Part shown: positions 1 to 40,374 of the stretch, piece by piece
How positions within the stretch are numbered: the stretch's first letter is position 1
Layout: every line of letters begins with the position of its first letter
IMG/VR virus record: IMGVR_UViG_3300042540_000578
Location: 1-40,374 of that record
Source of the DNA: a virus
Length of the DNA stretch: 40,374 bases
Direction: 5' to 3' (one strand)
Translations under genes and position numbers: made by a program
The notes under the pieces: model-generated
The model's input: only the letters and a program-made list of their open reading frames with translations
Database searches by the model: none
Told to the model about the DNA's origin: nothing

Positions 1-132
1 GCGGACCAGCCGGTCGACACCGACCACATCTGCGAACTGCCCCAACGTGTAGGTCGAGTGCTTCATCGTCCCGTGAGCCCATCGGCGCGTGGCGACGTAG
101 CTCCCGACGGCCTCTCCAACCGTCGTGTTCAT
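1..132 (-). CDS. int: Tyrosine recombinase (integrase), N-terminal fragment
   Basis: The reading frame begins with ATG at 132 on the minus strand and runs open off the left edge, giving 44 codons. The visible residues (start MNTTVGEAVGSYVATRRW, then a T-M-K-H-S-T-Y-T-L stretch) look like the SAM-like core-binding N-terminus of phage tyrosine integrases, which bind core att DNA; the catalytic R..HxxR..Y domain would lie outside the window. The gene lies just downstream of the repressor in the same direction, the usual arrangement in temperate actinophages. The fragment is too short for certainty: another protein with a helical N-terminus is possible. No att core can be recognised here. Confidence 0.6.
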   Translation of the reverse strand, partial: MNTTVGEAVGSYVATRRWAHGTMKHSTYTLGQFADVVGVDRLVR

Positions 133-134
133 GG

Positions 135-175
135 CCCGGTTTTGTAGTGAACCCAGTTCGTCTCTGCAAACCGGG
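135..175. repeat. 8-bp inverted repeat between repressor and integrase
   Basis: CCCGGTTT (135-142) and AAACCGGG (168-175) are exact inverted repeats separated by 25 bases. They fill the 44-base gap between the repressor stop and the integrase start. The pair could be an operator or integrase-binding site, or a weak hairpin in the transcript. There is no T-run, so a standard terminator is unlikely. Confidence 0.4.
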
Positions 176-176
176 A

Positions 177-539
177 TCATGCTGCTGCCGGTCGAGTGCT
201 GGCGACGTGGGGTGAGTCATCGTTGCCGTAGGAGCCGCCCACCCACGACAACTGCGTATATCGCCCGTCCGGTGGCGGATCTTGGCCGTAGGTACATCCA
301 AACAAGCGGGTGCGCTCCCATGATTCTCGGGCGACCTGGGCGTCGAACCCGCAGGCTTCGGCCCAGGCACGCACGACCATCCACTTCGGGGTGTGGATGT
401 CGCGCTCGTAGTTGACGACGCTGTTTCGGGACACCTCGATGCGGTCGGCGAGCTGCTTCTGGGTGAGTTCGGCGCGCTCGCGCATGACCCGCAGGTGTTC
501 GCCGAGCGTGAACGTGAGTGTGTCGGTTGCGATGCTCAT
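177..539 (-). CDS. XRE-family HTH repressor (immunity repressor candidate)
   Basis: A 120-residue protein read leftward. Residues about 10-65 form a Cro/CI-type helix-turn-helix: an LGEHLRVMRERAELTQKQL helix pair, then an LADRIEVSRNSVVNYER recognition region, then the W-rich helix common in actinophage versions. The C-terminal 50 residues are short, rich in Gly and Pro, and show no LexA-type peptidase, so this is a small single-domain repressor. It diverges from the rightward early operon and sits next to the integrase, as expected of the lysogeny regulator. ATG at 539 is chosen; a GTG at 554 in the same frame would add five residues. Neither start has a strong ribosome site. Confidence 0.75.
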   Translation of the reverse strand: MSIATDTLTFTLGEHLRVMRERAELTQKQLADRIEVSRNSVVNYERDIHTPKWMVVRAWAEACGFDAQVARESWERTRLFGCTYGQDPPPDGRYTQLSWVGGSYGNDDSPHVASTRPAAA

Positions 540-652
540 GCACACATCATCCACCCACGCCCAAGCTTAGGCAAGGGGTTGGGGTGGGTATGATCTGAAC
601 GACTCTCAGCGACACCCGCACAAGATCGCTGAAACTTTTCCTTGACTATGTG

Positions 653-680
653 CATCTGCCTATGTTTGGGTAGGCACATG
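653..680. promoter_or_regulatory. Candidate operator (imperfect palindrome) at the early gene start
   Basis: CATCTGCCTA (653-662) and TAGGCACATG (671-680) form 10-bp inverted arms with one mismatch and an 8-base spacer, a dyad of 28 bp. The right arm overlaps the ATG at 678. The site lies in the divergent gap between the repressor and the first rightward gene, a natural repressor or Cro binding place. A TTGACT hexamer at 642-647 could be a -35 element, but no convincing -10 follows at normal spacing. Confidence 0.45.
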
Positions 681-872
681 CCCAACGCTGAACACCTGAA
701 CACGCGGCAGGTTGCCGACCGGCTCGGCAGAGATGTCGCCACCGTCAACCGCTACGTCCGAGACGGGAAGCTCGAGCCGACGTTCCAGTTCCCCGGTCTG
801 CGCGGCGCCCGGCTGTTCGACCCCGCCGCCGTCGAAGCCCTCGCCGCCGACCTCGAAGCGGTGACCCAGTGA
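678..872 (+). CDS. Small HTH DNA-binding protein (excisionase/Cro-like)
   Basis: A 64-residue protein with a MerR/excisionase-type winged helix: LNTRQVADRLGRDVATVNRYV (HTH), then a charged K-L-E-P turn and a wing around RGARLFDPAAVEAL. Such proteins bind DNA for excision (Xis) or bind target sites as small regulators. It is the first gene of the rightward operon, opposite the repressor, which fits either excisionase or Cro. ATG at 678 is chosen because the similarity begins there; an in-frame TTG at 642 and ATG at 648 would add a Cys-rich tail inside the operator region. Its start lies within the palindrome at 653-680, so a bound repressor would block it. Confidence 0.7.
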   Translation: MPNAEHLNTRQVADRLGRDVATVNRYVRDGKLEPTFQFPGLRGARLFDPAAVEALAADLEAVTQ

Positions 873-967
873 GCCCCGCAGAGCGTGTCGTCATCTACCT
901 GATGGCCGCCACCCTCGGTGTCGCCCTCGGCTGGTGGCTCGCCTACACGATCGGGTTCACGCTGTGA
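869..967 (+). CDS. Tiny single-span membrane protein (first of three)
   Basis: A 32-residue protein starting with GTG inside a GTGA overlap with the preceding stop. After a short polar start (MSPAER) nearly the whole chain is one hydrophobic helix with a W-W pair, so it should be one transmembrane segment with little outside the membrane. Function unknown. It heads a run of three tiny membrane proteins linked by identical 4-base overlaps, which argues that it is translated. Confidence 0.55.
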   Translation: MSPAERVVIYLMAATLGVALGWWLAYTIGFTL

Positions 968-1113
968 CCGGCGGGACGTTCTGGATCTGGGTCGTCATCT
1001 GTCTCGCCGGCTGGGTTGCTGCGGTGTGGCTGCTCGCCGCATGGAACGACCACAGCGACCAGCTCGAGTCGTACCGTTTTCCGTACCGCGAGGACGACGA
1101 GGTGGATCGGTGA
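964..1113 (+). CDS. Small membrane protein with acidic tail (second of three)
   Basis: A 49-residue protein beginning with GTG in a GTGA overlap with the upstream gene. Residues about 5-27 form a Trp-rich hydrophobic helix; residues 28-49 are polar and acidic (N-D-H-S-D-Q, then E-D-D-E). It is probably a single-span membrane protein with a cytoplasmic acidic tail. No family is recognised. The position between repressor-proximal genes and replication genes would suit superinfection exclusion or host takeover, but that is a guess from location. Confidence 0.55.
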   Translation: MTGGTFWIWVVICLAGWVAAVWLLAAWNDHSDQLESYRFPYREDDEVDR

Positions 1114-1271
1114 CCCCCGGCGTGTACCTCGCCCTGTCGATCGCTGTCCTGTTCGGCATCGGCACGTTGATCTTCGCCCTGTGCACTGCCCCGAAGGGTG
1201 AGCAGCGGGCACGCCGCCAGCATCCGTCGTGGCCGCACAACACACCCCCGCACCCACGCCGCAAGCCCTAG
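1110..1271 (+). CDS. Small membrane protein with basic tail (third of three)
   Basis: A 53-residue protein beginning with GTG in a GTGA overlap. Residues about 4-24 form one hydrophobic span (VYLALSIAVLFGIGTLIFAL); the remainder is basic and rich in Pro and His (KGEQRARRQ, PHPRRKP). The acidic tail of the previous protein and the basic tail of this one could pair, so a small hetero-oligomer is conceivable. Function unknown. About 100 noncoding bases follow before the next gene. Confidence 0.55.
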   Translation: MTPGVYLALSIAVLFGIGTLIFALCTAPKGEQRARRQHPSWPHNTPPHPRRKP

Positions 1272-1371
1272 CTCGTCGTCGGCCCTCCCCAGTCCTAACC
1301 CTCTCCTCCTGGACCGGGTCGAGGGCCGACGGCAACCCCACACCACCACACCCAACTGGAGACACCCACCC

Positions 1372-1713
1372 ATGCCTGACCTGACCCCCGGCGACAGCCT
1401 GCGAGCCATCGCCGACCACCTCGACGCCCACCCACGACACGGCGAAGTCGCAGTGTTCATCCACGGCGGCTCAATGAACGACACCACCGACCTCGACATC
1501 ATCCTCGACGGCGCCACCGCAGCCGACATCGAGATCCTGTCCCCCGAGACAACGTTCCCGAACGTGCGCCGAGACTTCGGGCTCGCCACCCTCGGCACCA
1601 CCGTCCCCCAGCGACTCATCTCCGAACGACGCCCCACCGTCGTCGAACAGGTGCTGACCACCACCCAGCTCTTGGCCCGCCGCAACCAGCAGCAGCTCGA
1701 GGTGCAGGCGTGA
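1372..1713 (+). CDS. Hypothetical early protein, 113 aa
   Basis: Start ATG at 1372 with a weak CTGGAG about 10 bases upstream. The protein begins with a helix (DSLRAIADHLDAHP) followed by strands (GEVAVFIHGG), a layout seen in many small actinophage early proteins of unknown role. The segment GGS-x5-DLDI faintly recalls a nucleotidyltransferase signature but lacks the third acidic residue in a clear place, so no activity is assigned. The GTGA overlap at its end couples it to the next gene. Confidence 0.65.
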   Translation: MPDLTPGDSLRAIADHLDAHPRHGEVAVFIHGGSMNDTTDLDIILDGATAADIEILSPETTFPNVRRDFGLATLGTTVPQRLISERRPTVVEQVLTTTQLLARRNQQQLEVQA

Positions 1714-1943
1714 CTGGCAAGTCGGAAGCTCAGAAGCTGCTCGACATCGCCAGTAAGGGCGAAGTTGTCGACGAAGTGACCACGTTCTACGTCATGGCTT
1801 CGATCGCTCAATCGCTGATCGACATCAACGACACGCTCTCCGTGGGCCTGATCAACGGTGACGGTGTCACTGCGGTCGACCGTCTGCGTGACATCGTCGA
1901 CGAACTTGAGGGTGCCCGGTTCGCGATCGGTGGTCTGTCGTGA
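1710..1943 (+). CDS. Hypothetical early protein, 77 aa, helical
   Basis: GTG start in a 4-base overlap with the upstream stop, and a 4-base overlap at its own end with the exonuclease gene. The chain is soluble and almost wholly helical with regular acidic residues (DEVTTFYVMASIAQSLIDI, then RLRDIVDELEGARFAI). No known family is recognised. Its tight coupling to the exonuclease suggests it could be a partner of that enzyme, but nothing in the sequence proves this. Confidence 0.65.
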   Translation: MTGKSEAQKLLDIASKGEVVDEVTTFYVMASIAQSLIDINDTLSVGLINGDGVTAVDRLRDIVDELEGARFAIGGLS

Positions 1944-3709
1944 CCCTCGTCGACATCGAGGTGCCCGCAGACACCACCAGGCGCGATCGTTACGGCCGCT
2001 ACCTCGTCCAGAAGCAGGACGACCCGACCAAGCTGATCGGGCTGCAGCGGGCCACCAGCCTCGCCAAGAACGTCGACGAGACGTTCAGTCTGGAGGGGCA
2101 CTGGAAGTCGACCACGCTCGTCGGCGCACACCTCAACCCGGCGCTCGCCGCACTCGCACACGCAGCGCACGAAGCAGGCGACAAGCGAGCCGCCAAGCAG
2201 CACGCAGAGAACGCCTTCGAGCTGGCCGGCGGCAACGTCAAGCGTGACCGCGGCACCCTGATCCACGACTACACCGACCGCAAGATCCGCAACCCCGACT
2301 GGCAGATCCCCGAGTTGTACCGGGCTCAGGTCGAAGCGATCGTCGCATCCTTCCCCGCCCACGGGTTCCGAGTCGTCACCGAGTTCTCCGAGATGATCGT
2401 CGTGCTGTACCGGTGCGCCGTCGCCGGGCGCATGGACTTCGCACTCCACCACGAAGCCACCGACACCTACTACGTCGGCGACCTCAAGACCGGCAGCGTC
2501 GCGTTCTCCGGTGTGTCGTGGTCGATCCAGCTCGCCATCTACGCCAACGCCGACTGCGGCTACATCCAGGGCGACGCCGACGACGGCAGCGAGGACCGCA
2601 AGATCCCGCTCCCAGCGTTCGACCGTGACCGGGCGATCATCATCAACTCGCCGCTCGACACCACCGACGTCCACTGGTACTGGCTCGACATCGCCAAAGG
2701 CGCCGAACTGCTACCGGTGGTGACTGCGGTGCGCGAGGCCCGCAAGCTCAAGACCAAGGTACTCGTCAAGTTCGAGGGCGGCGACGCTGACAACCCGCAT
2801 GGTGAGGGCACGGCAGTTCTCGCAGCGGCACCAGTAGCGGTTGGGTCTGTGGAGGACCACCAACCAGTCGCCGCCCCCGTCACGTCCCCCACCAGGTCAG
2901 TCTCTTCCGACGCTGTCTCACACCCGGTGGGGGACACCGAACTAGCCGAAGCCAACGCCGCACTCGTCGACACCCCCTACGTGGCACGACGGGTCGGCAC
3001 CGAGTCAGCCATCCACCACCAGGCCGACGTCGCCTGGCTTATCAACCGCACCACCAGCCTCGTCGCAGCCACCTCCAAGCAGCATGTCGCTCAGGTGTGG
3101 CCGGTCGACATCGCCCGACCCGGCGACATCAAGGCAGGCACCGCCACCTGGGACGCGGGTGACATCGACGTCATCGCCATCGCCCTCGACGCCCTCGAAG
3201 CAAAGCACGACCTCCCGTTCGGCGACCCCCGCCCATCCATCGCCGCCGACCAAGCGGCACGCTTCGACGCCGCCATCACCGCCGACACCACACCGCCCCC
3301 GAAGCTGACCCCGGCGTCGGACGACGACGGCCCCGCACCCGACCACTACGTCACCGAGCTCAAGCGGCTCGCCGGTGAGATGCAGCAGTCACCCGACCCC
3401 GACGTCAGGGCGAGGATCGCTAGGGCGCAACTGTGGCAACGCGACGCCAACACCGCCGATGTGCCGTGGCGCACCGGGCTCGGCCCCAAGGGGTCGACAC
3501 CGATGCGGGTGTGGGCCATCGGCCGCGCCGCCATCGCCTGCACCCACCTCGTCGACCTCACCGCCGACGACCCCGACGCCGCTGTCCGAGCCCTGCTCGA
3601 GACGCAGCTCAGTGACCTCGCCGCACAGCCCGTGTTCAAGGTCGGCGCCCTGTTCGGCGCCCTCACCACCGACCAGGCCATCGCCATCTGGGACATGGCT
3701 GGCAACTGA
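1940..3709 (+). CDS. RecB/Cas4-type PD-(D/E)xK exonuclease with long C-terminal extension
   Basis: A 589-residue protein, GTG start in a GTGA overlap. Residues 100-205 hold the motifs of the RecB/Cas4-like nuclease fold: H109 in GTLIHD, D166 in AGRMDF, D181-L-K183 in VGDLKTG, and the QxxxY motif Q197/Y201 in QLAIYA. Such phage enzymes resect DNA ends during recombination and replication. No four-Cys iron-sulfur cluster set is visible, unlike many Cas4 proteins. Phage versions are often about 300 residues, so roughly 290-589 is an extra region: an Ala/Pro/Thr-rich linker, then helical segments (KRLAGEMQQS, WRTGLGPKG). The extension has no family I recognise. The ssDNA-binding candidate follows directly. 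Confidence 0.8.
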   Translation: MTLVDIEVPADTTRRDRYGRYLVQKQDDPTKLIGLQRATSLAKNVDETFSLEGHWKSTTLVGAHLNPALAALAHAAHEAGDKRAAKQHAENAFELAGGNVKRDRGTLIHDYTDRKIRNPDWQIPELYRAQVEAIVASFPAHGFRVVTEFSEMIVVLYRCAVAGRMDFALHHEATDTYYVGDLKTGSVAFSGVSWSIQLAIYANADCGYIQGDADDGSEDRKIPLPAFDRDRAIIINSPLDTTDVHWYWLDIAKGAELLPVVTAVREARKLKTKVLVKFEGGDADNPHGEGTAVLAAAPVAVGSVEDHQPVAAPVTSPTRSVSSDAVSHPVGDTELAEANAALVDTPYVARRVGTESAIHHQADVAWLINRTTSLVAATSKQHVAQVWPVDIARPGDIKAGTATWDAGDIDVIAIALDALEAKHDLPFGDPRPSIAADQAARFDAAITADTTPPPKLTPASDDDGPAPDHYVTELKRLAGEMQQSPDPDVRARIARAQLWQRDANTADVPWRTGLGPKGSTPMRVWAIGRAAIACTHLVDLTADDPDAAVRALLETQLSDLAAQPVFKVGALFGALTTDQAIAIWDMAGN

Positions 3710-3745
3710 TCTCTACCCCAAGCAAGCAACCAGCAAGGAGCAAGC

Positions 3746-4135
3746 ATGACCCTGTCAGACCCCGCAGCACCCGGTGGCGAAAAGCTACCGCTCGCCGAAC
3801 TCAACGGCGCACTCCTCCTCATCAACGTCCGCGACCAGCTCCACGACGTCGCCACCGAATTCGGACCCACCGACCCCATCAGCGCCGACGTGTACGTCCT
3901 CGACGGCGACCACAAGGGCGAATCGTTCGAGGACACCCTCATCTTCCCGAAGGTGCTCGTCTCGTCGCTCAAGACGAAGGTGGGCGACTGGGTCCAGGCC
4001 CGTCTCGGTCAGGGGATCGCGAAGCCGGGACGGTCGGCGCCGTGGCTGCTCAACACGATCAGCGACGACGACAAGAAGGTGTGCGCCGCCGCCCACGCCC
4101 GACTCACCGCCCCGGTTGAGATCGAGGGGTTCTGA
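3746..4135 (+). CDS. Probable ssDNA-binding (OB-fold-like) early protein
   Basis: A 129-residue protein; ATG preceded by AAGGAG at good spacing. It matches from memory a widespread actinophage early family: a start of strand type (LNGALLLINVRDQLHDV), then ADVYVLDGDHKGESFEDTLI, FPKVLVSSLK, and a VGDWVQARLGQGIAKPG strand. The alternating strands and the Gly-Lys-rich loop are consistent with an OB fold, and homologues are sometimes called ssDNA-binding proteins. It follows the exonuclease gene, so a recombination pair is plausible. The binding role is inference; the fold has not been tested here. Confidence 0.55.
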   Translation: MTLSDPAAPGGEKLPLAELNGALLLINVRDQLHDVATEFGPTDPISADVYVLDGDHKGESFEDTLIFPKVLVSSLKTKVGDWVQARLGQGIAKPGRSAPWLLNTISDDDKKVCAAAHARLTAPVEIEGF

Positions 4136-4138
4136 GCC

Positions 4139-4345
4139 GTGACTGAGGGCGACACCACCCGAACCACAGCGTCGTCTGTGGTTCGGGTGTGCCCACTCTG
4201 CGCCGGCACCGGCCGGCGACGCATCCGACGACCCGGCACACCACGCCGCGCCACCACCCTCGTCGACTGCCGCTGCACCGCCACCCGTTCCCCTGATGTG
4301 ACGGCACGAACAGAGAACCCCACCACCCCGAAGGACACACCATGA
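4139..4345 (+). CDS. Small zinc-ribbon-like protein, 68 aa
   Basis: GTG start three bases after the upstream stop; its end overlaps the next ATG by four bases. A CPLCAGTGRR segment has the CxxCxGxG spacing of DnaJ-type zinc knuckles, and a CRC follows about 25 residues later, enough ligands for one metal ion. The rest is basic and Thr-rich and probably disordered. Function unknown; nucleic-acid or protein binding is possible. Confidence 0.6.
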   Translation: MTEGDTTRTTASSVVRVCPLCAGTGRRRIRRPGTPRRATTLVDCRCTATRSPDVTARTENPTTPKDTP

Positions 4346-5436
4346 CACCTGACCAGCTCGCCGACGACATCGACAACGCCGTCGCCCACTCCGTCGAAGT
4401 CGACGGCTCGCTCGACGTGAGCATCGACAAGGCCTTGGCTGCGATGCGGCAGGCCGCTGATGCGCTCGCCGCCGGGGCCTCTGCGTTGCACACGGCACGC
4501 CTCGCCCACGGGGCACAGGCCCGCCTGATCCGCGACGACCTGTCAGACACCGCGGCAATGGTCCGCGACCTCGAGGTGGCCGACACCTGGACGCCCCGCT
4601 TCCCCGGCGACGTGCGCCCCGGCACCATCCGCTGGGGTTGCGGCGGCGGCAACAACTCGCAGCGAGCCCTCGAACACGAAGCAGCAGCCGGCCGACCGAT
4701 GGGCGTCTGGCGCCTCTTCTACCAGATGTCGCAAAGTGCAGACGCTGTCGCGAAGTGCAAGGAAGCGATCGACAACGGGCGTGTCCCTTGGTTGTCGATG
4801 AAGCCCGGCACGTCATGGCAGAACGTCGCGAACGGCACCATCGACGCAGCCCTCCAAAACCTGTTCAACAGGCTCGACGCCCTCGGCGGACCCGTCTGGT
4901 TCACGATGCACCACGAGCCCGAGGGCGGCGGCGGCACCAACGCACCCGACGACCCCGGCGGCGCACCCGCCTGGCGCGCAATGCAGTCACGCATCCGCCA
5001 GGTGCTCGGCGCCAAGGGCACCACCAACATCGCCCTGCTGCCCTGCCTCATGGGCTACACCTGGAGCTCGAACTCCGGTCGCAACCCCGACGACTGGTGG
5101 GTCGACGGCATCTTCGACGCCTACGGCTTCGACATCTACCAGTCCACCGAATCAGGACCGGCACCCACCCGTAACGCGTCATGGACCCGCGCCGTCGCAT
5201 GGTGTGCTGAACGCGACATCCCGATGGCGATCGGCGAACTCGGCAACCGCGGCAACGACACACAGGCCGGCAACGAACTCCGCGAGGTGTACGAGTCGCT
5301 GCTGACCGTCGACTGCGTCGGCAGCGCCTACTTCGACACCGCACTCAACAGCGGCCCCGCCCCCTACACCCTCACCGGCGAACCGCTGCGTGTGTTCCGC
5401 GAACTCATGGCCGACCCCCGCAGCGTCACCCTGTGA
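4342..5436 (+). CDS. GH26-like glycoside hydrolase with helical N-terminus
   Basis: A 364-residue protein. Residues 1-80 are helical and Ala-rich. From about 85 (TPRFPGDVRPGTIRWG) a TIM-barrel-type glycoside hydrolase begins. It has the GH26-like WFTMHHEPEG segment, with E192 as likely acid/base, and MAIGELG near 300, with E299 as likely nucleophile. Aromatic substrate-side residues are plentiful (WSSN, DWWVDG, YGFDIYQ). GH26 enzymes cut beta-mannans and related polysaccharides. No signal peptide or membrane span is seen. It lies among replication genes, tightly coupled on both sides (ATGA, GTGA), whereas phage glycanases normally sit with tail or lysis genes. Substrate unknown; family call from motifs only. 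Confidence 0.7.
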   Translation: MTPDQLADDIDNAVAHSVEVDGSLDVSIDKALAAMRQAADALAAGASALHTARLAHGAQARLIRDDLSDTAAMVRDLEVADTWTPRFPGDVRPGTIRWGCGGGNNSQRALEHEAAAGRPMGVWRLFYQMSQSADAVAKCKEAIDNGRVPWLSMKPGTSWQNVANGTIDAALQNLFNRLDALGGPVWFTMHHEPEGGGGTNAPDDPGGAPAWRAMQSRIRQVLGAKGTTNIALLPCLMGYTWSSNSGRNPDDWWVDGIFDAYGFDIYQSTESGPAPTRNASWTRAVAWCAERDIPMAIGELGNRGNDTQAGNELREVYESLLTVDCVGSAYFDTALNSGPAPYTLTGEPLRVFRELMADPRSVTL

Positions 5437-5618
5437 GGCCGTACACGGACACCGCACGCGACGCCGTCGAGGACGCCCAGGACCTCGCAGAGGCCGACTA
5501 CTACACGGCACGTTCGGCGTACCGGCACGGCGACATGCGCCGCGCCGTCGGCCTCCAAATGTCAGGGCGCATCAACGCCGCAGCCGCACGCGCCGCCTAC
5601 ACGACATGGAGGCAGTGA
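5433..5618 (+). CDS. Hypothetical small helical protein, 61 aa
   Basis: GTG start in a GTGA overlap with the hydrolase gene; its TGA shares a base with the next ATG (TGATG). The chain is one or two amphipathic helices with many Tyr and Ala (DTARDAVEDAQDLAEADYY, RINAAAARAAYTTW). No family is recognised. Its place in an unbroken coupled series supports translation. Confidence 0.55.
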   Translation: MRPYTDTARDAVEDAQDLAEADYYTARSAYRHGDMRRAVGLQMSGRINAAAARAAYTTWRQ

Positions 5619-6379
5619 TGCCCCGAACCGTCGTCTGGTTCTCAGCCGGCGCCGCCAGCGCGGTCGCCGCCAAACTCACCATCGCCAGCCAGCCCGACGA
5701 CCTACACCTCGTCTACATCGATCCCGGCAGCGAACACCCCGACGCCGCCCGCTTCATCCACGACTGCGAGCAGTGGTTCGACCACCCCGTCGAAATCATC
5801 CGCAACGACAAGTACGTCGACCACTGGGACGTCGTCGAACGCACCCGCTACCTCGTCGGCCCCGGCGGCGCACGCTGCACCGGAGAGCTGAAGAAGAAGC
5901 CCCGCTACGCCTACCAGCGACCCGACGACCTCCAGGTGTTCGGCTACACGATCGACGAACGCCACCGAGCCGACAGGTTCCGCGAGCAGAACCCCGGCGT
6001 CGACCTCGCCACACCGCTCATCGACCACGGGCTCACTAAGGCCGACTGCCACGGCATGATCCTCAACGCCGGTATACAGCCCCACGCCATGTACCTGCTC
6101 GGGATGCCCGCAGCGAACTGTGTGGGGTGTGTGAAGGCGTCGTCGTTCTCGTACTGGCAGAAGATCCGCCGTCACTTCCCCGACGTCTACGAGCGCATGG
6201 CGCTACTCGAACGCGACATCGGCCACTCCATCAACAAGGACGCCGACGGCCCCGTGTTCCTCGACGAACTCGATCCCGAACGCGGCAAGAACGACTCGAT
6301 CCCCGACATGGACTGCTCACTCATGTGCGCCATCGCCGAGGACGTCATCGAACTCGGACCGACAAGGCGGACACCATGA
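5618..6379 (+). CDS. PAPS-reductase-like protein (PP-loop ATPase superfamily)
   Basis: A 253-residue protein of the phage family usually labelled phosphoadenosine phosphosulfate reductase. The N-terminal VVWFSAGAASAVAAKL is the PP-loop position (S9, G11, S14), followed by DPGSEHPDAARF, GGARCTGELKKK (C87) and NCVGCVKA (C168, C171). The family fold binds ATP or PAPS and activates a substrate by adenylation or sulfur chemistry. The loop is S-A-G-A-A-S rather than the SGGKDS of sulfurtransferases, so the reaction is uncertain. Phage members often occur among DNA metabolism genes, and DNA or nucleotide modification is a common guess. No dnd-type partner genes are visible. Confidence 0.75.
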   Translation: MPRTVVWFSAGAASAVAAKLTIASQPDDLHLVYIDPGSEHPDAARFIHDCEQWFDHPVEIIRNDKYVDHWDVVERTRYLVGPGGARCTGELKKKPRYAYQRPDDLQVFGYTIDERHRADRFREQNPGVDLATPLIDHGLTKADCHGMILNAGIQPHAMYLLGMPAANCVGCVKASSFSYWQKIRRHFPDVYERMALLERDIGHSINKDADGPVFLDELDPERGKNDSIPDMDCSLMCAIAEDVIELGPTRRTP

Positions 6380-6708
6380 CCGGTAGCGCGAAACGCAAAG
6401 GCGACAACGCCGAACGCGAAGCCGCCGCCCTACTCGCCGACCTCACCGGCTACCCGGTACGCCGCCAGCTCGGCGCAGGACGACTCGACGACGTCGGCGA
6501 CCTCGACGGCATCCCGAACACCGTCATCCAGGTCGCCGACTGGGCCGACGTCCTGCGTGCCGTCAGGGTGAAGCCCGTCGCTGCTGAATGGCAACGGGAC
6601 AACGCCGGGGCGACTTTCGCTGCGTCGATGATCCGAATGCGCGGCGGCGTCTGGCGAGTCGTCCAAACCCCCGAACAATTCTGCACCCTGCTCAGGGAGG
6701 CGACATGA
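6376..6708 (+). CDS. Holliday-junction-resolvase-like PD-(D/E)xK protein
   Basis: A 110-residue protein with ATGA overlaps on both sides. The layout K8-G9-x3-E13-R14-E15, RRQLGAG, DDVGDLDG (D42) and a following strand VIQV resembles archaeal/phage Hjc-type resolvases, which cut four-way junctions. The third catalytic position, normally E-x-K or Q-x-K at the end of that strand, reads Q52-V-A54, so the lysine is missing. Either a downstream residue (R66 or K68 in the RAVRVKP region) substitutes, or the protein binds without cutting. Its setting among recombination and replication genes fits a resolvase. Confidence 0.6.
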   Translation: MTGSAKRKGDNAEREAAALLADLTGYPVRRQLGAGRLDDVGDLDGIPNTVIQVADWADVLRAVRVKPVAAEWQRDNAGATFAASMIRMRGGVWRVVQTPEQFCTLLREAT

Positions 6709-7202
6709 GCAGCCCGAACCCCGGTTTCACCCACCCCGACGCCAACTGCCGCGGCGTTGACCCCGCACTGTTCTTCCCCGAACACGCCTCCAGCGAAAGA
6801 GAAGTCGCACGCGCCGTCAACATCTGCCGCCAATGCCCCACCGAGTGTCGTGAAGCCTGTCTCGAGCATGCGATCACCTGGCGCGAAGCCGGCATCTGGG
6901 GCGCCACCACCGGCAGACAGCGCCGCACCATGCGAACCAAGAGGACACGCGACATCCCCCCCGACCTCCGACACCGACCCGGCTGCGCCGACCACTGCCT
7001 CGCCGAACTCAACGCATCCGACCACAAGTGGATCAGCACCCGCGAACTCGTCAACCGCACCGGCTACTCAGCGGCCAGCATCAACACCACCCTCCGCGGA
7101 ATGGTGACCAGCGGTGCTGTTGAACGGGCACAAGGCACCGCCGGCCGCCCCGCCTACTGGCGCACACCCAAGACGACGGCGGATGTGGGGGTGACGGCGT
7201 GA
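6705..7202 (+). CDS. WhiB-like protein fused to a C-terminal winged helix
   Basis: A 165-residue protein, ATGA overlap upstream. Residues 10-75 are WhiB-like: C15, D19-P-A-L-F-F-P25, C41-R-Q-C44, then C48 and C52, and G-I-W-G-A before a basic GRQRR. WhiB proteins bind a 4Fe-4S cluster and act with the main sigma factor. Canonical spacing is CxxCx5C with GIWGG; here C44 to C52 holds seven residues with an extra Cys, and the last Gly is Ala. Residues 105-155 form a second domain resembling a winged helix (WISTRELVNRTGYSAASIN, VERAQGTAGRPAYW). It is probably a transcription regulator of the phage or host. Confidence 0.7.
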   Translation: MSSPNPGFTHPDANCRGVDPALFFPEHASSEREVARAVNICRQCPTECREACLEHAITWREAGIWGATTGRQRRTMRTKRTRDIPPDLRHRPGCADHCLAELNASDHKWISTRELVNRTGYSAASINTTLRGMVTSGAVERAQGTAGRPAYWRTPKTTADVGVTA

Positions 7203-7642
7203 GCGAACTCGTCGATGTTGACGACTGGCCGAAGCGGCGAACACTCACCGTCACCTGGTCGGGGCTCGGGCTGCTACGCGATCGCCGCGGCCGCTACACC
7301 GTCCACCTGTGGGAATACGTCGAACACCCCGGCGACAACTGCTGGTGCAAACACACCGGCCACTACCGCTACCAAACCGGCGGCGAACACGTCCACCGCA
7401 AAGCCCTCCCCGACGACATCGAGTGGCTACCGCTGTGCCGTGACAACTACCGGCCACCCAACGAAGAGTGCCCCCGATGCCACCGCATCGACTACCTCGA
7501 GCAGCACCACTGGGCGCCCTACCACCTGTTCGGCCAAGACGCCGACAACTGGCCCACCAGCAGGCTCTGTCGCAACTGCCACACCGAATGGCACCAGATC
7601 GTCACACCGAACATGCACAACGTCAGGAGCGACGCCGGGTGA
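7199..7642 (+). CDS. HNH-like zinc protein
   Basis: A 147-residue protein with a GTGA overlap upstream and TGATG downstream. The C-terminal half has CPRCHRIDYLEQHHW, then a 20-residue spacer and LCRNCHTEWHQ, the CxxC...HH...CxxCH...H order of HNH-type zinc nucleases. A second Trp/Cys-rich part lies before it (NCWCKHTGHYRY). Such proteins nick or bind DNA; several actinophages carry one near the primase. The central HNH asparagine is not obvious, so a structural zinc domain without cleavage is possible. Confidence 0.6.
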   Translation: MSELVDVDDWPKRRTLTVTWSGLGLLRDRRGRYTVHLWEYVEHPGDNCWCKHTGHYRYQTGGEHVHRKALPDDIEWLPLCRDNYRPPNEECPRCHRIDYLEQHHWAPYHLFGQDADNWPTSRLCRNCHTEWHQIVTPNMHNVRSDAG

Positions 7643-10317
7643 TGCCCGAACCAGCCGAACCAACCACCCTCGACATCGCCCTCGACTACGCCCGCCGAGG
7701 CTGGCGCGTACTCCCCATCACCCCCGGCAAAAAGCACCCACCCATCACCGCATGGCAAGACGCCGCCACCACCGACCACGACATCATCACCTCCTGGTTC
7801 ACCGGCCTCTACCGCAACCACGGCATCGGCATCGCCACCGGACCCGGCTCAGGGCTCTGGGTCCTCGACATCGACGACCACGACGCACTCGCCGACCTCG
7901 AGCACGCCAACCAGACACTGCCCGCCACCCTCACCTCGCTCACCGGCAGCGGCGGACAACACCTCATCTTCAACTACCCCGACGACGGCACCGAAATCCG
8001 CAACAACGCCGGCACACGCCTCGGCCACGGACTCGACGTCCGCGGCGAAGGCGGCCAGATCGTCGCACCACCCACCGTTCACCCCAACGGCAACACCTAC
8101 CACTGGGACGCCGGCCAACCAACCGAACCCGCCGACGCCCCCCAATGGCTCATCGACCTCGTCGCATCCCCACCAGAACCCCCCGCAAAGCCCACCAACA
8201 TCATCGTGCGCGACATCACCGTCGGCGACCGACCAGGCGACGCATGGGCCGACGCCAACGACTGGGCCGACATCCTCGGTGCAGACGGCTGGCAACTCTC
8301 ACACACCGACCGCAAAGGCATCCGCTACTGGGTACGCCCCGGCAAAGAAGTTCGCGAAGGACACTCAGCAACAACCGGCTGGAGCTCCAACGACAACATG
8401 AACGTGTTCACGTCATCGCTGTCGACATGGAACCTCCACGAAGAACACACCTACTCCAAGTTCGGCTACCTGTCCGCCGTCCACTTCAACGAAGACGACG
8501 GCGCCGCCGCCGCATGGCTCTCCAGCCAAGGATGGGGCACACCACGCAACGAAGTCGAAACCATCGAGCGACCCCAACCAGCCGACCCCGTCCCACCAGA
8601 AACACCTGACTGGGCCGAACCCACATCGCCGCCCGACAACGCCACCCCCGACCCGTTCCCACTCCACACACTCCCAACATGGGCACAAGCCCACGCCGAA
8701 GCCACAGCAGACCAAGTCCAGGTCCCCGTCGACCTCACCGCCATGCTCATCATCGGCTCGCTGTCAGCCGCAGCCACAGGCAACGCCAACGTCGCCATCT
8801 CCCCCAACTGGCGCGAACCCGTCAACCTCTACCTCGTCACCGCCATGCGCTCAGGAAGCGGTAAGAGCGCAGCAGAGAAGCTGTGCTGCCAATGGCTCCG
8901 AGACTGGCAGAACGATCGCATGGCAGCCATCCACGACGACTGGGAATTCGCCCGACGCGTCGCCCGCATCGCCGAAAAGAAGGTCAACGAAGTCGAGAAG
9001 TCGATGTCGGTCGGCAGCAAGACCGAACACGACCTCCGAGCAGCCACCGACGACCTCGAATCAGCACGCGCCAAGATCCCCGACTACCCCCGACTCATCG
9101 CAGATGACGCCACACCAGAAGCCGTCGCCACACTCCTCGCCGCCTACCGCGAACGCCTCGCCATCATGTCGACCGAAGCAGACCTCTTCGACATGGTGCT
9201 GAAAGGTAAGACCGGGCAGCGCGCCAACATGAACGTGTACCTGAAAGCTTGGTCTGGCGACTCAATGATCCGCGACCGCAAAGGCGGATCAGAAACAGGG
9301 CCCGAAGCCACCACCCTCAACAAGCCACTTATGACCGTCGCGATCACCGTGCAACCATCGGTACTTGCCAGGGTCAATGGCGACGACGAAATGACGTCAC
9401 GCGGGTTCGCCGCACGATTCATGTTTTCACTGCCCGAAGACCTCATCGGACGCCGCCAACAGTCCCGCAGGTTCAACGCAGCAAAGATCGCCACAGCCGA
9501 CGACTACACCAGCACCGCAACACGCCTCGCCACGCACTGGGCATCATGGGGCACACCGGTACAGATCAACGTCGCCGACGACGCAGCACGCATCCTCGAA
9601 CAGTTCCTCGTCGAAACAGAACCCAAACTCGCCCCCGGCGAAGACCTCGAGCTGCTCGGCGAATGGATCAACAAGCTCCACGGGTCAATCGCCCGCTACG
9701 CCGGCCTCCTCCACCTCGCCGAAGACAACGGCGCCTCCACACCACTCAACGCCGACACCATGCGCCGAGCAGTCGACCTCGGCCGCTACTGGATGTCCCA
9801 CGCCATCGCCGTCCTCGGCATGGTCGACGACCCCCGCGAACAATCCCAAGCGATCCTCACCTGGGCCGTCGAAGACAGCCGCACCGACTTCACTCTCAGC
9901 GACCTCCAGAAGCACTGCCGGCGACCCGCCATCGGGCTCGACAAGGTCGGCGACTACATCCCCGCGATCGACCAACTCATCGACCACGGATGGATTCGGC
10001 CTGTGGATAACTCGGTCGACTGGCATGGGCACGTCGGCAAGCGATCGAAGGGCAACACGTCGCCCAAGTTCACCGTTTGGCCCGGCTGCATCGGTCGACC
10101 ACAGAGAGCGCGATTCCAGTCACAGAGAGCGCATGGTTCGCGTGGTTCGCGGACCGATCTATGGGAGAGCGCAACTTCCCTTCCCTCCTCATCCCTGCCA
10201 CCCACGAACCAGAACCCCATTCGGTACGCGAACCACGCGAACCAAGACCCAGCATCCGAGCCTGTGGATAACCCCGACACCGACCCACCCCCCGACTACT
10301 CCCACGTCGACTTCTGA
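7642..10317 (+). CDS. Primase-polymerase / DUF3987-type helicase, replication protein
   Basis: An 891-residue protein. Residues 8-165 match bifunctional primase-polymerase (AEP) domains: GWRVLPITPGKKHP, the metal-binding LDIDD (D76, D78), GSGGQH (H107) and the LDVRGEGGQIVAPP strand. The middle and C-terminal part matches DUF3987-type ATPases, with a Walker A RSGSGKS at 403-409 preceded by NLYLVTAM. It should make primers and unwind DNA at the phage origin. The start is ATG at 7642 (TGATG overlap); GTG at 7639 is an alternative. The last about 100 residues are low in complexity and are encoded by DNA carrying DnaA-box-like repeats and a long inverted repeat, described separately. Confidence 0.85.
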   Translation: MPEPAEPTTLDIALDYARRGWRVLPITPGKKHPPITAWQDAATTDHDIITSWFTGLYRNHGIGIATGPGSGLWVLDIDDHDALADLEHANQTLPATLTSLTGSGGQHLIFNYPDDGTEIRNNAGTRLGHGLDVRGEGGQIVAPPTVHPNGNTYHWDAGQPTEPADAPQWLIDLVASPPEPPAKPTNIIVRDITVGDRPGDAWADANDWADILGADGWQLSHTDRKGIRYWVRPGKEVREGHSATTGWSSNDNMNVFTSSLSTWNLHEEHTYSKFGYLSAVHFNEDDGAAAAWLSSQGWGTPRNEVETIERPQPADPVPPETPDWAEPTSPPDNATPDPFPLHTLPTWAQAHAEATADQVQVPVDLTAMLIIGSLSAAATGNANVAISPNWREPVNLYLVTAMRSGSGKSAAEKLCCQWLRDWQNDRMAAIHDDWEFARRVARIAEKKVNEVEKSMSVGSKTEHDLRAATDDLESARAKIPDYPRLIADDATPEAVATLLAAYRERLAIMSTEADLFDMVLKGKTGQRANMNVYLKAWSGDSMIRDRKGGSETGPEATTLNKPLMTVAITVQPSVLARVNGDDEMTSRGFAARFMFSLPEDLIGRRQQSRRFNAAKIATADDYTSTATRLATHWASWGTPVQINVADDAARILEQFLVETEPKLAPGEDLELLGEWINKLHGSIARYAGLLHLAEDNGASTPLNADTMRRAVDLGRYWMSHAIAVLGMVDDPREQSQAILTWAVEDSRTDFTLSDLQKHCRRPAIGLDKVGDYIPAIDQLIDHGWIRPVDNSVDWHGHVGKRSKGNTSPKFTVWPGCIGRPQRARFQSQRAHGSRGSRTDLWESATSLPSSSLPPTNQNPIRYANHANQDPASEPVDNPDTDPPPDYSHVDF
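10000..10271. other. Candidate replication origin inside the primase-helicase gene
   Basis: The 12-mer CCTGTGGATAAC occurs exactly at 10000-10011 and 10260+1 to 10272; it contains TGTGGATAA, an exact copy of the E. coli DnaA box in reverse. Between the two boxes lie three copies of GAGAGCGC (10104, 10125, 10165; the first two within a 12-base direct repeat CACAGAGAGCGC at 10100 and 10121) and a 22-bp inverted repeat. The encoded protein segment is low in complexity, as if the DNA, not the protein, were under selection. Origin function is inference. Confidence 0.5.
10134..10244. repeat. 22-bp inverted repeat (one mismatch), 67-base spacer
   Basis: Arms 10134-10155 and 10223-10244 are inverted copies with a single mismatch; 18 consecutive outer bases match exactly. 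Each arm itself contains a near-tandem GGTTCGCGT/GGTTCGCGG pair. The repeat lies inside the primase-helicase coding region between the two DnaA-box-like repeats. Possible uses are initiator binding or a large cruciform; an RNA hairpin in the operon transcript is an alternative. Confidence 0.75.
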
Positions 10318-10327
10318 GCCCACCCCG

Positions 10328-10537
10328 ATGACCCCTGACCAGGAGCACCCGTTGACCAACGACCTCGAACGTGAATGCCGGCTGATGATCGCCAACCTCA
10401 CCCGGCTCACCGACTGGCTCACCCACCACGGTGTCGGCTCAGACGTCGGCATCAGATCCACCGTCGCCGACCACGACGCCGACCTCCTCGACCTCAAGGA
10501 CCGCGTCGCCCGACTCGAGGCGGCACAGCGTGGATGA
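10328..10537 (+). CDS. Hypothetical small coiled-coil protein, 69 aa
   Basis: ATG at 10328 is the longest sensible start, but an in-frame TTG at 10352 has a far better ribosome site (AGGAG, 6 bases upstream) and would give 61 residues. The protein is helical, with a C-terminal heptad-like segment (ADLLDLKDRVARLEAA) typical of small coiled-coil phage proteins. Function unknown. It ends overlapping the next gene by 8 bases. Confidence 0.55.
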   Translation: MTPDQEHPLTNDLERECRLMIANLTRLTDWLTHHGVGSDVGIRSTVADHDADLLDLKDRVARLEAAQRG

Positions 10538-11126
10538 TCTCACGATGCTCTCAGAGGCCCGTAGAAGGCTCCCTGCCGCACGCACAGCCCTCGCCGCCGC
10601 CATCGGCGACATGCCCTGCAGCGGGACGTCACAGGGCGGCTCAGGAACATCTGATCGCACCGGCCGCATCGCCCTCGGCATCATCGACGGTGTCGACCAA
10701 GCCTGGACCGACACACGCGAGCTGGACAGGCTCGAGCGGATCATCATCGCCAAATGCAACGCCGGCACATCATGGACCTACCTGTTGCCGAGGGTGTTGG
10801 ACATCGTCGACCGTTGGGCACCATCCGACAGTCGACGCCGCAAGCTGGATGAAGGGCTACGGGCAGCAGCCGACGACCTACTCAACAAGACCGAGGACCA
10901 CGGCAACTGCACCAGCTGCAAGCGTGTGCCCGGCGTGTTCAACGACCCACACAAGCGTGGGCTCTGCTGGGGCTGCAACCACCTCCTCGAACGCATCCTC
11001 GCCAACTTCGACGCAGACATGGACATGCCACCGAAACGGCTGATCGAGATCCGTAAGGACCGCGGCAGGGTTGTCGGCGCCGACATCAACGCCGTGATGC
11101 ACGGCACGGCGCGACGCACCCCTTGA
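10530..11126 (+). CDS. Hypothetical protein with C-terminal zinc ribbon, 198 aa
   Basis: GTG start overlapping the previous gene by 8 bases. The first 130 residues are helical (LSEARRRLPAARTALAAAI, ARELDRLERII-type repeats). Near residue 130, NCTSCKRVPG and, 15 residues on, LCWGCN form a CxxC-x15-CxxC zinc ribbon, followed by a helix LLERILANF. This order suggests a DNA- or RNA-binding early regulator or replication accessory protein. No named family is recognised. Confidence 0.65.
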   Translation: MDDLTMLSEARRRLPAARTALAAAIGDMPCSGTSQGGSGTSDRTGRIALGIIDGVDQAWTDTRELDRLERIIIAKCNAGTSWTYLLPRVLDIVDRWAPSDSRRRKLDEGLRAAADDLLNKTEDHGNCTSCKRVPGVFNDPHKRGLCWGCNHLLERILANFDADMDMPPKRLIEIRKDRGRVVGADINAVMHGTARRTP

Positions 11127-11159
11127 CCCACACCCCCATCTAGCCCCATACTCGAACCC

Positions 11160-11405
11160 ATGCCCACGCACCCCGACCCCCAACCCATCTCCCGCACCGA
11201 ACCCAACGACCCGCCGCTGCTGTGGGACGACCTCACCGAGTGGATCCGCGGGCTCGTCATCGACCGCCAGGTCGACCACGACCTCATCTGGGACGTCGCC
11301 GCCGTCAACGGGCTCATGCCCGCCCGCGATGGTTTCCCCGACGGCACGGTGCCGGCCGAGTTGATGTTGATGGTGGTCGAGGGTGAAGCGTTGGCCGAGA
11401 CATGA
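11160..11405 (+). CDS. Hypothetical protein, 81 aa
   Basis: ATG start after a 33-base gap without a clear ribosome site. The protein is acidic, with Trp-rich helices (LLWDDLTEWIRGLVIDRQVDHDLIWDVAAV). The pattern resembles small actinophage early proteins of unknown role. Its stop overlaps the next ATG by four bases (ATGA), which supports translation as part of the operon. Confidence 0.55.
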   Translation: MPTHPDPQPISRTEPNDPPLLWDDLTEWIRGLVIDRQVDHDLIWDVAAVNGLMPARDGFPDGTVPAELMLMVVEGEALAET

Positions 11406-11611
11406 GCCGCGCCGAGTACCACCGTGAATGGCGTGCCCGTCACGGGGCACGCACCGGACAGATCGGCCGGCCCGTCACCCAGCCATGCGGCACCGTCGCC
11501 GCCTACAAACGACACCGCAAGAACGGCGAACAACCTTGCGGCCCGTGTCTCGACGCGTGGAACGCCAAGCAGCGCGAGATGTACCAGGCGCGAAAGTTGA
11601 AGTCGAAATAG
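11402..11611 (+). CDS. Small basic Cys-containing actinophage protein, 69 aa
   Basis: ATGA overlap with the gene before. The core PCGTVAAYKRHRKNGEQPCGPCLDAW matches a very common small actinophage protein with a C-G-T/E-x2-A-x-x-R-H...P-C-x-x-C pattern; the three Cys may bind zinc. Flanking helices are strongly basic (RAEYHREWRARH, AKQREMYQARKLKSK), which suggests nucleic-acid binding. It is the last gene of the early operon before the repeat-rich gap. Confidence 0.65.
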   Translation: MSRAEYHREWRARHGARTGQIGRPVTQPCGTVAAYKRHRKNGEQPCGPCLDAWNAKQREMYQARKLKSK

Positions 11612-11612
11612 A

Positions 11613-11666
11613 CCCCATAATTTTGGGTCAGATTCAACTCTGAAAAAAGCCCCATAATTTTGGGTC
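11613..11666. repeat. Two 17-bp AT-rich direct repeats, each partly palindromic
   Basis: CCCCATAATTTTGGGTC occurs exactly at 11613-11629 and 11650-11666 (period 37). Each copy can fold (CCC...GGG around ATAATTTT), and between them TCAGA/TCTGA (11628-11632, 11639-11643) can form another small stem. A-runs follow both. The stretch is strikingly AT-rich for this genome. It could be a DNA-unwinding element of an origin, tandem terminators or regulator sites. TAATTT preceded at 15-16 bases by TTGAAG or TTCAAC also gives two weak promoter-like pairs. Confidence 0.7.
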
Positions 11667-11704
11667 CGAAAAAAATCTGGAAATGTGTGTGGGCTCGCCG
11701 ACCC

Positions 11705-11814
11705 TTTCCCACCTCGCCGACCTTTCCCACCGGATTGGTGGGAATAGAGGCTTTCCCACCTTTCCCACCGGATTGGTGGGAATAGAGGCTTTCCCACCTT
11801 TCCCACCTTTCCCA
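11705..11814. repeat. Iteron-like array: seven TTTCCCA copies with two perfect hairpins
   Basis: TTTCCCA occurs at 11705, 11723, 11752, 11761, 11790, 11799 and 11808. A 38-bp unit starting at 11721 and 11759 is directly repeated for at least 30 identical bases; each unit holds a perfect 8-bp stem TTCCCACC-GGATT-GGTGGGAA (11724-11744 and 11762-11782). A degenerate third copy runs into the start of the HNH gene. No coding frame is convincing across 11612-11827. The array next to the AT-rich repeats resembles an iteron-type origin or a multi-site operator. Confidence 0.75.
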
Positions 11815-11827
11815 GTAGGTTGGTGGA

Positions 11828-12139
11828 ATGGCATGGCAGGGTGCACGCGGACTGCCACGAGACTGGGCCCGACGGCGGCGAGCTGTCCTGGAACGCGACG
11901 ACTACCGATGCCGGTCGTGTGGACTGCACGCGCCAGGTAATCCGCCGAGGTCCGCGACGGATCGCCGCGGTGTTCTCGAGGTTGACCACGTGGGCGACCG
12001 GTCAAACCACGCGCTCGAGAATCTGCGGACCCTGTGCCATCGATGCCACGGCCGGCGAACGGCCGCGCAAGGTAACGCGGCGCAGAGCTCGCGCCGCGGC
12101 TACCGCCGGCCGCTCGAGGATCATCCTGGGATATTGTGA
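11828..12139 (+). CDS. HNH endonuclease
   Basis: A 103-residue protein with a classic HNH domain: YRCRSCG (first CxxC), EVDHVGDRSNHALENLRTLC with the catalytic DH and the conserved N, then CHRCHGRRTAAQG. Small HNH proteins of this type often lie near phage terminases and can be needed for cos cleavage or packaging. Here the terminase is about 2 kb downstream, separated by the Gp88 gene and a noncoding block. ATG at 11828 follows the repeat array directly, with only a weak GGTGGA ribosome site. Confidence 0.85.
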   Translation: MAWQGARGLPRDWARRRRAVLERDDYRCRSCGLHAPGNPPRSATDRRGVLEVDHVGDRSNHALENLRTLCHRCHGRRTAAQGNAAQSSRRGYRRPLEDHPGIL

Positions 12140-12148
12140 GCTAATGGT

Positions 12149-12176
12149 TTGACTTGTCGTGAGAACGGGGTTTAAC
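12149..12176 (+). promoter_or_regulatory. Probable sigma70-type promoter, leaderless
   Basis: TTGACT (12149-12154), a 16-base spacer and TTTAAC (12171-12176) make a fair vegetative-type promoter. The ATG of the next gene is at 12184, seven bases beyond the -10, where transcription would be expected to start, and no ribosome site precedes it. A leaderless transcript, common in actinomycetes, is the simplest reading. Confidence 0.5.
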
Positions 12177-12183
12177 TAGTGGC

Positions 12184-13293
12184 ATGACAAACCACAAGCT
12201 TTCCCGAACCGAAACCAACCTGATCGCCGCGGCCGGCGGTCGACCGATTACCAGGGTCACGGTCGACGACCGCCGCCGCGGGCTCGCACTCTTCAACCTC
12301 TACCGCCGTGCCATGGGCGCCCGTGCCGACGTCTCGAGCGCCCACCTGTTCGGCACGGCCGGCAAGGCTAACGCCAAGATGAGCAAGGATGGCAAGGTGT
12401 ACATTGCCGGTGTCACTCACGCGCCGGCGACAATGGTGGCGCGGTTTTGGCGTGATGCTCCCGACGAGCTCCGTGCCAGTATCGCCGATGCCGCTGGCAT
12501 GACAGTCCCCGAGCTGTCTACCCTGCTCGCTCGAGCCACCCTCTGCGCCCGTGCTACGGCAGGATGCCGGGCCGCTTGCCTGGTCGTCTCGTCAGGCCAT
12601 ATGGGTATGGAACGAGCCGCGACCGCTAACGCTGGTCGACCCTGGTACACAGGCAACATCGTTCGCGCACAGCTTGCACGGACCCTCACCCTGTTGGTCG
12701 ACCCTGTCGGTGCCGCGGCCATCATGGTCGCCTGTGTCGAGAAAGCGGCCAAGATCGCCGCGGCCGACGGTATCGAGGCTCGCTGGCGGCTGGCTATCGC
12801 CGATGACATCCGGTGGGAAGCTGTCGCGCCGGTCGTGTTGACCGCGTGCCGGCGTAACCGGGTGAAGATGTACGGCTACACCAAGTGGTCGCCGGCGGAT
12901 CGGCCGGCGCCGCACGGTGCCAGGCTTGTGCGGTCCGCGAGCGAGCGCACCACGATCGCCGATATCGCCGCGACCATTGCGGCCGGTCACAGTGTCGCTA
13001 TGGTGTTCGACACTCCCCGCGGTCAGGATCTCCCACGGACCTGGCAGGGTATGCGGGTCGTCGATGGCGACAAGTCTGACGACCGCACCGCGGACCCTCG
13101 CGCGGTGATCGTTGGATTGCGCGCCAAAGGTGACGCTATCGGATCCGGGTCGCGGTTCATCTTCCCCGCGGATGACGCGGCCGCTACCGCTCGAGCCGCG
13201 AACGAACGACGCCGCGTCACCGGTCCACTGTCGACCGAGCTCCCCGCGGATCTCCCAGCGCCGGTCGCGGTCACCATCGGTGGTGCCCGATGA
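12184..13293 (+). CDS. Gp88-family protein
   Basis: A 369-residue protein. The stretch LCARATAGCRAACLVVSSGHMGM (read as two parts, with C-x6-C-x3-C) followed by VRAQLARTLTLL and IADDIRWE matches the pattern of the mycobacteriophage Gp88 domain family, whose members share a Cys-rich centre and a conserved D-I-x-W-E. The biochemical role of that family is not established. The protein has its own promoter and a 4-base overlap with the next gene. The C-terminal third (SVAMVFDTPRGQDLP onward) is less recognisable. Cys count and spacing would allow metal binding. Confidence 0.6.
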   Translation: MTNHKLSRTETNLIAAAGGRPITRVTVDDRRRGLALFNLYRRAMGARADVSSAHLFGTAGKANAKMSKDGKVYIAGVTHAPATMVARFWRDAPDELRASIADAAGMTVPELSTLLARATLCARATAGCRAACLVVSSGHMGMERAATANAGRPWYTGNIVRAQLARTLTLLVDPVGAAAIMVACVEKAAKIAAADGIEARWRLAIADDIRWEAVAPVVLTACRRNRVKMYGYTKWSPADRPAPHGARLVRSASERTTIADIAATIAAGHSVAMVFDTPRGQDLPRTWQGMRVVDGDKSDDRTADPRAVIVGLRAKGDAIGSGSRFIFPADDAAATARAANERRRVTGPLSTELPADLPAPVAVTIGGAR

Positions 13294-13739
13294 ACATCAC
13301 AATCACTACAGCGCCCGAGTACTACGGCGACGACTGCACCGCCGACCTGATCAAGTACGCGGCCACCCTTGCTGACAGCTACGTCGGTGACGACCTGGAA
13401 CTAGCGACGATCACCGCGACGGTGAGAGTCCCTAGCTACGGGCCAGCGTACCCGGCGGTGCCAGTTAGCGACGATCACAATCGACTACTTCGAGGGCGGT
13501 GTCCGATGAATCAGTCGACCATGGGCGGCCGCTACTACCTACGCGCCTACCTGCGCGGCGCCGAGGTGAACAGGTCCGCGCAGTTGTACGGGTGGGAGGA
13601 TCTCGCCGACGCGTTGCTACGCGCGTGTGAGCTCGCCGAGGATGCCAGCCGGGACTGCGCGTGGATCATCGCCGACAGGGTCGACCAGGTCGACCTAGTC
13701 AGGGTCGATATCACCGAACGAATCACCTACCTGGCATGA
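13290..13739 (+). CDS. Hypothetical protein, 149 aa
   Basis: ATGA overlap with the Gp88 gene. The N-terminal 60 residues contain strands (MNITITTAPEYY, LATITATVRVPSY); from residue 73 (MNQSTMGGRYYLRAYLRG) a separate compact part begins, with helix EDLADALLRACELAEDASRD and a strand pair at the end. An internal ATG at 13506, after GAGGGCGGTG, could start a 77-residue shorter product. No family is recognised. It is the last gene before the strong hairpin at 13773. Confidence 0.55.
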   Translation: MNITITTAPEYYGDDCTADLIKYAATLADSYVGDDLELATITATVRVPSYGPAYPAVPVSDDHNRLLRGRCPMNQSTMGGRYYLRAYLRGAEVNRSAQLYGWEDLADALLRACELAEDASRDCAWIIADRVDQVDLVRVDITERITYLA

Positions 13740-13772
13740 CCTAGACCCCACCCACAACCGATCCCCCGACCG

Positions 13773-13798
13773 CCGGCCGCACCACATGGTGCGGCCGG
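13773..13798 (+). terminator. Strong GC hairpin, likely terminator of the Gp88 operon
   Basis: CCGGCCGCACC (13773-13783) pairs perfectly with GGTGCGGCCGG (13788-13798) over 11 bp around a 4-base loop, 34 bases after the stop at 13739. No T-run follows, as is common for actinomycete terminators. It could work in both directions. Confidence 0.65.
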
Positions 13799-13818
13799 TC
13801 CGCGTTCCCACCCTGGTG

Positions 13819-13877
13819 CCAGAGCTCGGACCCACCTACCAGAGCTCGGACCCACCCTGGTGCCAGAGCTCGGACCC
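13819..13877. repeat. Three copies of CCAGAGCTCGGACCC
   Basis: The 15-mer CCAGAGCTCGGACCC lies at 13819-13833, 13839-13853 and 13863-13877. The first and third are preceded by CCCTGGTG. The third is also the left arm of the 28-bp palindrome. The even arrangement suggests protein-binding half-sites, or leftover arms of duplicated terminators. Confidence 0.7.
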
Positions 13878-13893
13878 TCGAGGGTCCGAGCTC
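13866..13893. terminator. 28-bp perfect palindrome (12-bp stem, TCGA loop)
   Basis: GAGCTCGGACCC (13866-13877), TCGA and GGGTCCGAGCTC (13882-13893) form a perfect palindrome. In RNA it would be a very stable tetraloop hairpin, suitable as a bidirectional terminator. In DNA it could be a dimeric operator or a packaging-enzyme site. The half-site repeats upstream favour protein binding as an alternative. Confidence 0.5.
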
Positions 13894-13926
13894 GCTTGCA
13901 TCCTGTCACCAGGTGTGGGAGATTCA

Positions 13927-13944
13927 TCTACGTTCGAACGTAGA
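13927..13944. repeat. 18-bp perfect palindrome
   Basis: TCTACGTTCGAACGTAGA reads the same on both strands. The central TTCGAA flanked by ACG/CGT resembles a dimeric regulator operator. It lies 34 bases beyond the 28-bp palindrome, where a late promoter might be, but no clear -35/-10 pair is seen. Confidence 0.7.
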
Positions 13945-14182
13945 CCGCCCAGAGCGCTCCGTGTCGAACGATCGCCGGCCGGTCGACCATCGATCGCCGG
14001 TCGCTCGAGCTGTCGTCAGGCGGCATCCTGGTGCGCCCACGACGATCCCACGCACGGCGGTCGCCGGCCACGCACGGTGGGGGAGGGCCCCTCGAGCCGC
14101 CGCCGCCGCACCGGGAGGCATAGCGGGTCGGGTTCTGCGTGCTAGAACTCCGCGTTTCGCGCCACGGAGAGTGGTGGATCTC

Positions 14183-14220
14183 GGGTCGAGACGACCCAAC
14201 CGTTTGCCCCGAGACGGGGC
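14183..14220 (+). promoter_or_regulatory. Twin hairpins sharing a GAGAC loop
   Basis: GGGTC-GAGAC-GACCC (14183-14197) and GCCCC-GAGAC-GGGGC (14206-14220) are two perfect 5-bp stems with the same five-base loop, eight bases apart. They end just before the GGAAGGAG ribosome site and ATG (14237) of the small terminase. Different stems with the same loop suggest an RNA element recognised by a protein, or a packaging signal. Confidence 0.55.
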
Positions 14221-14236
14221 GGAAGGAGCGGCCATC

Positions 14237-14596
14237 ATGGCTCGCAACTATCCGGCGCCTGCCGGTCTTGATGTGGATGGATTGTCCCTGTGGGACGACA
14301 TCACTGCGATGTACGACCTTCGTCCTGACGAGTTGCGCGTCTTGGGTGCTGCGTGCTTTGAGGTTGATCTGATCTCTCGGATGCAGGTTCAGTCGATCAG
14401 TGAGAATCTGATTGTGACGGGCTCGCAGGGCCAGCCGGTGGCGAATCCGCTGGTGCAGGAGTTGCGCCAGCACCGTTCGACGTTGCGTGGCTTGTTGGGC
14501 CAGTTGAAGTTGCCTGATGAGGATGGTCGGGCTGCGAGTTCGAGGTCGGAGCAGGCTAGGAGCGCGGCGAACGCTCGCTGGCAACGCGGCGCGTGA
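14237..14596 (+). CDS. terS: Terminase small subunit (P27-like)
   Basis: A 119-residue protein; ATG with GGAAGGAG 8 bases upstream. The helical chain LWDDITAMYDLRPDELRVLGAACFEVDLISRM, followed by NPLVQELRQHRSTLRGLLGQLKLPDED and a basic Ser/Ala tail (SARSAANARW pattern), matches small terminase subunits of the P27 type. These bind the packaging start and bring the large subunit to it. The large terminase follows after one intervening gene, with 4-base overlaps between them. Confidence 0.8.
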   Translation: MARNYPAPAGLDVDGLSLWDDITAMYDLRPDELRVLGAACFEVDLISRMQVQSISENLIVTGSQGQPVANPLVQELRQHRSTLRGLLGQLKLPDEDGRAASSRSEQARSAANARWQRGA

Positions 14597-14958
14597 TTCT
14601 CCACCGTCATCGCCGTCAGAACGGGCCGGGGTCACATTTGGGTGGCCGCACGCTGGGTGCTGATGCCGCAGTTGGGACATTGCCTGATGTGCCGTCGTGG
14701 TTCGGCGAAGGGTCATGTATGTCGAGTCATATCGACATGACGATCTCGGACTCCGAACTGACCGACGTGGAGATCATGGATCGACGCGTGCTGTGTCAGC
14801 GGTGCCCGGTGCTGGAGCAGTGCCAGGAAGATGCCGAGCGGCTCTTCCGTGAGCACCGGTCGCTGGCAGGTATGCAGGGTGGGCTTTCCGAGCGGGATCT
14901 TCGCCGTAGATGGCGATCCGAGCGGGACGTTAGCCGTAGCTGGCGACGTGGCGCGTAA
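14593..14958 (+). CDS. WhiB-like protein inside the terminase module
   Basis: A 121-residue protein, GTG start in a GTGA overlap with the small terminase. C42, C68, C71 and C77 follow the WhiB ligand pattern (one Cys, then CxxCx5C in LCQRCPVLEQC), and G-M-Q-G-G stands where GIWGG normally lies, followed by SERDLRRRW. It should bind a 4Fe-4S cluster and regulate transcription. The DPDLFFP segment of usual WhiB proteins is missing. The C-terminus repeats a 10-residue unit (SERDLRRRWR, SERDVSRSWR). Position between the terminase subunits suggests a late-gene regulator. Confidence 0.65.
   Translation: MILHRHRRQNGPGSHLGGRTLGADAAVGTLPDVPSWFGEGSCMSSHIDMTISDSELTDVEIMDRRVLCQRCPVLEQCQEDAERLFREHRSLAGMQGGLSERDLRRRWRSERDVSRSWRRGA
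14887..14946 (+). repeat. 30-bp tandem duplication at the end of the WhiB-like gene
   Basis: Units 14887-14916 and 14917-14946 are identical at 26 of 30 positions and in frame. They repeat a basic 10-residue segment of the WhiB-like protein. The duplication looks recent and lies directly before the large terminase start at 14948. Confidence 0.8.
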
Positions 14959-16705
14959 CGCCAAGATTGAGGTCAAGACTGGTTCTGATCACCAGGATGT
15001 GATCGGCTGGTATCGGGAGAAGTTGGCTGATCCTGCGGTGTTGCCGTGGGAGAAGTGGGAACCGGTGAGGGTCGGGCCGACGTGGCAGACCGACGGCGAC
15101 CGTTGGGTGTTGCCGGATGCGACGATCGGCTGGGATGTGCTCGGTTGGTGCGGCACGGAGTTGCAGCATGGCCGTGAGAAGCCGTGGCGGTTCACGCTTG
15201 AGCAGGCCCGGTTCATCCTGTGGTGGTTCGCGGTTGACGAGAAGGGCCAGTGGCTGTTCCGTGACGGTGTGCTGCAACGGTTGAAGGGTTGGGGCAAGGA
15301 TCCTGTCGGCGGCTGCTTGTTGTACGTCGAGGCTTTGGGGCCGTCGCGTGTGGCTGACATGGTCGGCGATACACCGGTTGCGGTCGATTGCCCTGACGCG
15401 TGGGTGCAGACAGCGGCCACGTCGCTGGAGCAGACGAAGAACACGATGCGGCTGATGCCGGGGTTGATCAACCCTGCTGCGAAGACGCATTACCGGGTGC
15501 AGACCGGCAAGGAACTGATCCACGCGATGGGCGACGAGCGGCTGATCCAGGCTGTGACGTCGTCGCCGGCCACCCTAGAGGGTGCCCGTGCGACGTTCGT
15601 GCTGCTGAACGAGACGCAGCACTGGGATTCGTCCAACGGTGGGCATGAGATGGCTGCCGTCATTGAGCGAAATGCGACGAAGTCGGCCGATGGTGCTGCC
15701 CGAACCCTGGCGATCACGAACGCTCCCGAGCCCGGTATGGATTCGGTGGCGGAACGGTCGTGGGACGCGTATGCCCTCGCTGACGCAGGCGGCAGCCTGA
15801 CCACAGGACTCCTCTACGACTCCCTCGAGGCGCACCCCGCAGCTCCGCTGACGGCGGACGACGCAGCCGATGTGGTCCGGTCGGTACGAGGCGATTCTGT
15901 CTGGTTGGACGTTCCTCGTATCGTCCAGTCGATCCTCGACACCCGTAACCCGCCGTCCCGGTCGCGCCGATTTTGGTACAACCAGAGGACGGCCGCCGAG
16001 GACGCCTGGTTGGACCCGATGAAGGTCGACCTCGCGTCCTACCCCGACCGCAGCCTCGATGATGACGCCGGCATGGTCATGTTCTTCGATGGTTCGAAGA
16101 GCGACGACGCGACCGGCCTGGTCGGGTGCCGCATGTCGGACGGTCACGTTGTGACGTTGGGTGTGTGGCAGAAACCGGCGGGTGTAGCGGGTGATGGTTG
16201 GGTCGTGAACCGCGACGATGTCGACCAGCGTGTCCGTGAGGTGCTCTCTGAGCGTCGTGTGATCGGTTTCTGGGCTGACCCGTCGCACGCGATGGACGAC
16301 GACGACACGGGCTTCTGGGACAACATGATCGACGGCTGGCACCGTGACTTCCACAAGAAGTTCCAGGTGTGGGCGGTGCGCGGCGGTGAACGTCGGCATT
16401 CGATCATGTGGGACATGGCGTCGCCGGAGCGCACCCGGTTGTTCACCGAGGCTGCGATGCGGTTCGTGTCCGAGCTCGAGTCTGGCGAACTGTCGGTCGA
16501 TGACCATCCGGCTCTGATCCGGCACATGAAGAACGCTCGCCGCCGGCCGAACAAGTACGGCGTCGGCCTCGGCAAAGAACATCGTGATTCGTCGCACAAG
16601 ATCGACCTGGCTGTGTGTGCTGTCGGTGCCCGCATGCTGCGCCGAGTTGTGTTGAACGTCGCGGACGACAAGCGCGTGAGAACTGGCAAGGCGAGTTTCC
16701 TCTGA
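14948..16705 (+). CDS. terL: Terminase large subunit
   Basis: A 585-residue packaging ATPase and nuclease. The ATPase half has the actinophage-type Walker A, RLKGWGKDP, and Walker B plus catalytic Glu in ATFVLLNETQHW. The nuclease half has VMFFDGSKSDDATGLVGC, IGFWADPSHAMDDDD and DSSHKIDLAVCAVGARMLRR, giving the Asp residues of the RNase-H fold. Many relatives read KGWGKSP, so Asp after the Walker Lys is unusual. GTG at 14948 (11-base overlap) is chosen; an ATG at 14831 would overlap the WhiB-like gene by 128 bases and add no family similarity. The enzyme docks at the portal encoded next. Confidence 0.9.
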   Translation: MARNAKIEVKTGSDHQDVIGWYREKLADPAVLPWEKWEPVRVGPTWQTDGDRWVLPDATIGWDVLGWCGTELQHGREKPWRFTLEQARFILWWFAVDEKGQWLFRDGVLQRLKGWGKDPVGGCLLYVEALGPSRVADMVGDTPVAVDCPDAWVQTAATSLEQTKNTMRLMPGLINPAAKTHYRVQTGKELIHAMGDERLIQAVTSSPATLEGARATFVLLNETQHWDSSNGGHEMAAVIERNATKSADGAARTLAITNAPEPGMDSVAERSWDAYALADAGGSLTTGLLYDSLEAHPAAPLTADDAADVVRSVRGDSVWLDVPRIVQSILDTRNPPSRSRRFWYNQRTAAEDAWLDPMKVDLASYPDRSLDDDAGMVMFFDGSKSDDATGLVGCRMSDGHVVTLGVWQKPAGVAGDGWVVNRDDVDQRVREVLSERRVIGFWADPSHAMDDDDTGFWDNMIDGWHRDFHKKFQVWAVRGGERRHSIMWDMASPERTRLFTEAAMRFVSELESGELSVDDHPALIRHMKNARRRPNKYGVGLGKEHRDSSHKIDLAVCAVGARMLRRVVLNVADDKRVRTGKASFL

Positions 16706-16718
16706 AGGGAGTGTTGAT

Positions 16719-18041
16719 GTGCTGAACAGGCAAGAAGCCGAGATCACGGCACATGAACTCCTCGAGATCCAAGCCGGTGAAGCTGGTCCGCTCGCTCTGC
16801 TCCACGACTACTTCCGCGGCACGCAGCCGTTGCCGGTCATCCCGAACGGTGTCCCGACCGAGGTCGTGCAGATGGCGGAGATGGCGCGCATGAACCTGTG
16901 CAAGCTCGCTGTGGATGTGCCGGCCCAGTCGATGTTCGTGGACGGGTTCCGCGACCCCAAGTCGGTCGACAACGATCCGACGTGGGCGGTGTGGCAGGCC
17001 AACAAGATGGATGCCCATCAGACGGCGATTTACAGGGCTGCGTTCACCTACAAGGTGTCGTACCTGAAGGTCGTTCCCGGTGACGCCGGCCCGGTCATGC
17101 GTGGCGTGTCACCCCGGAACTGCACCGCTGTGTACGACACCGACCCTGACTGGCCGGTGTACGCCCTCGAGACGGTCAAGCGGTACGGCGGCATCGAGTG
17201 GCTGTTGTACGACGACGAGGCGATCTACCGGTTCGTCAACAACGCTGAGAAGGCCAAGGCCGAGAACAAAGCGTATTGGCCCGAGTATGCCGGCGAGACG
17301 TTCCACGGTCGCGGTGTGTGCCCGATCATCCGGTTCCGCAACAGCGACGACCTCGACGGCGAGGGCTGGTCGGAGATCGAACCGTTGATCCCGTTGCAAG
17401 ACCAGATGGATCACACGACGTTCGATCTGTTGGTCGCCCAGCATTTCGGTGCGTTCAAACAGCGGTACGTCATGGGCTGGTTGGCGGATTCCGAAACAGA
17501 ACGGGTGAAGGCGTCGGCGTCGCGGTTGTTGACGTTTGATGACCCGGATGTGAAGGTCGGCGAGTTCGGTCAGACCGACCTAGGCGGCTACCTCGACTCG
17601 CGTCAGAAGCTGATGGAGCAGTTCGGTGTCATCTCACAGGTTCCGCCGCACAACCTGCTCGGCCAGATGGTCAACCTGTCTGCGGAGGCTCTGGTCGCCG
17701 CCGAGGTCGGCCATTCCCGCAAGATGAACCAGATCGAAACGCTGTTCGGCGAAGCTGTCGAGCAGGCGTTGCGGCTCGCTGGCTCGTACATCGGTGTCGA
17801 CGTGTCGGACGAGGCTCAGGTGCGTTGGCGTGACACTGAGGCCCGTTCTTTCGCTGCGACGGTCGACGGGCTCGGGAAGCTCAAGGAGATGCTCGAGCTG
17901 CCACCTCAGGTGCTGTGGGCGAAGATCCCCGGTTTCACCCAGCAGGACATCGAAGAGGCCAACACGTTGCGTCGCGAGAACGACCCGATGGGCCGGTTCT
18001 TCGAAGATGTCGACCGTCAGATGGACCCGGTTGACGAGTGA
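16719..18041 (+). CDS. Portal protein (SPP1 gp6-like)
   Basis: A 440-residue protein; GTG start with GAAGGGA upstream. The order LRxG-type N-terminus (HDYFRGTQPLPVIP), MARMNLCKLAVDVPAQSMFVDGFR, the wing and stem parts, then DQMDHTTFDLLVAQHFGAFKQRYVMGW and the helical crown (NLSAEALVAAEVGHSRKMNQIE) matches SPP1-type portals. Twelve copies form the DNA channel at one capsid vertex and bind terminase, then the head-tail adaptor. Length is normal for the family. GTGA overlap with the next gene. Confidence 0.9.
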   Translation: MLNRQEAEITAHELLEIQAGEAGPLALLHDYFRGTQPLPVIPNGVPTEVVQMAEMARMNLCKLAVDVPAQSMFVDGFRDPKSVDNDPTWAVWQANKMDAHQTAIYRAAFTYKVSYLKVVPGDAGPVMRGVSPRNCTAVYDTDPDWPVYALETVKRYGGIEWLLYDDEAIYRFVNNAEKAKAENKAYWPEYAGETFHGRGVCPIIRFRNSDDLDGEGWSEIEPLIPLQDQMDHTTFDLLVAQHFGAFKQRYVMGWLADSETERVKASASRLLTFDDPDVKVGEFGQTDLGGYLDSRQKLMEQFGVISQVPPHNLLGQMVNLSAEALVAAEVGHSRKMNQIETLFGEAVEQALRLAGSYIGVDVSDEAQVRWRDTEARSFAATVDGLGKLKEMLELPPQVLWAKIPGFTQQDIEEANTLRRENDPMGRFFEDVDRQMDPVDE

Positions 18042-18832
18042 CGGTCACCGAGGAATCCGCTGCGCTCGTTGAGGCGTGGCGGCTCTCCCAGGTCGAGCTA
18101 CGCGCCGCTGTGTCGGCCGAGGTGTTCTACATGATGGGCGCGTTCAACCCGGAGGACATCGTGGGGACGTGGCCGGCGATCGAGCGGATGATCGTCCGGT
18201 TGATCGAGCAGGAACGGCGCCGTTCAGAGGCGCAGTCGCTAGCGTTCTACGACCGTGTCCGCACCGCCGAGGGTGTCACCGACATCTACGAACAGGTCGG
18301 TGCCGGGTCGTTGGACCCTCGCCGTCTGGTGACGAACCTGCGGATCGTTGGGCCGGGAGAGGCCGGGAAGGCGATGTCGTTGGGTCGTGCCGATGTGTTG
18401 CAGACCACGTCGACCAAGGTGGCCGGCGAGGTGTCTCGCAACGTGTTGAACGGCGGCAGGTTCTCGACGTTGAACACGGCGTCGGCCGACAAAAAGGTGA
18501 TCGGCTGGGTGCGGGTCACTGACGGCAACCCGTGCGCGTTCTGCGCCATGCTCGCCAGCCGCGGTGTGTCGTACCGGCCGTTCAAGTCGAAGAAGTCGGC
18601 GCTCGGTCAGGGCGGCAAGAAGTCGGTGTTCGTCCGTAAGGACAAGAACGGCCGCACCGTCAACGATTTCCGAGCTCACCAGCACTGCGCCTGTACGGCG
18701 AAGCCGGTGTACTCGAAGGACGACCCGCTACCGGGCCGCACCGCCGAGTTCCAGGAGATCTGGGACCGCACAGGTGACCTGAATTCCTTCCGCAGGGAGC
18801 TGGAACGGCTCCAACGCGAAGTCTCCGTCTGA
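18038..18832 (+). CDS. MuF-like minor capsid (head morphogenesis) protein
   Basis: A 264-residue protein, GTG start overlapping the portal stop. The long helical N-terminal part is followed by GWVRVTDGNPCAFCAMLASRGVSY and, later, FRAHQHCACTAKPVY, which is the C-x2-C and H-x-H-C-x-C pattern of MuF-like proteins in actinophages. These minor capsid proteins bind the portal and may travel with the DNA. The Cys/His set could hold zinc. The order portal, MuF, scaffold, capsid is canonical. Confidence 0.8.
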   Translation: MTVTEESAALVEAWRLSQVELRAAVSAEVFYMMGAFNPEDIVGTWPAIERMIVRLIEQERRRSEAQSLAFYDRVRTAEGVTDIYEQVGAGSLDPRRLVTNLRIVGPGEAGKAMSLGRADVLQTTSTKVAGEVSRNVLNGGRFSTLNTASADKKVIGWVRVTDGNPCAFCAMLASRGVSYRPFKSKKSALGQGGKKSVFVRKDKNGRTVNDFRAHQHCACTAKPVYSKDDPLPGRTAEFQEIWDRTGDLNSFRRELERLQREVSV

Positions 18833-18875
18833 CCGAGAGGGTCGGGCAATTAGCAAGCAAAGGGGGTTACCCGAG

Positions 18876-19376
18876 ATGGGTGACACCAACATCGACGCGC
18901 CCGAGATGGACGCGTCGGCCGAACCAGCAGCACCAGCCGAACCCGCCGACGACTTCAAGTCCGACGAGTCGAAGCAGCGTGTCCTCGCCGACCTCAAGCG
19001 CGAACGAGAGCAGCGTCAGCAACTCGAGTCCCGCCTCAAGGAGATCGAGGACTCGCAGAAGTCGGACAGCGAGAAGTTGACCGACCGGCTCACCGAAGCA
19101 GAGGAGCGTGCCGCCAAGGCGGAACGCGAGCTCATGCGGGCGCAGGTCGCTGCATCGAAGGGTCTGACCCCCGCCCAGGCGATGCGTCTGGTCGGCACGA
19201 CCCTCGAAGAGTTGGAAGCGGACGCCGACGAGCTCCTCGCCACGTTCTCTCCCACCCCAGACGAGCCCCCGGCGACGCCCAAGCGGCGCCCCTCCGAACT
19301 CGTCCCCGGTGCCGTTCCTGGCGCCACCCCAGAACCGGACTACGACGCGATCGCTGATCGCGCTCGTCGCTGGTAA
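18876..19376 (+). CDS. Capsid scaffolding protein
   Basis: A 166-residue protein. An acidic, Pro/Ala-rich start (DASAEPAAPAEPADD) is followed by a long charged coiled coil (LADLKREREQRQQLESRLKEIED through AEERAAKAERELMRAQ) and a flexible Pro-rich tail with a terminal ARRW. This is the usual make-up of scaffolds, which guide capsid assembly and then leave or are cut. It sits directly before the capsid gene. AAAGGGGG upstream is the likely ribosome site. Confidence 0.85.
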   Translation: MGDTNIDAPEMDASAEPAAPAEPADDFKSDESKQRVLADLKREREQRQQLESRLKEIEDSQKSDSEKLTDRLTEAEERAAKAERELMRAQVAASKGLTPAQAMRLVGTTLEELEADADELLATFSPTPDEPPATPKRRPSELVPGAVPGATPEPDYDAIADRARRW

Positions 19377-19441
19377 CACCCCGCCCGTCCATCGTCACGG
19401 TGGCGTAGCGGTCCAAACCCCCCTCTCAAGGAGGTATCACC

Positions 19442-20353
19442 GTGGCGAACACATTCCTGAAGCCCGAGGTCATCAACCGGACGGCACTGAAGCTGCTCGA
19501 GCGTGAGGTCGTCGTGCCTCGCACCGTGTGGAACTACGCCGACGCGGAGTTCCGAGGCGCGAAGAACGACACGGTGACCCTGCGTCTGCCGGCCGTCGCG
19601 ACCTCGCGCGAGTACGACTTCCGCAACAACCGGTCCAGCCCGATCGTCGTGGACGACCTCACCGAAACCTCGGTCCCGGTGGTGCTCGACAACGACATCT
19701 ACCACGCTGCGGCGATCACCGATGAGCAGCTCACGCTCGACATCGTGGACTTCGCCGAGCAGGTGCTCGTCCCCCAGGTCAAGGGCATCGCCCGCGGCCT
19801 CGAGGATCTGATCGTCACCACGATGGAGACGGCCACCTACGGCACCACCATCAACATCGCCGACTCCTCGGACGCCACCTGGACCGCTCTGGTGCAGGCC
19901 CGCCAGGCACTGAACGACGCCAACGTGCCCCGCGAGGGACGCGTCCTGCTCGTCGGTTCCGACGTGGAGGCGGAGATGCTGCTGGACTCCAAGTTCAACC
20001 GCGTCGACTCCGCGGGTGACGGCATCGCCACCTCGGCGCTGCGCGAGGCGACCATCGCCCGCCTGGCCGGGTTCACCATCGTCGGCTCCAACGCCCTCGA
20101 CCCGGAGACGGCCATCGCGTTCCACCCGACGGCGTTCGCGTTCGTGAACGTCGCCCCCGTGGTCCCCGACGGTGTCACCTACGGGTCGCGGCTGTCGGAG
20201 ATGGGTCTGGCGATGCGCTGGATCCGCGACTACGACGCGCTGTACCTGCGTGACCGTTCCGTCGTGTCCAGCTTCGCTGGTTGCACCTCCGTCGAGGACG
20301 ACGGCAGCACCAACGTCCGCGCGGTGAAGATCAACTTCAACGGCGCATCCTGA
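19442..20353 (+). CDS. Major capsid protein (HK97 fold)
   Basis: A 303-residue protein; GTG start with a strong AAGGAGGT ribosome site (about 19430), fitting high expression. Start ANTFLKPEVINRTALKLLERE, then the N-arm to E-loop region (VTLRLPAVATSREYDFRNN), DNDIYHAAAITDEQLTLDIVDFAEQVLVP, and later VLLVGSDVEAEMLLD and AGFTIVGSNALDPETAIAFHPTAF, match capsid proteins of P22-coat-like or HK97 type in actinophages. No prohead protease gene is visible. It is the most abundant virion protein and a candidate substrate of the glycosyltransferases downstream. Confidence 0.85.
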   Translation: MANTFLKPEVINRTALKLLEREVVVPRTVWNYADAEFRGAKNDTVTLRLPAVATSREYDFRNNRSSPIVVDDLTETSVPVVLDNDIYHAAAITDEQLTLDIVDFAEQVLVPQVKGIARGLEDLIVTTMETATYGTTINIADSSDATWTALVQARQALNDANVPREGRVLLVGSDVEAEMLLDSKFNRVDSAGDGIATSALREATIARLAGFTIVGSNALDPETAIAFHPTAFAFVNVAPVVPDGVTYGSRLSEMGLAMRWIRDYDALYLRDRSVVSSFAGCTSVEDDGSTNVRAVKINFNGAS

Positions 20354-20814
20354 TGAGCTTGCCCGCGCTCGCGTCGCTCAACGATCTCCTGCCCCTGGTG
20401 GGCAGCGTGACCGATGACGGCCGGGCGCGGGCACTGCTCGCCTACGCGTCGGCCTTGATCCGCACCGAAGCCGGTGAGGACTGGGTCGACACCGACGGCA
20501 ACCTCGATGGTGTCCCCGACATCATCAAGATGATCTGCTGCAAGGTGGTGGAACGGTCCCTGTCGAACCCGATGGGGCTCACCGCTGAAGCAGTCGTGAA
20601 CTATCGGGCCGAGTACGGCAACTCGTCGTCCGATCTGTACCTGACGAAGCAGGAACGCCGGCTGGTCCGCAAGGCCGCTGGCAGCGTGCTGATCGGGTCG
20701 GTCGAACTGCAAACCCCGTACCGCAAGTACGACGCCGCCGACGTCTACATGACGGTCGACAACGGCGGCGAAGAGTTGCCGATGGGTCCGTGGCCGGAAC
20801 CGTCGGACGGGTAG
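20353..20814 (+). CDS. Head-tail connector / adaptor (gp6/gp15-like)
   Basis: A 153-residue protein, TGATG overlap with the capsid stop. The helical pattern LASLNDLLPLVGSVTDDGRARALLAYASALIRTEAGEDW, then PDIIKMICCKVVERSLSNPMG, and a strand-rich end, is that of head-tail adaptors of HK97 gp6 type, which form a ring below the portal. Its last 25 bases overlap the first glycosyltransferase gene. Confidence 0.75.
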   Translation: MSLPALASLNDLLPLVGSVTDDGRARALLAYASALIRTEAGEDWVDTDGNLDGVPDIIKMICCKVVERSLSNPMGLTAEAVVNYRAEYGNSSSDLYLTKQERRLVRKAAGSVLIGSVELQTPYRKYDAADVYMTVDNGGEELPMGPWPEPSDG

Positions 20815-21452
20815 CGATCATCGTCCCCATGTTGGGACGGCCACATACGGTTGCGCCGCTGGTTGAGTCGATCGTGGCGACGACGCCCGACCCCCACATC
20901 ATTTTCGGTTGCACCGTCGGTGATGTCGAGGTGATCAAAGAGGTCGAAGGGTTCGATCACTTTGAGGTTGGCGGGCCGATGCCAGGCGATTATGCCCGCA
21001 AGATCAACATGGGCTACCAGCTCACTGACGAGCCGTTGTTGTTCACGGGGGCGTGTGACATCCGGTTCCTTCCCGGCTGGTTTGAGGCTGCCACGGCGCG
21101 TCTCGACGGGACGGTCGGTGTGGTCGGCACGAACGATCTTGGGTCGCGGCGGGTGATGGCTGGCGATCACGCCACACACTCGCTGGTCACCAGGGACTAC
21201 GTCGACCGGTTCGGCACGATTGACGAGCCGGGTGTGGTTCTCCATGAGGGCTACCACCATGAGTTCGTGGACGACGAGTTCGTTCAGACAGCGATGCACC
21301 GCGGCATGTGGGCGTTCGCCGAGGATTCGCATGTCGAGCATCTTCATCCGAACTGGAATAAGGCGCCGTCGGATCGGATGTACCGGATGCAAGGCAGAAG
21401 AATGCGTCTCGGTAAGCGGGTCTACGCCGAAAGGAAGCACCTGTGGACGTGA
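20790..21452 (+). CDS. Glycosyltransferase, GT-A fold (first of five)
   Basis: A 220-residue protein. VAIIVPMLGRPHTVAPLVESI is the nucleotide-sugar binding start of GT2-like enzymes; GACDIRFLPGWFEAA is at the DxD position, here D-I-R. HEGYHHEFVDDEF and EHLHPNWNKAP are acceptor-side motifs rich in His. It should transfer sugar from a nucleotide donor, probably in the cytoplasm since no membrane span is seen. GTG at 20790 overlaps the adaptor by 25 bases. It lies in a head-to-tail gene series, so a virion protein is a plausible acceptor. Confidence 0.75.
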   Translation: MAGTVGRVAIIVPMLGRPHTVAPLVESIVATTPDPHIIFGCTVGDVEVIKEVEGFDHFEVGGPMPGDYARKINMGYQLTDEPLLFTGACDIRFLPGWFEAATARLDGTVGVVGTNDLGSRRVMAGDHATHSLVTRDYVDRFGTIDEPGVVLHEGYHHEFVDDEFVQTAMHRGMWAFAEDSHVEHLHPNWNKAPSDRMYRMQGRRMRLGKRVYAERKHLWT

Positions 21453-22048
21453 CGGTCGCTGTAGCCACCTTCGGTGACGTTTCGTGGCGTCATCTGGCCG
21501 AGCAGCGTGCGATCCCGTCGGCTGAAGCCCTCGGTGTGCCGGTGGTGACGTGTCACGCCGACACGCTCCACGACGCGCGCAACTGGGCGCTCGCCCAGGT
21601 CGACACCGAGTGGGTCTGCCACCTCGACGCCGACGACGAGCTCGAACCGGGCTACTTCGAAGCCATGGCCGCTGGCACAGCGGATGTGCGTGCGCCGTCG
21701 GTGCGGTACGTCCGCAGGCACCGTCTCCGCGAGCCCGGCATGCCCGCAGTCGCCGGCCACACCCACCAGTGTGTCGCCGAGTGCCTGGTCGACGGCAACT
21801 GGCTGGTCGTCGGTTCGCTGGTGCGCGCCGATCTTGTTCGTGAGGTTGGCGGGTGGCGCGATTTCGACTGGTCTGAGGACTGGGATCTGTGGCTCCGCTG
21901 CCACCTTGCCGGGGCTTCGTTCGAGGCGATCCCAGAGGCTGTGTACCGGGCGCATGTGCGTCCTGACTCCCGTAACCGGGGGGCGTCTCGCGAGAAGCGT
22001 CTGGCGTCTCACAGGGCGATCGCAGCGGCGAACGGGGTGTCGGCGTGA
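21443..22048 (+). CDS. Glycosyltransferase family 2-like (second of five)
   Basis: A 201-residue protein with AAGGAAG before its GTG. DVTVAVATFGDVSW gives the first strand; VCHLDADDELEPGYFEAMA holds the metal-binding DxD; DFDWSEDWDLWLRCHLAGA is the catalytic W-S-E-D region of GT2 enzymes; PEAVYRAHVRPDSRN closes the fold. All key elements of a short soluble glycosyltransferase are present. The overlaps on both sides (10 and 4 bases) keep it translationally coupled to its neighbours. Confidence 0.85.
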   Translation: MDVTVAVATFGDVSWRHLAEQRAIPSAEALGVPVVTCHADTLHDARNWALAQVDTEWVCHLDADDELEPGYFEAMAAGTADVRAPSVRYVRRHRLREPGMPAVAGHTHQCVAECLVDGNWLVVGSLVRADLVREVGGWRDFDWSEDWDLWLRCHLAGASFEAIPEAVYRAHVRPDSRNRGASREKRLASHRAIAAANGVSA

Positions 22049-22704
22049 TCCTGTTGGTGATGACCGACGGTCGCCTTGACTGCATTGAGCAGACGATTGA
22101 GTCGGCCCGCGAGAACCTGTTGGGCCAGGTGACCTACAAGGTCATCCACGACGACACCGGGGACGAGGCTCACCGCGATTACCTGCGCGGAGCGTTCCCC
22201 GATTTCGAAGTGATTGGTCAGCCGACCCGCCAGGGGTTCGGTGGGGCGATCCGGTCGGCGTGGAGCCATCTGCGGGGCCGCAACGAGAAGTTCGTGTTCC
22301 ACCTCGAGGACGACTTCACGTTCAACGAGCCGTTGCCGCTGTACATGATGGAACGGGTGTTGGATCGGAACCCGTCGCTGGTGCAGTTGGCGTTGCGACG
22401 GCAGCCGTGGAACGACGCCGAACGTGCCGCAGGCGGCATCGTTGAGCAGCATCCTGACGATTACACCGAGTGTTCCGACGGCATCTCCGAATGGTTGGAG
22501 CATCGCCGGTTTTTTACGACGAACCCGAGCGTGTATCGGACGACGTTGATCGCGAAGGGTTGGCCTGAGGGCGACCATTCGGAGGGCGTGTTCGGGATCA
22601 AGTTGTGTGAGAACCCGGCGACGAGGTTCGGGTACTGGGGGCGTCGCACTGATCCTCCGAAGGTGCATCACATCGGCGACCACAGAGCCGGGACGGGGTA
22701 CTGA
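22045..22704 (+). CDS. Glycosyltransferase family 2-like (third of five)
   Basis: A 219-residue protein, GTGA overlap. MILLVMTDGRLDCIEQTIESA is the first strand and helix; KFVFHLEDDFTFNEPLPLY is the E-D-D metal site; the C-terminal WPEGDHSEGVFGIKLCENP and GDHRAGTGY parts probably bind the acceptor and close the active site. This type occurs in several phages as a single gene. Here it is in a five-gene block. Confidence 0.8.
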   Translation: MILLVMTDGRLDCIEQTIESARENLLGQVTYKVIHDDTGDEAHRDYLRGAFPDFEVIGQPTRQGFGGAIRSAWSHLRGRNEKFVFHLEDDFTFNEPLPLYMMERVLDRNPSLVQLALRRQPWNDAERAAGGIVEQHPDDYTECSDGISEWLEHRRFFTTNPSVYRTTLIAKGWPEGDHSEGVFGIKLCENPATRFGYWGRRTDPPKVHHIGDHRAGTGY

Positions 22705-23459
22705 TGATCACTGCCGGTATCAGCATGGTGCGCGACGAGGCCGACATCATCGAAACGACCGTCAGGCACATGCTCACCCAAGTCGACATCGTGATCGTCG
22801 CCGACAACCGGAGCGTGGACGGCACTCGCGAGATCCTTGACGGTCTGCCGGTGCATGTGATCGATGACCCTGAGCGCGGCTACTTCCAGTCCGAGAAGAT
22901 GACCCGCCTCGCCCACCTCGCACGGCTCGAGTACCGGGCAGACTGGGTTGTTCCGTTCGACGCCGACGAGTGGTGGTTCCACCCCGACGGGCGCATCGGT
23001 GACGTGCTCGAAACGGTCGAGCATTGGCCGATCGTGACCGCCGAACTCTACGACCACATCGCGACCGGCGACGATCTTCCTGGCATGTCTCCTGTGGCTG
23101 CGATGTCGTGGCGAAGGGCTACGCCGGCACCGTTGCCGAAGGTGGCGTGCCGCACCGCAGCGGATCTCGTCATCCACCAGGGCAACCACGGCGCGAACTA
23201 CACCGACCCGAAGCCGGTCACCGCCGGCCTCCAGGTGCGGCACTTCCCGTACCGGTCCCCGGAGCAGTTCGCCCGCAAAGCGATCAACGGCGCCGAAGCC
23301 TACGCGGCAACGGATCTCCCTGAGGATATGGGGAAGCATTGGCGTGACTACGGTGCGCTCGCAGCGGCGCACGGTGAAGAGGCGTTGCATGACGTGTTCC
23401 GCGACTGGTTCTGGGTGGCGACCCCGACACCGGATCTGGTGTTCGACCCCGTCCTGTGA
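22704..23459 (+). CDS. Glycosyltransferase family 2-like (fourth of five)
   Basis: A 251-residue protein, TGATG overlap. ITAGISMVRDEADIIETTVRHML is the typical N-terminus of the M-V-R-D/N-E-x-x-x-I glycosyltransferases; VIVADNRSVDGTREIL and DWVVPFDADEWWFHPDG give the nucleotide and metal (DAD) sites. Later parts (HQGNHGANYTDPKP, VRHFPYRSPEQFARKAING) match the acceptor half of the same group. Likely a soluble enzyme; sugar and target unknown. Confidence 0.85.
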   Translation: MITAGISMVRDEADIIETTVRHMLTQVDIVIVADNRSVDGTREILDGLPVHVIDDPERGYFQSEKMTRLAHLARLEYRADWVVPFDADEWWFHPDGRIGDVLETVEHWPIVTAELYDHIATGDDLPGMSPVAAMSWRRATPAPLPKVACRTAADLVIHQGNHGANYTDPKPVTAGLQVRHFPYRSPEQFARKAINGAEAYAATDLPEDMGKHWRDYGALAAAHGEEALHDVFRDWFWVATPTPDLVFDPVL

Positions 23460-24112
23460 TCTCGGTCATTGTCCCGTGGCAACCTGGGTGCGAGTACCGG
23501 GAACGCAACTGGCAGTACCTCCGACCGTTCTGGGAACGGTTCGGTGAAGTCATCGAAGGTGTCTGCGCCGGCCCGTGGTCGAAAGGCTCTGCGGTACGAG
23601 ACGGGCTCTCGAGGGCGCAGGGCGACAAGGTCATCGTCGCTGACGCTGATGTGTGGGTCGATCCCACCGATGCGTTGGAAGCGGACACCGCGTGGGCGGT
23701 CCCGCACCTGAAAGTGCATCGCCTGTCGGACGAGTCGACGGTGCGGATGATCGGCGGGGAACCGTGGCGCAGCCTGCCGTTGGATCGCAGCAACCGGCGC
23801 GACAGCCGCCCGTACAACGGGCAGTGCGGCGGCGGTGTCGTCGTGCTCAACCGGTCAGTCCTTGAGTCATGCCTGCCCGACCCACGGTTCGTTGGGTGGG
23901 GGCATGAGGACGTGGCGTGGGACGCCGCCCTGACCTCCCTGTTCGGCCCTCCATGGCGAGGGAACGCCGATCTCGTCCACCTGTGGCACCCAGCCCAGCC
24001 ACGCATCGACAGGGCCACAGGATCGCACCAGAGCAAACACCTGATGCGCCGCTACCTGCACGCCGCACGCCGACCTGACCTGATACGCGGAATTCTGATG
24101 GAGGTGTCGTGA
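23456..24112 (+). CDS. Glycosyltransferase with galactosyltransferase-like GWGxED motif (fifth of five)
   Basis: A 218-residue protein, GTGA overlaps at both ends. SVIVPWQPGCEYRERNWQYL starts the fold; KVIVADADVWVDP is the DxD site; QCGGGVVVLNRSVL and RFVGWGHEDVAWD match the N-terminal galactosyltransferase-like GWGxED motif that contributes the catalytic acid. It is the last glycosyltransferase before head-closure genes resume. The five share a general GT-A layout but differ clearly in motifs, so they probably make different linkages. Confidence 0.85.
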   Translation: MISVIVPWQPGCEYRERNWQYLRPFWERFGEVIEGVCAGPWSKGSAVRDGLSRAQGDKVIVADADVWVDPTDALEADTAWAVPHLKVHRLSDESTVRMIGGEPWRSLPLDRSNRRDSRPYNGQCGGGVVVLNRSVLESCLPDPRFVGWGHEDVAWDAALTSLFGPPWRGNADLVHLWHPAQPRIDRATGSHQSKHLMRRYLHAARRPDLIRGILMEVS

Positions 24113-24444
24113 GCTTCGAATCGTTCATGGTTCACGACCTGACCATCGTCCGTCCCGGCACCGCCACCGGCCGCGGTTCCGATGTGGTGAAGGACTGGGC
24201 GACAGCGACCGATACCGCGGCGACCGGTTGGATCGCCCAGGCGAATGCTGACGATGTACGCGACGACCGTGCCGGCGACGTGTCCGAATGGACGTTGCAA
24301 ACAGCGGCGGCGACCGACATCGCTCCGGGTGACCGGGTGGTGTGGGGCGACCTGACGTTCGATGTGGTCGGCCGGCCGAACCCGGCGTGGACCCCGCGAG
24401 GCGAGCATCACATCGAGGCCCGGTTGCGGGTTGTGGAGGGCTGA
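24109..24444 (+). CDS. Head-closure (stopper) protein
   Basis: A 111-residue beta-rich protein, GTG in a GTGA overlap. The pattern FMVHDLTIVRPGTATG, ATGWIAQANADDV, a turn at IAPGDRVVWGDLTFDVVGRPNPAWTP, and a last strand HHIEARLRVVEG is that of SPP1 gp16 / HK97 gp7-type stoppers, which close the DNA channel. Its position after the adaptor (apart from the glycosyltransferases) and before the tail terminator supports the call. Confidence 0.75.
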   Translation: MSFESFMVHDLTIVRPGTATGRGSDVVKDWATATDTAATGWIAQANADDVRDDRAGDVSEWTLQTAAATDIAPGDRVVWGDLTFDVVGRPNPAWTPRGEHHIEARLRVVEG

Positions 24445-24725
24445 TGGCTGAGAACCCGATCCCCCGGCAGATCCCACCCGAGTACTACCTGACTGCCCGC
24501 AAGATCCTTGTGTTGCCGACCGTTGAGGCTCGGCTGAACAAGATCGCAGAGAAGGTCAAGCGGCGTGCCGGCGCTGGTCATGAGGTCAAGAACGACCGCA
24601 CGCGGGACCGTGTCCGAGTCCAGGTGTTCACCGCGTCGAACACAGCGAAGGCTGCCGAGGCGTCCGACAAGACGTTGAGCAAGGCGTTCGCTGCCGAGCG
24701 CACCACCCCGAGGCGTCCGCTGTGA
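24444..24725 (+). CDS. Neck / head-tail joining protein, small
   Basis: A 93-residue protein, TGATG overlap upstream and GTGA downstream. A helical start (PEYYLTARKILVLPTVEARLNKIAEKVKRRA) is followed by strands and a short tail (SKAFAAERTTPRRPL). The order and the central strand pair suggest a reduced form of the HK97 gp10 neck family, shorter than the usual 120-150 residues. The evidence is mainly position. Confidence 0.6.
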   Translation: MAENPIPRQIPPEYYLTARKILVLPTVEARLNKIAEKVKRRAGAGHEVKNDRTRDRVRVQVFTASNTAKAAEASDKTLSKAFAAERTTPRRPL

Positions 24726-25138
24726 ACGACCCGGTCCTGTTTCCCGACACCACCGAGGTGGTCATCAACGGGCTGGTCGATGTGCTTCCCGACGACGGCT
24801 ACGACATCGGCCTCTACTCGACTGTGCCGAACCCTCGCCCCGCCGAGTTCGTTGTCATCGAACGCGTCGGCGGTCCCCGAGCGAACATCGCTCAGGACTC
24901 AGCTCATCTCGCTGTTGACTGCTGGTCAACCAGCGACGTTGACGCACACAACCTCGCCCAGATCGTCCGGGCTCGCATCGCAGCGATGCAAGGAACAGTC
25001 ATCGATGACCAGGCCGTCGGCCGAGTCGATGAACTGTCAGGCCCGTCACGCAACCCGGACCCTGTGTCCTCACAGGACCGGTACAGCTTTCAGGTGGCCG
25101 TCGCTGTCAGGGGTTCAACCCTCGACACCGGTTCCTGA
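24722..25138 (+). CDS. Tail terminator protein
   Basis: A 138-residue alpha/beta protein, GTG in a GTGA overlap. PDTTEVVINGLVDVLPDDGYDIGLYSTVPNPRPAEFVVIERVGG, then AVDCWSTSDVDAHNLAQIVRARIAAMQG and RYSFQVAVAVRG, matches terminators of lambda gpU type, which form the ring ending tail growth. The major tail protein follows after a structured gap. No oddities. Confidence 0.75.
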   Translation: MNDPVLFPDTTEVVINGLVDVLPDDGYDIGLYSTVPNPRPAEFVVIERVGGPRANIAQDSAHLAVDCWSTSDVDAHNLAQIVRARIAAMQGTVIDDQAVGRVDELSGPSRNPDPVSSQDRYSFQVAVAVRGSTLDTGS

Positions 25139-25153
25139 CAGGTCAATCGCCCC

Positions 25154-25221
25154 ATAGGGGTGCTTGAGCAGACCGCCCAGATGGCGGTCGTGAAGTCCCA
25201 CGCCACAAGAGACACCCCTAT
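25154..25221 (+). promoter_or_regulatory. Nested hairpin leader before the major tail protein
   Basis: ATAGGGGTG (25154-25162) and CACCCCTAT (25213-25221) form a perfect 9-bp outer stem. Inside it, GACCGCC (25171-25177) and GGCGGTC (25183-25189) form a perfect 7-bp hairpin. The element fills the 125-base gap before the major tail protein gene. It may stabilise or start a strong tail-protein transcript, or end the head transcript; no known riboswitch is recognised. Confidence 0.5.
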
Positions 25222-25263
25222 CCGGCGCGCCTGAGCGCGTGCCGGCTGACCTTGGAGGTCAAA

Positions 25264-25839
25264 GTGGCAGGAACATCCGAAAACGTCCGGATCTGGACGA
25301 GCGCCGACGTGTACACGGCGCCCGAGGGCACGACCCTCCCGACCAACATCGCTTCGGCGCTCAACGCGGCGTTCGACCCGGTCGGCTACATCAGCCAGGA
25401 CGACGCGATCTCGCTCGAGTTCTCCTCGGACGACACCGATCACTACGCCTACGGCTCGGTCTACATCCGCAAGACCAGCATCAAGGCCAAGACGACCCTG
25501 TCGTTCACCGCCCTCGAGGACACCGACATCGTCTACCAGCTGGCCTACCCCGGCTCCGACTCGACCACCGCCACCGGCATCACCACCCGCACGACCCGAC
25601 CGAAGAACCTCGGTCTGGCCGTGGTCGCGATGGTCGTGGAGCTGACCGACGGCACCATCACCAAGCGTCTCGCGATCCCGCGTGCCCAGGTGACGATCGC
25701 CGGTTCGGCGTCGCTGTCGGACAACGAGATGGCTGGCGTCCCGATGGTCGTGGACATGCTCGGCACCACCGACGGTGGAGGCGACACCTACTTCTCCATC
25801 GAGATCACCGACGACCCCGGAGCGATCGCTCCGTCCTGA
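25264..25839 (+). CDS. Major tail protein
   Basis: A 191-residue beta-rich protein; GTG at 25264 with GGAGGTCAAA immediately upstream. AGTSENVRIWTSADVYTAPEGTTLP, then FDPVGYISQDDAISLEFSSDDTDHYAYGSVYIRK, matches major tail tube proteins of actinophages, with the usual KAKTTLSFTALEDTDIVYQLAYPG core. No C-terminal Ig domain is added. It polymerises around the tape measure. It is followed by a hairpin that may set its transcript level. Confidence 0.85.
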   Translation: MAGTSENVRIWTSADVYTAPEGTTLPTNIASALNAAFDPVGYISQDDAISLEFSSDDTDHYAYGSVYIRKTSIKAKTTLSFTALEDTDIVYQLAYPGSDSTTATGITTRTTRPKNLGLAVVAMVVELTDGTITKRLAIPRAQVTIAGSASLSDNEMAGVPMVVDMLGTTDGGGDTYFSIEITDDPGAIAPS

Positions 25840-25851
25840 TCGTCACGTTCG

Positions 25852-25889
25852 GGCGGGTGGGGTTCTCTGGCGTGGGCGCCCCACCCGCC
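25852..25889 (+). terminator. Hairpin after the major tail gene
   Basis: GGCGGGTGGGG (25852-25862) and CCCCACCCGCC (25879-25889) pair perfectly over 11 bp around a 16-base loop, 13 bases after the stop of the major tail gene. There is no T-run. A partial terminator lowering expression of downstream tail genes is the likely role. Confidence 0.6.
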
Positions 25890-25938
25890 TGTCACACACA
25901 AGTTGCTCACGCCGCCACGCTTGTAAGGAGCCCATGCC

Positions 25939-26250
25939 ATGAGTGAAGCCATCCCGAAGTTGCGTCTCGCCGACGTGAAGGAACGTCTGGTCGACAAGTA
26001 CGCGATCGAGGTCGAACTGTCCGACGGCACCGTCCTGCGGATCGATCCGCCCGAACTGTGGTCGGACAAGTGCCGCCAGGTGCTCACCGACCCGTCGAAG
26101 AACGACATCGATCTGGGCCGGGAGATGATGGGCAAGGCGAGCTGGGACAAGTTCGTTGCCGATGGCGGCACCGGAGCCCTGTTCGCCCATCTCCTCCAGG
26201 AGCGGTATCAGTTGACCAAGGGGGAATCGGAAGCCTCCTCGACTTCCTAG
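25939..26250 (+). CDS. Tail assembly chaperone, short form (gpG-like)
   Basis: A 103-residue protein, ATG preceded by AAGGAG. IPKLRLADVKERLVDKYAIEVELSDGTVLRIDPPELWSD, with a helical second half ending in HLLQERYQLTKGE, matches the first of the two tail chaperones that bracket the tape measure. Near the end the frame passes through AAG-GGG-GAA, where ribosomes can slip back one base to make the long form. Three-quarters or more of products would normally stop at 26250. Confidence 0.8.
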   Translation: MSEAIPKLRLADVKERLVDKYAIEVELSDGTVLRIDPPELWSDKCRQVLTDPSKNDIDLGREMMGKASWDKFVADGGTGALFAHLLQERYQLTKGESEASSTS

Positions 26251-26636
26251 GAAGGTACGAGGGGGCTCTCGAGTCCGACCTGTTGAGGTTCTGGAACCTT
26301 GACCTACACCGCGACCTCGGCACCGACCGGTTGTCATGGCGACGCTTGTCGGTGTTGATCGCGAACCTTCCTCGCGAGTCGTCAACGGTGCGCGAGATCC
26401 TCGGTGGCGAGTACGCGTCGTGGACAACGACTGACTGGCTGCTCGCAGGCGTGATCGATGTGTTGCACGGCGCGAACTGGCAACGCGGTGGCGGTAAGGG
26501 CACACGCCCGAGGCCGTTCCCGCGGCCGCTGTCGCTCCCGGAGCAGGAACGCAAGCAGCGTGAACACGCTGATGCACAGGAACGAGTCACGCGTCTGCGT
26601 GAGCGACGCAAGGAGGTGGACGGTGGCAGCAGGTAA
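25939..26636 (+). CDS. Tail assembly chaperone, long form (gpGT-like) by -1 frameshift
   Basis: The frame 26223-26636 lacks a good start of its own and continues the short chaperone in the -1 frame. A G5AA run at 26220-26226 is the natural slip place, so the product can be written as 25939-26223 joined to 26223-26636, about 232 residues. The extension contains LLRFWNLDLHRDLGTDRLSWRRLSVLIANLPRES-type helices and a charged end (EQERKQREHADAQERVTRLRERR), typical of T-type extensions. It overlaps the tape-measure start. The exact slip site is inferred. Confidence 0.75.
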
Positions 26637-29600
26637 CGATCTCGCAGTCGCTTACGTTCAGCTGTTGCCGTCGTTCGACAAGTTCTACACGCGCATGCGT
26701 GCCGAGGCTTCGGCGAACGCAACGAAGTTCGAGAAGTACGGGTCCGATGCCGGTAAGGCGTGGGGCAAGGGTTTCGCTGCGAACGCCCAGGCAATCCCGA
26801 AGTCGACTGGCTCCGCTCCCGTTGGGGGCGGGGCCAGTGGCGCGTCTGCGGCAGCGTCAGCGTTGGCTGCGGGTGTCGGCGCAGAGCTCGGCGCCGCGGA
26901 GGGTGTCGCTGAGACGGCGGGCATCAACACGGGCGCAGCGTTCGCTGCTGGCCTTTCATCGAAGTCGGCGGCGATCTCGGGGCTGGGCACGGCTCTCACG
27001 TCGGCGGTCACGGTGCCGCTCGCCGGCATCGGGTTCCTCTCCTCCAGGGCGGCGCTCGATTTCGAGTCGGGGTTCACCGGGGTCCGAAAGACGACCAACG
27101 CCACAGAGGAACAGTTCGCGCTGCTCGAGGAGCAGATCCGTGCGACCGCCCGCGAGATCCCGGTCACGACCGAGGAACTGTCGAAGATCGCCGAGTTGGG
27201 TTCGCAGTCAGGTGTCCCGATTGATGACCTGATGGAGTTCACTCGGACGATCGCCGACCTTGGCGTGTCGACGAACATCGTCGCTGAGGATGCTGCGCTG
27301 CTCCTCGCCCAGTTCGCGTCGATCACCCAGTTGCCGACCGACCAGTTCGACAACCTTGGTGCGACGATCGTGGACCTGGGCAACAAGCTCGCCACCACTG
27401 AGGACAGGATCGTTCTGCTCGGTCAGCGGCTCGCTGCGACCGGCACACAGATCGGGTTGAGTCAGCAGGAGATCCTTGGTTTCTCGGCTGCCTTGTCGTC
27501 GGTTGGTTTGCAGCCGGAAGCGGCCGGCACCGCGTTCTCTCGGGTGTTCCAGAAGATCAACGACGCGGTGACGACCGGTAACGCCGAGTTGAAGCAGTTC
27601 GCTGACCTGGCGGGGCTCACGAACGACGAGTTCCGCAGCCTCTATGAGACTGATCCGGCGGCGTTGATCGAACGGGTTGTGCTCGGTTTGAGCGAGGTCG
27701 CCGAGTCGGGTTCGACCACCCCGATCCTCGAGGATCTGTCGCTGATCGACGCTCGTATCAGGGACTCGTTGCAGCGTCTCGCTGCGAGCGACAACGTCAT
27801 CGGCGACGCGATCGACATTGCCAACACGGCGTTCCCTGACAACACGGCGTTGGCTGTTGAGGCCGAGAAGCGGTATGCGACCGCCGAGTCGAAGTTGCAG
27901 ATCTTCCTCAACAGGTTGAAGGACGCCGGCATCGATATCGGCGAAGCGATCCTGCCTGCGGTGGTGGGTGTGGCCGAGGCGTTGCAGCCGGTGATCGCCG
28001 GGTTCGGTGGGATCGCATCCGCGGTCGCGAACCTGCCTGGCCCGTTGAACGAGATCGTGGTCGGGTTCGGCGCGATCGCGATTGCTGGTGGGCCGCTGCT
28101 GGCTTTGGTGGGGCGTATCGGCACGGGGTTTGCGTCGGCCGGCGGATACTTCACGAAGAGTGCTGCGGAGGCGACTGCGGCCGCGGCTGCGACGAAGGCT
28201 GCGGCTGTTGAGCAGGCCGCGGCGCAGGCCGCGGTGGCCCGTTCGCAGCGAGCGACGACAGGGGGGTTCATCACCTCTGGCCCGGTGTCTGGTGGGGCGA
28301 CGGCTGGTGCGGCTGCTGCCGGGGAGAAGGTCGCGAAGGCGAACGACACGGCGGCGAAGTCGACCGGGAAGCTCCGCGGGGCGATCGGTGGGTTGAACCC
28401 GGCGGTGCTCGGGTTGACCGCTGCGGTCGGCGCCGGCATCGCGATCTACGAGGCGTGGTCGTCAGCGAAGGCTGAGGCGGCTGCAGCAACGGACAGCCTC
28501 GCTGATGCTCTTGTGGGTGAGGGCGACGCGCTGAACTCGACAACGACCGCGGTTCGCGACCAGTTGAGCGACCTCGGGGTCGAGGGCGACCTGTCGAAGG
28601 CCGGTCTGTCGGTGCGTGGCGTGTCCGAAGAACTGCGCCGTGTCCCTGGTGAGGCTGAGAAGTTCCGGCGGGCGTTCCAGAACATCGGCGAGGACTTCGA
28701 CGGCGAGAACCCTCTGACCCGTCCTTTCGGCGGCACGTCCGGTTCGTTCGACGACGCGATCAAGGCAGCAGAGGACGCCGGGGTACAGATCCCCGAGTCG
28801 ATCCGAAAGATCGGCGAGGCTGTCGACGAAGGCGCGATCAGCCCCGACGCAGGCCGCGAACTCATCAACGCGATCGTTGACGCCGACAAGGCGACCGAAA
28901 GTGCGACCACCAGCATCGAAGGCAACTTCAATGACCTGAAGAACGCTGCCAGCGATTTCGGTATCGACCTCGACCCGTTCGTCGACAGGTTCAACGCAGC
29001 CGACGGCGACCTTGAGAAGCAGCGACAGGTCATCGATCAGGTGCTTGCCAAGTATCCCGAGCTTGCACCGATCATCGGTCGTGTCGCGGACGAGGCATCG
29101 GTCGCTCAGGACAGCCTCGGCGGGCTCTCGCAGGGGTTTGCGTCGTCGGCTCAGGGTGCGTCGTCGTTGGAGCGGCAGTTGGGCCGTGTCGACGCGATGC
29201 TCAAGTTGTCGTCGGGGTCGTTCCAGGCTGCCCGGTCGGCAGCCGAGGCGTATCTCTCAGCGATCGAGAACAGTTCGGCGTTCGACAACATTGTGGCGTC
29301 GTCGCTTGCTGCGGGTGAGGCGATCAAGGGGTTGTGGGAGGGCGGCGGGTTCCGCCAGTCCGAAGAGGAACGCCAGCAGTTGGCTCGCGAGGCGGCGCAG
29401 GAACAGGACCGGCTCGCGACAGAGGCGCGCGACGCTGCCACGGACATCGGCAATTTGACCGACAGGATGCGGGCACTCAACCCGCAACTGGAAATTCTGA
29501 GGATCAACTCGGAGGCGGCGGCTTCTGCCGGTAACGCGTTCCGCGAGTCGATCGAGAACTCCTCAAGCCTGGATGACATCGCCGGGTCGGTCATCTCGCT

Positions 29601-31455
29601 CGGCGACGCCTACAAGACGGCCCGCAAGAGTCTCAAGGGTCTGCCCGCGGATCTGGATTTGGCGGCGGCGTCGCTCGGCAAGTTGAAGCCCCGCCAGCAG
29701 CGCGCCGTCGAGGGTGTGTTGGCGTTGGGTGAGGCGACGACCGACTACCTCGCGACGTTGATCGAGTCCGGCAAGACCGACGCCGAGGTGCGCGACGAGG
29801 CGAACCGGTTGCGCGACGAGTACGTCAAGACGTTCCGCCAGCTCGGCCTCAACGAAGAGCAGATCAACAAGTACCTGGAAGCGATGGGGCTCACCCCCGA
29901 GCAGGTTGAGACTGCGATCGAAGTGTCGGGCATCGAGGAGTCGCGGGCGAAGCTCGAGGCGTATGCGTCGCTGTTGGAGGGGAAGATCCCCGGCAGCGTG
30001 GCTGCCAGTGTCATCGCGTCGATTGAAGCGGGCGACATCGAGGGTGCAGCGTCGCAGTTGGCCCAGTTCGCTGCGACGAACCCGATTGATATTCCGATCG
30101 GGGTCACCGTCGACCTCCCGGCGATCACCACTGCCCAGGACGCGCTTGACCAGCTTGAGCGCGACACCTTGGATATCCCTGAGTCGTTCGACCGGTTCCG
30201 TGCTGCGTTGGGCGGGTACACCGACGCTGAGACACGCGGGTTGCAGGCGTTGTCGGCGGCTGCGGATGCGGCGCAGGCTGATATCGCCGAGTCGATCGCC
30301 GCGGGCGACTACGACGAGGCCCGCCGGTTGGCTGCGGAGTACCGCACTGAGTTCGAGAAGATCCTGACGTCGTTCGGGTTGAGTGAGGAAGCCGCCAAGG
30401 GGTACATGAGCGAGCTCCTTGGTCTGGATGAGATCACGGTCGAGAACTCGATCGAGCTCGCTGGGGTCGAGGAGGCGTTGTCGCTGCTCACGATCTACAA
30501 GGGTGTGCTCGACAACCTTGAGTCGTTCGAGTTGGCCGACCAGTTGGCGATCTCCGACCTTCTCGCTGCCGGCGACTTTGAGGGCGCGAAGGAACTGATC
30601 CAGAGGGAGCTCGGCGAGGCTCGCACGGAGATCCTGGGCGACGGGATTGTGGTGCCGGTGGCGGCTGATCCGCAGGAAGGTATCGCGATCGTCGGCGAGT
30701 GGAAGACCAGTGAGGAAACGGGTCAGCCGGTGTTGGTCCCTGCGACGGCGACCACGGAGCTGGCTGATCAGGTGATGGCTGTGTGGCGCACCGATGAGAA
30801 CGGCAACCTTGTGTTGGTGCCGGTCGGGGCTGACACTGGGCGTGCGGAGGCGACGGTTGGTGGAACCCGCGCCGGGATTGAGAACGCGCCGCCGGCAGAG
30901 GTGCCGGTCGGTATTGACGACAGCGAGGCTCGCTCCGAGGCCGCAGCCCTGTTCTTCGACATTGGGCGGTTGGCGCCGATCATGCGGGTGGGGATCCAGT
31001 TCGCTGTCAACGCTGGCGGAGCTTTCGGCGACGCAGTGAAGGACGGCGCCGATCGGTTGGCTCAATCCGCTGTTGGTGGCCGCGGCAATTACGGCTACGG
31101 GTTCAACCCGAACGACATCGACAACAACCCGCGCACCCCGTTCGCGACCGGCGGCTACGTCTCGGGGCCGGGTACGGGCACGTCGGACAGCATCGCTGCC
31201 AGCTTGTCGAACGGCGAGTTTGTGATGCGCTCATCCGCTGTCCGCAGTCTCGGTGTCGGGTTCCTCGACAAGTTGAACAAGGGGTATGTGCAGGGGTTCG
31301 CGATGGGCGGGCTCGTCGGCGACACACCGGCACCGTCGCCGAGCATCGGTGGCACGAAGGTTGATTACACGGTGGTTGAGGCGAAGTCTCGGCCGACTGC
31401 GGAGGATCTGGTGCGGGTGACGAACAGTGCCGTGTTCTTGGGGGCGTCGGTATGA
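26623..31455 (+). CDS. Tape measure protein
   Basis: A 1610-residue protein; GTG at 26623 with AAGGAGG 6 bases upstream. LAVAYVQLLPSFDKFYTRM opens it; residues about 120-330 match the TP901-type tape measure core (TSAVTVPLAGIGFLSSRAALDFESG, ELGSQSGVPIDDLMEFTRTIADLG). A hydrophobic Ala/Gly region around 450-560 is the probable membrane-active part; helical repeats follow. The C-terminus has the common FATGGYVSGPGTGTSDSI and LSNGEFVMR segments. Length sets tail length: by the usual 0.15 nm per residue, about 240 nm. The frame has no interruption. Confidence 0.92.
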   Translation: MAAGNDLAVAYVQLLPSFDKFYTRMRAEASANATKFEKYGSDAGKAWGKGFAANAQAIPKSTGSAPVGGGASGASAAASALAAGVGAELGAAEGVAETAGINTGAAFAAGLSSKSAAISGLGTALTSAVTVPLAGIGFLSSRAALDFESGFTGVRKTTNATEEQFALLEEQIRATAREIPVTTEELSKIAELGSQSGVPIDDLMEFTRTIADLGVSTNIVAEDAALLLAQFASITQLPTDQFDNLGATIVDLGNKLATTEDRIVLLGQRLAATGTQIGLSQQEILGFSAALSSVGLQPEAAGTAFSRVFQKINDAVTTGNAELKQFADLAGLTNDEFRSLYETDPAALIERVVLGLSEVAESGSTTPILEDLSLIDARIRDSLQRLAASDNVIGDAIDIANTAFPDNTALAVEAEKRYATAESKLQIFLNRLKDAGIDIGEAILPAVVGVAEALQPVIAGFGGIASAVANLPGPLNEIVVGFGAIAIAGGPLLALVGRIGTGFASAGGYFTKSAAEATAAAAATKAAAVEQAAAQAAVARSQRATTGGFITSGPVSGGATAGAAAAGEKVAKANDTAAKSTGKLRGAIGGLNPAVLGLTAAVGAGIAIYEAWSSAKAEAAAATDSLADALVGEGDALNSTTTAVRDQLSDLGVEGDLSKAGLSVRGVSEELRRVPGEAEKFRRAFQNIGEDFDGENPLTRPFGGTSGSFDDAIKAAEDAGVQIPESIRKIGEAVDEGAISPDAGRELINAIVDADKATESATTSIEGNFNDLKNAASDFGIDLDPFVDRFNAADGDLEKQRQVIDQVLAKYPELAPIIGRVADEASVAQDSLGGLSQGFASSAQGASSLERQLGRVDAMLKLSSGSFQAARSAAEAYLSAIENSSAFDNIVASSLAAGEAIKGLWEGGGFRQSEEERQQLAREAAQEQDRLATEARDAATDIGNLTDRMRALNPQLEILRINSEAAASAGNAFRESIENSSSLDDIAGSVISLGDAYKTARKSLKGLPADLDLAAASLGKLKPRQQRAVEGVLALGEATTDYLATLIESGKTDAEVRDEANRLRDEYVKTFRQLGLNEEQINKYLEAMGLTPEQVETAIEVSGIEESRAKLEAYASLLEGKIPGSVAASVIASIEAGDIEGAASQLAQFAATNPIDIPIGVTVDLPAITTAQDALDQLERDTLDIPESFDRFRAALGGYTDAETRGLQALSAAADAAQADIAESIAAGDYDEARRLAAEYRTEFEKILTSFGLSEEAAKGYMSELLGLDEITVENSIELAGVEEALSLLTIYKGVLDNLESFELADQLAISDLLAAGDFEGAKELIQRELGEARTEILGDGIVVPVAADPQEGIAIVGEWKTSEETGQPVLVPATATTELADQVMAVWRTDENGNLVLVPVGADTGRAEATVGGTRAGIENAPPAEVPVGIDDSEARSEAAALFFDIGRLAPIMRVGIQFAVNAGGAFGDAVKDGADRLAQSAVGGRGNYGYGFNPNDIDNNPRTPFATGGYVSGPGTGTSDSIAASLSNGEFVMRSSAVRSLGVGFLDKLNKGYVQGFAMGGLVGDTPAPSPSIGGTKVDYTVVEAKSRPTAEDLVRVTNSAVFLGASV

Positions 31456-31922
31456 GTTTCGACGCTGACCCGTACATGGACGTGACGATCGCGGGGAACG
31501 ATCTGTCGACCGATTCGTGGTTCTGTTTGAACCCGCAGGACTTGTTGTCGTTCGCGCCGCAACGCTCGGACAACGTGCCGCTCGCCGGGGTCAACGGTGT
31601 GCTGCCACGCCCGACCTACGACGACCAGCAGACCATCGACCTCCAGTTCGTTGTCACCGGCAACCACATCCCTGACGGTGACACCTATGCGAACGCTGCG
31701 GAGCGGTTGGCTGCGGTGAAGCGTCTGTTCGCCGCCGCGTACTTCCGTGCGACCCGCGACGCCGACGGGTGCATCGTCTGCAACGTCATCGACGTGGACG
31801 GCTCGGAGTACGAGGGCCGCGTGCAGGTCGGGCCTCCGAAGTTCTCCGAGGGCTTGTTTGAGTGCAACGCGGTGATGTCGGTGACGATCGTTGACGGCGA
31901 ACTCGCGCCGACCGGTTCCTGA
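31452..31922 (+). CDS. Distal tail protein-like minor tail protein
   Basis: A 156-residue beta-rich protein, ATGA overlap with the tape measure. DPYMDVTIAGNDLSTDSWFCLNP, then RPTYDDQQTIDLQFVVTGNHI, AAERLAAVKRLFAAAYF and YEGRVQVGPPKFSEGLFECNAVMSVTIV, follows the strand-helix-strand layout of distal tail (Dit) N-domains, which form the ring between tail tube and hub. The position right after the tape measure is canonical. It lacks the galectin-like second half of larger Dit proteins. Confidence 0.7.
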   Translation: MSFDADPYMDVTIAGNDLSTDSWFCLNPQDLLSFAPQRSDNVPLAGVNGVLPRPTYDDQQTIDLQFVVTGNHIPDGDTYANAAERLAAVKRLFAAAYFRATRDADGCIVCNVIDVDGSEYEGRVQVGPPKFSEGLFECNAVMSVTIVDGELAPTGS

Positions 31923-34087
31923 TGGCTGTCGAGGTGATCGTCTTTGAGGACGACAACACGACCCCGGTTGTGAACCTGACCGACTCGCGCCAGGTGCGCG
32001 ACGTCACCGGCAAAGATGTGTTGACCGGGGTCGGCGAAGGCTCGGTGGTGGTCGACCACGACCACCCGCAGGTTGCCGAGTTGACCGGTGGCAGGATCGT
32101 GCAGGTTCACGACGAGGGCCGTGTCCCGTTGTCGTTCACGATCGACAAGAAACGCACTGTGATCGTCCCGTCCAGCGCGAACGATTCCGACAAGACGATC
32201 ACGGTGTCCGGCAAGGGGCTGCGCGGCTACCTGGACCGGGCCCGCGTGTTGCCGTGGCTGCCGGTCGCGTCGGACGGTGTGGCTGACCAGCGGCCGATCA
32301 CTCGGCGCCGCGTGTTCAATCCGGCGTCCCCGACTCAGGATCTGTCGGCGTGGACGACACCTGTCGTGCAGGCACGCACCGAGACACAACCGGCCCGACC
32401 TAGAGGCTGGCCCAGCAACGACGCGAAGTGGCTGTGGGGCATCACCGAATCCGACGACATGGCGGCGGGTGACTGCTGGTTCGTCCGCGACTTCACGTTG
32501 GAGATCGACTCGACGTGCGTGTTCTTGGTGACCGCAGACGACAAGTTCGTGGACTTCCTTGAGGGCGCAGAGCTACAGCGCGAGGAACCGAAGTATCCGG
32601 CTCAGACGTTCTGGGACCCGTTCCGTTCACCGATGCTGCTGAAGGCTGGGACGTACCGGTACGGCGTGAAGGGCACGAACGAGACGAACGTGCCGCTGTT
32701 TGAGATGGCTAAAGCCGCGGTGATGGCCGAGGCGTGGCGCACGTCGTCCGCTGGTATGACGACCCGCATCTTTATGACCGGCCTGCCGGTTGAGGGCGAG
32801 GAAGAGTATGACGATCAGTACGGCACATGGAAGTGCTTGTCGTACCCGGAGTTGGGTGACGCCGGTTACGGGCACACCGCAGGCGAAATCATGGACGTGC
32901 TACTCGCCGAAGCACAGGCCCGCAGTGAAATCCCAGACCTCACATGGGACTTCAGCGGCACCCTTGACTCCAACGGCGATGCGTGGGCTGACCGCATCCC
33001 TGAGATCGACTTTGACGCCACCGGCACCATCGGCGACGCACTGTCGAAACTGGAGGACTCGGGCTATGTCGACGTTGAGGTGACAAACGCGGGCGGTATC
33101 GAACTCCGCTTGTTCAACAGGGCGGCACGCGGAACGATCCAGCCGATCACCATTTCGACCGCCGCAGGCAACCTCCAGTCGCATGCCGTCGAAGAGAACT
33201 TCGACATTCAGAACAACGTGCTGCTTGTCCGTGACCGCGGCATGTACCTGATGGACTCCGATCTGTCCATCCTTGCCTACGGCCCGCGGCCGGGCGGGTC
33301 GGTGCAGGTTGGGCCGATCGAAACCCCAGAGGTCTTGGAACAGATCGGCGCCGCCTACCTCGACGGGGCGACGACACCGGGCGAATCGGTGATCGTGGAG
33401 ACGACCCCGATGTTTGACTTCGCAGCGTCACCGGGTGACTACTGCGATGTCGAGGGCGAACTGTTGCGGGTCACGGAGTTGGGATTCAAGTTGGATCAGC
33501 ATGACGGCCGGTTGCGTACCGTCCCGGTGTTCTCCACGCCCTACGAGCTGTCCCGTAAGCGGTCGGAAGCGGTCGTGGAACGGTTGATCGCTGAGAACGG
33601 TGTGTCGCAGGCGTCAGCGCGTGTGATCGACACCGGCACGAACATCCCGTCGGGCCGTCTGGACCCGGTGAAGCTCACGTCGTGGTCCTGGACACTCCCG
33701 GAGGATCTAGAGGTCGAATTCTGGGACACCGACGAAGATGAACCGGTCGGCTGGCAGCCGTACACGCTGGAAGAACCGGTGCGGCTGTGGGCGATGATCG
33801 TTGAGTGTGATTGGGCCGAACCTGACGGGCTCGGCGGGCTCACCCAGGTGTCGGAGGGCGAGTCGCATTTCTCGTTGCAGATCGACGGCGGGCCTGCCCC
33901 GGTGCCGCTGGTCGTAGTGGTGGATGAGACAAACATTGTTGACCCGAGCGACCCCTACATTTACGGCATTCAATACATTTTCGGGCCAGCCTACCTGGCG
34001 GCCGGTCAGCGGATCAGTGTGGCGCCGACGGTCAATGGTGCCCATGTGAACGGGTCAGTAAGTATTTGGGCGACGGAGCCACTATGA
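31922..34087 (+). CDS. Tail hub / Tal-like minor tail protein with lectin-like insertion
   Basis: A 721-residue protein, TGATG overlap upstream. The N-terminal part (VEVIVFEDDNTTPVVNL, SVVVDHDHPQVAELTGGRIVQVHDEG, KTITVSGKGLRGYLDRARVLPW) matches the hub proteins of actinophages (ReqiPepy6 Gp37-like). An insertion at about residues 170-260 (GDCWFVRDFTLEIDSTCVFLVTADDKFVDFLEGAEL) looks like a PA14- or lectin-type sugar-binding module. The later part resumes hub features (GDALSKLEDSGYVDVEV, DNVL-type strand). It probably contacts the host wall at adsorption. Confidence 0.7.
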   Translation: MAVEVIVFEDDNTTPVVNLTDSRQVRDVTGKDVLTGVGEGSVVVDHDHPQVAELTGGRIVQVHDEGRVPLSFTIDKKRTVIVPSSANDSDKTITVSGKGLRGYLDRARVLPWLPVASDGVADQRPITRRRVFNPASPTQDLSAWTTPVVQARTETQPARPRGWPSNDAKWLWGITESDDMAAGDCWFVRDFTLEIDSTCVFLVTADDKFVDFLEGAELQREEPKYPAQTFWDPFRSPMLLKAGTYRYGVKGTNETNVPLFEMAKAAVMAEAWRTSSAGMTTRIFMTGLPVEGEEEYDDQYGTWKCLSYPELGDAGYGHTAGEIMDVLLAEAQARSEIPDLTWDFSGTLDSNGDAWADRIPEIDFDATGTIGDALSKLEDSGYVDVEVTNAGGIELRLFNRAARGTIQPITISTAAGNLQSHAVEENFDIQNNVLLVRDRGMYLMDSDLSILAYGPRPGGSVQVGPIETPEVLEQIGAAYLDGATTPGESVIVETTPMFDFAASPGDYCDVEGELLRVTELGFKLDQHDGRLRTVPVFSTPYELSRKRSEAVVERLIAENGVSQASARVIDTGTNIPSGRLDPVKLTSWSWTLPEDLEVEFWDTDEDEPVGWQPYTLEEPVRLWAMIVECDWAEPDGLGGLTQVSEGESHFSLQIDGGPAPVPLVVVVDETNIVDPSDPYIYGIQYIFGPAYLAAGQRISVAPTVNGAHVNGSVSIWATEPL

Positions 34088-34425
34088 GCCAGTTTTCGGT
34101 TGCTGAAATCATTGTGCTGCTGGTCAACGTGGCGATGGTGTCGGCGTCCGCTGTTATCAACTGGCGGGCGTCTCAGCATGGTGTGGTCCGCTATCGGATG
34201 GTTCACGCCGCGGTCGCGTCTCTGTCGGGCGTGTATGCGGTCGGCTACATGTTCCTGTTGTTCGGCGATGTGTCAGTCCAGAACTGGAGCAGCCTGTTTC
34301 GGGGCGTGTCGATTGTTGCGTGGCCGGTGGTGTGGTGGTGGCCCGCTTTGACGTCGCTGCGTGTTCACCGCGAACTGAAGAAGGCGTTGCAGGCGCATCT
34401 TGACGCCGACGAGGTGGCGCCGTGA
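34084..34425 (+). CDS. Membrane protein, three spans, holin-like
   Basis: A 113-residue protein, ATGA overlap with the hub gene. Three hydrophobic helices are visible: about 6-25 (AEIIVLLVNVAMVSASAVI), 40-62 (AVASLSGVYAVGYMFLLFG) and 75-90 (GVSIVAWPVVWWWPAL), then a charged helix (RVHRELKKALQAHLDADE). Size and location two genes before the endolysin fit a holin or antiholin. Membrane topology cannot prove the role. Confidence 0.6.
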   Translation: MSQFSVAEIIVLLVNVAMVSASAVINWRASQHGVVRYRMVHAAVASLSGVYAVGYMFLLFGDVSVQNWSSLFRGVSIVAWPVVWWWPALTSLRVHRELKKALQAHLDADEVAP

Positions 34426-34745
34426 ATAACTGGTTCATTCTGATCGGCGCGCTCGCGGGCGGTGCGGTAACGGCGCTGGTGACAGCGTTCGCGACGAAGG
34501 GCAAGACCCACGCAGAGGCGTTGCATCTGGACGCCCAAGCAACCGATGTGATCGTGGCTGCTGCCGCGAAACTGGTGGAGCGGCAGATGGTCAGCAGCGA
34601 CCGCAACGAAGAACGTCTTGAAGCGAAGATCAACGAGTTGGAGACACGGATTGATGAACTCACCCGTGTCGTGGTGGCGTTGTCTGCACAGCTCACTGCG
34701 GCGGGTATCACGCCGGTTGTGTCGCCTGATTCGTGGCGGCGTTGA
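34422..34745 (+). CDS. Membrane-anchored coiled-coil protein, holin or spanin-like
   Basis: A 107-residue protein, GTG in a GTGA overlap. One N-terminal span (WFILIGALAGGAVTALVTAFA) is followed by a long charged coiled coil (ERLEAKINELETRIDELTRVVVALSAQL). This is the pattern of class III holins and of inner spanin-type proteins. It lies beside the three-span protein and two genes before the endolysin, so a lysis role is likely. Confidence 0.55.
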   Translation: MNNWFILIGALAGGAVTALVTAFATKGKTHAEALHLDAQATDVIVAAAAKLVERQMVSSDRNEERLEAKINELETRIDELTRVVVALSAQLTAAGITPVVSPDSWRR

Positions 34746-34746
34746 C

Positions 34747-34935
34747 GTGGCGGACCCGTTTGTCGACTGGGGGCAACCCTATGACGACGACGGGACGGAC
34801 GACGTGTGGGAACTCCCGGAGTCGTTGCTGATTTCGTATCTGATGCGGGCTGCTGCTGGGGAGTCGGTCGACATGTTGTTGTTGGAACTTGAGGCGAACG
34901 CGATTCATTGCGGGCATGACGGAGATGATGACTGA
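34747..34935 (+). CDS. Small acidic hypothetical protein, 62 aa
   Basis: Start GTG at 34747, one base after the upstream stop; TGATG overlap with the endolysin gene. The protein is strongly acidic (DWGQPYDDDGTDDVWELPES) with one amphipathic helix (LLISYLMRAAAGESVDMLLLELEA). No family is recognised. An upstream in-frame run to 34618 exists but is antisense-like in composition, so the short form is preferred. Confidence 0.5.
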   Translation: MADPFVDWGQPYDDDGTDDVWELPESLLISYLMRAAAGESVDMLLLELEANAIHCGHDGDDD

Positions 34936-35651
34936 TGGCTTACGCGGCGAACCTGAGAGGTTGGGGGCCGGGTTGGCCGACTGACCGTTCGGCCGACATG
35001 GCAACTGTCAGGGCGGCACGCTCTGGCGCCCGGTTCACCGTCCACCGCGACATCGCCCCGATCATCCGGTATCTGATTGACGAGGTGGAGCGTCGCGGGT
35101 TCCTGATCGACCACGGGCCAGCAGATGTGGATGACGACTGGAGCTACGCCAATCGTCCGATCCGCGGTCGGAACACCCCATCGAACCATTCGTGGGGTTT
35201 GGCGATCGACATCAACGCCCAGGACTATCCGCTCGGCTCAAGTAAGCGGTTGCCGCAGTGGATTGTCGACCTGTTCAAGGACATGCATTTCGAGTACGGC
35301 GGCGACTGGTCGGGCCGTAAGGACGGCATGCACCTGGAATTTGCCGGGTCACGCAGCCAAGCGCAGTGGATTGTCGCTGCTCTGGCCGGTCACGCGTTGA
35401 CCGGGTCGAAGCCCCAGGTGCCGTCGTCGGTGCCGCCACCAATCCCACTACTCCAAGCGGAGGACGATATGGACGCAATTCTGAGATGCCCCGGTAAGGG
35501 TGTCATGCACATCGTGGGCGGGCTCGCTAACACGTTGGAAACGGCTGAGGTGCCGCTGGTCGAGCAGTCCTACGTGAAGCAGGGGTTGAAGGTCTACAAG
35601 GCTGACATCTCGCCGCGCCGCTGGGATCAGCTTGAACGACAGATGCGCTGA
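34935..35651 (+). CDS. Endolysin, VanY/M15-type peptidase
   Basis: A 238-residue protein. NTPSNHSWGLAIDIN carries zinc ligands H85 and D92 (SxHxxGxAxD), and DGMHLEF carries H133, the pattern of M15 L-alanyl-D-glutamate or D-Ala-D-Ala peptidases that cut stem peptides of peptidoglycan. A Pro-rich linker (about 160-172) leads to a 65-residue C-terminal module (DMDAILRCPGKGVMHIVGG onward) that may bind the wall. No signal peptide is seen, so release needs a holin; candidates flank it. ATG in a TGATG overlap. Confidence 0.85.
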   Translation: MAYAANLRGWGPGWPTDRSADMATVRAARSGARFTVHRDIAPIIRYLIDEVERRGFLIDHGPADVDDDWSYANRPIRGRNTPSNHSWGLAIDINAQDYPLGSSKRLPQWIVDLFKDMHFEYGGDWSGRKDGMHLEFAGSRSQAQWIVAALAGHALTGSKPQVPSSVPPPIPLLQAEDDMDAILRCPGKGVMHIVGGLANTLETAEVPLVEQSYVKQGLKVYKADISPRRWDQLERQMR

Positions 35652-35654
35652 ACG

Positions 35655-36458
35655 ATGCCGTCGCTGGTGACAGGTGCGCCGCCGTCGGTGCCGCCCATCG
35701 CGTTCTCCCGTTGGGCACAGTTCGACCCGCCGTGGTTCAGCGTGATCGGCGAATCACCGGTCGACATTCTTCGCACAGTCAGGCTCGGTGAGGTTGACGC
35801 CCCGGTGAGGTTGTCGGCGTCGATGCCGTTGCAGAACACCGGCACAGCATCTACGACGGTCGTGTCGTTCACCCAGTTCGGCAGGTATCGGGTGCCGCTG
35901 CCGTCGAAGGTGTGGACGCTTCGCAACGGTGACGACCAGTGGTTCGGCCAGTCCAGCTCGACCTACTGGGAGATTTCGTCGCTGGGGCCGACGTTCTTCG
36001 GTTGGTGGCGCGCCGACTCGGTACGGATGTGGGACACCACGCAGCATTGGACACAGACCCGCAGCATGTCGGGTGGCGGTGTCCCGATCTGGGCGATGAC
36101 CCCGACGGTGGACGAGTTGCGACGCGGTGCCGGTGGTGTGCGTCATTCGCTCGCCTTGTCGGTCGCGGGGAACTACTCGCCCGATCGGGTTCCCGGCACG
36201 TTCAAGAGTGATGGCACAGACCCGACCCATCCGCTGCGCTCCGGTGAATGCCTACGGCTGACCGACATCGCGTACAAGCGTCTCCTGGGCGAGTGTGTGA
36301 CCGCCGATGACCGGGCTGTGGTGTTCGCTCTGCGGTTCCACGGGTGCCGTGTGAACGACAAGACGGCGGCAAGCGCGGGCCACAACTTGCGGACCCCTGT
36401 CGGTGCGGACCTGACGATCCAGATCCGGCTTCTTGACTTTGAGGTTGTCTATGCCTGA
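35655..36458 (+). CDS. Unknown beta-rich protein, probably virion or wall-associated
   Basis: A 267-residue protein starting three bases after the endolysin. It is rich in Trp, Gly and strands (VWTLRNGDDQWFG, YWEISSLGPTFFGWWRADSVRMWD). The second half, from VPIWAMTPTVDELRRGAGG through HSLALSVAGNYSP, SDGTDPTHPLRSGECLRL and ALRFHGCRVNDKTAA, resembles from memory a domain in secreted actinobacterial proteins and some phage proteins of unknown function. A role in adhesion or glycan handling is possible. No catalytic motif is recognised. Confidence 0.55.
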   Translation: MPSLVTGAPPSVPPIAFSRWAQFDPPWFSVIGESPVDILRTVRLGEVDAPVRLSASMPLQNTGTASTTVVSFTQFGRYRVPLPSKVWTLRNGDDQWFGQSSSTYWEISSLGPTFFGWWRADSVRMWDTTQHWTQTRSMSGGGVPIWAMTPTVDELRRGAGGVRHSLALSVAGNYSPDRVPGTFKSDGTDPTHPLRSGECLRLTDIAYKRLLGECVTADDRAVVFALRFHGCRVNDKTAASAGHNLRTPVGADLTIQIRLLDFEVVYA

Positions 36459-36672
36459 CACGCCGTCGTTGGACGAGTTCGCCGCGACCCGTAAATGCAA
36501 GAGCGGCTACCCGTCGTGGGTCGATTCGTTGCCCGACGACATCCAGGAGCAGATCATGTCGTCGTCAGCGGGTCACAGTGTCGTGGTCGACTGGCTGCAC
36601 GGGCTCGGCTACGAGAGGGCGACGCAGAACATTGTGGGCAACTGGCGCAGGCGTCGCGGGTGGACACCTTGA
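36451..36672 (+). CDS. Small HTH-like protein, 73 aa
   Basis: ATG at 36451, overlapping the previous gene by 8 bases. CKSGYPSWVDSLPDDIQEQI, then HSVVVDWLHGLGYERATQNIVGNWRRRRGW, has the helix-turn-helix-like V-x2-W-L-x2-L-G-Y-x2-A-T pattern of small actinophage DNA-binding proteins. Its stop overlaps the TTG start of the phosphoesterase, so the two are made together; a regulator-enzyme pair is conceivable. Confidence 0.5.
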   Translation: MPDTPSLDEFAATRKCKSGYPSWVDSLPDDIQEQIMSSSAGHSVVVDWLHGLGYERATQNIVGNWRRRRGWTP

Positions 36673-37715
36673 CCGACCTCGACAACTTCGCTTCCGACGC
36701 CTCGGTCGCTGCGGCGGCTGCCCGCCTGGAGACTGAACGCAAGCAGCATCAGGCAACACGCCGCGAGTTGGCCCGCACCCAGGAGCGCGTTGACGAGCTG
36801 GAGCAGCTCCTTGACCGCTATCAGGTGGTGAAACCGGCTGACATGCGGGTGCCGAAGTGGATGGCAGCGAAAGCGTCGAAGAAAGCGCATCGGGCCACCG
36901 CTCTGCTCCAGCTCTCAGACCTCCACCTGGACGAGGTGGTCGACCTCGCTGAGATGAGCGGGATGAACGAGTACAGCCGGTCGATCGCGGAACGGCGCCT
37001 TGAGACGGTTGTCGAGGGCACAGTGAAGTTGACCTCAACTTACGTCTCCGGTGTCACCTTCGACGGCATCGTGGTCGCCCTGAACGGCGATATTTTGACG
37101 GGCGAAATTCACGACGAATTGGCCCGCACGAACGAAGCACCCACCACTGCGAGCGTTACTCATTGGGTGCCACGGTTGGCGTCGGCGTTGACGTATCTGG
37201 CCGATCATTTCGGTCGCGTTCATGTTCCCTGCACGGACGGGAATCATGACAGGTCGTACAAGAAGATTCCTGCGAAACAGCGTGCTGAGAGCAGTTTTGC
37301 TTGGGTGGTGTACAACTGGCTGGCCGATGTGTTGCGCGACGACGAACGGATCACGTTCTCTATCACGACCGCTCCGGGCCAGGTGTATCCCATCTATGAC
37401 ACGGTGTTCCATCAGAGCCACGGAGATGCGTTCAGGAGCGCCGGGGGCATCGGCGGCATCTTCCCGTCCATGCTGAAGCACATCGCCCGTCTGGACGCCA
37501 TGTGGGGCACTCAGGGGCACAAGATTGACTGCCACCTGTTCGGCCACTGGCATCAACTGTTGTTCGGCCCCAACTTTTGCGTAAACGGTTCCCTCAAAGG
37601 GTACGACGAATACGCAAGAAATTCGGCGTTCGGGTTTGAGCAGCCCCGGCAGGCTCTCGCTGTTGTCACGCCTGAACGTGGCATCGTGCAACAGATGCCG
37701 GTGTACGCCGAATGA
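36669..37715 (+). CDS. Calcineurin-like metallophosphoesterase with coiled-coil N-terminus
   Basis: A 348-residue protein; TTG start in a TTGA overlap (GTG at 36660, in frame, is an alternative). Residues 10-50 form a coiled coil. The phosphoesterase domain has every metal motif: D84-L-H86, G-D141, GNHD (192-194 region), SHGD (251-253) and GHWH (292-295). Such enzymes hydrolyse phosphodiesters or phosphomonoesters; phage members can act on nucleotides, DNA or RNA. It sits between lysis and fibre genes, away from the replication genes. Substrate unknown. Confidence 0.85.
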   Translation: MTDLDNFASDASVAAAAARLETERKQHQATRRELARTQERVDELEQLLDRYQVVKPADMRVPKWMAAKASKKAHRATALLQLSDLHLDEVVDLAEMSGMNEYSRSIAERRLETVVEGTVKLTSTYVSGVTFDGIVVALNGDILTGEIHDELARTNEAPTTASVTHWVPRLASALTYLADHFGRVHVPCTDGNHDRSYKKIPAKQRAESSFAWVVYNWLADVLRDDERITFSITTAPGQVYPIYDTVFHQSHGDAFRSAGGIGGIFPSMLKHIARLDAMWGTQGHKIDCHLFGHWHQLLFGPNFCVNGSLKGYDEYARNSAFGFEQPRQALAVVTPERGIVQQMPVYAE

Positions 37716-37753
37716 CCTCCTATTACATCCCCTCTTCGAACAAGGAGCCCATC

Positions 37754-37927
37754 ATGAATGAAGCAACTCGCGCATGGATCTACCGCATCCTGCTCGCCCT
37801 CCAGCCGCTCGTCGTCGCCTACGGCGTCGCGACCGAAGAGCAGACGGTTCTGTGGGTCGGTGTGGCGTCGGCGGTGCTTGGCACCGGCCTCGCGACGCTT
37901 AACACTTCGACCTCCCCCGACGTCTGA
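37754..37927 (+). CDS. Small two-span membrane protein, holin-like
   Basis: A 57-residue protein; ATG at 37754 with AAGGAG upstream (37742). IYRILLALQPLVVAYGVA and TVLWVGVASAVLGTGLATL are two spans, with a short polar end (NTSTSPDV). The pattern closely resembles short actinophage holins. It is about 2.1 kb after the endolysin gene; TGATG overlap with the fibre-type gene that follows. Confidence 0.65.
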   Translation: MNEATRAWIYRILLALQPLVVAYGVATEEQTVLWVGVASAVLGTGLATLNTSTSPDV

Positions 37928-38289
37928 TGTCGGCTGAACGCGCACTGTGGACGCGTCGCAGGGGTGACGACTGGCGTTGGTCGTGGACGACCACCGATGA
38001 CGTGTCGTCCTATGACGACGCGACGGTGCTGGTACAGGTCCGTGCCGGTGTCGATGAGGACGCGACCCTTGTCGCGTCGTCGGAGACGATCGATGACTTC
38101 ACAGCGAACATCACCGTGACAGTCGATTTCGACGCGGGTGAACTCGCATGGCACATCGATGACGCTGTCACCTCGACGTTGGACACCGGCGATTACCAGC
38201 TAGAAGTCCAATGCGAAATCGGCGGTGACGTGACGACGATCCTGGCGCACACCTTGTCGGTTGTCGCGCAGATCGCGGTGGGTGTCTGA
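37927..38289 (+). CDS. Tail-fibre-associated beta protein, BppU-like
   Basis: A 120-residue beta-rich protein, TGATG overlaps at both ends. RRGDDWRWSWTTTDDVSSYDDATVLVQVRAG, then NITVTVDFDAGELAWHIDD and TGDYQLEVQCEIGG, follows the layout of N-terminal domains of baseplate-proximal fibre proteins (BppU N-domain type) that attach fibres to the tail. The fibre gene comes next. The call rests on pattern and place. Confidence 0.6.
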   Translation: MSAERALWTRRRGDDWRWSWTTTDDVSSYDDATVLVQVRAGVDEDATLVASSETIDDFTANITVTVDFDAGELAWHIDDAVTSTLDTGDYQLEVQCEIGGDVTTILAHTLSVVAQIAVGV

Positions 38290-39491
38290 TGGCTGAGTGG
38301 ACGACGACTGTTGCGACGGTGACGTGGACTTCGGTTGATGACCCGTCGGTGTCGTGGGTGACGAACATCGGCCCGGTCACCGTCAACGGCGGCGGTGGTG
38401 GCGGCGGCGCAACGACACTCAACGGCTTGGATGATGTTGTCATCACTGCTGCGGCGTCGGGCGACATTCTGCGCCACAACGGCACCAACTGGGTTGACGT
38501 CGACGGCACCACCCACTACGACGCCGCCGGGACAGCCGCCGGCCTGGTCGACGACCTGTCAGGCGTCAGCAACGCTGCGACGGCAAGGTCGAACCTTGGG
38601 CTCGGTGACGCCGCCACGAAGAACGTCGGCACCACCGCCGGGACCGTCATGGCCGGTGACACGACGATCCCGTCGGCGTACACCGACGAGATGGCGCGTG
38701 ACGCGATCGGGACCGCCTTGACCGCGGGCACTGGTATCACGGTGACACCGAACGACGGTGCCGACACAATCACCGTCGCATCTTCGATCACCCAGTACAC
38801 CGACGAGATGGCCCGCGACGCGTTGGGCACCGCCCTGGTAGCGGGGTCGAACATCACGATCACTCCGAACGACGGTGCGGACACCATCACGATCGCAGCG
38901 TCGTCGTCGGGTTCGGTGTTGCGTGGCCCGTCGACGTGGAACAGCGTCCAGAACTACTCGACGCCAGGTGTCATGTGGGACGCCCTCGCCAACGCTCTTG
39001 CCCTCGCGGCGAACACGATCCGGTACACGCCGTTCCTGGTTCCATCGGGGACACTCGCGGTGGATCGCATCTGGTTCGAGGTCACCACGTTGCAGAGTGG
39101 CAGCAATGCCCGAGTCGGGGTGTGGGCGGCGGACATCAACTGGCAGCCGACCGGCGCACCGCTCATCGACGCCACCACCACCACAGCCACCACCGGAGCG
39201 AAAAACATCACCGTGTCAGCGTCGCTCCCCGCCGGCAGGTACATCGCCGGCATCGTCTCAGACGCCAACATCTCGGTGCGTTGCGGCACGATGCGCCCAA
39301 TGTGGGGCTCCGACCATTCCGGCACCGCAGTCGCAGCCGGCGGCTCGTCACAGATCATCTCCAACCGTCGCGTCGCGCTCACCTATCCAGGCACGATGCC
39401 CACCCCTGGCCCGGCGTGGACCACCACCGACACAGGTGCCACGAACATGGCCGGCGACGCGCTGATCCTGCTGAGAGGAACGTTCTCATGA
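38289..39491 (+). CDS. Tail fibre-like protein with 39-residue repeats
   Basis: A 400-residue protein, TGATG overlap upstream and ATGA downstream. After a Gly run (GGGGGGG near 40) come typical fibre segments (DDVVITAAASGDILRHNGTNWVD, SNAATARSNLGLGDAATKNVGT) and two copies of a 39-residue repeat starting YTDEMARDA. The C-terminal part, from SVLRGPSTWNS, is a separate Trp-containing beta domain, probably the receptor-binding head. It should be a trimeric fibre at the tail tip. Confidence 0.8.
   Translation: MAEWTTTVATVTWTSVDDPSVSWVTNIGPVTVNGGGGGGGATTLNGLDDVVITAAASGDILRHNGTNWVDVDGTTHYDAAGTAAGLVDDLSGVSNAATARSNLGLGDAATKNVGTTAGTVMAGDTTIPSAYTDEMARDAIGTALTAGTGITVTPNDGADTITVASSITQYTDEMARDALGTALVAGSNITITPNDGADTITIAASSSGSVLRGPSTWNSVQNYSTPGVMWDALANALALAANTIRYTPFLVPSGTLAVDRIWFEVTTLQSGSNARVGVWAADINWQPTGAPLIDATTTTATTGAKNITVSASLPAGRYIAGIVSDANISVRCGTMRPMWGSDHSGTAVAAGGSSQIISNRRVALTYPGTMPTPGPAWTTTDTGATNMAGDALILLRGTFS
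38679..38895 (+). repeat. Two 117-bp coding repeats in the fibre gene
   Basis: The segments starting at 38679 and 38796 (period 117 bases, 39 codons) both encode YTDEMARDA, then G-T-A-L, A-G, and T-x-N-D-G-A-D-T-I-T. They make repeated shaft units of the fibre. Fibre repeats of this kind vary in number between relatives through recombination. Confidence 0.75.
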
Positions 39492-39748
39492 GAGTGCTCG
39501 CCACCGACATCGACATCGACGGCCAGGAGACAGCGGTCCGCTACGTCCCCGACGGCGACACGACCATCTGGGAACGCATCCTCGACGCAGGCCAGGTCGT
39601 GTCCGACACCGACACCGGCCAACCGGCGCCGCCGGTCGAGACGTTCGCCGACCCGCTCGAGGACATCGCCGCCGAACTCCCCGCAGCCACCCTCGAAGAG
39701 GTCAACGCGCTGTTGGCCCAGGTGTTGTCTACTCTCGGGGGGAACTGA
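39488..39748 (+). CDS. Small fibre-region protein, 86 aa
   Basis: ATGA overlap upstream and TGATG downstream. Residues 1-30 form strands (RVLATDIDIDGQETAVRYVPDGDTTIW), and the rest is acidic and helical (FADPLEDIAAELPAATLEEVNALLAQV). The size and position suggest a fibre accessory or chaperone, but no family is recognised. Confidence 0.55.
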   Translation: MRVLATDIDIDGQETAVRYVPDGDTTIWERILDAGQVVSDTDTGQPAPPVETFADPLEDIAAELPAATLEEVNALLAQVLSTLGGN

Positions 39749-40026
39749 TGGCCGTTGACCGTCAAGCAGCCAAGCGCGCGAAGCTCGCCGCGCTCATCCA
39801 GCAGGTGTACGCGCAGATCGACGAGTGGCGCACCACCGACATCCCCGCCATCCAGACGGAGATCGACACGCTTGCCGCTGTCGCCAACCGCACCGCCGTC
39901 CAGAACGTCGACCTACGAGCCCTGCGCCGCGACCTCAAGATCGTCCGCTTCGCCCTCCGTCTCGGCAGGGTCGTGCTCCTCGTCGCCGGACAGGCCCGCG
40001 ACGAGGACATCACCGGGAACGACTAA
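39748..40026 (+). CDS. Small helical protein, 92 aa, fibre region
   Basis: TGATG overlap upstream. The chain is helical and basic (RQAAKRAKLAALIQQVYAQIDEW, IQTEIDTLAAVANR, LRALRRDLKIVRFALRLGRVVLLVAGQ). It may form a coiled-coil linker or fibre chaperone; similar short helical proteins occur near actinophage fibres. Function unknown. Confidence 0.55.
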   Translation: MAVDRQAAKRAKLAALIQQVYAQIDEWRTTDIPAIQTEIDTLAAVANRTAVQNVDLRALRRDLKIVRFALRLGRVVLLVAGQARDEDITGND

Positions 40027-40374
40027 GTGGTCCTCCAGATTGTTGAGGTTGGTGACACGGGTGTCGCCGGGTCGGTCGGCTACGGCAACCCCGTCGCCAC
40101 CACCAACGCCGTCTACTGGTTCCCCACATCGGCCGGTGGCGGCGACGTCATCAAATACAACGCCACCACCAACACCATCACCACCATCGCCACAGGCGTC
40201 GCGCACGGCTGGGCTGGTGCGATCCAGGCGAACGACGGGCTCATCTACGCCACCCCCACCGTCACCCACGACACCATCCTGCGGATCACCCCGTCGACCG
40301 ACGCGGTCGCCACCGCCAACCACGGCTCGAGCCCGCTCCGACCGTTCGGTGTCCCCTCAGCGGTCACCGTCGGC
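40027..40374 (+). CDS. Tail protein with beta-propeller-like repeats, 5' part
   Basis: A GTG directly after the upstream stop (TAAGTG) opens a frame that runs off the right edge with 116 codons. The repeats GDVIKYNATTNTITTIATGV, GWAGAIQANDGLIYATPT and DTILRITPSTDAVAT have the kelch/propeller rhythm of strands with Y-x-P-T or R-I-T-P-x-T turns, seen in phage fibre and host-binding proteins. The rest of the gene lies outside the window. Confidence 0.65.
   Translation, partial: MVLQIVEVGDTGVAGSVGYGNPVATTNAVYWFPTSAGGGDVIKYNATTNTITTIATGVAHGWAGAIQANDGLIYATPTVTHDTILRITPSTDAVATANHGSSPLRPFGVPSAVTVG

Follow-up and report, generated by a model that had tools for sequence, protein, structure and literature searches.

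Five glycosyltransferase genes among the connector genes of a soil-type phage: a probable virion-glycosylation cassette associated with C-terminal serines of the capsid and tail-tube proteins

Why does a phage carry five consecutive glycosyltransferase (GT) genes between its head and tail genes, and what do their products glycosylate? The question is raised by the stretch of DNA analyzed here (the window), which is the whole of an IMG/VR virus record (40,374 bp) and comes from a phage of soil type. The genes in this 40.4 kb record are ordered terminase-portal-protease-scaffold-major capsid protein (MCP)-adaptor-[five GTs]-head closure (Hc1)-neck-tail terminator-major tail (tube) protein (MTP)-tape, and all features described below are on the + strand. 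The MCP, a P22-like coat protein (19442..20353; PF11651, 2.3e-19; phrog_283, 4.7e-62), is followed by the head-tail adaptor Ad1 (20353..20814; phrog_137, 2.8e-15), which forms the upstream border of the GT genes. Hc1 (24109..24444; phrog_501, 2.8e-14) forms the downstream border. The original prediction placed five GT-A-type genes in a row at 20790-24112, between an adaptor gene starting at 20353 and a head-closure gene. All five open reading frames are found on the expected strand with these ends, and the PHROGs matches of Ad1 and Hc1 confirm the flanks. The short overlaps that were said to link the block with the structural genes are present throughout (1-25 nt): 25 nt for adaptor/GT1, 10 nt for GT1/GT2, 4 nt for GT2/GT3, 1 nt for GT3/GT4, and 4 nt each for GT4/GT5 and GT5/Hc1. 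The third-position GC contents of the five GT reading frames (GC3, 0.76-0.82) are of the coding type. Downstream, the ATG of the neck protein gene (24441..24725; phrog_387, 1.8e-12) overlaps the Hc1 stop codon, and the tail terminator (24722..25138; phrog_123, 5.5e-25) and the MTP (25252..25839, start codon uncertain; phrog_117, 4.1e-31) follow.

GT2 (21443..22048; PF13632, 1.4e-10), GT3 (22045..22704; PF00535, 8.6e-6; phrog_3047 'galactosyl transferase', 1.8e-12) and GT4 (22704..23459; PF13704, Glyco_tranf_2_4, 2.2e-13) match Pfam GT family 2 above the cut-off, and GT1 (20790..21452), the anchor gene of the cassette, and GT5 (23456..24112) match it only below the cut-off. All five are glycosyl- or galactosyltransferases in PHROGs (GT1 by phrog_14945, 8.7e-6), GT5 weakly (0.016). 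The AlphaFold models of GT1 and GT5 settle their assignment as GT-A glycosyltransferases, since the models are confident (pLDDT 94, with 94.3 for GT1; pTM 0.91) and their top matches in the PDB are GT-A enzymes (6yv7 for GT1 by Foldseek, E 2e-8). Acidic motifs are present in GT2-GT5, including the DxD motif of GT2 (HLDADDE) and the DADE motif of GT4, and GT1 has ACDI at the position of ADDL in its relatives. GT5 resembles the CAZy GT7 beta-1,4-galactosyltransferases in a profile match to B4GalT1 (E 1e-5), in the DAD and GWGxED motifs and in fold, at about 15% identity and a TM score of 0.55.

The GT1 model is also similar in its GT-A fold to TarP and RmlT, wall-teichoic-acid transferases that have wall acceptors and share only 10-14% identity with GT1. 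This match is in favor of the reading, included in the original prediction as an alternative, that the GTs modify the host surface late in infection (wall teichoic acid, arabinogalactan or other wall glycans), either to block superinfection or to release progeny from receptor-bearing debris. There are well-known phage GTs that act on the host surface, and soluble enzymes of this type exist. On the other hand, we know of no link of TarP or RmlT to coat C-termini. The five GTs have no detectable transmembrane segment (maximum 19-residue hydropathy, 0.73-1.21), no membrane-bound transferase or flippase of the kind used in lipid-carrier (GtrABS-like) systems is recognized adjoining the cassette, and no polyprenyl-carrier or flippase gene is recognized among the open reading frames scanned. 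A host-surface target does not predict the C-terminal serines on the MCP and MTP described below, the insertion of the cassette inside the connector genes of many lineages also speaks against it, and we consider it unlikely.

A search with a GT1 profile gives 149 viral loci, 80 of which were kept, and the actinobacterial genome of Parafrankia soli NRRL B-16219. In a genome scan, this profile matches one contig of P. soli, with a putative prophage, and four contigs of MAGs, of which two are distant matches; GT1 as a single sequence finds no match. GT1 is without counterpart in isolate phages, as tblastn against 50,697 phage records gives zero matches. Judged from related isolates and the Parafrankia contig, the hosts of the cassette phages are probably Actinomycetota, an assignment made for the group and not for the window's own host.

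The order conserved in the IMG/VR relatives is GT1-GT2-GT3-[methyltransferase]-GT4-GT5. At least four of the five GTs occur in 54 loci, and 46 of these have the canonical order. The row is not due to chance, because the same genes recur in the same order in tens of contigs. An HMM detects a SAM methyltransferase gene between GT3 and GT4 in 21 of the 54 loci. The close sister L002 retains the gene (8277-8879 of L002), which is absent from the window and L004; the window has lost this member of the cassette. The coat proteins of the 54 loci fall into families without mutual BLAST similarity, and the insertion points among the connector genes differ. On a tree of the concatenated GTs, the coat-family label (with 'unknown coat' counted as a label) switches 17 times or more, where the minimum would be three switches; the cassette therefore moves between virion types. 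The check proposed earlier, whether the block moves as a unit among homologs, thus has a positive answer. The stopper/head-closure gene directly follows the adaptor gene in isolates whose capsids are related (Streptomyces phage Attoomi and mycobacteriophages LeBron and Kumao); in Arthrobacter phage Reedo, related by its portal, one small open reading frame lies between the two.

The best clue to the target is found outside the five GT genes, at the C-termini of the structural proteins. Serine/threonine-rich C-terminal extensions were sought first and none was found; the terminal serine was noticed on reading the C-termini. In the window, the MCP ends in ..NFNGAS (last Ser codon, 20348-20350) and the MTP in ..GAIAPS (25834-25836), and these two residues are the proposed acceptors. 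Phages with GTs have a serine as the last residue of both proteins, mostly as -GS or -AS, whereas those of GT-free relatives mostly end in other residues. Among loci dereplicated at 90% MCP identity, the MCP is Ser-ended in 24/26 GT-bearing against 4/29 GT-free loci (p 2e-9) and the MTP in 13/13 against 3/26 (p 7e-8), and both proteins are Ser-ended in 13/13 against 2/26. When the loci are sorted by the distance from MCP to MTP, with GT calls used only where no MTP is in reach, the MCP is Ser-ended in 17 of the 18 long-slot loci and in 5 of the other 26 (p 1e-6). The first Ser-ended loci scored as GT-free proved to encode GTs of other families in this slot: GT4-type, Stealth-like, and CgeB-type accompanied by a PIG-L deacetylase. 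Since nearly all cassette phages end the MCP and MTP in serine, it is very probably the virus particle that receives the sugar coat.

A prediction with a threshold of 85% was set down before the GT1-anchored loci were annotated. In these loci the MTP is Ser-ended in 11/12 and the MCP in 13/16; the MTP and the pooled set reach the threshold, and the MCP falls short at 81% (one miss, L125, is a doubtful match). The ending is rare on internal proteins of the same loci (terminase, 1/25; portal, 0/30; protease, 1/30; scaffold, 0/29). Where the MCP profile misses the coat, the gene after the scaffold is Ser-ended in 20 of 22 loci, which include the same contig or near copies (e.g. ..NTTGS, ..NLSGS and ..PFQAS), and BLAST of these coats to the first coat family gives no match. 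L012, undecided at first and ending in ..MAAS, has a GT5 homolog plus two genes of the GT4 type at other places of its 40 kb record, and these two families are absent from the twenty other virus records of that search and from five GT-free isolates. There are exceptions in both directions. L171, L180 and L062 have GTs without the serine, L055 and L177 end in threonine, and L156 ends in ..GSA. Conversely, L060 (a 5 kb fragment) and L032 have the serine without a detected GT, as do L035 and L048 on the MCP and L054 on the MTP.

These few Ser-ended coats without GTs, together with the shared ancestry of many of the loci, would fit a different reading, in which the serine is a quirk of lineage or composition or reflects another C-terminal event such as processing, while the true substrate of the GTs is a different virion protein or residue. 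The phylogeny argues otherwise. In an MCP tree from which the last 20 residues were left out, the GT state changes 11 times, and of seven independent contrasts on supported branches about six are concordant and none is opposed (median p 0.03). The recurrence of the serine across coat families without mutual similarity and its rarity on internal proteins are also hard to reconcile with a quirk, as are the glycans reported at these C-termini in Che8-type phages (PMC12363180, PMC12619734); we regard this reading as rather improbable.

Nor does the terminal serine find an explanation if the substrate of the GTs is the phage DNA, with sugars placed on hydroxymethylated bases like those of TET-GT or T-even systems. 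Hypermodification of DNA with diverse glycans by viral GTs is on record (Pyle 2024, as described in PMC12619734). However, the thymidylate synthase/hydroxymethylase family PF00303 is found in 0/26 cassette records with a positive control, and the TET/JBP family PF12851 also in 0/26, a weak result as its control is silent. The Pfam matches of the window include no base-modification gene except a PAPS-reductase-like domain. A DNA target is therefore very improbable.

The virion is the target reported for isolate phages of a similar kind. Virion glycosylation has been described for a few mycobacteriophages: according to papers citing Freeman 2023 (PMC12363180, PMC12619734, PMC11600133), the virions of Che8, Corndog and Myrna are glycosylated by phage-encoded GTs, with weaker antibody recognition or shielding from antibody. 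The glycans are placed at the C-termini of the capsid and tail-tube proteins (PMC12363180, PMC12619734), and Che8 gp110/Corndog gp38 is cited as an essential GT. The MCP and MTP end in ..KTGS and ..SDGS in Che8 and in ..LVGS and ..KGDS in Firecracker, a close relative examined in place of Corndog. The serine signature thus coincides with the experimentally located site in Che8-type phages, as given by these citing papers. The corresponding ends are ..ETAS and ..EAGS in Brujita and ..PDPS and ..AAGS in Neville. All four phages combine serine on both proteins with GTs including a GT5 homolog (GT5 profile against Che8 gp109, 7e-32; Firecracker gp35, 2e-36; Brujita gp73, 1e-40; and also Neville gp122), and phiC31 and TM4 have neither GTs nor Ser ends. 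Myrna is not a clean fit and lends some weight to the quirk reading: its MCP lacks the tag (..RKA), and among the proteins looked at only gp98 (..GGS) and gp115 are Ser-ended.

The window differs from these isolates in several respects. It carries five other GT-A genes in a fixed order between adaptor and stopper, whereas the GTs of Che8 lie at the far genome end; the Corndogvirus examined, Firecracker, is closer in having O-methyltransferase and GT genes among the head genes (portal to protease). No clear homolog of gp110 is found in the window, the closest being GT3 (15 bits only; hhalign, 10%; a weak match). GT3 has a homolog in Gordonia phage Neville (gp120). In Caudovirales GX15bay (MK557849, mangrove soil virome; annotated by similarity only), homologs of GT2, GT3 and GT4 occur in order with a methyltransferase gene nearby, but the cluster lies before the terminase with other GTs, and GT1 and GT5 are unmatched.

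Between the virion and the host surface as targets, the serine on exactly the MCP and MTP, its occurrence in phages of the experimentally glycosylated kind, and the homology of GT5 to their enzymes favor the virion. We consider it likely, with good confidence, that the five genes are a virion-glycosylation cassette whose products would build a multi-sugar O-glycan on the C-terminal serines of the MCP and MTP. The GTs would be synthesized late in infection, along with the head and tail proteins, and, being soluble, would draw on sugar nucleotides of the host cytoplasm. The glycan would be built on two high-copy outer proteins, the MCP (..NGAS) and the MTP (..IAPS). One enzyme would attach the first sugar to the peptide and the rest would lengthen the chain. 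We tentatively take GT5 as the initiator, because its family is the only one common to the four isolate lineages examined, though several GT-bearing loci are without GT5 in their available sequence. The five GTs need not equal five sugars. A complete O-glycan pathway, as had been suggested, is not evident in the window, in which no sugar-nucleotide synthesis genes are recognized and the methyltransferase of many relatives, which probably caps a sugar, is missing. What the phage gains may be a shielded particle, or a change in adsorption or stability. Because a short tag at the C-terminus would suffice as acceptor, we propose that the cassette can move whole from phage to phage even where the coats are unrelated.

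More broadly, we lean toward a portable sugar-coating module, probably mainly of Actinomycetota phages, of five GTs, often with a methyltransferase. It would swap between unrelated virion types. The -GS/-AS tag would have arisen by convergence on the capsid and tail-tube proteins and on some of the connectors, and the final residue encoded by the coat genes would then tell whether a virion is glycosylated. Virion glycosylation itself was already known (Freeman 2023, via citing papers); what looks new is the cassette, together with its transfer from one coat family to another, and the C-terminal serine signature, judged against the available text of papers citing that work. If the tag is real, glycosylated phages could be predicted from the C-termini of coat and tail-tube proteins and GT genes alone, and changing a single codon of a laboratory phage could put the acceptor to the test. 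Glycan coats would then be far more widespread and modular than known, and the cassette would supply several small, soluble enzymes for attaching multi-sugar chains to the C-termini of proteins in the bacterial cytoplasm.

Some connector and tail proteins with like ends may also be glycosylated. Among GT-bearing loci, the adaptor is Ser-ended in 5/25, Hc1 in 5/14 and the terminator in 5/13, against 0/20 for the terminator of GT-free loci; the tag in this minority is consistent with surface exposure of the connector proteins. In the window, the terminator (..DTGS) is a possible further acceptor, as is an uncharacterized tail-region protein (31452..31922) for which a search gives no family match; it ends in ..APTGS, and the ..PTGS ending is found in sisters as well.

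The cassette phages L171 and L180 are exceptions to the C-terminal Ser pattern. The major capsid protein (MCP) lacks the C-terminal Ser in both phages, and the major tail protein (MTP) of L180 likewise lacks it (L180 regions 5250-6110 and 11334-11879). In place of a tagged MCP or MTP, the head closure protein Hc1 of L180 has the C-terminus ..QDAS. It is possible that another acceptor is used in these two phages or that the module has decayed.

In the cassette of the close sister L002, a SAM methyltransferase gene (8277-8879) lies between the glycosyltransferase (GT) genes GT3 and GT4. The gene is absent from both the window (at 22704) and L004, suggesting that the glycan end group in these two differs from that in L002. 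PIG-L type de-N-acetylase genes adjoin GTs in the same head-tail slot in L020 (3542-4210) and L055 (9566-10579), and deacetylation may tailor the glycans in other phages.

All five cassette GT genes are found in Parafrankia soli NRRL B-16219 (contig NZ_MAXA01000047.1), a cultured strain that thus provides a handle for experiments. The contig, which also holds terminase, portal, and MCP genes, is probably a prophage.

Elsewhere in the window, a PAPS-reductase-like domain (5390-6379; PF01507, 2.7e-5) might have a role in sulfur metabolism or in chemistry resembling that of DNA phosphorothioation or queuosine. Two WhiB-like regulators are encoded at 6588-7202 and 14593-14958; one carries a fused MarR-type domain, and one is located shortly ahead of the terminase. 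The GC skew has one sign in the early region and the opposite sign in the late gene block, with the switch at about 14000.
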